Translations under genes and position numbers: made by a program
In this document: positions 1-46,342 of the stretch, piece after piece
Numbering within the stretch: the first letter of the stretch is position 1
Layout: every line of letters starts with the position of its first letter
Source: Terrimicrobiaceae bacterium
Lineage (GTDB): Bacteria; Verrucomicrobiota; Verrucomicrobiia; Chthoniobacterales; JAATET01
DNA: 46,342 bases
Reading direction: 5' to 3'
Assembly (NCBI GenBank): GCA_028713285.1
Contig: JAQTOP010000019.1
Location: forward strand, 1-46,342
The notes under the pieces: model-generated
Database searches by the model: none
What the model was told of the DNA's origin: nothing
The model's input: the letters and a program-made list of their open reading frames with translations, nothing else

Positions 1-227
1 AGCTCGGTTTCGCCCCCGACCTGCGCGACTACGGCCTCGGTGCCCAGATTCTCAACGACCTCGGCGTGCGCAAGATTCGTCTCTTGACGAACAACCCGCG
101 CAAGGTCGTCGGCCTCGAGGGCTACAATCTCGAGATCGTCGAGCAGGTGCCGATTCTCAGCGTGTCGAATCCCCACAACGAACGCTACCTCGCCACCAAG
201 AAACGAAAACTGGGGCACCTGTTGTAA
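1..227 (+). CDS. ribBA: RibBA C-terminal part (GTP cyclohydrolase II domain), 5'-truncated by window edge
   Basis: Open in frame 3 from the window edge to TAA at 225-227; about 74 residues are visible. The motifs [27 protein letters not shown] and [14 protein letters not shown] are characteristic of the C-terminus of GTP cyclohydrolase II, which opens GTP in the first step of riboflavin synthesis. In most bacteria of this kind the domain is fused behind 3,4-dihydroxy-2-butanone-4-phosphate synthase as RibBA. The fusion is assumed, since the N-terminal half lies outside the window; a stand-alone RibA would look the same here. It is followed after 79 bases by a separate glutaredoxin gene with its own promoter-like sequence. 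Confidence 0.88.
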
Positions 228-264
228 CGCGGTTGAACCCTCGCGGTGCATTCCAAAAACCCGC

Positions 265-292
265 TTGGCCTCGCCGTTGCATGTGCTATGTT
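265..292 (+). promoter_or_regulatory. Candidate promoter of the glutaredoxin gene (nearly leaderless)
   Basis: TTGGCC at 265-270 and TATGTT at 287-292 are separated by 16 bases, with an extended TG two bases before the -10. The ATG at 307 is only 14 bases past the -10, so transcription would start within about 10 bases of the start codon. The same pattern recurs before other genes in the window. Confidence 0.5.
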
Positions 293-306
293 CCCGCCAC
301 CGATCC

Positions 307-642
307 ATGGCCAATCCCGAAATCACCGCCTACCTGAAGACATCCTGCGGCTGGAGCGCCGGCGTGCGCGCCGTCCTCGCCAAATACGACCTGCCCTACG
401 AGGAAAAGGATATCATCAAGAATCCCGCCTTCCGCTGGGAGATGGAACAAAAGAGCGGCCAGCCCCTCTCGCCCTGCGTGGAGGTGAACGGCACGATGAT
501 CGCGGACATCAGCGGCGAGGAACTCGAGCGCTGGATGCTTGAGAAAGGCCTCGTCGGCTCGAGCGAAAAGACGACCAGCGTCCCGCTCAACGCCGCCTGC
601 ACGGACGAAGAGCACGCCGCCATGGTGCGCTTGAAAGTCTGA
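307..642 (+). CDS. Glutaredoxin family protein with CGWS active site
   Basis: 111 residues with a thioredoxin fold of the glutaredoxin type. The active site is CGWS (residues 14-17, after KTS), close to the CGFS of monothiol glutaredoxins rather than the dithiol CPYC. A cis-proline segment follows in QPLSPCVEVNG, with an extra cysteine right after the proline. The family reduces mixed disulfides with glutathione or carries iron-sulfur clusters; which applies here cannot be told. ATG 307 is preferred over the upstream in-frame TTG at 265 because it starts directly before the first beta strand (EITAYLKT) and because 265 lies in the candidate -35 element. The gene is closed by a strong terminator at 665-700, so it is monocistronic. 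Confidence 0.85.
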   Translation: MANPEITAYLKTSCGWSAGVRAVLAKYDLPYEEKDIIKNPAFRWEMEQKSGQPLSPCVEVNGTMIADISGEELERWMLEKGLVGSSEKTTSVPLNAACTDEEHAAMVRLKV

Positions 643-664
643 CTTCATCCGGGATTCCTTTTCC

Positions 665-700
665 AGGCTCGCTCCGGCTTGATCGGTGCGAGCCTTTTTT
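665..700 (+). terminator. Rho-independent terminator after the glutaredoxin gene
   Basis: AGGCTCGC at 665-672 pairs perfectly with GCGAGCCT at 688-695, loop of 15 bases, followed by a run of six T (695-700). It sits 23 bases after the stop codon. Confidence 0.85.
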
Positions 701-795
701 GCGTCTGCGCGCCATGGCATTTCCTTTTGCAACGCTCTCGTTCGGAGAAAACTCTTGCCGGGCAATAGCCCTGCCGGTAGAGGCAGTGCCGTCGC

Positions 796-1500
796 ATGGG
801 GAATCGAGGAATGTCGCAGGAGCGTTGGTTTCTGATTGGAGCGGCCGCCCTGGCCGCAGGCGCCTGCTTCGCCTTTCGCTGGACGCATCCCATCGACGTC
901 GCGATCACCGAAATCAAATGGAGTCTGCTCATCGGTCACGGCGACCAGATCGCCGACCACGCTGCCAGGATTGCCGGACGCATCCAATACCGCACATCGG
1001 CTTGCGTTCACTACGGCTGGATCTTCGCGAAGCGGGGCCGGGCCGATGCGGCGGAGGCGTTTTTCCGCGCGGCTGAAGACGCCGACGCTTTCGATCCCGT
1101 CGGTCCCGAGGCCCTTGCCGGCCTGTATTTCAGCCAGCATCGCCTCGACGACGTGCGCCGCGTCTTCGCCCGCACTTCCGCACGGGGCACGATTCTCACG
1201 CCCGAAGGCCTTCGCATGCAGGCCAGCATCCAAATCGTCGATGGCCAATATGCCCAGGCGAGCGAAACCTTGGCGCGGCTCGCAGCGCAGGAGATGCCCA
1301 CGGCCGAAATCCTCGCCAAACTCGGCGACCTCGCCACATGGCAAAAGAAATTCCCGGCCGCCATCGCGTATTACCGCCAGGCTCGCAAACTGACGCCGGA
1401 CGATCTGGAGCTTCGCATTCGGCTCACCCGCGCACTCGCCTGGGCCGCCCTGGGCGATGCCCGTGCAGCCATGCAGCATCCCGAAATCGCCGCTCGATGA
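796..1500 (+). CDS. Membrane-anchored TPR protein, first gene of the polysaccharide operon
   Basis: 234 residues. One hydrophobic segment near the N-terminus (about residues 12-28, WFLIGAAALAAGACFAF) suggests an inner-membrane anchor or uncleaved signal. The rest is alpha-helical with tetratricopeptide-like repeats (for example PVGPEALAGLYFSQHRLDDV and the block around FPAAIAYYRQARKLTPDD). The first ATG is at 796; ATG 811 (MSQERW) is an equally reasonable start. The stop codon overlaps the next start in ATGA (1497-1500), showing translational coupling. TPR proteins in alginate, Pel, Pga and cellulose systems scaffold the synthase and the outer-membrane pore across the periplasm; the same role is inferred here from position only. 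Confidence 0.78.
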   Translation: MGNRGMSQERWFLIGAAALAAGACFAFRWTHPIDVAITEIKWSLLIGHGDQIADHAARIAGRIQYRTSACVHYGWIFAKRGRADAAEAFFRAAEDADAFDPVGPEALAGLYFSQHRLDDVRRVFARTSARGTILTPEGLRMQASIQIVDGQYAQASETLARLAAQEMPTAEILAKLGDLATWQKKFPAAIAYYRQARKLTPDDLELRIRLTRALAWAALGDARAAMQHPEIAAR

Positions 1501-2138
1501 AGTTCCACCGGCGCGCCGCACTCTCCCTGCTCTGCGTCGCCGCCTTCCCGGGCGCCCCCTCATCCGGACTTTCGCAACCGGCTCCCACTGCGGACACCGA
1601 CGCAACATCCGTTCCGATCGGCGAAGACGAGGCGCGCATCGAACTCACGCGCCTCCTCCGCTACGACAAGCGCTTTACCGAGGCGATTTCGGAATACCGC
1701 GAACTCATTCGCAAGATGCCGGATCGCACCGACCTCCGGTTGGAACTCGCCGAGCTCTACGGCGCGGTCGGCGAGACGGACAACGCCTTCAAAGCGATCT
1801 CAGGCATCGATGAATCGAAGCTCGACCGTCGCGGCCTCTTGATCATTGCGAACCTCGAGGCCCAAAAGAAGAACTTCGACAAGGCCATCGGCATTCTTCG
1901 CGGCCTGCTCGCGAAGGAGCCCGGCGATCCCGCGCTCCAGCTCCAGCTCGCGAAGACCCTCAGTTGGGCGAAGAACTACGAGGAATCTCTCAAACTCTAC
2001 GCCGCCCTGGTCGCGGCCGCCCCCGCCGATGTCCAGCTTCGCCGCCAATACGCCCGGGTGCTCGGCTGGGCGTCACATTACGACGACGCGATCGTGCAGT
2101 GGAAACTCACGCTCACTCCGAAGGCGTCCGCCCCATGA
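1497..2138 (+). CDS. Secreted TPR protein of the polysaccharide operon
   Basis: 213 residues. The start is a signal-peptide-like sequence (MKFHRRAALSLLCVAAFPG), followed by tetratricopeptide repeats over about residues 45-205 with typical spacing (RFTEAISEYRELIRKMPD, NFDKAIGILRGLLAKEPGD, NYEESLKLYAALVAAAPAD, HYDDAIVQWKLTL). Translation is coupled at both ends by ATGA overlaps with the flanking genes. It is probably a periplasmic scaffold binding the barrel protein encoded next, in the way AlgK serves AlgE. No lipobox cysteine was seen. The specific partner is inferred. Confidence 0.8.
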   Translation: MKFHRRAALSLLCVAAFPGAPSSGLSQPAPTADTDATSVPIGEDEARIELTRLLRYDKRFTEAISEYRELIRKMPDRTDLRLELAELYGAVGETDNAFKAISGIDESKLDRRGLLIIANLEAQKKNFDKAIGILRGLLAKEPGDPALQLQLAKTLSWAKNYEESLKLYAALVAAAPADVQLRRQYARVLGWASHYDDAIVQWKLTLTPKASAP

Positions 2139-4159
2139 CCTGCCGCCCGGGCCTCGCATTTCTCCCCCTCCTCGCCCTGCTTTCCGCGTTTGTCGCTCCT
2201 TCGCCGGCTGCCATCGAGCCGCGCAACCCACCCGGCTCCGACGGAACCGGGGAGACCATCTCCGACGCGGATGCGACCCTGGCGCTCGCGCGCGATCTGG
2301 CGGCGGTGCCCGCCCATCGCACCGAGGCCCTCGCGCTCTACGCCCAGCTTCTCACCGAGTCCCCCGGCTCGGTCGCGCTGCTCCGGGAGCATCGCAATAC
2401 CGCTTCCAAACTCGCGCGTCCCGACCTCGTGGCCAGCGATTTCGCCACCCTCGAAAAATCCGGGCCTCTCAGCGCGGAAGAGACGCTGTGGTATGCCGGC
2501 GCCTTGCAAAAGCTGGGCCGCAACGACGAGACGATGGCGCTCATCGAGCAGCAGCTCGGCGGGGCTGGCGACCAGACCGCCCTCCTCGCGCTCTACCTCG
2601 AGGCTGCCAGCGCCGCGCACGAGCGGTCCCGCGCGGAAAAAAAACTCGCCCTGCTCGCCGCGCGGCACCCCCGCCGCGCCGACCTCGCCATCGCCTCCGC
2701 CACGCTCGCCCGGGAGCGCTCCGACCCCGCCACGGCGGAATCCGCTCTCCGGGCCGCCCTCGCCGCTGATCCCGATAATCCCGGCCTCCTCAAATTGCTC
2801 GCGGAGATTCTCTTCGCGCGGGACCAGCCGCGAAAGGCCCTCGTCATTTATTGCCGCGCCGTCTCGGCCGCACCGAATGACGTTCCCCTACGCCGCCAGA
2901 CGGCCCGCGTCGCGGAAATCTGCCACGACACCCGCGCGGTCGATGCCCTCCTCCAGCCGGTCATCCATTCGCCGGCAATCCCCGCGAAGGAGCGTGCGGC
3001 GACTGCCCTCGAAGCCCGCGGGATGGCCGCGCTCCGTGCCGGGCGATACCCCGAGGCCCTCCACGCCTATACGAAGCTCTGCGCCGCGGAGCCCGGCAAT
3101 GTTTCCGCCGACTACGGTCGCGCCGCCGCCCTCCGCGGGGCGGGCGCACTCAACGCGGCCCGGACTGCCTATCGCGACCTCCTGCAGGCCGATCCCAACG
3201 CCGCATACGCCCGGAATGCGGCGAACCAGATCACGAACGAACTCCGCAATCGCCTGCGGGCCGCCTACCTCTTCATCAACGAGGATTCTCCCGGCCGCAT
3301 GGCCGACATTTCGCGGAACATCTTCACCGTTTCCGACGAATTCTGGCTCACCGACCGCCTCAAAATGAGCCTCGGGGGCCGCACATGGATCGAGCAGCCG
3401 GAAGGCATCGGCTCACCCTACGTCGCCACCGGTGCGACTGCGACCGTCGATTACCGCATCGCCGCCTCGTGGCGCGTGAACCTCAATTACACGTTCAAAA
3501 ACTACACGACCCGCTCTCTGCGCGACACGCACAACGGGGGCGCAGCGCTGGCCTTCAATCCCTCGAAGGCTCTCGGACTCTACGCCAGCTACCAGCACGA
3601 GGACGCCCTGACCAACCGCTACAATTTCACCCAAAGCACGCAGAGCGACACCGGACGCCTGTCGTTCGAGAGCCAGCCGCTTCACTGCCTGGAAGTTTCG
3701 GGCAGCGCCTTCCTCCGCGGCTATTCCGATCAGAATCTCCAGTTCGGCGCCGACGGCGGGGCCGGGCTCGTCCTGCTGCGAGATCCCGGCAAACTCGTCA
3801 CGGAATTGCGCGGGCAGTATCTCACCACGCAGCACCAAAGTGAGTCCGAGTTCACCGACGGCGAAGAGACGAACGTGATCCATCCCTACTGGACGCCCCG
3901 CAACTATTTCCGCGGCTCGCTCGGGGTGAACTGGGAGCAATCGCTCCGGCCCGCCGCAAGCGCCGATCAAAACGAACTCGGCTACCGCGCCGGCGTGCGG
4001 GGCAGCCTCGACACGGACGGCAATCCCGCCATCGCTTTCGACGCCGCCCTGCGCTGCGAAATCGCCCGCCATCTGCTCGTCGATCTCGGCGGCCAGATCG
4101 AGCGTTCCCCGCAATGGAATGGCGCTACCGCATCCGTCTCCGTCGCTTATGCGTTCTAA
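2135..4159 (+). CDS. TPR / outer-membrane beta-barrel polysaccharide export porin (PgaA/BcsC/PelB-like architecture)
   Basis: 674 residues from ATG 2135, which overlaps the preceding stop. A signal peptide (about residues 1-26, ending SPAA) is followed by TPR-like helical repeats to about residue 370. From RLRAAYLFINED onward the protein alternates polar and hydrophobic residues, is rich in aromatic residues, and ends in a terminal phenylalanine (SVSVAYAF), the signature of a BAM-assembled outer-membrane barrel. The barrel part is about 300 residues, the right size for a 16-strand pore as in PgaA, PelB and BcsC. This layout is typical of porins that pass a polymer through the outer membrane. 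It overlaps the synthase gene by 11 bases, which supports joint function. Homology to one particular family cannot be proved by eye. Confidence 0.8.
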   Translation: MTCRPGLAFLPLLALLSAFVAPSPAAIEPRNPPGSDGTGETISDADATLALARDLAAVPAHRTEALALYAQLLTESPGSVALLREHRNTASKLARPDLVASDFATLEKSGPLSAEETLWYAGALQKLGRNDETMALIEQQLGGAGDQTALLALYLEAASAAHERSRAEKKLALLAARHPRRADLAIASATLARERSDPATAESALRAALAADPDNPGLLKLLAEILFARDQPRKALVIYCRAVSAAPNDVPLRRQTARVAEICHDTRAVDALLQPVIHSPAIPAKERAATALEARGMAALRAGRYPEALHAYTKLCAAEPGNVSADYGRAAALRGAGALNAARTAYRDLLQADPNAAYARNAANQITNELRNRLRAAYLFINEDSPGRMADISRNIFTVSDEFWLTDRLKMSLGGRTWIEQPEGIGSPYVATGATATVDYRIAASWRVNLNYTFKNYTTRSLRDTHNGGAALAFNPSKALGLYASYQHEDALTNRYNFTQSTQSDTGRLSFESQPLHCLEVSGSAFLRGYSDQNLQFGADGGAGLVLLRDPGKLVTELRGQYLTTQHQSESEFTDGEETNVIHPYWTPRNYFRGSLGVNWEQSLRPAASADQNELGYRAGVRGSLDTDGNPAIAFDAALRCEIARHLLVDLGGQIERSPQWNGATASVSVAYAF

Positions 4160-5840
4160 CAAAACCTCGTCCCGAACCGCTCCCGCGCGAACGATCATCT
4201 TCGTGACGATCTCCGCTCTGGTGCTGGCGGTGCTGTATATCATCGGGCACGCCATGCTCATCTCACTGAGCGAGTTGAACGTCCCCGAACTCATCGCGAT
4301 GTCGCTGCTCATCGCCTGCGAAATCTTCATGTTCCTCCACGCGGTCGCCTACTTTTCGAATGTTGCCCACGTCAACGCCCACGCCATCGATCCCGATCGG
4401 ATCGTCGCCGCCCCGGCTCCGCTGACGACCTTCCCGCCGGTCGCCTTCGCCATTTGCTCCTACCGCGAACCGCTCACCGTGCTGGAAGCGAACATGATTT
4501 GCTTCCGCAACCTCACCTATCCGAACAAGCGCCTCTTCCTCCTCGACGATACGCCTTACGACCGCACGAACGACGATCCCGCCCTCGCCCGCTACCGCGC
4601 CGACGTGGACGCGCTCGCCCGACAGATCGGCATCAATGTCTTCCGCCACTCGTGGCGCGGCGCCAAGGCGGGCATGATCAACGATTTCCTCCACTTCCTC
4701 GGCGGCCGGGATGAGCCCGGCTTCGAGATGGCCCCCAATCAAAACGTCAAGATACTCCGCGACGCCAGATACCTCGCGATCTTCGACGCGGACATGAATC
4801 CGCTGTCGGACTTCGCGGAGCCCCTGATTGCGCAGCTCGAGGCGGACGACCGGCTCGCCTTCGTCCAGACCCCGCAGTTCTACTCGAACATCTCCACAAA
4901 CCGCGTGGCAAACGGCGCCGCCGCCCAGCAGGCCGTCTTCTACGAATACATTTGCGAAGGCAAGGGCATGCTCGACACCATGCCGTGCTGCGGCACGAAT
5001 GTGATGTTCCGCGTCGCCGCACTCGAGGACGTGGGCGGAATGGACGAGTCGTCCGTCACCGAGGATTTCGCGACATCGATCAAGCTCCACCTCCGCGGCT
5101 GGCGCTCGACCTACCTGAACCGCGTGTGCGCCTTCGGCATGGGGCCGCAGGATCTCGGGTCGTTTTTCAAGCAGCAATTTCGCTGGGCCTCCGGCACGGT
5201 CGGCCTGCTGCGCGTGGTATTGAAGGAGTTCGTTAAGAATCCCCGCGCCTTCTCGCCGCGCCGCTGGCTCGAGTATTTCGCCTCGGTCTCGTTCTACTGC
5301 GTCGGATGGGTCTGGCTCATCATCTGGTCGTTCCCGGTGCTTTACGTCTTCGTCGGCTTTCCCCGCAACCTCGCCCGGCCCGACGTCTTCTTCGCGCTGT
5401 TTATTCCCTATCTCGCCTTCACCTTCTGGGCCTTCATCGGCTCGCTCCGCTACCGCGGCTACAGCACGGCCGACGTTTTCAGCGGCATGACGATGAACGT
5501 CATCAGCTTCCCGGTTTACATGATGGCCTCCGCCTGCGGACTGCTGGGGATCCGTGGCAAATTCCGCGTTACCTCGAAGGAAGGCGCGACCTCGATGCCG
5601 CTCCTCCTCCTCTGGCCGCAGCTCGCCGTCTTCTGCGTCCTCGTTGTGACGGTTGCATGGGGGCTGAACCACCTGATCTATGGCACGCTTTCGGCCGGCG
5701 CCGTCTTTGGAAACATCATCTGGTGCGCCTACAATGCCGCCATGATCGGCACGATCCTCTATTTCAATCGCCCGACCGAAAAAGTCGGCCTGTTCCGCCG
5801 CGAACGCCGCTTGAAAACGCCCAGGGCCGCGAATGCTTAG
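4149..5840 (+). CDS. Processive family-2 glycosyltransferase (cellulose/mannan-synthase-like)
   Basis: 563 residues. Two N-terminal membrane segments (about 15-38 and 46-68), a cytosolic GT-A domain, then about five to six C-terminal membrane segments (380-545). Catalytic motifs are complete: DD at 133-134, DAD at 213-215, QTPQ at 240-243, TED at 304-306 and QQFRW at 342-346. KAGMIN and CCGTN correspond to conserved BcsA blocks. Such enzymes polymerise a sugar nucleotide at the inner membrane and push the chain through their own channel. Unlike BcsA there is no C-terminal PilZ domain; a separate PilZ gene lies immediately downstream on the opposite strand. The substrate is unknown; the GH26 gene nearby suggests mannose. 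ATG 4149 is chosen because it starts right before the first membrane segment. The stop overlaps the convergent gene's stop by 3 bases. Confidence 0.85.
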   Translation: MRSNKTSSRTAPARTIIFVTISALVLAVLYIIGHAMLISLSELNVPELIAMSLLIACEIFMFLHAVAYFSNVAHVNAHAIDPDRIVAAPAPLTTFPPVAFAICSYREPLTVLEANMICFRNLTYPNKRLFLLDDTPYDRTNDDPALARYRADVDALARQIGINVFRHSWRGAKAGMINDFLHFLGGRDEPGFEMAPNQNVKILRDARYLAIFDADMNPLSDFAEPLIAQLEADDRLAFVQTPQFYSNISTNRVANGAAAQQAVFYEYICEGKGMLDTMPCCGTNVMFRVAALEDVGGMDESSVTEDFATSIKLHLRGWRSTYLNRVCAFGMGPQDLGSFFKQQFRWASGTVGLLRVVLKEFVKNPRAFSPRRWLEYFASVSFYCVGWVWLIIWSFPVLYVFVGFPRNLARPDVFFALFIPYLAFTFWAFIGSLRYRGYSTADVFSGMTMNVISFPVYMMASACGLLGIRGKFRVTSKEGATSMPLLLLWPQLAVFCVLVVTVAWGLNHLIYGTLSAGAVFGNIIWCAYNAAMIGTILYFNRPTEKVGLFRRERRLKTPRAANA

Positions 5841-6823
5841 ACCGCATCCGGCCGCACGAATTCCTCGGCCAGGAGAACGAGCGAATTGTAATGGGTCGCG
5901 AGTTTGCGATCCGAAAGACGGATGGATCGCAAATAACCGGCGCTCTCCGGCGTCCTTAGCAAACGCCGCAGCGAAAATTCGTTGATTTCGGGGCGGATGG
6001 CGCTGCGAAAACGGAGCAGAAATTCTCCCAGGCGTTCATTGCCATTCAGTGCTCCGAAGCTTTGAATCAGTTCCTCGATCGTCGCGATATTTTCCCGGAT
6101 CCGGCGCTCGGTGTGGTCGAGACTCATGCGCTTGAATAGGGAAAGGGCGACCCGATCCACCTTGGAAAGACGCGCCAGCAAAGGCGCGAGGTGGCCGAGG
6201 TAAAGAATCATCGCCCGCTTGACAAAGATGGCGTCGTCCAGCACCCAGCGGAACAGCTCGGTTAATTCCCGATAAGGCCTCCCCGACGAATGAGCCGCCA
6301 CCGAGAGGCCGGAGGAAAAGTCGAACATCACGCCGTAATCGCCGCTGCCGCGGTTGCTAAGTTTCACCCCGCAGATGAATCCGTCCTCCCGAGGCACCAC
6401 CCAGCGCAGGTCACAATGGTTCAGGACTTCGCTGTCGATCCGAAACGGCAAACAAAGGTCCAGGTGTTCGCCGGCCTCAATCCCGCGCTCGGGCGGCATG
6501 CGCACCTCCATTTGCATTCCGCCCGCGGAAACATCCAGGGGACGATATTCGAAACTCGTCTTCATATCGCCCAGCCAGCCGACGAGAGGCGAGCCGGCCG
6601 AGAACCTCCAGCGCTCCCGACCGCGGCGCTCCTTCGTCAGAGGCGGCTCCACCGAGTGTGCCAGCAAAGTCATCACGGGATCGTGTTCCCGACTTTCCTC
6701 CGGTGAGATGGCCTCCGCGAGAAGCGTCTCGAGACGTCGCCGGATTTCTCGATTTTCGTCTTCCGGACTCGTTGTAGAAGGTAAATCCAACGGCGTTGGC
6801 TCCTCCGCGCTGGCGTCAGTCAT
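5837..6823 (-). CDS. PilZ-domain protein (candidate c-di-GMP receptor of the polysaccharide locus)
   Basis: 328 residues from ATG 6823; an upstream in-frame ATG at 6886 would add 21. A flexible acidic N-terminus is followed by a PilZ domain at about 65-195: the arginine motif lies in ERRGRERWR (R67/R71 or R69/R73) and the second motif is DVSAGG (D97, S99, G102), matching RxxxR and D/NxSxxG. The remaining 130 residues are helical, with no membrane segment (LDDAIFVKRAMILYL, RRIRENIATIEELIQ). PilZ domains bind cyclic di-GMP and activate polymer synthases (BcsA C-terminus, Alg44). The gene is convergent with the GT2, with stop codons overlapping, so it is transcribed separately. That it acts on this synthase is inferred from proximity. 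Confidence 0.82.
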   Translation of the reverse strand: MTDASAEEPTPLDLPSTTSPEDENREIRRRLETLLAEAISPEESREHDPVMTLLAHSVEPPLTKERRGRERWRFSAGSPLVGWLGDMKTSFEYRPLDVSAGGMQMEVRMPPERGIEAGEHLDLCLPFRIDSEVLNHCDLRWVVPREDGFICGVKLSNRGSGDYGVMFDFSSGLSVAAHSSGRPYRELTELFRWVLDDAIFVKRAMILYLGHLAPLLARLSKVDRVALSLFKRMSLDHTERRIRENIATIEELIQSFGALNGNERLGEFLLRFRSAIRPEINEFSLRRLLRTPESAGYLRSIRLSDRKLATHYNSLVLLAEEFVRPDAV

Positions 6824-7008
6824 CTTTGCATTCCCCCTGGCGACGCATAGCGGAACCCACCTTCCGATGCAACGTCCATTCCCCATGTCGCGAACCTAAC
6901 TAAGTTCCTCTCTGGAAAGTCTCCAAGTATTTCTCTTGACGCCGGCGTGCGGAAAGTCCAACCCAATGGCCCCAAATTCATGTCACCTAATGAAAAAGGG
7001 GATTGGAG

Positions 7009-8679
7009 ATGGGAAATAACATTGGGAATTTAGCGGACGCTCCTTCATGGCGCCGCCCGACCGTGCTGGCGGCCGCTGCCGGCCTCCTGTTCGCAGCGCA
7101 TGCGTTCGCCCTGTCGCCGCTGGAGCCGGCGACTGGCTGCTATCTGGGCATCAGCGCCCCGACGCCGGACCTTCTCACGGTTGACTGGAAGACCGCGCTT
7201 GGCCTCGAGCCGGCAACCTACGCCATCTTTTGTGAATTCCCGCTCAATGGCGGCGACGAAACCGATCTCGACGCGCTCGTGAAGCGGAACAACCTGATCG
7301 GCGCAATCACCCTCATCACCTTGGAACCCAGCGGCGGACTCGACACCGTCACCCAGGCGGCCTGCGACACATTCGCCGCCCGGTGCGCCCTTTACGAGGG
7401 CACCGGCGCGAAGTTGATGATCCGGTTTGCCCACGAAATGAACGGCTTCTGGTATAGCTGGGGGCAAAATCCGGCCGCCTACGTGGCAAAGTACCAAATG
7501 CTGGCGACCGCGATTCACGCTGCAACCAAGCAAACCGCCATGGTCTGGGCTCCGAACAACGGCCTCGGTTACCCCTACAAGTCTTACGCGTCGGTTCCCT
7601 TCCCCGAACTCGACACGAACAGCGACGGCCAGTTCAACACGCTCGACGACCCCTATTCCCCCTACTACCCGGGCGACGCCTACGTCGATTGGGTCGGCAT
7701 GTCGGTCTATCACTGGGGCGGCAATCAGAACGTTGTGCCCACCGACCAGGAATTCACGAATCTCCTGACCGGATACAACGGAGCCGCCCCGAATTTCTAC
7801 ACCCGCTATTGCTCCGATCTCGTGCATCACAAGCCACTGATCGTGCCGGAATCGTCCGCGCTGTATCTGGCAGGCGCTCCCGGCGCCGACACGAACCTCG
7901 CCATCAAACAGGGCTGGTGGCAGCAGCTCTTCAATACCAGCGGGCAGACGACGAGCGCCCTCGATATTTCGCTCAGCTTCCCGATGCTGAAAATGATTGT
8001 CTGGTTCGACTACAAAAAACTCGAGTCCACGGTTCCCGGAACCACGGAGGTGGATTGGAGGCTGAACGGAACCGGCGTCGAGCCGATCGCCACGGCGTTT
8101 TCCCAATTCATCGAAACCCAGCGCGCGGCGAAGGCCTGGCTGCTCGGCCTCAGCGACTTCACTGCGGCGAGCTACTTCATCAACCTCGCCAATGTTCCGG
8201 CGTCCATTCCGGCAACCGGCGCCTTCGCCGTTCCCCTCACCGTCAGCTCGCCCACCGACGCCGACTTGATCGTGAACATTCTAGAAAAGGACGCACTCGG
8301 CAATTTCAACTTCGTCGGCGGCACGCCCCGCGCCACGCCCGCCTTCGTTGCGGCCGGCACCCAAAACCACGCCATCGCGATTTCCGCCAGCGCCCTGACC
8401 TCCCTAGTGATTGGCGGCACCTACTATTGGCAGGCCTTTCTCCTGCCTCCCGGCGCGGCATGGCCGAACATCTACGGGGCGACCCCGCAAATCAAAGTGG
8501 GCGCCGTCGTGGCCGCGACGACCGTGGACGCCAACGCCGCCGCGTATGCCGCCAAGCTGAAAAAAATCCAGAAGGCGATGAAGAAAGCCAAGAAGATCGC
8601 CGATCCGGTGGCCCGGGCCAGGGCGCTCAAAAAACTCAAGGCGCAACTGAAGGCGCTGAAGAAGAAATACGGCAAATAG
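7009..8679 (+). CDS. Secreted GH26-family glycoside hydrolase (beta-mannanase-like) with lysine-rich tail
   Basis: 556 residues. A signal peptide spans about 1-35 (TVLAAAAGLLFAAHAFA). The acid/base motif RFAHEMNGFWYSW (E143) is the GH26 signature, and PLIVPESSA (E281) fits the nucleophile strand. An insertion at about 202-214 (DTNSDGQFNTLDD) looks like an EF-hand or dockerin-type calcium loop. Residues 370-510 form a beta-rich accessory domain, and the last 40 residues are strongly basic (KLKKIQKAMKKAKK; KKLKAQLKALKKKYGK), perhaps binding polyanions or the cell surface. ATG 7009 has an AGGGG ribosome binding site about 7 bases upstream; a TTG at 7003 would add two residues. GH26 members cleave beta-1,4-mannans, less often beta-1,3-xylan or mixed glucans. 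Synthase loci usually carry a hydrolase for their own polymer, which makes this the best clue to the product. Confidence 0.82.
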   Translation: MGNNIGNLADAPSWRRPTVLAAAAGLLFAAHAFALSPLEPATGCYLGISAPTPDLLTVDWKTALGLEPATYAIFCEFPLNGGDETDLDALVKRNNLIGAITLITLEPSGGLDTVTQAACDTFAARCALYEGTGAKLMIRFAHEMNGFWYSWGQNPAAYVAKYQMLATAIHAATKQTAMVWAPNNGLGYPYKSYASVPFPELDTNSDGQFNTLDDPYSPYYPGDAYVDWVGMSVYHWGGNQNVVPTDQEFTNLLTGYNGAAPNFYTRYCSDLVHHKPLIVPESSALYLAGAPGADTNLAIKQGWWQQLFNTSGQTTSALDISLSFPMLKMIVWFDYKKLESTVPGTTEVDWRLNGTGVEPIATAFSQFIETQRAAKAWLLGLSDFTAASYFINLANVPASIPATGAFAVPLTVSSPTDADLIVNILEKDALGNFNFVGGTPRATPAFVAAGTQNHAIAISASALTSLVIGGTYYWQAFLLPPGAAWPNIYGATPQIKVGAVVAATTVDANAAAYAAKLKKIQKAMKKAKKIADPVARARALKKLKAQLKALKKKYGK

Positions 8680-8683
8680 CGGC

Positions 8684-8709
8684 GCGAGCGGGCTCATTGC
8701 CCGACTCGC
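8684..8709 (+). terminator. Hairpin after the GH26 gene, probable terminator
   Basis: GCGAGCGGGC (8684-8693) pairs with GCCCG-A-CTCGC (8699-8709) around a 5-base loop, with one bulged A. Only a weak T-rich stretch follows, so it may be inefficient. It begins 5 bases after the stop codon. Confidence 0.5.
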
Positions 8710-8738
8710 TTGTCATCATGCACACGACGGGTTATCAA
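8710..8738 (+). promoter_or_regulatory. Candidate promoter of zwf
   Basis: TTGTCA at 8710-8715 and TATCAA at 8733-8738 are spaced by 17 bases, 20 bases before the zwf ATG at 8759. It lies just behind the GH26 terminator, as expected for a new transcription unit. Confidence 0.45.
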
Positions 8739-8758
8739 GACGGGCCCATCCGACACCC

Positions 8759-10290
<1,532 letters not shown>

Positions 10291-10294
<4 letters not shown>

Positions 10295-11340
10295 GCGATC
10301 TCGTCACCATCACTCCCGGCCTGCCTGTCGAGATCGGACGCATCGAAAAGGAACTCGGGAAGCTCTGGGAGGAAAGCGGCGACGGGAAGACGCGGGCCTC
10401 GCTCATCAACCTCGCGATCTACACGGAGTCCGCAGCCGCCGTGGACCGAAACACGGAACTCATCGCGCAGATCGCCACCGAGCACGCCTGCCGCGCCATC
10501 CTCATTTTCGCAAACCGCACCGCCGCCGAGCGCGGCGCGAAGGCATGGATCAACGCCCACTGCCACGCCGCCGGAAAGCACGAGATTTGCTCCGAGCAGA
10601 TCACCTTCCAGCTCGACGGCGATTCCCCCTCGGCGCTCACGAACGTCGTCTTCGCCCACCTCGACAGCGACCTGCCGCTTTGCTTCTGGTCGCAGGCCCC
10701 TTTCCGCGAGCCGCTCGACTCGCGCCTCTGGAGCTGGATCGACCGCCTCATCTTCGACAGCAACGACTGGGACGACCCGGCGGCGCAATTCGCCCTCGTC
10801 CGCAAAATCGCCACCCTCGGCGAGGTGCGCACCGCGCTGTGCGACCTCAACTGGACCCGCCTGCTCAGCCTGCGCCTCGGCCTCGCCCATTTTTTCGACA
10901 ACGCCTGCGCGCTGCCGTATCTCCGCCAGCTCGACCACGTGGAAATCGTCCACGCACCCGGCGCCCGCATCTCCGCGCTGCTCCTGCTCGGCTGGCTCGC
11001 CCATCAGCTCGACTGGAAGCTCGATTCCGTGCTCGGCCGCCACGCCTTCCGCGCGCCGGATCGCCGCGAAGTCACCTTCGAGTTCGTCATGCGGCCCGGC
11101 GCCTGCATCTCCTCGTGCCGCCTCGCCGCAGGCGACGCGAGTTTCCAGCTCGACCGCGCGCAGCACGATCAATTCTACCACGCAACAATGAGCGGCGGAC
11201 GCTTCGAGGCCTCGTCGCAACTCCTGCCCGCCGGACGCGACCGCATCACGGAGACGCTCCTCATGGAACTCAGCCGCGGCGGCCGGCACCCGCTCTATTT
11301 GAAGGCACTCGACGCGATCCAGCCCCTCCTCGCGGAGTGA
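10291..11340 (+). CDS. opcA: Glucose-6-phosphate dehydrogenase assembly/subunit protein OpcA
   Basis: 349 residues from GTG 10291. This start overlaps the zwf stop (GTGA) and has a GGAGG ribosome binding site at 10281-10285 with 5-base spacing; an ATG at 10279 is in frame but would place the site inside the gene. The sequence shows the OpcA pattern: an N-terminal region with VDRNTELIAQIATEHACRAI, a central LPLCFWSQAP segment followed by SRLWSWIDRLIFDSNDW, and LCDLNWTRLLSLRLGLAHFF. In cyanobacteria and actinobacteria OpcA activates G6PDH. The zwf-opcA pairing supports the call. The exact mechanism in this organism is not known. Confidence 0.9.
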
Positions 11341-11443
11341 ATTCGACGCCTCGCGCGAAGCCGCGACGTCGCGAAAACCTCCCGCCTCAATTCCTCTCTT
11401 TTCGTCTTCGCGCCTTCGCGTGAGAATCCCGCAGCCTCACCTC

Positions 11444-12733
11444 ATGCATTCCTTCCGCTATCACAACGACCGCCTCGCGTGCGAGGACGTCGATCTCGCC
11501 GCCATCGCCGACGCCGTTGGCACGCCCGCCTACGTCTATTCCGCCGGAACGATCCGGGAGAATTTCCGCCGCCTCGACCGCGCGCTGGCCGGCCTCGACC
11601 ACCAGATTTGCTACGCGATCAAGGCGAACTCGAATCTTGCCATTCTCAATCTCCTCGCCGCCGAGGGCGCGGGCTTCGACATCGTTTCCGGAGGCGAACT
11701 CTTCCGCGTGCTGCGGGGGGGCGGCAGCGCGGACCATTGCACCTTCGCCGGTGTCGGCAAGACGCGCGCCGAGATCGAGCAGGGCCTGCGCGAGGGGGTC
11801 CATTGCTTCAACGTCGAAAGCGAGGCCGAACTCGCCTTCATCGACGAAGTGGCCGGCGCGCTCGGCGTCACCGCGCCCGTTGCCATCCGCGTAAATCCCG
11901 ACGTCGATGCCGGCACGCACAAATACATCTCCACCGGCAAAAGCCAAAACAAGTTCGGCATCGGCATCGACCGCGTCGAATCGCTCTATCGCGAAGCCGC
12001 CGCCCGCCGGCACCTCCGCATCCGCGGCGTGCAGACCCACATCGGTTCGCAAATCCTCGATCCCGCCCCGTTCGCCGAGGCCATCGGCAAGCTCATCCCG
12101 ATCGTGGAGGCCTTGAAGGCGCGATACGCCATCGAGTTCTTCAGCATCGGCGGCGGCATCGGCATCGTCTATGACCCCGCGCTGGAAAGCGGTTCGCCCG
12201 CGTGGTGGAGCGCGTCCGACCATCCGCACCGCATCACGCCCGAGGCCTACGCCGAGGCGGTCGTCCCTCTGCTCCGCCCGCTGGAATTGAAAATCCTGCT
12301 CGAGCCCGGCCGCTTTCTCGTCGGCAACGCCGGCGCCCTGCTCGCCAGCGTCCTCTACGTCAAAAAAACTCCGGCGAAGACCTTCACCATCGTGGATGCC
12401 GCGATGAACGACCTCATCCGCCCCGCGCTCTACGACGGCTACCACGAAATCCACCCGCTCGAGCGCGCCTCGGTCCGCGAGCCGGTCGCGATGGACGTCG
12501 TGGGCCCCGTCTGCGAGAGCGGCGACTTCTTCGCGCAGGACCGCGTCCTTTCCGCGCTGGAAGCCGGCGAGCGCGTCGCCCTGTTGAGCGCCGGAGCCTA
12601 CGGCTTCGTGATGTCCTCGACCTACAACTCCCGCCCGCTCCTCCCCGAAGTCCTGGTGAATGGAGAAAATTGGTCCGTCATCCGCAAACGCCAGACCTAC
12701 GACGATCTCATCCGCGGCGAGATCGTCCCGTAG
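11444..12733 (+). CDS. lysA: Diaminopimelate decarboxylase
   Basis: 429 residues. PLP-dependent fold III decarboxylase converting meso-diaminopimelate to lysine, the last step of the pathway. Visible marks are YAIKANSN with the PLP lysine (about residue 60), VQTHIGSQI, the glycine-rich phosphate loop SIGGGIGI, LLEPGRFLVGNAG, VDAAMNDLIRPALY and VGPVCESGDFFAQDR, which carries the cysteine of the partner active site. ATG 11444 gives the usual N-terminus (HSFRYHNDRLACEDVDL). The 103 bases between opcA and lysA hold a CG-rich palindromic stretch with two copies of CTTCGCG near 11405-11420, but no clear promoter. Confidence 0.95.
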   Translation: MHSFRYHNDRLACEDVDLAAIADAVGTPAYVYSAGTIRENFRRLDRALAGLDHQICYAIKANSNLAILNLLAAEGAGFDIVSGGELFRVLRGGGSADHCTFAGVGKTRAEIEQGLREGVHCFNVESEAELAFIDEVAGALGVTAPVAIRVNPDVDAGTHKYISTGKSQNKFGIGIDRVESLYREAAARRHLRIRGVQTHIGSQILDPAPFAEAIGKLIPIVEALKARYAIEFFSIGGGIGIVYDPALESGSPAWWSASDHPHRITPEAYAEAVVPLLRPLELKILLEPGRFLVGNAGALLASVLYVKKTPAKTFTIVDAAMNDLIRPALYDGYHEIHPLERASVREPVAMDVVGPVCESGDFFAQDRVLSALEAGERVALLSAGAYGFVMSSTYNSRPLLPEVLVNGENWSVIRKRQTYDDLIRGEIVP

Positions 12734-13212
12734 CCGCCTCGCCGAAACGGCCTGCGCGGTCGGCGCAGGATGCCTGCGGTCTGAAGATACAGACTCCATG
12801 CCCGGGAGACATACTCTCCCCGGCCCATGAGATTGATTATCCGCCCCTCGCGAGTCGGCAAAATACCTCGCCATTTGCTGGGGCTGCAACCTCGGAACTC
12901 CCCCCATAGAACCGTCAAGTCCCCCCGCGCCGGAAACGACCTATCCGACGGCGGTTCCATTGGCGGATTGATCCAGACAATTTTTGAATGGACGGGAACT
13001 CTGCCAAGAATCCCAAGTGGGACGGGGCCCGCCAGAAAGACATCCTTGCTTTCCCACTTCGCGCGATCACCCCAAACAAATCGAACCGCGAATGATTCCG
13101 GCAGGTCCGCGCGAATTTGATGCCCTATCCAATCCCCCGCCACTCCGCGGTTCGCGCACACATCGATGGATTTCTTCGCTCCTCGATCATTGGTCGCGCA
13201 GACGGTCACCAC
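12697..13212 (-). CDS. Doubtful hypothetical ORF in the lysA-transposase gap
   Basis: An open frame of 171 codons from GTG 13212 runs to TGA inside the 3' end of lysA. The upstream part reads like protein and stays open back to a stop near 13275 (KKIFLADQVVTVCATNDRG, WIGHQIRADLPESF, VRFVWGDRAKWESKDVF), so it may be the remains of a gene whose 5' end was lost beside the transposase remnant. The last 50 codons run through a hairpin-rich stretch and are probably not coding. No family was recognised. The rest of the 12.73-13.39 kb gap shows nothing else; base composition is less GC-rich than in neighbouring genes, suggesting acquired or decaying DNA. Confidence 0.25.
   Translation of the reverse strand: MVTVCATNDRGAKKSIDVCANRGVAGDWIGHQIRADLPESFAVRFVWGDRAKWESKDVFLAGPVPLGILGRVPVHSKIVWINPPMEPPSDRSFPARGDLTVLWGEFRGCSPSKWRGILPTREGRIINLMGRGEYVSRAWSLYLQTAGILRRPRRPFRRGGYGTISPRMRSS
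12751..12823. other. Run of three small hairpins downstream of lysA
   Basis: Three inverted repeats follow each other: CCTGCGC/GCGCAGG (12751-12757 and 12763-12769), GTCTG/CAGAC (about 12779-12794), and CCGGGAGA with TCTCCCCGG (12802-12809 and 12815-12823). No T-run follows any of them. They may terminate lysA transcription, or be a dispersed repeat or structured RNA. Confidence 0.4.
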
Positions 13213-13389
13213 CTGATCGGCCAGGAATATTTTTTTCTGGGAATGCCGTGCGCAGGAGTATCCGTCTTCACGGGTGTCCGGTTAAAGGCAGATTGAGTCA
13301 ATGCTAGCTTGTGAAAATGAGAATGTTACAACGGGAAATGGATGTGACGCATTTGAATTCTGATCGGTCTGTCGGCAGGATTTCCGGCC

Positions 13390-13766
13390 ATGAATTCGGG
13401 CCGCTACATTCTTGATCAGGTAATCGATCTGGTTCACCGCCAGACCTTGGATCGATATGTTCAACGTTACAACGCCGAGATGAAAGTCCGGCATTTCGGG
13501 TGCCGCCAGCAGCTCATTTGCATGGCCTTCGCCCAATTGACGTGGCGGGAGGGGCTGCGCGACATCGAGACGTGCCTCAATACGCGGCCCGAGACTCTTT
13601 ATCATCTTGGATTTTGGGAGCCGGTGGCCAAATCGACTCTGGCCGACGCCAACGGGGTGCGCGACTGGCGGCTGTGAGAGGATCTTGCCAAGGGTCTCAT
13701 TAGCAAAGCTCGGACCCTTTATGCCGGAGAAAATCTTGGCCTCGAGGTGCCCTTGGCCATGGCGTG
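13390..13766 (+). pseudogene. Degenerate IS4-family transposase (DUF4372-type N-terminus)
   Basis: The first 95 codons match the N-terminal domain of IS4-type transposases with DUF4372: LDRYVQRYNAEMKVRHF, LICMAFAQLTWREGLRDIE and STLADANGVRDWRL. A TGA at 13675-13677 interrupts the frame, yet the same frame continues as EDLAKGLISKARTLYAGENL, the expected next segment. The sequence then stops resembling a transposase at about 13765, before any DDE catalytic residue. So the element is dead: a nonsense mutation plus a 3' deletion of about three quarters of the gene. No terminal inverted repeats could be identified. Confidence 0.82.
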
Positions 13767-13961
13767 AGACTGCTCATCGACATGAACCTGTCGCCCGACC
13801 GGGCACTGCTTCTGCGCGAGAAAGGCTTCGAGGCGCTTCACTGGTCAGTCACCGATGCCTACAGCCGCGGGCCTTCAATTCCCCCATTTGACCGCAACGC
13901 CCAACCCGCATACAAGGTATCGAGTGATTGCCAGACACCCAGCCCCTATGAAGAACATTGA
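13764..13961 (+). pseudogene. N-terminal fragment of a DUF5615 PIN-like toxin-family protein
   Basis: GTG 13764 opens with MRLLIDMNLSPDRALLLREK and GFEALHWSVTD, the N-terminus of DUF5615 (PIN-like) proteins with the first catalytic aspartate in LIDMNLSP. After about 32 residues the similarity ends and the frame runs into unrelated sequence overlapping the next gene's start. The full family is about 110 residues with further acidic residues, all missing. Normally a small DUF433 antitoxin precedes it; here the transposase remnant abuts the start codon. This is probably a toxin-antitoxin remnant broken by insertion and deletion. Confidence 0.65.
13888..13916 (+). promoter_or_regulatory. Candidate promoter of the DUF4256 gene
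   Basis: TTGACC at 13888-13893 and TACAAG at 13911-13916 with a 17-base spacer, 31 bases before ATG 13948. The -35 matches five of six consensus bases. Confidence 0.45.
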
Positions 13962-14520
13962 AACAAAAAAGGAGTTCTCACCGAAACAACGTGAAGAGCT
14001 GCTCAGCGCGTTGAAAGATCGCTTTGAGAAAAACAGGAACCGCCACGAGGGCCTTGATTGGGCTAAAGTAGAAGCGAAGTTCAAAGCTAATGCCGGAAAA
14101 CTGCGGGCGCTCAATGAAATGGAACGAACCGGCGGTCAGCCGGATGTGGTGGGGCAGGACAAAAAGACGGGCGAATACCTCTTCTTCGATTGTTCGGCGG
14201 AAACTCCCAAAGGCCGCACGAGCGTTTGTTACGACAGAGAAGGGCTCGAGTCCAGGAAGGAACATAAGCCGGAAAACACCGCAATGGATATGGCGGCGGC
14301 CATGGGCATCGAGCTTTTGACCGAGGGAGAATATTACGAGCTGCAGAAACTTGGAGCTTTCGATACGAAGACGTCGAGCTGGGTGAAAACGCCTTCCGAT
14401 ATGAGGAAGCTCGGCGGCGCGCTCTATGGCGACCGCCGCTACGGCCGCGTCTTCGTCGGTCACAACGGCGCGCAGTCCTATTATGCCACCCGAGGGTTCC
14501 GCGGTTCGCTAAGGGTTTAG
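13948..14520 (+). CDS. DUF4256 domain-containing protein
   Basis: 190 residues, full family length. Characteristic segments are LLSALKDRFEKN, MERTGGQPDVVG, EYLFFDCSAETPKGR, VCYDREGLESRKEH, MGIELLTEGEYYELQKLG, SSWVKTPSDMRKLGGALYGD and YGRVFVGHNGAQSYY. The family has no established function; the protein is predicted to be soluble and cytoplasmic. The gene is less GC-rich than surrounding genes and sits next to transposon debris, and it travels in many genomes with VOC, SRPBCC and DoxX-type genes such as those nearby, so horizontal transfer is likely. ATG 13948 (MKNIETKKEF) fits the family start. Confidence 0.85.
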   Translation: MKNIETKKEFSPKQREELLSALKDRFEKNRNRHEGLDWAKVEAKFKANAGKLRALNEMERTGGQPDVVGQDKKTGEYLFFDCSAETPKGRTSVCYDREGLESRKEHKPENTAMDMAAAMGIELLTEGEYYELQKLGAFDTKTSSWVKTPSDMRKLGGALYGDRRYGRVFVGHNGAQSYYATRGFRGSLRV

Positions 14521-14573
14521 CCTGGGGTTTGCATGGACACGACCGGAATCCGCGCGAAAAGCGAAGCCAGAGA

Positions 14574-14951
14574 ATGAGCGCAAAATGCAATCCGGTCGGC
14601 TGGTTCGAGATCTATGTCCAGGACATGGACCGGGCCAAAGCGTTTTACGAGAAGACGTTCGATGTGACGCTCGAACGCCTGGAGAGTCCCGAGGTGGAGT
14701 TGTGGACATTCCCCATGCAGCCCGATGCTCCCGGATGCGCGGGAGCCCTCGTCGGGATGAGCGGCAAGGACTCCGGCGCGGGCGGAACCCTCGTTTACTT
14801 CCCGGGTCCTGACTGCGCCGCGATGGCGGAGCGTGCGATCCAGAACGGCGGGCGCATCCAGAACGGAAAAAAATCCATCGGCGAACACGGCTTCATCGCC
14901 CACGTATTGGACACCGAGGGAAACCTGATCGGGCTCCATTCGATGCAATAG
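14574..14951 (+). CDS. VOC-family (glyoxalase/bleomycin-resistance fold) protein
   Basis: 125 residues with the vicinal-oxygen-chelate pattern: GWFEIYVQDMDRAKAFYEK at the start of the fold, GGTLVYFPGPDCAAMAERA in the middle, and HGFIAHVLDTEGNLIGLHS at the end. Members bind metal-chelated small molecules or act as isomerases and dioxygenases; this subgroup (PhnB/YdcJ-like single-domain proteins) has no fixed substrate. ATG 14574 starts just before the first strand; an in-frame ATG at 14529 would add 15 residues without fold content. Confidence 0.85.
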   Translation: MSAKCNPVGWFEIYVQDMDRAKAFYEKTFDVTLERLESPEVELWTFPMQPDAPGCAGALVGMSGKDSGAGGTLVYFPGPDCAAMAERAIQNGGRIQNGKKSIGEHGFIAHVLDTEGNLIGLHSMQ

Positions 14952-15064
14952 GGCAACGGTCCGTAGACCACCTGGTCTGGTGCTTCGCCGCCTCGGCGGC
15001 AGGCGGAGAATTCAAGCGGCGCTTTTCGCGCGTGGGAGCATCCTCTCGTTTTCCAATGGAAAGA

Positions 15065-15093
15065 TTGGCCTCTTCCGGGCATTCGGCTATGGT
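15065..15093 (+). promoter_or_regulatory. Candidate promoter of the FAD monooxygenase gene (nearly leaderless)
   Basis: TTGGCC at 15065-15070, 17-base spacer, TATGGT at 15088-15093. The ATG at 15101 follows the -10 by 7 bases, so the transcript would begin at or next to the start codon. Same pattern as at 265-292. Confidence 0.5.
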
Positions 15094-15100
15094 CCCGCGG

Positions 15101-16582
15101 ATGAAAATTGACGCTTTGGTTGTTGGGGCCGGGCCTGTCGGGCTGACCATGGCGGCGGAATTGGCGCGTTACGGATTGTCCGTTCGCATCATCGACAAGG
15201 CGCCGCAACCCACCGACAAATCGAAGGCATTGGTCCTCTGGAGTCGCACGCTCGAGCTGATGGACCGCATGGGCTGCACGGCGTCCTTCGTCGCGGCGGG
15301 ATTTAAGGCGCCAGGAGCCAGCGTCAGCGCCGGAGGCCAGCAGCTCGCGCACCTGTCCCTCGGCGAAGTGGCGAGCCCCTATCCGTATGCGCTGATGATT
15401 CCGCAATCGGACACCGAGCGGCTGTTGACGCAGCACCTGCAATCCCTCGGCATCACGCCGGAACGCACGGTTGAGCTCATGCATTTTTCCGACTCGGCGG
15501 ACGGCGTCGTCTCCACGCTGCGTCACGCGGACGGCCGGGAGGAATCCGTGGAATCGTCCTGGCTGCTGGGTTGCGACGGCGCCCACAGCACCGTGCGGCA
15601 CCAGCTCGGTCTCGAGTTCCAGGGGAACACCCTGAACAGCGATTGGGTGCTCGCCGACGTCCATTTGAGCGGGGTGCCGAATGCCGCGCAGGTCAATGTG
15701 ATGTGGCATTCCGATGGCGTCCTCGTGATTTTTCCGATCACGGAGAGCCGCTTTCGCGTAATCGCCGACGTCGAGAAACCGCCGGGCGAGACCCATCGCG
15801 CCGATCCGACGATGGAGGAAATCCAGGCTGTGCTGGACCGGCGCGGGCCGGGTGGAATCCAGGCGAGCGAGCCGATCTGGCTGGCTGCGTTTCGAATCAA
15901 TGAGCGCAAGGTCGCCGACTACCGGGCGGGCCGCGTCTTCCTCGCAGGTGACGCCGCCCACGTCCACAGTCCCGCCGGCGGCCAGGGCATGAATACCGGG
16001 ATGCAGGATGCCTGCAACCTCGCGTGGAAGCTCGCGCTCGTCAGTCGCGGCCTCTGCGCGCCGACCCCGCTGCTCGAAAGCTACAGCCTCGAGCGCAGCG
16101 CGGTGGGAGACCAGGTGCTCAAAGGCGCGGGCCGCATGACAACCATCGCCACCATGCGCGGCGGCCTGCAGCAATCGATCCGCAATCACGTCGCCTCACT
16201 CGTTTTCGGCCTGCCGCCCGTGCGCCATGCGATGGCGGACGCCCTCACCGAACTCTCGATCGGCTACCCGGACAGCCCGCTCAGCGTCCGCGGGAGCAGC
16301 GCCCATGCAGGACCGCAGGCGGGCCGGCGAGCGCCGATTCGCGAGGGGGAGGCGCCGGTCGGCGCGGGCGATACGCCGCGCTTTGCGTTGTTCGCCAAGG
16401 CGGATGACCGAACGGCGGCCTTGCTCGCGAAATACCCGAACCTCGTCGAACCGCGGGTGCGCGAACCGTTCGAGCCCGGTGGAATCTGGCTCGTCCGACC
16501 CGATGGGTATGTGGCGGCGGCAGCCGCGACGGCCGACGGGGACGCAATTTCGTCGTTCCTCGCAATGGTGTCGGCCCGTTGA
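15101..16582 (+). CDS. FAD-dependent aromatic-type monooxygenase (PheA/TfdB fold)
   Basis: 493 residues. The N-terminal Rossmann fold has GAGPVGL at about 9-15; the second FAD/NADPH motif is LLGCDGAHSTVRHQLG, and the ribityl-binding motif is RVFLAGDAAHVHSPAGGQGMNTG. These three mark the para-hydroxybenzoate hydroxylase superfamily, and the length fits the PheA/TfdB or Rdm-type branch with a C-terminal thioredoxin-like domain (DRTAALLAKYPNLVEPRV, WLVRPDGYVAAAA). The reaction is NAD(P)H-dependent hydroxylation, probably of an aromatic compound; the substrate is unknown. It is convergent with the metal ATPase gene, 25 bases apart. Confidence 0.88.
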   Translation: MKIDALVVGAGPVGLTMAAELARYGLSVRIIDKAPQPTDKSKALVLWSRTLELMDRMGCTASFVAAGFKAPGASVSAGGQQLAHLSLGEVASPYPYALMIPQSDTERLLTQHLQSLGITPERTVELMHFSDSADGVVSTLRHADGREESVESSWLLGCDGAHSTVRHQLGLEFQGNTLNSDWVLADVHLSGVPNAAQVNVMWHSDGVLVIFPITESRFRVIADVEKPPGETHRADPTMEEIQAVLDRRGPGGIQASEPIWLAAFRINERKVADYRAGRVFLAGDAAHVHSPAGGQGMNTGMQDACNLAWKLALVSRGLCAPTPLLESYSLERSAVGDQVLKGAGRMTTIATMRGGLQQSIRNHVASLVFGLPPVRHAMADALTELSIGYPDSPLSVRGSSAHAGPQAGRRAPIREGEAPVGAGDTPRFALFAKADDRTAALLAKYPNLVEPRVREPFEPGGIWLVRPDGYVAAAAATADGDAISSFLAMVSAR

Positions 16583-16607
16583 ACGGACGGCCCGGTCGGA
16601 TTGAGGA

Positions 16608-19004
16608 TCAGCGCCCGGTCCGTCGCTGCGGCGTGTAGATGAGCAGGCGCAGGCCGTTGAGGCAAACCAGCACGGTGCTGCCTTCGTGGCCGACCACGCC
16701 CAGCGGAAGCGGCAGGGCGAAGCCCAGCGCCGCCGAGATGAGGACGACGATGACTCCCGTTGCAAAGGTGAGGTTCTGCTGCAACACGCGGCGGGCATGA
16801 CGCGCGACGCCGAGCAGGATCGGGATATTCTCCAAGCGGTCGCCCATCAGCACGACATCGGCGGTTTCCATCGCAATATCCGTCCCGGCCGCGCCCATGG
16901 CCACGCCGAGATCCGCGGTCGCGAGGGCCGGAGCGTCGTTCACTCCATCCCCCACCATCATCACGCGCCCCTGCTTCTTGAGCGCGCGGATCGCCTGCAC
17001 TTTGGCCTCGGGGAGGAGCTCGGCGTGAACCTCATCGACCCCCGCCTCCTCGCCGATGGCCCGGGCGACGGCGGATTGGTCGCCGGTGAGCATTACGATT
17101 TTTTTGACACCAAGCCGGCGCAGGCTGGCGGCAACTTCCCGCGCCTCCGGCCGCAGCGTGTCGGCAAGGGCCAGCACCGCCTTTGCCTTGATCGCATCGC
17201 CCTCGCGCTCACCCATCCAGACGCACGTTTTGCCCTTCGCGAGCAACGGAGCCACGGCCGAGGCAAAAGCATCCATGCCCGCAGCGCGCAGCTCGCGAAA
17301 CAGCCGTTCGCTGCCCATGACGATGCGGACACCCTGCACCGTGGCCTCGGCGCCCTTGCCCGGCGTGGACTGGAAATCGGTAGCGGGCGGCAGGGAAAGG
17401 CCCATCTGGTGGGCGCCGCGGACGATTGCCGCAGCGAGCGGGTGCTCGGATTTGGCTTCCAGCGCGGCGGCGGCGGACAGGAGCGCGGCCGCGGAGGGAT
17501 CGAGGTTTTCTGCGATCGCATGGACTCCCGCGACGGTGAGGATCTCGGTGACGGTGGGCTTGCCGACCGTGAGGGTGCCGGTCTTGTCGAACGCGACGAT
17601 GTCGATCTGTGCGGTGCGCTCGAGATGCGAACCGCCCTTAATAAGAATGCCGCGCCGGGCCGCGCCGCCGATGGCGGACAGGACGGTGGCCGGCGTGCTG
17701 ATGACCAGCGCGCAGGGCGACGCGACGACCATGATGGTCATGGCGCGGAAAAAGGCGTCGCCAAACGCCTCGCGCCACAGCAGCCACGGCACGAGCAGCA
17801 CGAGCGCGGTGAAGGCGATCACCCCTGCGGCGTAGTATTGCTCGGCCTGTTCGAGGAAACGCTGGGTGCCCGACTTCTCGGCCTGCGCCTCGGCGACGAG
17901 CTTCACCATGCGGGAAAGCGTGGAATCCTCCGCGCGCCGGGAGACAGTCAACTCGATGCCGCCGCTCTGGTTGAAGGTGCCGGCGAAGAGGTTGCTGCCG
18001 ACGCCCTTGGAAACCGGCATGGATTCGCCCGTGAGACTGGATTCATCCACGCTGCTCGAGCCTTCGCAGACGGCGCCGTCCACGGGAATGTGCTCGCCGG
18101 GCCGAACGACGACGATGTCGCCGATCTGCAAATCCTCGACGGGCACGAGCCTGGTGACGGAGCCGCGTTTCACCAGGGCCTTGTCGGGGCGAAGGGTGAG
18201 CAGCGACTCGATGGCCTTCTGCGTGCGCTCCATGGCGTAGCGCTGGAGCACGTTCGAAAAGCTGAAGAGAAATAGCAGCAGCGCTCCCTCGAACGGCGCG
18301 CCGACGAGCGCAGCGCCCAATGCTGCGAGCACCATGAGCACATCCACGTCGAGCACGCGCTGGCGCAGCGACGCGATGGCGGATCGCACGCCCTGCTGAC
18401 CGCAAAAAATGTAGGCTCCGGCGTAGAGTGTGCCTGCGGCAACCCCGCGGCCGGCGAAATGATCCATGAATAAGCCGGCGGCGAGGAAAATGGTGCCCAG
18501 TGCGCACGAGATCTCCTCGTTGAGATCCCCGGTTCGGATCCTTTGCCCCAGGCTCACCCCTCCGCGCAGGGTCTCGAGCGGACGGATGCGGGCGCCGGCC
18601 TCGCGCACCTCGCGCAGGATTCGACTCTCCGGCGCCGCGGACCGGTCGAACGTGAGACACAGGACCCGCCCGACATAGGTGGCTGTGGCGCGACGCACGC
18701 CCGGGATCTCCCCCACCCGGCGCTCGAGCTTGAGCGCGCACGCTTCGCACGCCTTGCCATCGAGGCGGAAGGCGGATTTCTGCAGGCCGTCGCGCTCGAT
18801 CTGCACATGCTCGCGCGCGATCTGGCGAATATCCTCCTCGCTGAGACGGGCGGGGTCGAATTCGATCTCGATGGCGGACTTTTCGGGAATCGGATGGATG
18901 GCCACGACGCCGGCATGGTCGGCGATCGTGTGGCTCGAGGCATTCAAGCGCCCCGGGTCGGCGGGGACCTTTTTCGCCTGCAGAAATGTGATGTCGCGTT
19001 CCAT
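16608..19004 (-). CDS. P1B-4-type heavy-metal exporting ATPase
   Basis: 798 residues. The N-terminus holds a ferredoxin-like HMA domain with CEAC (C86, C89), then membrane segments, the actuator loop, the transmembrane SPC motif ([13 protein letters not shown]), the phosphorylation site [11 protein letters not shown] and the hinge [13 protein letters not shown]-terminal HEGST motif precedes the last helices. SPC together with HEGS/GT marks subgroup P1B-4, whose members export Co2+, Fe2+ or Zn2+; Cu and classic Cd/Zn pumps carry CPC. It is the second gene of a two-gene operon, 27 bases behind a VIT-family transporter gene. The metal cannot be fixed from sequence; iron(II) is favoured by the partner gene. 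Confidence 0.92.
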
Positions 19005-19031
19005 GGAGGCTCGATCCGAATCGCGGCCCGC

Positions 19032-19724
19032 CTAGGCGGTGAAAAGCCTGGCTACATAATACGCCACGGCAGCCGCAATGCCTCCCACCATGAGGGTTTG
19101 AAATCCGCTGCGGATTTTGGAGACGCCGGTGAAATGCCCCTTCACGAAACCGAAAACCGCAAGCGCGCTCAAGGTGAATCCCACGGAGAACAGGAGCGCG
19201 GTATGGGAATCCTGCGTCGCAATATATGGCGAAAGGGGAATGATGCCGCCCGCGACGTAGGCTCCGGCGATGGTCACGGCGCTGGCCAGCGCGCGCTTCG
19301 GGTCCGGTTCCTCGAGTCCCAGCTCGAACCGCATCATGAAATCGCGCCAGGCATCCGGGCGCCTTTTGAGCCCGGCGACAATCGGAGCGGCTTCCTCCGG
19401 CGTGAGGCCGTAGGTGGCCAGCAGGTCGGCCACCTCCTTTTCCTCCGCCGCGGGTTTCTCGATGATCTCCGCCTCCTCCCGCTTGCGTTCGGAAAAGTAA
19501 TGCTCGGCTTCGCCCCTGGCCGCGAGATAGCCGCCGAGGCCCATGGCGATGGAGCCGGCGGCGATCTCGGCGATGCCGGCCGTCACCACGATATGGTTCG
19601 CGCTGATCGCGCCCGAAATTCCCGCCGCCAGCGCGAACGGCACCGTCAGGCCGTCAGCCATTCCGATGACGATATCACGAACGGTATCGGTTCCTTGAAA
19701 GTGCGCTTCCCGGTGAATGATCAT
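19032..19724 (-). CDS. VIT1/CCC1-family Fe2+/Mn2+ transporter
   Basis: 230 residues with five predicted membrane helices. Helix 1 carries DIVIGMADGLTVPFALAAG, typical of the VIT/CCC1 family, followed by GIAEIAAGSIAMGLGGYLAA. A cytosolic helical metal-binding loop rich in Glu and His follows (EAEHYFSERKREEAEI, PAAEEKEVADLL), as in plant VIT1. The last helices are GGIIPLSPYI and the following two. Family members move iron(II) or manganese out of the cytosol. It is first in the operon with the P1B-4 ATPase, so the pair may form a two-route ferrous or manganese detoxification module. An FNR-type box lies about 78 bases upstream of the start. Confidence 0.92.
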   Translation of the reverse strand: MIIHREAHFQGTDTVRDIVIGMADGLTVPFALAAGISGAISANHIVVTAGIAEIAAGSIAMGLGGYLAARGEAEHYFSERKREEAEIIEKPAAEEKEVADLLATYGLTPEEAAPIVAGLKRRPDAWRDFMMRFELGLEEPDPKRALASAVTIAGAYVAGGIIPLSPYIATQDSHTALLFSVGFTLSALAVFGFVKGHFTGVSKIRSGFQTLMVGGIAAAVAYYVARLFTA

Positions 19725-19795
19725 AGGCTCGCTGCCGACCTTATGCTACAGAGCATCCAGCCGCGACGCCAGACTGCGCGCGTGCGACAAAATCG

Positions 19796-19809
19796 TTGAT
19801 CGAAATCAA
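19796..19809. promoter_or_regulatory. Perfect FNR/Anr-type box upstream of the VIT-ATPase operon
   Basis: TTGATcgaaATCAA matches the FNR-family consensus TTGAT-N4-ATCAA at all ten fixed positions, and the symmetry extends by one base each side (GTTGAT/ATCAAC). Its centre is about 78 bases before the VIT start codon, and a TAGCAT -10-like element lies at 19748-19743 on the minus strand. It is 24 bases before the start of the plus-strand phosphoesterase pseudogene, which it could once have served instead. Direction and regulator are inferred. Confidence 0.55.
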
Positions 19810-19832
19810 CTCTCTCCCTAGGAATCGCCCGC

Positions 19833-20346
19833 ATGCGCTGCATCCGCGCCCTCGCCTGTTTCGCCGGCCTGCTCCCCGCCGCCGCGCTGCACGCCGCACC
19901 CGTTTACGGAGGGCGCGGACATCACCCAAGGCTACGGCATCCAGCATCCGATTCCTACGTCAACGGCACACTCCGCGCGAGCCAGCCGAATTATTACTGG
20001 CTCTTCTCGGGCTCGAACCAGGGCATCCTCACCGATACCCATCCCGACGCGCCGTTCACCAACGCGGCGAATCTCTACACGGCCCTCGCCGCCGCCGGCA
20101 GAACCTTCGGCGGTTTGGTGGGCGCCCACCCCCGTGCCGACAGCCTTTATCACGATGGAACGAATTACGCCGTCCGCCACGTCCCCTGGCCCGGCTTCTC
20201 GAACGTGCCCGCTGGCCTCACGGAGTCCTTCACCACCGGCCGCCCTGCCGCTGCTCATTCTCGGGGCCGCCGCCACTGTCGCCGCAGTCGTGGCATCGTG
20301 TTCATCTCGCCATCGCAAGCGGGCGAGCCCCGCGCCGCCCGCCTGA
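19833..20346 (+). pseudogene. Rearranged remnant of a secreted phosphoesterase (acid phosphatase family)
   Basis: A signal peptide is intact (MRCIRALACFAGLLPAAALHA). Then fragments of the PF04185-type phosphoesterase family appear: GADITQGYGIQHP in a second frame, SDSYVNGTLRA and SQPNYYWLFSGSNQG in the first frame, later NYAVRHVPWPGFSNVPAGL. In intact proteins the order is (P)Y(I/V)NGTL, then the TxSYxxxHP block, then SQPNY; here the first two blocks are swapped, and the catalytic ENHS segment is missing. After about 20235 the frame shifts into a C-terminal anchor (LPLLILGAAATVAAVVASC then RHRKR), ending at TGA 20344-20346. Metal-binding residues are mostly lost, so it is non-functional. Confidence 0.6.
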
Positions 20347-20386
20347 CCGCTTCAATTTTTCGCAAACTGTGCTAGCCTTTCCCGAA

Positions 20387-21271
20387 ATGCGCGGAATCAT
20401 TCGCCCCATCGCTCTGCTCATCGCGACTCTCTTCGCGCTTTGCTTCCGCCCAGCCCTGGCGGTGCAGACGAGCGGCGGCTACGTGACAACCGAGCCGACG
20501 GACTCCGACGTGGCGAACTGGACGACCGGCTGGGGCGCGACCGGCATCACAGGCTGGGACTACGTGGGCAACGTCAACGGCCCGAGCGGCGTCTATATCG
20601 GCAATGGCTGGGTCATGACCGCCGGCCACGTGGGCCCCGGGGATTTCACGCTGGCCGGCATTATCTACAGCTACGTCGGCGGCTCCGAGCGGTCCATATC
20701 CAACGCCAAAGGCACGGCAGACCTCATCCTTTTCCAGATCGCCACCGCCCCCGCGCTGCCTCCGCTCACGATTTCCAGTTCGTCTCCCAGCGTCGCCTCC
20801 TACTTCGTGAGCGGCAGCACGGTCGTGATGATCGGCTACGGCGGCGGTCAAGGCGAAACCTGGGGCGCGAACACCGTCACCGCGAAAAACGTCTCCGTCA
20901 CCGTCTCGGGTTATTCCTACGTGACCACGGACTTCAAAACCGCCTATGGCACGACCACCTACACAAACGGCTTGGGCGACTCGAGGAGTATTACGAACAA
21001 TGCGACGCTCGTCGGGGGCGACTCGGGCGGCGGCGGCTTCATTTACAACTCCGCCACGGCGCGCTGGCAGCTCGCGGGGATCAATGAAGCGGTCGATCTC
21101 ACAAGCAGCGACAGCTACCTCGTGCAGCTCAGCACCTACGCGTCTCAGATCAACGGCCTCACCGCCGTCCCGGAGGCGGGACTCGCCGGCCTCGTAGGCG
21201 CCGCCGGCCTGCTGCTGCCGATTCTCGCGCGACTGCGGCGGCGAAGGGCGCAGACTCCACGCGAAAGATAG
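20387..21271 (+). CDS. Secreted trypsin-like serine protease with PEP-CTERM-type tail
   Basis: 294 residues. Signal peptide about 1-25 (RPIALLIATLFALCFRPALA). Catalytic triad of the chymotrypsin fold: histidine in NGWVMTAGHVG, aspartate in GTADLILFQI, serine in LVGGDSGGGGF. The C-terminus has a proline-variant sorting signal: VPEA, a hydrophobic stretch GLAGLVGAAGLLLPILA, then RLRRRR, matching PEP-CTERM proteins processed by exosortase. Mature enzyme would be surface-bound or released. ATG 20387 is preceded by a TAGCCT -10-like element 8 bases upstream, again leaving almost no leader. Substrate unknown. Confidence 0.85.
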   Translation: MRGIIRPIALLIATLFALCFRPALAVQTSGGYVTTEPTDSDVANWTTGWGATGITGWDYVGNVNGPSGVYIGNGWVMTAGHVGPGDFTLAGIIYSYVGGSERSISNAKGTADLILFQIATAPALPPLTISSSSPSVASYFVSGSTVVMIGYGGGQGETWGANTVTAKNVSVTVSGYSYVTTDFKTAYGTTTYTNGLGDSRSITNNATLVGGDSGGGGFIYNSATARWQLAGINEAVDLTSSDSYLVQLSTYASQINGLTAVPEAGLAGLVGAAGLLLPILARLRRRRAQTPRER

Positions 21272-21325
21272 GCGTCGTTTGCTCGATCGAGTGGAAGAGC
21301 TGCTGCATCAGCTATTTTGAGGTGC

Positions 21326-21346
21326 GCCCGTGAGTGCTTCACGGGC
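21326..21346 (+). terminator. Hairpin between convergent genes
   Basis: GCCCGTGA (21326-21333) and TCACGGGC (21339-21346) form a perfect 8-base stem with a 5-base loop, followed on the plus strand by a T-rich stretch (TGTCTTCGTTTCT). It lies 55 bases after the protease gene and overlaps the stop of the convergent DUF4287 gene. Confidence 0.5.
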
Positions 21347-21608
21347 TGTCTTCGTTTCTCGCTCCTTTCAGCAGTGCGTAGATGGCCATCGCATGACCGT
21401 GGCCGAGCTGGAAATCCTCCTTGAGCCATTTGACAATGGCACCCGCTTTCATGCCGGCGGCGAGCCGGCCTTTTGCCGTGAATCCCTTTTTCTCCGCGAG
21501 CGCCCGGAAGTCAGCGGGGCTTTTGCCCGTCTTCGCCTGAATGTAGGTGAGGTATTCCTGGTGGGACAGGGCGGTGTTCCAAGGTTCGGTCGACGGCCTG
21601 CCAATCAC
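21339..21608 (-). CDS. DUF4287 domain protein
   Basis: 89 residues from GTG 21608, which overlaps the DoxX stop (GTGA). Nearly the whole length is the DUF4287 pattern: LSHQEYLTYIQAKTGKSPAD, FRALAEKKGF, AGAIVKWLKEDFQLGHGHAM and AIYALLKG. The family is small, soluble, and has no known activity; it is often found beside SRPBCC and DoxX genes, as here. Translational coupling to DoxX makes joint expression likely. Confidence 0.88.
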   Translation of the reverse strand: MIGRPSTEPWNTALSHQEYLTYIQAKTGKSPADFRALAEKKGFTAKGRLAAGMKAGAIVKWLKEDFQLGHGHAMAIYALLKGARNEDSP

Positions 21609-22027
21609 TGGCGCAGGAGAATCCACCGGACCAACCGGGGTTCGCGCAATGCCAGTCCCGCCCAGACCAGCACGCGAAAGCCAATGGAAAAGGCGGTCGG
21701 GAAAACGCCGCTCCGGGCGATCACGTGCGTGGCCGCCGCGCCGCCGAGATAGCCGGTCAGCAGAATCGCGCCAAGGATGGCGGTTCTTGGCGTGACGTAA
21801 ACGGCTGTGCAGGCGAGCAGCAGGGCGCCGATCCCGACGGCCAAATCCGGGACAATGCCCATCTTCCGGCACGCTTCCATTACGGGCGCCACGCGGATGA
21901 CTTTCGCGATTCCGTCGAACGCCAAAAACAGCACCACCAGACGGGTGAGGCCCATTCCCAGCCATGGCGCCACCTTGGAAGCGGTCGAGAGTCCCGCCGA
22001 TGTTTGGATGATTGTGTCTTGATTCAC
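21605..22027 (-). CDS. DoxX-like family membrane protein
   Basis: 140 residues, four predicted membrane helices (LGMGLTRLVVLFLAFDGIAK, LAVGIGALLLACTAVYV, AILGAILLTGYLGGAAA, AFSIGFRVLVWAGLAL). KVIRVAPVMEACRKMGI between helices 1 and 2 is typical of the DoxX_2 family. These proteins have no fixed role; some are linked to thiol redox or membrane stress. It follows the AraC-type gene by 18 bases on the same strand and overlaps DUF4287. Confidence 0.88.
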   Translation of the reverse strand: MNQDTIIQTSAGLSTASKVAPWLGMGLTRLVVLFLAFDGIAKVIRVAPVMEACRKMGIVPDLAVGIGALLLACTAVYVTPRTAILGAILLTGYLGGAAATHVIARSGVFPTAFSIGFRVLVWAGLALREPRLVRWILLRQ

Positions 22028-22045
22028 AATCCCACCGTTAGCGGA

Positions 22046-22862
22046 TTACGCCGGCCTTTTATTGTATAAAAACGACAACTGCTCCCTCCCTTGCGCGATC
22101 CGCGCGGGGCTCTGACCGATGAATCGTTGCAGCGACCGGGTGAGATGGGCCTGATCGTAATAACCCGCGTCGGAAACCCCATCGACGATCGGGGGGCCTT
22201 GCCTCAAAAGCTGGGTGGCTCGCCGGGCGCGCTCGATTTGATGAATGGCTCCGAGGGTCAACCCCGTCGCCCGAAGAATGTGGCGTTGTTCGGCCCGCGT
22301 CGTGACATCCTGTAGATCTCCACGCAGAGCGCCCTCCGTCGTTCGATCCGCCATCACCAACCCGCTCCGCACGAGCCGATTCACAAACGTCTCCATATTT
22401 TCGAAATTGGGGAATTCCCACGCCGAACCATTCAGCCAGAAGGACCGCTTCGTGGCATTCGGCAGGGTCACGTCATTGCGGTCGCGCAGATCGCTGGACC
22501 GCATCAGAGGCATGAAGGCGCCGAGCTTGAAGAGAACCCCGCACCACTCGCTCTCCGCCGGGAGGTCGGCCGTCGTCGCCTTCGTTTCCGGCCCGCGCAC
22601 CGTGAGGAAACTTTTCCCTCCAGTTGCGTGACGACCATGACCAGTAACACGCGGCAATGGAATGAAACACGCCCGCCAGATCGCTGTGGCTCCGCCAAAC
22701 CCTTTCCATGAAAGGCGAGTCGGACGCTCGATCCGCAAAGGTGATCAGCACACCATCCCAATGACCATCCCAGGCGGGTGCGTCAAGCGGTTCCGCCGGC
22801 TGAAGTGCGCGAAAATGAATTCGACTCTGCGACGAATGTCCTGAACCGTCGATTTCGTTCGT
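22046..22862 (-). pseudogene. AraC-type transcriptional regulator with two frameshifts
   Basis: The C-terminus is an AraC helix-turn-helix (TLGAIHQIERARRATQLL, GVSDAGYYDQAHLTRSLQRF, IGQSPARIAQ). Upstream the protein continues through three frames: HFRALQPAEPLDAPAWDGHW to AACYWS, then MVVTQLEGK, then SFLTVRGPETKATTADLP. Two single-base deletions near 22640-22620, one in an A-run, explain this; adding one base at each restores a continuous protein of about 270 residues. No clear start codon was found near 22862, so the 5' end is approximate. Either a real pseudogene or sequencing/assembly error. If intact it would be the local regulator, divergent from the SRPBCC gene and upstream of DoxX. Confidence 0.7.
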
Positions 22863-22892
22863 CGTCTTGATGAACCCAAACACACAAACACC

Positions 22893-23354
22893 ATGCCAAA
22901 CAACAGCACCAACACCGTTCGCCTTCACCGAATTCTCCGCGCGACGCCGGAGCGGATTTATCGCGCGTTCCTGGATGCGGATGCAATGGCCAAATGGCTT
23001 CCACCGAACGGATTCACGGGCAAGGTTCATCAGATGGACGCGCAGGTCGGCGGCAGCTACAGGATGTCGTTCACCAACTTCACCACCGGCACGAGCCACT
23101 CGTTCGGCGGGACCTATCTCGAACTCAAGCCCCACGAACTCCTCCGCTACTCAGACAAGTTCGACGATCCGAATCTCCAGGGAGAAATGCAAACGACGAT
23201 CGCTCTGAAGCCGGTGTTCTGCGGAACGGATTTGAATATCACGCAGGAGGGGATCCCTTCCGTCATCCCCGCCGAGGCGTGTTATCTCGGCTGGCAGGAA
23301 TCGCTGACGCTGCTGGCCAAACTGGTCGAAGCCGAAATCCCCGATCAACCGTGA
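22893..23354 (+). CDS. SRPBCC (AHSA1/START-like) family protein
   Basis: 153 residues. Typical START/AHSA1 layout: VRLHRILRATPERIYRAFLD, AMAKWLPPNGFTGKVHQMDA, GGSYRMSFTNF, HSFGGTYLELKPHELLRYSD, LNITQEGIPSVIP and a final helix with CYLGWQESLTLLAKLVE. The fold binds a hydrophobic ligand in a deep cavity; no activity can be named. It is divergent from the damaged AraC gene, a common arrangement of ligand-binding protein and regulator. Confidence 0.9.
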   Translation: MPNNSTNTVRLHRILRATPERIYRAFLDADAMAKWLPPNGFTGKVHQMDAQVGGSYRMSFTNFTTGTSHSFGGTYLELKPHELLRYSDKFDDPNLQGEMQTTIALKPVFCGTDLNITQEGIPSVIPAEACYLGWQESLTLLAKLVEAEIPDQP

Positions 23355-23383
23355 CGGCTTTTGCCGTCGAGCGGGCAACGCGC

Positions 23384-23405
23384 AATTCGGAATTCGGCAA
23401 TTCGG
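23384..23405. repeat. Three short direct repeats between convergent genes
   Basis: AATTCGG occurs at 23384-23390, 23391-23397 and 23399-23405. Just before, GACGGC-TTTT-GCCGTC (23353-23368) forms a 6-base hairpin with a four-T loop over the stop codon of the SRPBCC gene; it lacks a T-run and is a weak terminator candidate. Confidence 0.4.
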
Positions 23406-23474
23406 GGTCAGTGCGCCTCTCCTTGCACCCTTTCGAGGAATTTCAGCAGTTCCTCGGGCAAGCGGCCAGCCTCC

Positions 23475-24606
23475 CTATTCCTCCTCGTCGTCGGCGCCTT
23501 TTCGGTAGGTGAGGCCGCGGAGTTTTCCCTCGATGAAGGCGTCGAGGTCGCCGTCCATCACGCCCTGCACGTCGCTTGTCTGCACGCCGGTGCGCATGTC
23601 CTTCACCATCTGGTAGGGCTGGAAGACGTAGGAGCGAATCTGGCTGCCCCAGGCGATGTCGCCCTTCTCGCCGTAAATCCGCTCGGCCTCGGCGCGCTTT
23701 TTATCGACCTCGAGCTGGAACAATTTCGCCTTGAGCATCCGCATCGCCAGCTCGCGGTTGCGGCCCTGGCTGCGCTCGGCCTGGCAGGCGACGACGATTC
23801 CCGTCGGCAGATGCGTGATGCGCACGGCGGTCTCCACCTTGTTCACGTTCTGGCCGCCCTTGCCGCCGGAGCGAAAGGTGTCGGTCTTCAAATCGTCGGT
23901 GTTGATCTCGATGGGAGCGTCCTCGACCTCGGGAACGACATCGACGCTCGCGAAGGAGGTGTGGCGCCGCTTGTTCGAATCGAAGGGCGAGATGCGCACG
24001 AGCCGATGCACGCCGCGCTCGCAGTTGAGGTAGCCGTAGGCATGGTCGCCGCTCACGCGCAGGGTCGCGCTCTTGATGCCGGCCTCGTCTCCGACCTGGA
24101 TATCGACGGTCTCGGCGGTCAATCCGCTCCGTTCCATCCAGCGCTGATACATGCGCAGCAGCATGTCCGCCCAATCGCACGACTCCGTGCCACCCGCGCC
24201 GGCGTGGATGATGAGGAACGCGGGGTTGCCGTCCAGCTCGCCGCTCAGGAATTGCCGCAGCTCGAATCTCGCGAGTTCCGAGGTGATGGCTGTGAATTCC
24301 TCGGCGACTTCGTTGCACGCGGCGACGTGGGAGTCGTGATCGGTTTCCTCCTCTGCCATCTCGCGGAGCACCTGGAGGTCGGCGACGCGGCTCTCGAGCG
24401 CCTTGAAGGGCCCGATCTTCCCGCGCAGCGCGGAGACCTGCTCGACATCGCGCTGGGCGGCCTCCTTGTTGTTCCAGAAATCCGGATTCGCCATGCGGGC
24501 CTCGATCTCGTCGAGGCGGGCGGTCAGCGTCGGCAGGTCAAAGAAACCTCCGCAACTCGCCGATGCGGTCGGTGAGTCCGGAGGTGTCCAGCGTGTGAAG
24601 GTCCAT
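23475..24606 (-). CDS. prfB: Peptide chain release factor 2, expressed through a programmed +1 frameshift
   Basis: Two joined frames. The first is 22 codons from ATG 24606 ([20 protein letters not shown]) to an in-frame TGA at 24540-24538; the second starts at GAC 24539-24537 and runs to 23475, giving about 376 residues. The slip site CTT-TGA-C is preceded by a GGAGG sequence, exactly as in other prfB genes. The SPF stop-recognition tripeptide is present ([14 protein letters not shown]), as is the catalytic GGQ in [13 protein letters not shown]2 releases peptides at UGA and UAA. The frame change is a regulated one, not damage. It is the last gene of the minus-strand eno-ftsB-prfB run. Confidence 0.96.
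24537..24552 (-). promoter_or_regulatory. prfB recoding site
   Basis: On the minus strand GGAGG (24551-24547), three bases TTT, then CTTTGAC (24543-24537). The ribosome pauses at UGA when RF2 is scarce, the internal Shine-Dalgarno-like sequence pushes it one base forward, and RF2 is completed. Known autoregulation of prfB. Confidence 0.93.
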
Positions 24607-24674
24607 GGATAAAAGTGTGGTGAGGATGAAAAATTGCGACCGAAAACCTGCGCGCGATTTCCGCCGGCAGCGGA

Positions 24675-25022
24675 TTACGGGGCCTTCGCGGCGCCCTCGT
24701 CGAAGCGGAAGATCGTTTCGCCTTCCTTCATCACGCCGAGCCGGTCGCGGGCAATGGTCTCGACATACCCGGGGTCTTCGTTCAGCCAGCGCTCCTCGCG
24801 CTGCTGCTGGCGGAGAAGGAGCTGCTGGGCGGCGAGTTCCTTCTGCAGGCCGGCGAGGGTCTCGCGCATCTCGTCGATACGGCGAAGCTCGGGAACGAAG
24901 GCGAGCGCAATCAATGCGACCGCCCCGAGGCCGATGAAGACGACCAGGAAGCGGTTGACCGCGCGCCAGAAATCCGTCTCGCGGCGTTTCCGAATCTGGG
25001 CTCTGGCGTGAGCGGTCCTCAT
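24675..25022 (-). CDS. ftsB: FtsB/DivIC-type septum formation initiator
   Basis: 115 residues. A basic cytosolic N-terminus (RAQIRKRRETDFWR), one membrane helix (FLVVFIGLGAVALIALAFV), a coiled coil (LRRIDEMRETLAGLQKELAA, LLLRQQQREERWLNE) and the conserved end DPGYVETIARDRLGVMKEGE. It belongs to the divisome FtsB/FtsL/FtsQ complex linking early and late division proteins. It lies 6 bases behind eno; eno-ftsB is a widely conserved neighbourhood, which supports the call. Confidence 0.88.
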   Translation of the reverse strand: MRTAHARAQIRKRRETDFWRAVNRFLVVFIGLGAVALIALAFVPELRRIDEMRETLAGLQKELAAQQLLLRQQQREERWLNEDPGYVETIARDRLGVMKEGETIFRFDEGAAKAP

Positions 25023-25028
25023 CGGCTG

Positions 25029-26375
<1,347 letters not shown>

Positions 26376-28247
26376 CTAGGCGGGAGCTTGCTCGGCGGAC
26401 CGGAGCAATTCAAGATTTTTGAATGCATCGATGCGCTCGATGCGCAGCGTGCGGTCGCCGTGCTCCGTCGGCACCTGCACGGACTCCCCGGCGGCCCTGC
26501 CGATGAGCGCCTGTCCGATGCCGGCCTGATACGAGACGATGTTCCTCTCGGGCGCGCCGTCCCATGCGCCGAGGATGTGGTATTCCTCGACCGCGCCGGT
26601 GGCGGGATCGCTGAGCACGACCGACGAGCCGATGGAGACCCTCGACGTGTCCACGTCCTCGAAATTCGTGCCGCGGGCGAGTTCGAGTTCGCGTTCCATT
26701 TCGGATCTGCGCCGCAGCAGCACGCGCTGCTGCTCCTTCGCGCTCTTGAACTCGAAGTTCTCGCGCAGGTCGCCGTAGTCGCGGGCGATGCTGATGTCGC
26801 GGGTGTTTTGCGGAATCTGACGATTGATCAGGTCCTCGTATTCCTCGCGGCGGCGGTCGAGGCTGGCCCACGAGACCACGAGGCTCGCGGAGCGCGACTC
26901 CTCCTGCTCGCCGGTGATCATTGTCTGGACGCCGGGGTGGAGCTTGATGATGCGGGCGAGAAGCGAGCGCTTGTTGAGATCGTCGAAAACGGTCGTGAGC
27001 TTGAGCTTGCGCACGGCATCGCGCACGACGACAGGGTCGGCCCCCGCAAGCAGATCGGCGATGAGCGTCTTGTCGTCCATCACGAGGTCGTGGAGCTTCG
27101 TGCCGCGCGTGATCTCGCTGAGGAGGACGTCATCCTCGAGCGCCGCGATCACCGCGCCGAACAGGCCGATATTGAAAAACTCGGGATAACCCGCGCCGCG
27201 TTCCTTACAGAGCCAGAGCAGGACCTCCGGTGAGATGGTGCGTTCGCGCAGCCATTTGTCGATGGCGGCCGCAAAGGCGGCTTTCTCGCCCTCCTGCTCA
27301 AAAAGGCGGGCGATCTCCTGCGCGAGGCGGGGTGTGCCCTTGAGCGCGAGCGCGAGCGCCCGCTCCTGCCAGCGCTCGTCGTAGGCGGCCTTGAAATGCG
27401 AGAGCACCCGGCGGTGCTTCGAGGCCGGCAGGCTGGCGAAAAGCTCGGCAAGGCGGCTCTGCTCCCCGCGCAGGACATCCGCCACCGTCGGCGCATCGGC
27501 CCCCGGCTGGAGCGCGTCGTGGCGCTCGCAGATTTCGTCGCGAGCCAAAAGCATCTCGACGGCCTGGACGGAATGGAGCCTCTGCCCTTTCTTTGCGGCA
27601 TCTTCAACCTGCGCGGCGAGGGATTGCATTTCCTCGATCTCCTTCGCAAAGTCGTCGAGCGCCTTCACGATGGAGTCGAGGGCAAGCACCTGGTCCTTCG
27701 GGTGCCGGGCTCCGCGGAAGTTCTCGATCAACTTCGCGCCCTGGTTCACCGGCGCGTCGTGCAACTCGATTGGCTCGCCCTTCTTGCCGGGAAGATGCAC
27801 ATGCCCGTCGCCTTTCAATTTCCTTTTCGCGCCGTCAAAAAACTTCTTGAACGCCGCGGCATCCATCGCATGCGGGACGAAGACCGCGGCAATCTGGTCG
27901 GGAGTCGCCCTGCCGCCGTGGTCCCGGAGCACGTCGCGCACGAGCCCGGCGGGATCCTCCGAGGCCCGGGCCAGGACGGCGTCAGGATTCGACGCGGATT
28001 GAGCGCGCACATGATCGGCGGGAATCGCGGTGAGTGTTTGCGCCGCATACTCGAGCTGCATCGGGTGCTTCTTCTTCGATCCAAAGTCGATGAGGATCTG
28101 TCCGGTGAGGAGATTCCATTCGGCGACCTGACCGAATCCCCAGCTCTTGTGGATGCAGTAAGCGCCCGGCTGCAGGTGCTCCAGGCTTGCGGCGATCGCC
28201 GGCGTGATTTTCCCCGCTTCTACGACTTTCTGCAGTTCCTCGTTCAT
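26376..28247 (-). CDS. greA: Long GreA-type transcription elongation factor with about 450-residue N-terminal extension
   Basis: 623 residues, against about 158 for ordinary GreA. The GreA unit occupies about 460-615: the coiled-coil tip reads ARDYGDLRENFEFKSAKEQQ, keeping the acidic tip residues that let GreA trigger transcript cleavage in stalled RNA polymerase, followed by the FKBP-like domain (VSIGSSVVLSD, YHILGAWDGAPE, IGQALIGRAAGESVQV). The N-terminal part begins with a small beta domain (GAYCIHKSWGFGQVAEWNLL, GQILIDFGSKKKHPMQLEYA) and continues as all-helical sequence. Long GreA proteins of this layout are known in Chlamydiae, so it may be a PVC trait. A GGGAG ribosome binding site lies 7 bases before ATG 28247. 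Confidence 0.85.
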   Translation of the reverse strand: MNEELQKVVEAGKITPAIAASLEHLQPGAYCIHKSWGFGQVAEWNLLTGQILIDFGSKKKHPMQLEYAAQTLTAIPADHVRAQSASNPDAVLARASEDPAGLVRDVLRDHGGRATPDQIAAVFVPHAMDAAAFKKFFDGAKRKLKGDGHVHLPGKKGEPIELHDAPVNQGAKLIENFRGARHPKDQVLALDSIVKALDDFAKEIEEMQSLAAQVEDAAKKGQRLHSVQAVEMLLARDEICERHDALQPGADAPTVADVLRGEQSRLAELFASLPASKHRRVLSHFKAAYDERWQERALALALKGTPRLAQEIARLFEQEGEKAAFAAAIDKWLRERTISPEVLLWLCKERGAGYPEFFNIGLFGAVIAALEDDVLLSEITRGTKLHDLVMDDKTLIADLLAGADPVVVRDAVRKLKLTTVFDDLNKRSLLARIIKLHPGVQTMITGEQEESRSASLVVSWASLDRRREEYEDLINRQIPQNTRDISIARDYGDLRENFEFKSAKEQQRVLLRRRSEMERELELARGTNFEDVDTSRVSIGSSVVLSDPATGAVEEYHILGAWDGAPERNIVSYQAGIGQALIGRAAGESVQVPTEHGDRTLRIERIDAFKNLELLRSAEQAPA

Positions 28248-28325
28248 GAAAAGACTCCCAAATTAGGAGGAGCCGGACGGCTGGCGAGTAAATATTCGTC
28301 GCGCCGACGCGGACCGCACGGCTGC

Positions 28326-29453
28326 TCACGCCTCGTGGGCGTAGCGCAGGTAGCGCAGAGCATCCCGCAGCCGCTGCGTGGCCTCGTCGAGTTCGCGCTT
28401 GAGTTCGCGGCGATGCTCGCGCGACAGCTCATGCCTCCGTTCGGCGGCGGCGCGCCAATCCGCCAGCGCCACCTCCCAGCGAACAAATGCCTCGTGCATG
28501 CGCTCCTGCGCGGCGTGGAGGAGAGCCTGCAGCGATTCGCAAACCGGGGCGCCCCGCTTCTCGAGCTTCGCCGAGAGGAGGATTTGCTGTTCGGCAATCT
28601 GCGCCTTGAGAATCTTTTCCTCATCGACCACGCGCAGGTTGCGCACGAGTCCGACCTTGTTGAGCAGCCAGATCGCCCATTTCGTCGGATCGTATTGCCA
28701 CGGCTTCACGCCGTTCCGGTAGTCGTATTGAAACTCGTGGTGATAATTGTGGTAGCCCTCGCCGAAAGTAAAAATGGCCATCAGGAAGCTGTCCCTCGCG
28801 GTGCATTTGCTGGAATACGGACGGTCGCCGATCCAGTGGCAAAGCGAGTTGATGCAGAACGTCATGTGATGCACAAACACCACGCGCGCCACGCCGGAGA
28901 GGAGGAACGCGCCGAGGGCGGCGTCCCACCCGCCGACTGCAAATCCGATGAGCGCCGGAACGCCGAAGCACATGCCAAATGCGAGCGGCACGTAATGCCG
29001 GTGCTGCCACATGGCCAGCCGGTCCTTTTGCAAATCCCGCACCCAACTGAGCGGCGTATCCGGTCCCGTGCGGAAAAGCAGCCAGCCGATATGCGCAAAG
29101 AAGAGGCCCTTGGAAATATCATAGGGATCCTCGTCGTGATCGACGTGCTTGTGGTGCTTGCGGTGGTCCGCCGACCACGCAACCGCCGAGCCCTCGAACG
29201 CCGCCGCGCCGAAGAGCAGCGTAAAGAGCTTGACCGACCAATGCGCGTGGAAGGTGAGGTGGGAAAAAAGCCGGTGGTAGCCGAGCGTGATGCTCATGCC
29301 GGTGGCGAAGAAAAACACGACGAACATCCCGAGCTGGAAGGCATCGATGCCGTGATTCCAGAGGTAAATGGGCACCGCAATAATCGTGGCGAGAAATGTG
29401 GTGATGAGGAAAAAAGAATTTTGCCAGCGGATAGAGCCCCAAGGAGTTCGCAT
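28326..29453 (-). CDS. Membrane fatty-acid (acyl-CoA/acyl-lipid delta-9-type) desaturase with C-terminal coiled coil
   Basis: 375 residues. Three histidine boxes are present: HRLFSH, HRKHH and HNYHH, the diiron ligands of the stearoyl-CoA desaturase superfamily, between four membrane segments. It introduces a cis double bond in a membrane acyl chain using O2. From about residue 265 the protein carries an unusual extension of some 110 residues, predicted as a long charged coiled coil (EEKILKAQIAEQQILLSAKL, ERRHELSREHRRELKRELDE). Its function is unknown; partner binding or oligomerisation is a guess. A TATACT -10-like element lies 25 bases upstream of the start. Confidence 0.88.
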   Translation of the reverse strand: MRTPWGSIRWQNSFFLITTFLATIIAVPIYLWNHGIDAFQLGMFVVFFFATGMSITLGYHRLFSHLTFHAHWSVKLFTLLFGAAAFEGSAVAWSADHRKHHKHVDHDEDPYDISKGLFFAHIGWLLFRTGPDTPLSWVRDLQKDRLAMWQHRHYVPLAFGMCFGVPALIGFAVGGWDAALGAFLLSGVARVVFVHHMTFCINSLCHWIGDRPYSSKCTARDSFLMAIFTFGEGYHNYHHEFQYDYRNGVKPWQYDPTKWAIWLLNKVGLVRNLRVVDEEKILKAQIAEQQILLSAKLEKRGAPVCESLQALLHAAQERMHEAFVRWEVALADWRAAAERRHELSREHRRELKRELDEATQRLRDALRYLRYAHEA

Positions 29454-29799
29454 GAAATAAGGGTTGGCGGTTGCCTACAGTATATGATGATGAATGTTCG
29501 TAAAACCTGCGCCGACAGTATCGCGACAGGTATCGCCGTCCCACGCAGGAGCGCCATACGCTCTCCGGATTTGCGGCGATTGTCAACCCATCCGGATGGT
29601 GACGAAAGCGCCCGAAGAAAGGAGTTGCCAATCGCCGCGCATCGGCGAGAGTCCATCTCTCGACGGTTTGGGTCCGGGCGCTGCGCTTCGCGCGGCGGGG
29701 CATTGGCACGAAAGCGCGCCCTTTGCTTTCGAAACGATTTCGACCGACCCGCGGCTATCCCGGAAGAAACCCGGCTTCGTCGTCCGTCGGCATCTCATC
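29454..29799. other. Divergent intergenic region between desaturase and infA
   Basis: 346 bases without a convincing gene. On the minus strand TATACT at 29484-29479 is a likely -10 of the desaturase promoter; no good -35 is seen. CGAGAG-TCCAT-CTCTCG (29646-29662) is a small hairpin inside what may be the infA leader. No riboswitch or small RNA was recognised. Confidence 0.4.
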
Positions 29800-30018
29800 A
29801 TGGCTCAAGAACAAGCAATCGAAGTCGAAGGCAAGATCACGTCCGTGCTCGCGGGCACGATGTTTCATGTCGAACTCGCGAACAAGCACACCGTCCTCGC
29901 CCACATCTCGGGCAAGATGCGCAAGCGCTTCATCCGTCTCACGAACGGCGACCGGGTGAAGATGGAAATGTCCCCCTACGATCTCAGCAAGGCGCGCATC
30001 GTCTATCGCCTCGGGTAG
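29800..30018 (+). CDS. infA: Translation initiation factor IF-1
   Basis: 72 residues, the exact family length. One S1-like OB fold: [62 protein letters not shown]-1 binds the ribosomal A site with IF-2 and IF-3 during initiation. The usual EGxV...LPNxxF segment reads [15 protein letters not shown], so it is slightly divergent but complete. It is single, not beside ribosomal protein genes, and convergent with mpl 13 bases away. Confidence 0.94.
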
Positions 30019-30031
30019 CGCCCGGCTTCCC

Positions 30032-31408
30032 CTACAATCGCTCGAGCAATTTCGCGTGGATGTCGTCGAAGCCGCCATTGCTGAAGACCACGACGATGTC
30101 GCCCGCTTCGGCCAGCGGTCTTAAGCGCGCGACGATCGCATCGGCCGTCGGTTCGTAAAACGCCGGCTTCCCCGTCGCCGCGATATCCGCCACGACGCGC
30201 TCGGGATTCAACCGCTCCGCCTCCGGAATCTGCTCGAGCCTCGCGATCTGCGCGATGATCACGCCGTCGGCGTCCGCGAAGGCCTCGGGCAGCGCGTGCT
30301 GAAACACCGCGCGCCGCGTGGTATTCGACCGGGGCTCGAAGATCGCCCACACCCGCGCGCCCGCATAGCGCTGGCGCAGGCCGGCAAGGGTCTCGCGGAT
30401 CGCGGTCGGATGATGGCCGAAGTCGTCGATCACGGTGATGCCGCGGACGACTCCGCGAATCTCCTGGCGCCGCTTGATGCCCGCAAAAGTCCGCAGCGCC
30501 TCGCGAATTTTCTCCATCGGCACGCCGTAAAAATGCGCCGCGCTCGCCGCCATCGCGGCATTGCGAATATTGAAATCGCCGAGCAGCGGAATCTCGAAGC
30601 GCTCGCTGAACAGCTCGAAACTCGTGTGCGCGCCGTGGTGCCCGGGGTTGCGGATTTGGTTCGCCGCGTTCTCCGAGAAGCCGACCTCGACGATGGGAGC
30701 CGGGCAGGCCTTCGCGATGTCGAGGCAGTTGGGATCGTCGGCGTTCAGCAGCACCATCCCCTCGCCCGGCACGATGTTCAGCAGCCGCCGGAAGCTCGTC
30801 TTGACGTCGTCGAGGTCGCGAAAGATGTCCGCATGGTCGAACTCGATGTTGTTCACGATCACCAGCTCCGGCAGGTAGTGGATGAACTTCGAGCGCTTGT
30901 CGAAAAACGCCGTGTCGTATTCGTCGCCCTCGATGATGAAATACTTCGAGTCGCGCAGGCAGCAGCCGGTGCCGAGATTCGCAGGGATGCCGCCGATCAG
31001 CCAGCCAGGATCGAGACCGGCATACTCGAAAATCCAGGCCAGCAGCGAGGTCGTCGTCGTCTTGCCGTGCGTCCCGGTGACGACGAGGTTGTGCCGTCCG
31101 CGCAGGAAAAACTGCTTCAACGTCTCGGGCAGCGAGAGGTAGTAGAGCTTGCGATTAAGCACCGCCTCGACCGCTGTCCTGCCGCGCGTCATGGCGTTGC
31201 CGACGACCACGAGATCGGTCGCCGGCGGGATGTCCCCGGGCTCATACCCCTTGGTAATCTCGATGCCCCGCTCCTCGAGGAAGGTGGACATGGGAGGATA
31301 GACATTGTCGTCCTGCCCGGTCACCACGAACCCCCGCTCGCGCATGCCGGCCGCCACGGCGCCCATCGCGGTGCCGCAGATGCCCAGAAAATGGACGTGT
31401 TTAATCAA
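30032..31408 (-). CDS. mpl: UDP-N-acetylmuramate:L-alanyl-gamma-D-glutamyl-meso-diaminopimelate ligase
   Basis: 458 residues. Mur-ligase fold: the N-terminal Rossmann motif HFLGICGTAMGAVAAGM, the ATP loop VVTGTHGKTTTTSLL, and EGDEYDTAFFDKRSKF, which is diagnostic of Mpl within the MurC family, then NNIEFDHADIF and the C-terminal DDFGHHPTAI and EPRSNT. Mpl recycles the murein tripeptide by joining it to UDP-MurNAc in the cytosol. Its presence shows a diderm-type peptidoglycan with meso-diaminopimelate, consistent with lysA in the same window. Start ATG 31408 is at the motif's natural beginning. Confidence 0.93.
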   Translation of the reverse strand: MIKHVHFLGICGTAMGAVAAGMRERGFVVTGQDDNVYPPMSTFLEERGIEITKGYEPGDIPPATDLVVVGNAMTRGRTAVEAVLNRKLYYLSLPETLKQFFLRGRHNLVVTGTHGKTTTTSLLAWIFEYAGLDPGWLIGGIPANLGTGCCLRDSKYFIIEGDEYDTAFFDKRSKFIHYLPELVIVNNIEFDHADIFRDLDDVKTSFRRLLNIVPGEGMVLLNADDPNCLDIAKACPAPIVEVGFSENAANQIRNPGHHGAHTSFELFSERFEIPLLGDFNIRNAAMAASAAHFYGVPMEKIREALRTFAGIKRRQEIRGVVRGITVIDDFGHHPTAIRETLAGLRQRYAGARVWAIFEPRSNTTRRAVFQHALPEAFADADGVIIAQIARLEQIPEAERLNPERVVADIAATGKPAFYEPTADAIVARLRPLAEAGDIVVVFSNGGFDDIHAKLLERL

Positions 31409-31462
31409 CAGCCAGGGACGGGTGGCGACGGGATTGGGAACGGGCGCGCATGGCCGGCGCTC

Positions 31463-32611
31463 CTAGTAAACATCCTTGCGGTAGCGCTTCGCCTTCTTGA
31501 GTGCGTCGATGTATTCCACGGCCTGTTCCGGCGTCTTGCCGCCGGCCTTCTGGACGACTTCATGCAGCGCGGCATCGACATCCTTCGCCATGCGGGCCGC
31601 GTCGCCGCAGATGAAGAAGCACGCACCATTCTCGAACCAATCGTAAAGCTCAGCCGCATGCTCGAGAACACGATGCTGCACGTAAATCTTGAAAGCCTGG
31701 TCGCGCGAGAATGCGGTGTCGAATTTCGACAGCACGCCGTCGGCCTGGTATTTCTCGAATTCGTCGCGGTAGAAGAAGTCGGAGGCCGACCGCTGTTCGC
31801 CGAAGAAAAGCCAGTTCCGCCCGGTCGCACCGGTCACCTGCCGCTCCTGCAGCATCGCACGGAACGGTGCGATGCCCGTGCCCGGCCCGACCATGATCAT
31901 GTCCGTCGCGGGATCCTCCGGCACGCGGAAATTTTTCGCCGTGTGGGTGAAGACCGGGACCCTTCCCTCGCCCTCGGCGCGCTCGGCGAGGAAGGAGGAG
32001 GCGACTCCGGTGCGCGGCCTGTCGTAGCTCGTGTAGCGGACGATCGCGATGGTGAGATGGACCTGCCCGCCGACGACCTTCTGCGACGAGGCGATGGAGT
32101 AAAGCCGCGGCTGAAGCTTGCGGAGCAGCGGCACGAATTCCTCGGGCGTGAATCGCGCGGCGGTGAACTCAAGGAGCGGATCGAGCACGTCGCGGCCCCA
32201 CAAGTAGTCGTCGAGCGTCGTCTTCACGCTCGGATCGAGCAAATCCTTCAGAAACTCGGCCGAGGAATCCTTTTCGGCGACAGCGGCCAGCAACTGCTTC
32301 GACGGCTCGGTGATCACGAAATCCTTCAGCAACGCCTCGCGAATCGGCACTTGCGCGCCGGCGGGATTCGACACGATCTCCCCGCCGCTGTAGCCGAGGG
32401 TGTCGAGTATTCTCCCGACCAGCGCGGGATCGTTTTCCGGGAACACCCCGAGCGAATCGCCGACTTCGTATTGGAGGCCCGAGTCGCCGAGCGAAATCTC
32501 GAAGTGGCGCGTTTCCTTCTCCGAGCCGCTCAACGTGAGCCTGCGGTTGACGGTGAGCGTGGCGCGAAAGGGATTTTTGCGGGAATAGAGTGAAGCTCCT
32601 TCGGCGGACAT
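31463..32611 (-). CDS. CysJ-like NADPH-dependent diflavin reductase module (FAD and NADPH domains only)
   Basis: 382 residues. FAD-binding part with the connecting domain (YEVGDSLGVFPENDPALVGR, RLYSIASSQ as the RxYS flavin motif, TGVASSFLAERAEGEG) and the NADPH part (MVGPGTGIAPFRAMLQER, WLFFGEQRS, FICGDAARMAKDVDAAL, ending YRKDVY). This matches the C-terminal two thirds of sulfite reductase alpha subunit; the N-terminal flavodoxin domain is missing, as in many bacterial short forms. Likely an electron donor for sulfite reductase or another oxidoreductase; no cysI is in the window. It lies 45 bases after the CNNM gene and 54 before mpl on the same strand. Confidence 0.85.
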   Translation of the reverse strand: MSAEGASLYSRKNPFRATLTVNRRLTLSGSEKETRHFEISLGDSGLQYEVGDSLGVFPENDPALVGRILDTLGYSGGEIVSNPAGAQVPIREALLKDFVITEPSKQLLAAVAEKDSSAEFLKDLLDPSVKTTLDDYLWGRDVLDPLLEFTAARFTPEEFVPLLRKLQPRLYSIASSQKVVGGQVHLTIAIVRYTSYDRPRTGVASSFLAERAEGEGRVPVFTHTAKNFRVPEDPATDMIMVGPGTGIAPFRAMLQERQVTGATGRNWLFFGEQRSASDFFYRDEFEKYQADGVLSKFDTAFSRDQAFKIYVQHRVLEHAAELYDWFENGACFFICGDAARMAKDVDAALHEVVQKAGGKTPEQAVEYIDALKKAKRYRKDVY

Positions 32612-32656
32612 GGCCGTGAGTAAATGGCAACCGCTTCCGCGACGCAAGCGGTCTTG

Positions 32657-33607
32657 CTATTTGTCGCCACCAAGCAGCCTTCGGACCAGGTGATCGCTTG
32701 TGAGCAGGCCGGCGGGCCGGCCGTCGGCATCGAGCACGACGGCCACGGGCAGGCGGGATGCGCGAAGTTTTCTCACCGCGGTCATCGCCCGCTCGCCGCT
32801 CTTCACGGTGACGACGCGCCGCATGTAGGACTGCACGCGGCCCGACCGCACCCCGTCGAAAAGCAGGTCGATCACCCGCACGAGGCCGCCGACGTCGCCA
32901 TTGCTCTCGATCACGAGGAAGCGGCTTGCATCCAGTTCCGAAGCCCGGCGCAGAAGATCGGCGATCGGCGTATCCGGCCCGGCCTGCGGCACCCGGTCGA
33001 GCGGCATCATCAGATCCCCGGCCCGCAGCGCGCGGAAATCGATGATGTGTTCGATGATCGACCGCTCCGTCGCGGGTCGCTGCCCCTTCGGCTCGGCCTG
33101 CGCGATGGTGCGCTTGAGACCCTCCACCGACACGATGCGCCCGCTCTCCACCTCGCGCCCCGCGCGGAAAAACGGCCGCACGATCCATCCGGCGAGGTTT
33201 GTGACCGGTGCAAGCAGCCAGTCCGCCGCCGTGAGGATGCGCGCGAAGACGACCAGGGTGCGATACGGAAAACGCCGGAAGATCGCCTTCGGCAAAAACT
33301 CGAGCCCGAAGATGAACACCGGCAACGCCACGGCCAGGGCGGCAATCGCGCCGAAGGGCCCCATCCATTTCGTGAACTGCATGTAGAGAATGCTGATTGC
33401 TACGATGTTCGCGGCGTTCGTCATCAGCACGACCGTCATCATCAGACGCTCGATGCGGGTGAGCAGCCGGTCGAGATTTTGCGCGGCCTCCTCCCCCCGG
33501 CGCGCATAGTGGCGCAGCCGCACGCGGTTGACGGACAGCACGCCCGACTCGATGCCCGAGAAGGTGAACGACACGACGAGGCACGCAAGGAAGGCAGGCC
33601 AGATCAT
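32657..33607 (-). CDS. CNNM/CorC-type membrane protein with CBS pair (second of tandem)
   Basis: 316 residues. An N-terminal DUF21/CNNM membrane domain (IWPAFLACLVVSFTFSGIES, RLMMTVVLMTNAANIVAISI, IAALAVALPVFIFGLEFLPK) followed by two CBS motifs (DLMMPLDRVPQ, DASRFLVIESNGDVGGLVRV, MRRVVTVKSGERAMTAV, LPVAVVLDADGRPAGLLTSD). No CorC_HlyC domain follows. Family members are linked to Mg2+ or Co2+ efflux and homeostasis. The start ATG overlaps the stop of the previous gene (ATGA at 33607-33604), so the two paralogues are translated together and may form a heteromer. Confidence 0.87.
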   Translation of the reverse strand: MIWPAFLACLVVSFTFSGIESGVLSVNRVRLRHYARRGEEAAQNLDRLLTRIERLMMTVVLMTNAANIVAISILYMQFTKWMGPFGAIAALAVALPVFIFGLEFLPKAIFRRFPYRTLVVFARILTAADWLLAPVTNLAGWIVRPFFRAGREVESGRIVSVEGLKRTIAQAEPKGQRPATERSIIEHIIDFRALRAGDLMMPLDRVPQAGPDTPIADLLRRASELDASRFLVIESNGDVGGLVRVIDLLFDGVRSGRVQSYMRRVVTVKSGERAMTAVRKLRASRLPVAVVLDADGRPAGLLTSDHLVRRLLGGDK

Positions 33608-34878
33608 ATCCCCTCTCCCCGGGCGCCGACTTCGGGGCCCGCCAGCTCGATGAGCACCTCGCGCACCCGCTTGCGCGTGGCGCGACGCACCGTGAAGCGC
33701 CAGCCGTCCAGAATGAACGACTCGCCCGGGCGCGGCAGGCTGCCGAAGTGCTCGACCACGAGGCCGCCGACGGTTTGCAGATCCTTTCCGGCAAACTCGA
33801 TGCCGGTTTGCTCCTCGATGTCGTCGAGGCGCGCGCTCCCGGCCGCGAGCAGGCGCGCGGTGCCGAGCCGCTCGATGTAAAGCTCGCTGCTCGCATCGGG
33901 CCCTTCCTCGCCGAGCAGTTCCTCCACGAGATCGGAAAGCGTCACCAGCCCCTCGATGCCGCCATACTCGTCGAGCAGGATCGCGAGGTGCTGGCGGTGG
34001 CCAAGGAACGCCCGCAGCAGGTCCAGGGCCTTGATCGTCTCGGGCACAAATGAGGGCGGCTGCAGCCGCTCGGTGTAATGCGACGCGCTCGGATGCAGCA
34101 GGAATTCCTTCGCATCGAGCAGGCCGAGGATGTCGTCCGGCGTCTCGCCGCGGACCGGAACGAAGCGGTAGCGCTTGCGCTGCACGCTCACCGCCGCCTC
34201 GGCATTCGTCAGGTCGTCGGGCAGCGTGAATGCGTCGATGCGCGGCGTCATGCAATGCCTCGCCGCCTCGCCCCGCAGCTTCATCACCTCGCGCAGCAGC
34301 CGGCTCTCGGTTTCGTCGAACGTCCCCTCCTCGCGCCCGATTTCCACGAGCGTCTCAAGTTCGTCATCCGTGAGGTGGCTGAACGGCGCGACCGTGCGCG
34401 GCACGACGCGCCGCACGATCCCCTCGCTCAGCCGCTGGAGAAGCGCCGTAACCGGCTCGAGCGCCGGGAGCAGCCGGCGGACGAATGGCAGGCTCCAGCG
34501 CGTCGTGCGGATCGGCGCCGCCAGGGCGAGAAGCTTCGGCAGCAATTCGCAAAGCACCACGATTGCCGCGAAGCCGAGCGCAAGCAGGTCCCAGCCCGAC
34601 GGACTGCCGGACACGCCAAGCGGATCCAAAAGCGCCAGCAAAAGAATGAGCAACGGCAGATTCGTGAGCGTGTTTGCGAGCGACAGCGTGTTCGCCAACT
34701 CGTCCGGGCGCTTCATGAGCGCGTCGAGCATGTCGGCCCGGCGCGGATCCCTCACGCGGAGTTTTCGCCGCCGCTCCTCGCTCATCGAGAATATCGCCGT
34801 CTCCACCGCGGAAAACGTCGCGGAGGCGAAGGCGAGCAGAAATCCAAGCGAGAGCAGCGCGGCCAGCCACGGGCTCAT
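33604..34878 (-). CDS. CNNM/HlyC-CorC family membrane protein (first of tandem)
   Basis: 424 residues. DUF21/CNNM membrane domain (MSPWLAALLSLGFLLAFASA, SAVETAIFSM, ANTLTNLPLLILLLALL), CBS pair (HCMTPRIDAFTLPDD, LAILLDEYGGIEGLVTLSD) and a CorC_HlyC C-terminal domain (LQTVGGLVVEHFGSLPRPGE, DGWRFTVRRATRKRVREVLI). Domain order equals the CorC/YfjD class implicated in Mg2+/Co2+ resistance; the old name hemolysin is not functional evidence. ATG 34878 starts at the first membrane helix; upstream in-frame ATG 34959 would add 27 residues. It is divergent from the DUF309 gene. Confidence 0.88.
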   Translation of the reverse strand: MSPWLAALLSLGFLLAFASATFSAVETAIFSMSEERRRKLRVRDPRRADMLDALMKRPDELANTLSLANTLTNLPLLILLLALLDPLGVSGSPSGWDLLALGFAAIVVLCELLPKLLALAAPIRTTRWSLPFVRRLLPALEPVTALLQRLSEGIVRRVVPRTVAPFSHLTDDELETLVEIGREEGTFDETESRLLREVMKLRGEAARHCMTPRIDAFTLPDDLTNAEAAVSVQRKRYRFVPVRGETPDDILGLLDAKEFLLHPSASHYTERLQPPSFVPETIKALDLLRAFLGHRQHLAILLDEYGGIEGLVTLSDLVEELLGEEGPDASSELYIERLGTARLLAAGSARLDDIEEQTGIEFAGKDLQTVGGLVVEHFGSLPRPGESFILDGWRFTVRRATRKRVREVLIELAGPEVGARGEGI

Positions 34879-34977
34879 GGCCGGATTCTCGGGGGCAGCG
34901 GACGGCCGCGCCGGGATTGGGAGCGAAAAGAATTCTGCAAACGACACGAGATAGCACATACTCCCGCGCGCCAAAGC

Positions 34978-35436
34978 ATGAAAAAGTTCGACCGCATGGA
35001 GACCTTCGTTGCGGCGCTGCACGCGGGCGGGCCGTCCGGTCTGCATCCGTGCTATGCGGGGTATTTTACCTGCTTTAATCGCGGCGACTATTACGAAGCG
35101 CACGATGTGCTTGAGCACCTCTGGCTCCAGTGCGGGGACGCGAACGCGCCCTTTTACCAGGGCCTCATCCAGCTCGCGGGCGGCTTCGTGCATCTTCGCA
35201 AACAGCATTTGCGCCCCGATCATCCCAAGGATGCCGCCCGCCTCGCGCCGGCGTCGCGGTTGTTCGATCTCGCCGCGGCGAATCTCGCTCCCTTCGCGCC
35301 GCGCCACCTGCATCTCGACGTGGACGCGGCGCTCGCCCTGGCCGGCGGCGTGGCGTCGGAAATCCGCGCCTCGCATTTTCAGAAAAACCCGTGGTCGCCG
35401 GACGCCCTGCCGCGGCTATTGCCGGAGGCGGACTAG
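34978..35436 (+). CDS. DUF309 domain protein
   Basis: 152 residues. The DUF309 core is clear: YFTCFNRGDYYEAHDVLEHL followed by W, FYQGLIQLAGGFVHLRKQHL and a helical tail. The conserved FNxGxxxExHxxLExxW pattern suggests a metal or small-ligand site in a helical bundle, but no function is established. ATG 34978 fits the family. It abuts the stop of the decayed PEP-CTERM gene on the other strand with no gap. Confidence 0.87.
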   Translation: MKKFDRMETFVAALHAGGPSGLHPCYAGYFTCFNRGDYYEAHDVLEHLWLQCGDANAPFYQGLIQLAGGFVHLRKQHLRPDHPKDAARLAPASRLFDLAAANLAPFAPRHLHLDVDAALALAGGVASEIRASHFQKNPWSPDALPRLLPEAD

Positions 35437-36893
35437 CTACCGGCGCCGAAGCGCGCGCAGGCCAAGCAGCGCGCCAAACCCGCCCAGAAACAATCCAGAG
35501 ACGGATGGTTCGGGAACAACGGTGATGCTGAACGTCGGGCTCCCCGCATTCAGCGAAACGAAGGATGTGTCGGAAACCTGCACGGGAATCGTTCCGCTGT
35601 TGTCGCCGAACAATTGAAACGAATAAACACCCGGCGACACGCTTCCGAGACTGGTCGCGGTGATGTCGGCAATGACGAAGCCGGTTCCACTTCCCACGCC
35701 GGTGAACGAAGGGTCGAGCGCCCCAGATCGTAGTCGTTGATGGGATCCAGCGCGCCGCCGGGAATCGATCGCGCCGCACCGTCGGGTGTCGTGAAAAACG
35801 TGAATGGGGGGAATTCAAATCGCGCCCCGTGAGGCTGAACTCCCCGCTGCCCGACGGGGTGACCATGCTCGCAAAATAGATGACTCCCAGCAGCGCCACC
35901 AGGAGCAGGCGGTAGCGCTCCTGTGCGATAGGATCCCACGGCAGCGGGCGCGTCACGCCCGGCGCGCCCGCCGTGTAGGTGGCGATGCCGGGCCGCGCGT
36001 TCAGCCACGCCGGCAGCACGCCGCTGGCGATCATGAGCGACAGCTTCTGGTTGAGCGGATTCAGCCTGGAGAAGATGTTGTCGATGATGGCGAAGTCGAA
36101 CACGCCATCGGCCGGCTCCAATGTCGCCCATTCGGTGCGCAGCACATAGCGTCCACGAAGGGCAGGTTTCGCACATTGCCGTCGCGCATCGGAACGCCGT
36201 TGATCGTGGAACCCGCCGCGCTGTCGAGCACATACAGGCCGCGAGGCTGCGGGATGGCGTTGTTCGCGGAGGCGGCGTCAAACACGCAGAAGATAAACCC
36301 CGCCTTCGCACTCATGCCCTGCTCGTCGGTCGCCGTCACCTCAATCACCGAGACTCCGCGCTGCCCGGCCGTGGCGCGACGCGGACGGTGCGCGCCGCAC
36401 CGCTGCCGCCGAGCGTGATGCTTCCCGCCGGCGCGAGGCCCGTATTGCTCGAGGAGATCGTCAAAACGAGGCTGTCGGCTGGCGTCCCGGCATCATCCAC
36501 GGTGACGCTCGTTCATCGGGAGTCCGGCCGGGTGCAACGATCTGGCGCCCGGCCAGCCCCGTGAGCGTCGGCGGTCTGCCGGCGCTGATGACATCGACCA
36601 CAAACGACGTGCTGGTGAGGTTCGCCCCGTCGCTCACGCTCAAGGTGATGGCGGCCCGTCCGGTCTGGTTGTCCAATGGCTTCACCACCAGCGTGCGCTG
36701 GCAGTTGACGCCGCCGAGCGCGAATTGCGGAGGCTCGTTCGGGATGAGCGCGGGATTCGAGGATGTGGCGGTGACAATGAGCGATCCGAAGGATGTCTCG
36801 GCGTCGCCCATTGGGAAATACAGCGTCGGCGTGCTGGTATTCTGCACCAGGATCTGATCCGGCACGCTCGCGATGAGGGGCGCGGTGTTGGAA
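35437..36893 (-). pseudogene. Decayed Ig-repeat / TIM-barrel-hydrolase-like / PEP-CTERM secreted protein
   Basis: Read from 36893 down, coding segments appear in alternating frames. Two Ig-like repeats come first (NTAPLIASVPDQILVQNTST, TLVVKPLDNQTGRAAITLSV; then SVTVDDAGTPADSLVLTISS). Next is the start of a glycosidase-like TIM barrel (GYVLRTEWATLEPADGVFDF, LNQKLSLMIASGVLPAWLNA), cut after about 36 kb. A junction leads to GVIYFASMVTPSGSGEFSLT and FFTTPDGAARSIPGGALDPI, and finally a PEP-CTERM tail (SITVVPEPSVSGLFLGGFGA, LLGLRALRRR). At least five frame breaks and a large internal deletion are needed. The two halves may come from different genes. No full product is possible. The 5' end is lost at about 36893. 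Confidence 0.7.
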
Positions 36894-36901
36894 ATTTTCG
36901 C

Positions 36902-37048
36902 GCCGATCTGGCGAAGTATTGGGAGCCGGTCGGCGGCGCCACCGCGTGGGTCGTCTGGTGCTTCTACAAGGTTCTCCGCACACCGGAGGAAAGCGGCAAA
37001 ATCCACGACTTCAATTTCGAGACGCCGGATTCCAAGGGCGATTCGTGA
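36902..37048 (+). pseudogene. Orphan C-terminal fragment of an unrelated gene
   Basis: 48 codons ending at TGA 37048 read like a genuine protein end: ADLAKYWEPVGGATAWVVWC, FYKVLRTPEESGKIHDFNFE, TPDSKGDS. The hydrophobic stretch suggests the last segment of a membrane protein, possibly a transporter, but no family was recognised. Upstream, the frame turns into antisense of the Ig-repeat remnant at about 36895, so two unrelated broken genes meet head-on there. Confidence 0.5.
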
Positions 37049-37072
37049 TCCCCCCGACCCCACCGCGCGACT

Positions 37073-37507
37073 CTACGACGCGGACGCCGAGCCTTTCACG
37101 AGAAGCACCGGTACGGATACGAGGTGGCGCACTTTGTCGGCCGTGCTGCCGTGAATGAGATCTCCGAGAAAGCGGTGTCCGTGGGTCGCCATGGCAATGA
37201 GATCGACATGGCGTTCCGCGGCGACGCGGATGATCTGATCCGACGGCTCCCCCTTCTCGAGCACAGAATCGACCTCGAATCCCTCGGCGGCAAGCTCATC
37301 GACCCGCTGCTGGAGATAGCGGCGGTCCGCTTGAATCTCCTCGCTCTCGGCGAGATTGAGCTCGTCGAAATTGCGGGCCGCCCAGCCGTCGGCCACGTGA
37401 AGCAGAACGAAACACGAACCCGTCAACCTCGCCAGCGCCTTGACGTGGGCTAGGATCGTTTCGTCGGACGACGAATTTTCCAACGGGACGAGAATCGTGC
37501 GATACAT
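37073..37507 (-). CDS. Universal stress protein (UspA family), downstream of mntH
   Basis: 144 residues. USP fold: MYRTILVPLENSSSDETILA at the start and the ATP-binding motif GHRFLGDLIHGSTADKVRH near the end, of the G-x2-G-x9-GS type, so it is probably an ATP binder. It lies 5 bases behind the mntH stop, clearly in one operon. Usp proteins are often fused to or paired with Nramp-type and other ion transporters and may modulate them. ATG 37507 starts the first strand. Confidence 0.9.
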   Translation of the reverse strand: MYRTILVPLENSSSDETILAHVKALARLTGSCFVLLHVADGWAARNFDELNLAESEEIQADRRYLQQRVDELAAEGFEVDSVLEKGEPSDQIIRVAAERHVDLIAMATHGHRFLGDLIHGSTADKVRHLVSVPVLLVKGSASAS

Positions 37508-37512
37508 GGAGG

Positions 37513-38886
37513 CTAATGGGACGATGCAACGAGACGCCAAAGCGCCCGTCGGATTTCCTCGGGAACAAACGTGTCGAACAGCAATTTGACGTTCAGGCCG
37601 ATGATTACAATCGCGGAAAGCCAGCCAAGGATGCGAATCCAAACCGGATTCACGAACTCACCCATCTTCGCCTTCTCGTCGGTGAATCGCATCAGCGGCC
37701 ACACCGCGAACCCGAGCTGCATGCTGAGCGCGACCTGGCTCGCCACCAGCAGCTCCGTCGTCCGGCCCTCGCCGAAGATCCCGATAACCAGCACCGCCGG
37801 CACGATCGCGATCATCCGCGTGACCAGCCGGCGCAGCCACGCCGGCAGTCGAAAATTGAGGAAGCCTTCCATCACGATCTGGCCGGCGAGCGTGCCGGTG
37901 AGCGTGGAGTTTTGACCCGAGGCGAGGAGCGCCAGCGCGAAGAGCGTGCTCGCGATCCCGACGCCCAACGTGGGGCTGAGCAGCCTGTAGGCATCCTGGA
38001 TGGACGCCACATCCTTGTGGCCGGACCAATGGAATGCAGCCGCCGCCAGGATGAGGATGGCGCCATTGATGAAAAGCGCGAACATCAGCGCCGCCGTCGA
38101 ATCGATCGTCGCGAAGCGAATCGCCTCGCGCTTGCCCTCGGGCGTGCGCTCGAAGTTCCGCGTCTGCACGATGGACGAATGCAGGTAGAGATTGTGCGGC
38201 ATCACCGTCGCACCAAGGATGCCGATGCTCACGTAGAGCATCTGGGGATTGCGAAGAATTTCCGTGCTCGGGACGAAGCCCATCAGCACGCCGGTGAGGC
38301 TCGGTTTTACAAACAGCAGCTCCGCCGCGAAACAGCCGCCGATGGTCAGGATGAGCGTAACAACCAGCGCCTCGACGTAGCGAAAGCCCTTGTTTTGGAG
38401 GAAGAGCACGATGAGCACGTCGAGACAGGTGATCACGCAGCCCCACACGAGCGGGATGCCGAAGAGCAGTTGCAGACCGATTGCCGAGCCGACGACTTCC
38501 GCCAGATCGCAGGCCGAGATCGCAAGCTCGCACAGCACCCAGAGAAACCACACGACCGGCTTCGGATAGTGGTCGCGGCACGCCTGCGCAAGGTCGCGGC
38601 CCGTCACCACGCCGAGTTTGATGCACAGGTGCTGAAGCAGAATGGCGATCAGGTTCGAGATGAGGATGACCGACAGGAGCGTGAAGCCGAATTGCGCGCC
38701 GCCCGCGAGGTCGGTCGCCCAGTTCCCGGGGTCCATGTATCCCACCGCCACGAGAAAGCCCGGCCCGGCAAAGGCCAGCATTTTCCGCCAGAAGGGAGCA
38801 TTGCCAGGCACCATGATGCTGCGGTGAACCTCCGGCAGGCTCACCGCCGCCGCCGCGCGCCGCCATGCGTGTTCGTCGGAACTCAT
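37513..38886 (-). CDS. mntH: Nramp-family divalent metal:proton symporter (Mn2+)
   Basis: 457 residues, about eleven membrane segments. The Nramp metal-site motifs are intact: [11 protein letters not shown] in helix 1 and [11 protein letters not shown] in helix 6. [20 protein letters not shown] and [20 protein letters not shown] are further family blocks. It imports Mn2+ (also Fe2+) using the proton gradient. ATG 38886 (MSSDEHAW) is chosen; in-frame ATG 38922 and an upstream TTG-type start at 38979 are possible. Co-transcribed with the usp gene. An mntR gene lies 1.1 kb away behind metF, which supports a manganese role. Confidence 0.93.
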
Positions 38887-38951
38887 CGACCCGCCGCGTC
38901 CCGGCGCGAACCCGCGCCCCATTCGTGATCTTTGCCCGTTCGCATGGGCCC

Positions 38952-38979
38952 CTTTTATCCAGAGAGATAGACTCGTCAA
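38952..38979 (-). promoter_or_regulatory. Candidate mntH promoter
   Basis: On the minus strand TTGACG (38979-38974), 16-base spacer, TAAAAG (38957-38952), 65 bases before the ATG. The surrounding 38.95-39.01 kb is clearly AT-richer than the genes. No MntR box matching known consensus was recognised. Confidence 0.4.
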
Positions 38980-39021
38980 ACTTTTTTCGTTCTTTCTTTT
39001 CCCATTCTAAATCGGCGCGGC

Positions 39022-39049
39022 TTGCGCCGACGGGCCGGACGGGGATAAT
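39022..39049 (+). promoter_or_regulatory. Candidate metF promoter (short leader)
   Basis: TTGCGC at 39022-39027, 16-base spacer, GATAAT at 39044-39049 (five of six consensus bases). The ATG at 39059 is 9 bases past the -10, so the leader would be only a few bases long. Confidence 0.55.
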
Positions 39050-39058
39050 CACCGGACC

Positions 39059-39940
39059 ATGCGACTGGACGACCTGCTCACGCGCACACCGCGCACACTT
39101 TCTTTCGAGTTTTTTCCGCCACGCAACGAGCGCGGCTGGCACACCCTGGAGGATACGATCGAGCAGTTGATCCCGCACGGTCCCGATTTCGTCTCGGTGA
39201 CCTACGGCGCCGGCGGCGGCACGCGGGAAAAGACGCGCGAGGTCATCGAGCACATCGCGGGAAGCACCAACGTCTCCACGATGGCCCACCTCACCTGCGT
39301 GAACGCGACAAAGGCGGAGTTGCGCGGGCTGCTCGACGAATACGCCGCCCACGGGATCGAGAATCTGCTTGCCCTGCGCGGCGACCCGCCGAAGGGCGAA
39401 ACGCGTTTCGCGCCGACGGACGGTGGCTGCGAATACGCGAGCGACCTCATCGAGCTCATCCGCGAGGACGGGCGCTTCGCCACGCTCTGCGCGGCATTTC
39501 CGGAGAAACATCCCGACGCCGCGTCGCGCGAGGCAGACTGGGAAAATTTGCACCGAAAATTCGAGAAGGGCGCATGCGCCGCGATCACGCAATGTTTCTT
39601 CGTGCCCCACTTCTACGTCGAATTGCGCGACAGCCTGGCTGTCTCGCTCGGGCGGACGCCGCGCATTCTTCCGGGGATACTGCCCGTCACGGACTGGAAT
39701 GCGCTTGTCCGATTTTGCCGCATCTGCGGCGCATCCATCCCCGCGGCGCTGCGGGACCGGATCGAGCCGGTGGCGGGAGACCCGGTCGAAGCCCGCAAGC
39801 GGGGCATCGCATTTACGGCCGATTTTTGCCGGCGGCTGCTGGAGGCGGATGCGCCGGGGCTCCATTTTTACGCGTTGAATCGAAGCACGGCTGTTGCTGA
39901 GATCGTGACCGCGCTGCGCGAAAGCGGACACCTTCCCTGA
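39059..39940 (+). CDS. metF: 5,10-methylenetetrahydrofolate reductase
   Basis: 293 residues, usual bacterial length. TIM-barrel flavoprotein: LSFEFFPPRN carries the catalytic glutamate, DFVSVTYGAGGGTREKT the flavin-binding strand, AHLTCVN, IENLLALRGDPP and ITQCFFVPHFY follow, and the end has GLHFYALNRS. It reduces methylene-THF to methyl-THF for methionine synthesis. Single gene between divergent mntH and downstream mntR. No sign of a SAM or cobalamin riboswitch, and there is no room for one given the close promoter. Confidence 0.95.
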   Translation: MRLDDLLTRTPRTLSFEFFPPRNERGWHTLEDTIEQLIPHGPDFVSVTYGAGGGTREKTREVIEHIAGSTNVSTMAHLTCVNATKAELRGLLDEYAAHGIENLLALRGDPPKGETRFAPTDGGCEYASDLIELIREDGRFATLCAAFPEKHPDAASREADWENLHRKFEKGACAAITQCFFVPHFYVELRDSLAVSLGRTPRILPGILPVTDWNALVRFCRICGASIPAALRDRIEPVAGDPVEARKRGIAFTADFCRRLLEADAPGLHFYALNRSTAVAEIVTALRESGHLP

Positions 39941-39950
39941 TCCTTCGCCA

Positions 39951-39980
39951 TTGCCGGCGCGGACCCGCGGCTGCTAGCCT
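39951..39980 (+). promoter_or_regulatory. Candidate mntR promoter (leaderless)
   Basis: TTGCCG at 39951-39956, 18-base spacer, TAGCCT at 39975-39980 with TGC just before. The GTG start at 39987 follows by 6 bases, which would make the mRNA begin at its start codon. Confidence 0.5.
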
Positions 39981-39986
39981 GCGGAC

Positions 39987-40442
39987 GTGCCGGCATCCGC
40001 GAAGCCCCTCACCGTCAGCGCGGAGGATTATCTCGAGCGCATCCACGAGCTGATCGAGACAAAGGGCTACGCGCGCGTGTCGGACATCGCGGCCCTGCTG
40101 GAACTCACCCGCCCCACCGTCTCGATCATGGTCCAGCGGCTCAGCCGCGACGGCTATATCGTTTACGAAAAATACCGGGGACTCACCCTTACGCCGCTCG
40201 GCGCGGAGGCCGCCCGCCGCATCCGGACGCGGCATGTTTTGCTTACGGAATTTCTCGGGATGCTCGGGCTGGATCGGAGCGTGATTTCACGGGACGTGGA
40301 AGGCATCGAACACCACGTGAGTCCGGGGACGTTGGAAAAACTCGAACGCCTTGTGGACCACTGGAAGCGGCACCCCGCCAGGCTGAGGGCGGCGCTGACG
40401 GCGGTTTCCGGACCGCGCAAACGCAAGACCGGCGGCGGATGA
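39987..40442 (+). CDS. mntR: Manganese-responsive DtxR-family repressor
   Basis: 151 residues from GTG 39987. A winged helix (RVSDIAALLELTRPTVSIMV, YEKYRGLTLTPLG) is followed by the dimerisation domain. Metal ligands known from Bacillus MntR are all present: Asp and Glu in SAEDYLERI, His in RHVLLTEFL, and Glu-Glu-His in DVEGIEHHVS. The C-terminal SH3-like domain of DtxR proper is absent, as in MntR. It should repress mntH when Mn2+ is plentiful; mntH lies 1.1 kb away. An alternative ATG start was not found nearby. Confidence 0.92.
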   Translation: MPASAKPLTVSAEDYLERIHELIETKGYARVSDIAALLELTRPTVSIMVQRLSRDGYIVYEKYRGLTLTPLGAEAARRIRTRHVLLTEFLGMLGLDRSVISRDVEGIEHHVSPGTLEKLERLVDHWKRHPARLRAALTAVSGPRKRKTGGG

Positions 40443-40449
40443 CCGCGCG

Positions 40450-41364
40450 TTAGAAAAGCTCGGCCTGCACGCTCCGGCCTCCGCCTGGTGGCGGCGTGAG
40501 ACCGGCTTCCTTTTCGATCTCGGCCAGCAGCGTGCGGAATTCGCAGCGGCGGATCACCTCGATCAGCTCGGGATAGCGCGGCGCGATCACGAGTTCCCCG
40601 GGCGGCAGCGGCAGCGGTAAATCGAGGTCGAGGGCGACCATCTGGCGGTTGTCGATCACACGCTGGCGCTGCGCGACAATGCGCTCCCGCGTGCGCTCGC
40701 TCGCGATCTCGCCGATGCGTTCCAGCAGCGCCTCGACGCTTCCGAATTGCCGGACGAGCGCGGCGGCGGTTTTCTGGCCCACGCCGTCCACGCCGGGAAT
40801 GTTGTCCGACGCGTCGCCGGTGAGCGCGAGCACATCGGCGATCTGCGCGGGCTCGACGCCCCATTTCCCGCGCACCTCGTTGATTCCGAGAAGCGCGAAG
40901 GTTTCGCCGGAGCCGATGTCGGCCTTGTTCGTCGAGTAGATGCACACGCGGTTGTCCACGAGCTGGAGGATGTCCTTGTCATTGGTTGCGATGACCACCT
41001 CTCCCGCCGACTGCGCCGCATACGAGGCGATCAAATCGTCGGCCTCCGTGTCGGGCAGCGACAGGCTTGCGATGCCAAGCAGCGGCACGAGGTCGCGCAT
41101 GCCCTGCTCCTGCGCGCGCAAATCCTCGGGCATCGAGGGACGCTGCTGCTTGTAGGCGGGCTGGAGGGTCGAGCGGCGGGCGGGCACGCCGGAATCCCAG
41201 ATCACCGCGGCCCGGTCCGGCCGCACGTCCGCCAGCATGCGGCGAAGCGCTTTTGTGAAGCCAAAGATCGCGTTGGTCGGCTCGCCGCGGGAATTCGTGA
41301 GCCCGCGGATCGCGAAGAACGACCGGTAGAGATAATAGTGACCGTCAACCAGCAGCAGGCGCAC
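40450..41364 (-). CDS. Stand-alone 5'-3' exonuclease / flap endonuclease (PolI exonuclease domain)
   Basis: 304 residues corresponding to the N-terminal domain of DNA polymerase I. Metal ligands appear in LLLVDGHYYLYRSFFA, AVIWDSGVPARRSTLQPAYK, LPDTEADDLIASYA and VIATNDKDILQLVDN, and the helix-three-turn-helix in LTGDASDNIPGVDGVGQKTA. Such enzymes remove RNA primers and flaps. No polymerase domain follows, so it is either an extra ExoIX-type enzyme or the partner of a polymerase encoded elsewhere. It lies 24 bases behind the FecR gene on the same strand and is convergent with mntR. Confidence 0.9.
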   Translation of the reverse strand: MRLLLVDGHYYLYRSFFAIRGLTNSRGEPTNAIFGFTKALRRMLADVRPDRAAVIWDSGVPARRSTLQPAYKQQRPSMPEDLRAQEQGMRDLVPLLGIASLSLPDTEADDLIASYAAQSAGEVVIATNDKDILQLVDNRVCIYSTNKADIGSGETFALLGINEVRGKWGVEPAQIADVLALTGDASDNIPGVDGVGQKTAAALVRQFGSVEALLERIGEIASERTRERIVAQRQRVIDNRQMVALDLDLPLPLPPGELVIAPRYPELIEVIRRCEFRTLLAEIEKEAGLTPPPGGGRSVQAELF

Positions 41365-41388
41365 GAATTCCGGAGCCGGAGGGCAGGT

Positions 41389-42381
41389 TCAGGTACTGGG
41401 CGGCGCCGGTGGCACCGGCGGCGGCGAAGGCGGAGTCGGTGGGCGCGGCGGCGGCGGCTGTGGCGGCGGGGCCGGCGGTTTGCAAACCGGGGGCTTTGGC
41501 GGCTTTGGCGGCTTCGGCGGCGGATTGTTGATGACGAGCGGTGGATGCGAAACCGTCACCTTGTGAACCTTCGGCTGCGTCTGCACGACGCTGGCATCGG
41601 TGCGCAACGACGCCTGCGAGTTCACGCTCACCACCTGGAGGACGGCGGTCTTCTTCTTGCCGTAGAGCCCGTAGTTCAGGCTGATAAGTTTGCCCTTTGC
41701 CTTGAGCAGTTTCTGCTCGTTCTCCGCCTGGAAAATGAAGGGCGCGTTTTTGAGTTCGGAGAATTGGTTGCTCATCAAGCCCGAGGTCTTCCGCAAGCGG
41801 CCGATGTCCACAAACACGGGCTCGCCGAGCGAGCGGGCGTCGGCGCTGAGGCTGATCATCTGCCCGGCCTTCAGCAGCACGGCCTCGCCGACGCGGCCAT
41901 TGAGGCGCAGGCGCATCGTCCCCTCGATCACGATGAACTTCACGATGCCCTTGCCGCCATTCGCCGCCTTGCGGGATTCGATCATCACGGTCGTTCCGGT
42001 CACCGCGGCGGTGACGGCGGCGGTATTGATCGTCGCGCCTCCCGCATTCTTCGGCACTTCGAGCAGGATGACGCCCTCGTTGAGGTTCAGGTCGCGCGTG
42101 CCGCGCTCGAAGCTGAATACCGAGTTCCCGCCGAGGCGGGCAATGGTCTGGTCGTTGAACGCGAGTTCCGCGCGGGATTGGTTGCCGGTCTGCACCGCAG
42201 TCTGCCCGCGCACATCGTCGCCCACCTTCGCCGGAGCCGCCGCCTGGCTCGGAGCCAGTAGATCCACTCGATTGTAAACCCTCGTGACCTCCGCGCTTTG
42301 CAGGGTGTCCGCCGCATGGACCGCCAACGTGGCGAGCATCGTCGCGCCGCCGGCCAGCAAAAGGTGCCGCAGGTGTTTCAT
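41389..42381 (-). CDS. Secreted FecR-domain protein with proline-rich tail
   Basis: 330 residues. Signal peptide (HLLLAGGATMLATLAVHA), then a FecR domain at about 45-190: VGDDVRGQTAVQTGNQSRAE, LAFNDQTIARLGGNSVFSFE, INTAAVTAAVTGTTVMIE. A middle part with no known domain leads to a C-terminal 60-residue segment made almost only of Pro with Lys, probably an extended linker or a cell-wall spanning arm. It is exported to the periplasm or the outer surface. It is 4 bases behind the beta-barrel gene, and the CHASE2 cyclase is divergent, giving a three-gene module seen in several proteobacterial and verrucomicrobial genomes. Confidence 0.85.
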   Translation of the reverse strand: MKHLRHLLLAGGATMLATLAVHAADTLQSAEVTRVYNRVDLLAPSQAAAPAKVGDDVRGQTAVQTGNQSRAELAFNDQTIARLGGNSVFSFERGTRDLNLNEGVILLEVPKNAGGATINTAAVTAAVTGTTVMIESRKAANGGKGIVKFIVIEGTMRLRLNGRVGEAVLLKAGQMISLSADARSLGEPVFVDIGRLRKTSGLMSNQFSELKNAPFIFQAENEQKLLKAKGKLISLNYGLYGKKKTAVLQVVSVNSQASLRTDASVVQTQPKVHKVTVSHPPLVINNPPPKPPKPPKPPVCKPPAPPPQPPPPRPPTPPSPPPVPPAPPST

Positions 42382-42385
42382 TGTC

Positions 42386-43342
42386 CTAAAAGTTAACCAT
42401 CAGTCCAATTCCGCCACCTAAATTTGCGGCGAAGTAATTGAAGGTCCCGTCGGTGGAACGATTAATGGCCATCGTGGTGACGGCCTGCACGCTGAGCCAG
42501 CGCGTGATCTCGAGGGTGACGCCGCCGCCGATGAGCTGGTTGAAATCGGCGCGGTTCACATACCGGTAGTCCTGTGCCGCCGCGCGGTAATAGAGGTCGA
42601 GTTTTACGTTGCGCGTGAGGCTGAGCTGGTAGCCCGCGAGCCAGGAGAATTCGTTGTGCAGCGCGTAGTTTGGCTCGCCGCCGAGTGTGAAATCCGCGCT
42701 GATCGACGTGTAAAAAAGCTGCGCCCGGCTGATCGCGAAGACCTTCCGCGCGCCGACGCTCAGCATTTGATCCGCATAGATCTGCCGGTTGAGCCCGCGA
42801 GCGGTGAGCAGGTCGTAGGTGTAGTGCGTGAAGAGCGTGAGGTCATCGAGCTGGCGGATCACATAAATGAGGCCGGCCTTTAGCTGGAGGCTGTTAAAGT
42901 CGAGCGAGCCGTCCGTCGCGTAACGAAACAGGCTCTGCTCGGCGGAGAAATCGGCGAAGAGATTGTTGCCGAGATGCGGCAGATAGCTGCCGCCGACCGT
43001 GCCGGTGAGCACCGTGTCCGCGCTGTTGGAATTCTCGAGCAACTGGGCGTTGTTCGTCCAGAAGACGCTCCAGTTCGTCCACGCGCTGAAGGGCTGGTAT
43101 TTCTCCACAGGCTGGAGGAGCACCTGCTCGCCGATGTCGGAATCCGCCGGGCTCGCCGGCGCGAACGTTTCCGCCGACGTCATCGAGCTCCTGATCACGC
43201 CGCCCTGCACCTGCTGCGGAAGTCCGGCCTGCTGCTGCGCCTGGACGGCCTGCGAGGCTTGCTGCTGCTGGGCGAAAAGCGAGGGCGATGCCAGGCACGA
43301 GCACACGATCACGCCGAGGCAGAACCTGCGGAAGAGCAACAT
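42386..43342 (-). CDS. Outer-membrane beta-barrel protein of the FecR/cyclase module
   Basis: 318 residues. Signal peptide (FCLGVIVCSCLASPSLFA), then a Gln/Ala-rich linker (about 25-46) and an alternating, aromatic-rich region to the end (FADFSAEQSLFRYA, LTLFTHYTYDLLTARG, VKLDLYYRAAAQDYRYV), closing with phenylalanine in GIGLMVNF. That is typical of a small outer-membrane barrel. No family name can be given. It is the first gene of a unit with FecR, divergent from the cyclase; a 7-base palindrome lies just upstream of its start. Confidence 0.75.
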   Translation of the reverse strand: MLLFRRFCLGVIVCSCLASPSLFAQQQQASQAVQAQQQAGLPQQVQGGVIRSSMTSAETFAPASPADSDIGEQVLLQPVEKYQPFSAWTNWSVFWTNNAQLLENSNSADTVLTGTVGGSYLPHLGNNLFADFSAEQSLFRYATDGSLDFNSLQLKAGLIYVIRQLDDLTLFTHYTYDLLTARGLNRQIYADQMLSVGARKVFAISRAQLFYTSISADFTLGGEPNYALHNEFSWLAGYQLSLTRNVKLDLYYRAAAQDYRYVNRADFNQLIGGGVTLEITRWLSVQAVTTMAINRSTDGTFNYFAANLGGGIGLMVNF

Positions 43343-43348
43343 AGCGCG

Positions 43349-43367
43349 GGAGTGTGAACGACACTCC
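43349..43367. promoter_or_regulatory. Palindrome between the divergent barrel and cyclase genes
   Basis: GGAGTGT (43349-43355) and ACACTCC (43361-43367) form a perfect inverted repeat with a 5-base spacer, 6 bases upstream of the barrel start codon. It could be an operator or a hairpin blocking its ribosome binding site. A GATAAC -10-like element at 43431-43436 serves the cyclase, 8 bases before its GTG. Confidence 0.4.
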
Positions 43368-43444
43368 GCGAGGCGTCAATCCACCAACGGCCTGCGCGCG
43401 AGAGCGATCTTTTCAGCCCGGGCGCGGCACGATAACCATGGCGC

Positions 43445-45526
43445 GTGGCCACCGCCGCCAGTAAACGCTCCCGCCGCCGCTTCATCGAGCTGGCCTGCAT
43501 CTGCCTCGCCGTCGCCGCGCTGGGCGCGATCGTCTTTCCTCGGAACAATACGCTCCGAAGTGCGGAATTGAGCGTGCAGGACAATGTCCTCGCCTGGAGC
43601 GGCGGCCGCGCGACGCTGTCCGACTTCGTCTTCGTCGCCATCGACGATCCTTCGCTCAAGCTGGAACTTTGGCCCGAAGACATCGCGCAATCCCCCTCCC
43701 TTGCGGCCATGACGGCGGGATGGGGCCGCTGGCCGCGGTCGGTCTATGCCGACGCCATCGAGCGAATCCTCGGCGCAGGCGCAAAGGTCGTGATCGTGGA
43801 TTTGGTGCTGGACTCTCCCCGGGCGGGTGATGAAGCCCTCAAAGCCACTCTGGATCGGCATCCGAGGCAGATCGTGCTCGGGGCAAACTTGAGCTACGAC
43901 TCGACGAACCCCGACCACCCCGAGCTAAGCACTCCGACATTCCGCCTGCCATCGCCAACCCTCATCGCACGGCCCGACGAAGATCCGCGCGTGGGATTTG
44001 TGAATTTTTTTCCCGACGCGGATGATCAGACGGTCCGCACCGCGCGATTCTCGATCCGCTCCGGAACCGGGAAATATCGCGCGCTCTCCGCCGTCGCCGC
44101 CGATTTCCTCGGGATGGGCGACCGCGTTCCAAACGACGGGAAAATTCACCCGTTCCGCTTTGCGAATCCCTCGGGGCTGCGAATCGTGCCTTTTTACACG
44201 CTCTTTCTCGCCAGCGATTGGAAACGTTCATTGAAAGACGGCGCCGTGTTCAAGGACAAGATCGTCGTTCTCGGACCGAGCGCGCCGATCCTTCACGACA
44301 TCGTCCTCACGCCTCTTGGCGCGATGCTACCGGGCCCCCTCGTGCATGCAAACGCGCTGGCGGCGATCCATAACGGCTCTTTTTACTCTCGCCCCAGTCC
44401 CGGACTTTTGACCACCGCTGTGTTCCTATCCGCCTTTCTCGCGCTGGGCATCACGGTCACATTTCGCAATCCCGTCGTTGCGCTGGCGATCTTGCTGGGA
44501 ACCTGCGCTGCGCTCGGGCTGACAGCCTTTGGGATCGCCGTGGGGCTAGCTCATCTCCTCCCCATCGTGCAGCCGGGAAGTGTTCTTCTGGCGGCGGGCG
44601 TCGCCTGCATCGCCTGGAACTTCGGCCAGGAGCGCCGGGAGAGCGGGCGCATGCGTTCCACGCTCGAGCGCTATGTCTCGCGCAACGTCGTCCGCGAGAT
44701 CCTCGACAACCGCGACGATTTCCTCAACGCCCTCGGCGGCACGCGCAAGCCAATGACCGTATTTTTCTCGGACGTGCGCGGGTTCACTTCCTTCGCCGAG
44801 CGGGAGGACGCCCAATCCATCGTCGGGCAGCTCAACGAATACCTCGGCGAGATGGTGGGTGTGGTTTTCCGGCATCAAGGCACGGTGGATAAATTCATGG
44901 GCGACGGCATCATGGCCGTCTGGGGAAATGTAGTGAGCGAGGGCGCGGCGAAGGACGCCGCCAACGCCGTAAGCGCCGCGCTGGAAATGCTGGGGCGGCT
45001 GAAGGATCTCAACGCCGCATGGACGGCGCGCGGGCTCGCGCCATTCGCCATCGGCATCGGACTGCACCACGGCGAGGCCGTTTTCGGCAATATCGGCTCG
45101 TCCGAAAAAATGGAGCCGACCGTGATCGGAGACACCGTGAATCTCGCGTCGCGCGTCGAGGGCCTTACGAAAAAATACGGTGTGCCGCTGTGCATCACCC
45201 AGCCGCTCGCGGAGCTGGTCGCGGACCGATTCCTGTTTCGCTCCGTCGATCTCGTGCAGGTCGTCGGCAAGTCGCGCCCGATCGAGATTTTCACGGTCAT
45301 CGGGGATTGCCCCGCAGAGATGCCGGGGTGGATTAAATGCTACGAAGGCGCCATCGCTGATTTCCGTGCGCGCCGGTTCGCCGAGGCCGCCGAGGCGCTC
45401 CGCCAATGCCTCGAGGCCGAGCCCGGCGACAAGCTCAGCGCAATGTATCTCGATCGCACCGCCGCATTCATCGCAAGCCCGCCGCCGGAGGACTGGACCG
45501 GTGCGGAGATTGCGACGTCGAAATAA
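43445..45526 (+). CDS. CHASE2-domain class III adenylate cyclase
   Basis: 693 residues. An N-terminal membrane helix (FIELACICLAVAALGAIVF), an extracytoplasmic CHASE2 sensor (DFVFVAIDDPSLK, VIVDLVLDSP, VGFVNFFPDADDQTVR, KDKIVVLGPSAPI), three membrane helices (about 315-400), a short coil, and the cyclase domain (about 430-600). Catalytic residues: Asp in FFSDVRGFTSFAE and KFMGDGIMAVWGN, Lys in TVDKFMG and Asp in VIGDTVNLASR for adenine choice, with Asn and Arg of the transition state. So it makes cAMP from ATP in response to a periplasmic signal. A TPR-like helical tail (IADFRARRFAEAAEALRQ) ends the protein. Start GTG 43445, as no in-frame ATG lies upstream. Confidence 0.9.
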   Translation: MATAASKRSRRRFIELACICLAVAALGAIVFPRNNTLRSAELSVQDNVLAWSGGRATLSDFVFVAIDDPSLKLELWPEDIAQSPSLAAMTAGWGRWPRSVYADAIERILGAGAKVVIVDLVLDSPRAGDEALKATLDRHPRQIVLGANLSYDSTNPDHPELSTPTFRLPSPTLIARPDEDPRVGFVNFFPDADDQTVRTARFSIRSGTGKYRALSAVAADFLGMGDRVPNDGKIHPFRFANPSGLRIVPFYTLFLASDWKRSLKDGAVFKDKIVVLGPSAPILHDIVLTPLGAMLPGPLVHANALAAIHNGSFYSRPSPGLLTTAVFLSAFLALGITVTFRNPVVALAILLGTCAALGLTAFGIAVGLAHLLPIVQPGSVLLAAGVACIAWNFGQERRESGRMRSTLERYVSRNVVREILDNRDDFLNALGGTRKPMTVFFSDVRGFTSFAEREDAQSIVGQLNEYLGEMVGVVFRHQGTVDKFMGDGIMAVWGNVVSEGAAKDAANAVSAALEMLGRLKDLNAAWTARGLAPFAIGIGLHHGEAVFGNIGSSEKMEPTVIGDTVNLASRVEGLTKKYGVPLCITQPLAELVADRFLFRSVDLVQVVGKSRPIEIFTVIGDCPAEMPGWIKCYEGAIADFRARRFAEAAEALRQCLEAEPGDKLSAMYLDRTAAFIASPPPEDWTGAEIATSK

Positions 45527-45555
45527 GAAAGCACCGGCGGCCGTGCCGGCTTTTT
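45527..45555. terminator. Bidirectional terminator between the cyclase and hopene cyclase genes
   Basis: AAAG-CA-CCGGC (45528-45538) pairs with GCCGG-CTTT (from 45545) around a 6-base loop, with a two-base bulge, followed by TTTTT at 45551-45555. It begins directly behind the cyclase stop and reaches the stop codon of the convergent gene. Confidence 0.6.
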
Positions 45556-46342
45556 CATCCCGCCAGCTTCCGATACGTCGCGAGCGCGAGCAGCGGGAAG
45601 TGCAGCCGATACATGCCGTAGCGGAGGTAGAATACCCGCGGGAACCCGGTGCCCGTCGTCTCCGTCTCCGTCCACGAGCCGTCGGGATTTTGATTTCGCA
45701 CGAGCCATTCGATGCCACGCCGGATCGACTCGCGGCCCGCATCGCCGCAGGCGCACAGGCCCATGAGCGCCCACGCCGTCTGGCTCGCGGTGCTCGGGCC
45801 CACGCCCTTGAGCGAGGGGAAATCGTAACTCTCGCACGTCTCGCCCCAGCCGCCGTCATCGCCCTGGCAGCTCTCGAGCCAGTCGCGGCCGCGGCGAATC
45901 CATTCCTGATCCATGTTTTCCCCGATGGCGGCGAGCCCGCGCAGCGCCTGCCATGTGCCGTAGATATAGTTCACGCCCCAGCGGCCGTACCACGAGCCGT
46001 CGGCCTCCTGCGTCCGGCGCAAATACCGGATCGCGCGGCGGACGGGCTGGCTTTGTCGATCGTGGCCGATGGCGCCGAGCAATTCGAGCACCCGCGCCGT
46101 GAGGTCGCTGCACGTGGGGTCGAGGATCGCGTTGTGATCGGCGAAGGGCACGTGCTCGAGCCAGGCGGCGGTCAGATCCTTGTCGAATGCGGCCCACCCT
46201 CCGTCGCGGCATTGGAAACTCAGCAGCCAGCCGAGGGCGCGGTCGAATTGCTCGCGGCGCTTCACCGCATCGCGCGGCGCGACGTGGCGCAGCGCCATGA
46301 GCACCATCATCGTGTCGTCCGTGTCGGGGTAATACACGTTGT
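45555..46342 (-). CDS. shc: Squalene-hopene cyclase, C-terminal part (5' end outside the window)
   Basis: 262 codons are visible; the gene continues beyond 46342. The protonating DxDD motif is present as YYPDTDDTMM, right at the window edge. QW repeats follow (FQCRDGGWAAFD, QEADGSWYGRWGVNYIYGTW, CQGDDGGWGE, QNPDGSWTETE) and the family end TGTGFPRVFYLRYGMYRLHF. The enzyme folds squalene into hopene, giving hopanoids that stiffen the membrane. Position fits a gene of about 640 residues. It is convergent with the cAMP cyclase gene. Confidence 0.93.
   Translation of the reverse strand, partial: NVYYPDTDDTMMVLMALRHVAPRDAVKRREQFDRALGWLLSFQCRDGGWAAFDKDLTAAWLEHVPFADHNAILDPTCSDLTARVLELLGAIGHDRQSQPVRRAIRYLRRTQEADGSWYGRWGVNYIYGTWQALRGLAAIGENMDQEWIRRGRDWLESCQGDDGGWGETCESYDFPSLKGVGPSTASQTAWALMGLCACGDAGRESIRRGIEWLVRNQNPDGSWTETETTGTGFPRVFYLRYGMYRLHFPLLALATYRKLAG

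Follow-up and report, generated by a model that had tools for sequence, protein, structure and literature searches.

The known synthase-dependent systems of exopolysaccharide production are few, namely those for cellulose, PNAG, Pel and alginate, together with some beta-glucan synthases. In the cellulose machinery (Bcs, i.e. BcsA-BcsB-BcsZ-BcsC), the processive GT2 synthase BcsA needs a BcsB partner and carries a PilZ domain at its own C-terminus, while a GH8 endoglycanase, BcsZ, belongs to the set and the porin combines TPRs with a 16-strand barrel. In the alginate machinery (Alg8/Alg44/AlgK/AlgE), the PilZ protein (Alg44), the TPR protein and the outer-membrane porin are all separate parts, besides AlgX, AlgL and AlgG, whereas the Pga/PNAG and Escherichia coli NfrA/NfrB systems pair a GT2 with an outer-membrane TPR porin. 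The mixed-linkage glucan (BgsA/BgsB) and curdlan (CrdS) synthases of Rhizobiales are BcsA-like GT2 enzymes with no PilZ domain that, in the stretches compared, have an HlyD-type partner and neither a TPR porin nor a GH26 enzyme; BgsA is activated by c-di-GMP (PMC5567048). A (1,3;1,4)-beta-glucan product has been demonstrated for another GT2, RiGT2 of Romboutsia ilealis (PMC10374906), which differs from the case described here in its Gram-positive host and in the PilZ domain fused to its C-terminus.

The locus under study lies in the genome of a Terrimicrobiaceae bacterium of the Verrucomicrobiota, within a window (i.e. the whole stretch of DNA that was analysed) of 46,342 nucleotides, and is very probably a synthase-dependent exopolysaccharide system, related to the cellulose machinery yet apparently distinct from it and undescribed. 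Its gene set, of about eight kilobases, comprises six open reading frames, all confirmed, in the layout given by the original prediction: an operon of two TPR proteins, a TPR-porin and a GT2 synthase, whose genes overlap head to tail, then a PilZ gene that overlaps the 3′ end of the GT2 gene convergently, and a GH26 gene. TPRs are matched by Pfam in each of the first three products. TprA (796..1500, plus strand; TPR_19/TPR_14) starts with one hydrophobic segment, a feature that most relatives share in their first TPR gene, and is probably an inner-membrane-anchored protein whose TPRs face the periplasm; the shorter TprB (1497..2138, plus strand), with a signal-like N-terminus and 31-38% identity across the family, is probably periplasmic.

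The AlphaFold2 model of the TPR-porin (2135..4159, plus strand; pLDDT 79.9) contains TPR helices and 16 long strands spanning residues 373-673, which bears out the approximately 300 barrel residues that had been predicted. Its five best PDB matches are, in order, BcsC, BcsC, PelBC, BcsC and PgaA, and the protein is, as modelled, an exopolysaccharide export porin of the BcsC/PgaA/PelB type. This BcsC-like fold is found despite the lack of a match to BCSC_C (PF05420) in the window porin, a family which is also absent from the 25 commonest among its relatives, and which is matched in the complete, canonical cellulose operon (C83), with BcsB and GH8, found elsewhere in the same genome.

The GT2 synthase (4119..5840, plus strand; ATG at 4149 is a likely alternative start) is matched by Pfam GT2 models and has the complete set of motifs originally reported, i.e. 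DD (143-144), DAD (223-225), TED (314-316) and QQFRW (352-356), which are conserved in a 16-row alignment where the phenylalanine of QQFRW and the key acidic residues are invariant. The FxVTxK gating-loop motif is present as FRVTSK, and a loop of this type is also found in the family. The protein ends after its last membrane segment, so that, as in the BgsA/CrdS-type enzymes and unlike BcsA, there is no PilZ domain of its own, the PilZ protein being encoded by the separate gene. Among solved structures BcsA is the nearest, and the nearest solved relatives are in general glucan synthases.

These similarities, along with the BcsC-like porin, the PilZ fold closest to that of BcsA and the fact that CelA (TIGR03030) is the best NCBIfam model for the synthase, raise the possibility of a divergent cellulose system, making plain beta-1,4-glucan with a GH26 in place of the GH8. 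Such a reading is nevertheless unlikely. The CelA score is 174 bits against a cut-off of 699, with 871 for the true BcsA of the same genome; the motifs are QTPQ/CCGT and not the cellulose-type QTPH/FFCGS; and in a tree with BcsA and BgsA/CrdS-type sequences the family forms a clade of its own (support 100/100). Grouping of the window GT2 with BcsA is rejected by the AU test (p=3e-6), which, with the CelA score, rules out membership of the BcsA family. Moreover, neither BcsB, or a BcsB-like partner, nor a GH8 BcsZ is found by Pfam among the six window proteins, two additional TPR proteins are present, and the genome already has its complete cellulose operon. In its QTPQ and CCG[ST] motifs the synthase agrees with a handful of BgsA/CrdS-type references and not with BcsA, a resemblance to few sequences rather than proof of product, and its clade is separate also from the HlyD-partnered BgsA/CrdS-type clade (100/100). 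As for PNAG, the PgaC model (TIGR03937) gives 62 bits against a cut-off of 422 and no deacetylase is found among the six proteins by Pfam, while the GT2 profile built from the family does not match NfrB. Alginate differs in that lyase, epimerase and acetylase domains are lacking from the six window proteins (Pfam) and a GH26 and a TPR-porin fusion are found here; the original prediction, in its contrast with alginate, left out the separate PilZ protein, which alginate has as well in Alg44.

The set of TPR, TPR, porin, GT2, GH26 and PilZ genes is shared by Desulfobacterota, Chlamydiota, purple sulfur bacteria and other groups, scattered over at least seven phyla and often with STAS/RsbW/PP2C partner-switching genes alongside. 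Both the set and the order of its genes are conserved across 59 locus fragments, which include a few duplicates; the porin is found in 53, an operon GH26 in 50, a GH26 of the window type (GH26b) in three and the PilZ protein in 33. In 116 genomes of Chlamydiota, the phylum of locus L035, the GT2 is present in seven, the GH26 in seven and both in six (p=1.6e-8, uncorrected for kinship), and this co-occurrence, with the recurrence across the 59 fragments, rules out chance clustering. Thus, the expectation that the genes would be conserved together holds, as does the placement of the GT2 outside BcsA, but the conservation is mainly seen beyond the order to which the window belongs: only three of the 197 genomes of that order have the system, one of them as a contig-end fragment. 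The spread is similarly patchy elsewhere, with seven of 297 genomes in one sampled phylum beside the 7/116 of Chlamydiota. The locus behaves as a presence/absence unit (626..8778), since one congener (G302) has the entire stretch with both flanks syntenic and another (G310) has a clean empty site, about 190 bp replacing the unit between the same flanks. No repeats that would mark a mobile element are found at the locus ends, and the GC content, 63% in the locus and likewise 64% in the remainder of the window, shows no compositional sign of recent foreign origin.

The secreted GH26 enzyme (7003..8679, plus strand) is matched by PF02156 at 25.3 bits (cut-off 20.2) and consists of a catalytic domain, in which Glu145 (in HEMN) and Glu283 are invariant in the alignment, a C-terminal region and a Lys-rich tail. 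It is longer than, divergent from and of a different type (GH26b) to the operon GH26 of relatives, and the convergent PilZ gene separates it from the GT2 gene, as might be expected of a nutritional enzyme that is simply an unrelated neighbour of an exopolysaccharide operon. This is, however, very improbable: nearly all relatives have a GH26 directly after the GT2, one locus (L010) carries both GH26 types together, and the gene falls within the single unit that is present in one congener and missing at the empty site of the other.

The specificity of GH26 enzymes is hard to call from sequence. The original prediction had read a mannan-type signature in the locus, and a beta-mannan or glucomannan system, with a GT2 acting on GDP-mannose and the GH26 as mannanase, would fit with plant CslA mannan synthases, which also have QQxRW instead of QRxRW. 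It would fit, too, with characterized GH26 enzymes being mostly mannanases (PMC13390465, PMC6556568), but in the published GH26 tree mannanases and lichenases lie on separate branches (PMC6556568), and the pooled GH26 profile of the family matches the Clostridium thermocellum lichenase CtLic26A over the whole domain with E=6e-62, where the best mannanase gives 2e-17. CtLic26A, the closest solved enzyme, ahead of mannanases and xylanases, shares with the family the motifs TWEP, YPGD, DGYNWGTT and KExDWR, although it is a free enzyme degrading plant polymers and is not part of a synthase locus. Taken alone, the window GH26 matches CtLic26A with 22.6 bits and mannanases with about 15.5 or less; as it is divergent and its own signal weak, the reading of the GH26 as lichenase-like depends for the most part on the pooled profile and on the operon GH26 found in relatives. 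That profile rules out mannan as the leading interpretation, and the solved relatives of the GT2 being glucan synthases also speaks against it, so that a mannan product is now improbable, while the earlier hedge of a related glucan has fared better: a beta-glucan of some kind is likely, and a mixed-linkage glucan specifically, like that of cereals, is a tentative assignment.

The stand-alone PilZ protein (5837..6886, minus strand) was correctly anticipated, although it scores below the Pfam PilZ cut-off (17.4 against 22.5). Indeed, PilZ is matched in 12 of the 17 members of its alignment, both c-di-GMP motifs, RxxxR and [DN]xSxxG (as DxSxxG), are kept, and the nearest solved structures to its model are BcsA PilZ domains (4hg6, Z 9.1), with that of Alg44 also among the matches. 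The extra C-terminal helical bundle (about residues 205-349) finds no specific relative in structure searches, the matches being generic helical bundles with Z of about 13 or less. From its motifs and modelled fold the protein is presumed to be the c-di-GMP receptor of the synthase, with which it would be in contact, though it might act on something else. The genome encodes two GGDEF proteins. In four chlamydial genomes without any GGDEF the PilZ protein is present and lacks DxSxxG, a loss that is expected if c-di-GMP is the ligand; the persistence of the motif-less protein in Chlamydiota without c-di-GMP enzymes would imply a c-di-GMP-independent form.

The explanation that is favoured, with reasonable confidence, is that of an exopolysaccharide system, gated by PilZ in trans, for a beta-glucan that is of (1,3;1,4) type or otherwise non-cellulosic. 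The GT2 would polymerize the beta-glucan from a nucleotide sugar and extrude it via a membrane channel of its own; in the periplasm the chain would be guided by the two TPR proteins, one anchored and one soluble, and it would then cross the outer membrane in the TPR-porin. The GH26, lichenase-like and either secreted or periplasmic, may trim or release the chain, a role comparable to that of GH8 BcsZ in the cellulose system. On binding c-di-GMP, the separate PilZ protein would act on the conserved gating loop and probably activate the synthase, taking in trans the role that the C-terminal PilZ domain of BcsA has in cis.

In the literature searched on GH26 in exopolysaccharide operons, partner switching, Chlamydiae and Desulfobacterota no account of the system was found, which is not proof that no description exists. 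The nearest cases are a GH26 in a Wzx/Wzy cluster of Actinoplanes (PMC13390465) and, in multicellular magnetotactic bacteria, Bcs homologues reported as not gathered at a single locus (PMC11239054); the text of a large census of synthase-dependent operons makes no mention of GH26 (PMC7112194); and a survey of polysaccharide pathways in sulfate reducers, in the portion available, deals with pel and xap types (PMC10553843). It is conceivable, at a little under even chances, that the locus represents an undescribed class, found in at least seven phyla, which exports mixed-linkage glucan via the TPR-porin and senses c-di-GMP through the separate PilZ protein, with STAS/RsbW/PP2C partner switching in many lineages and a c-di-GMP-independent form in chlamydiae.

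If this is a further conserved kind of synthase-dependent system, sulfate reducers, purple sulfur bacteria and environmental chlamydiae would be predicted to have matrix polymers, and one enzyme, lichenase, would be enough to test such a matrix. The split between synthase and PilZ protein would offer a natural setting in which to test the gating of a BcsA-like channel by PilZ, for which the chlamydial members may serve as natural motif-loss mutants.

The locus at 796-8679 holds six open genes, four of which lie on the plus strand in head-to-tail overlap and encode a TPR protein with a hydrophobic segment at its N-terminus, a second TPR protein, which is short and has a signal-like N-terminus, a TPR-porin and a GT2 synthase; the PilZ gene is convergent and overlaps the 3' end of the GT2 gene, and the gene of a secreted GH26 enzyme comes next. 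In the window proteins, the TPR, GT2 and GH26 domains score above the Pfam cut-offs and PilZ below. The flanks are a glutaredoxin gene upstream (265-642) and, downstream (8759-10294), a gene whose translation we take to be glucose-6-phosphate dehydrogenase. The locus is read as a synthase-dependent exopolysaccharide system, in which a BcsA-like synthase would be accompanied by a PilZ protein as its separate activator, by a TPR bridge and porin, and by a lichenase-like hydrolase; the contact made by the PilZ protein and the periplasmic roles of the parts are predicted in the same way.

The nearest solved relatives of the GT2 protein are BcsA proteins, and the FxVTxK-type gating motif is kept in its family, with F482, T485 and K487 invariant. 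The alignment with BcsA stops at the end of the BcsA membrane domain, the PilZ domain of BcsA itself starting at about residue 580, and the score against the CelA model is 174 bits (cut-off 699). In two maximum-likelihood trees, built without RiGT2, Alg8, verified CrdS and plant CslA, the family forms a single clade, separate from the BcsA clade and from that of the HlyD-partnered BgsA/CrdS-type synthases (Rhizobiales beta-glucan synthases), two clades that neighbour each other. Membership of the window GT2 in the BcsA clade was rejected when the grouping was forced (p=3e-6). The family carries the motifs QTPQ, CCGT and QQFRW, whereas the BcsA references have QTPH, FFCGS and QRxRW, and the BgsA/CrdS-type references QTPQ, FCCG and QRxRW.

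The porin model (pLDDT 79.9) combines a TPR solenoid with 16 long strands (residues 373-673), and its top five Foldseek matches among 350,542 PDB chains are BcsC, BcsC, PelBC, BcsC and PgaA. The PilZ protein is modelled (pLDDT 77) as a beta barrel followed by a C-terminal helical bundle, its best Foldseek matches being PilZ domains of cellulose synthases, with Z of about 9 in a second comparison. RxxxR and [DN]x[ST]xxG are present in all 14 non-chlamydial members of the PilZ alignment; the latter motif is missing in all three chlamydial members, in two further chlamydial proteins (L038 and L097) and likewise in L087, from the Desulfobacter-phylum sample. The chlamydial loci with PilZ proteins devoid of DxSxxG are L035, L036, L038, L039 and L097, and four of these genomes are devoid of GGDEF. 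A search for GGDEF domains gave zero matches in the chlamydial genomes G480, G832, G887 and G891, 2 in the window's own genome, 34 in that of Thiocapsa and 24 in that of Desulfobacter. Loss of the motif alongside that of GGDEF enzymes is as would be expected if the PilZ ligand were c-di-GMP.

When only the GT2 was used to scan 84,980 species genomes, 44 clear relatives (37-51% identity) were recovered, mostly from Desulfobacterota, the others from Thiocapsa, a second purple sulfur bacterium, several Chlamydiota, Ozemobacter, Kiritimatiellota, Omnitrophota and a Neomarinimicrobiota bin. Their neighbourhoods were read with profiles built in this analysis, and the order TPR-TPR-porin-GT2-GH26, usually with PilZ adjoining, was found again in nearly all sufficiently long loci; since only the GT2 served to collect the loci, the search itself does not impose this co-occurrence. 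Among 59 fragments, including a few duplicates and many contigs that end early, the porin is found in 53, the shorter GH26 typical of relatives (operon GH26) in 50, the longer, divergent GH26b in 3 and PilZ in 33. About half of the relative loci encode a STAS protein; genes for an RsbW-like kinase and a PP2C phosphatase are less frequent (such loci include L010, L016-L019, L030 and L035-L039). This partner-switching set is absent from the window.

The distribution is patchy across the sampled taxa. In the window's order (197 genomes) the GT2 occurs only in the window, its congener G302 and one contig-end fragment; elsewhere it occurs in 7 of 297 genomes of the Desulfobacter-phylum sample, 1 of 77 sampled from the family of Thiocapsa and 7 of 116 sampled from the Chlamydiota, where operon-type GH26 is also found in 7, six of them GT2 carriers. 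G302 matches window 282-11312 collinearly, with 76-81% DNA identity and with the cassette (626-8778) in place; in congener G310 the flanks corresponding to 283-625 and 8779-10294 are separated by 190 bp and the entire cassette is missing. Therefore, the TPR proteins, porin, GT2, PilZ and GH26 were gained or lost as one block. The contig of a further compared genome, G293, differs in the upstream region. One chlamydial genome (G877) has two GT2 copies, on C18 and C144 (L095 and L098), and on a Parachlamydiaceae chromosome (L038:7971-14000) a copy that looks decayed has its GT2 interrupted by a stop and its porin broken into several open fragments.

The least certain link is the assignment of the GH26 as lichenase-like. 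A profile pooled from 15 family GH26s matches the Clostridium thermocellum lichenase CtLic26A over the whole domain (E=6e-62) and the best mannanase only partially (2e-17); a published GH26 tree (PMC6556568) places lichenases and mannanases on separate branches. The catalytic glutamates are conserved without exception. The window enzyme is of the GH26b type, in common with G302 and the second GH26 gene of L010, and taken alone is also nearest to CtLic26A, with a weak match. L010, a Desulfobacteraceae locus, has both types (10742-12280); in its GH26b, the C-terminal region matches a beta-agarase domain of known structure (8wae, E 1e-5) and is perhaps a carbohydrate-binding module. Elsewhere in the window's own genome (L110:2867-7355; G000:C86, about 16866-21354) a GH18-polysaccharide deacetylase-GT2 fusion is directly followed by another GH26, to which the operon GH26 profile gives 153 bits; GH26 and GT2 are thus paired at a second, different locus.

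A (1,3;1,4)-type beta-glucan is the most likely product. Production of mixed-linkage glucan has precedents in Sinorhizobium BgsA (PMC5567048) and Romboutsia RiGT2 (PMC10374906), systems with partners other than those at the window locus. As the same genome also has a full canonical cellulose operon with BcsA, BcsB, GH8 and BcsC (G000:C83, L111), the window locus is a second, different system.
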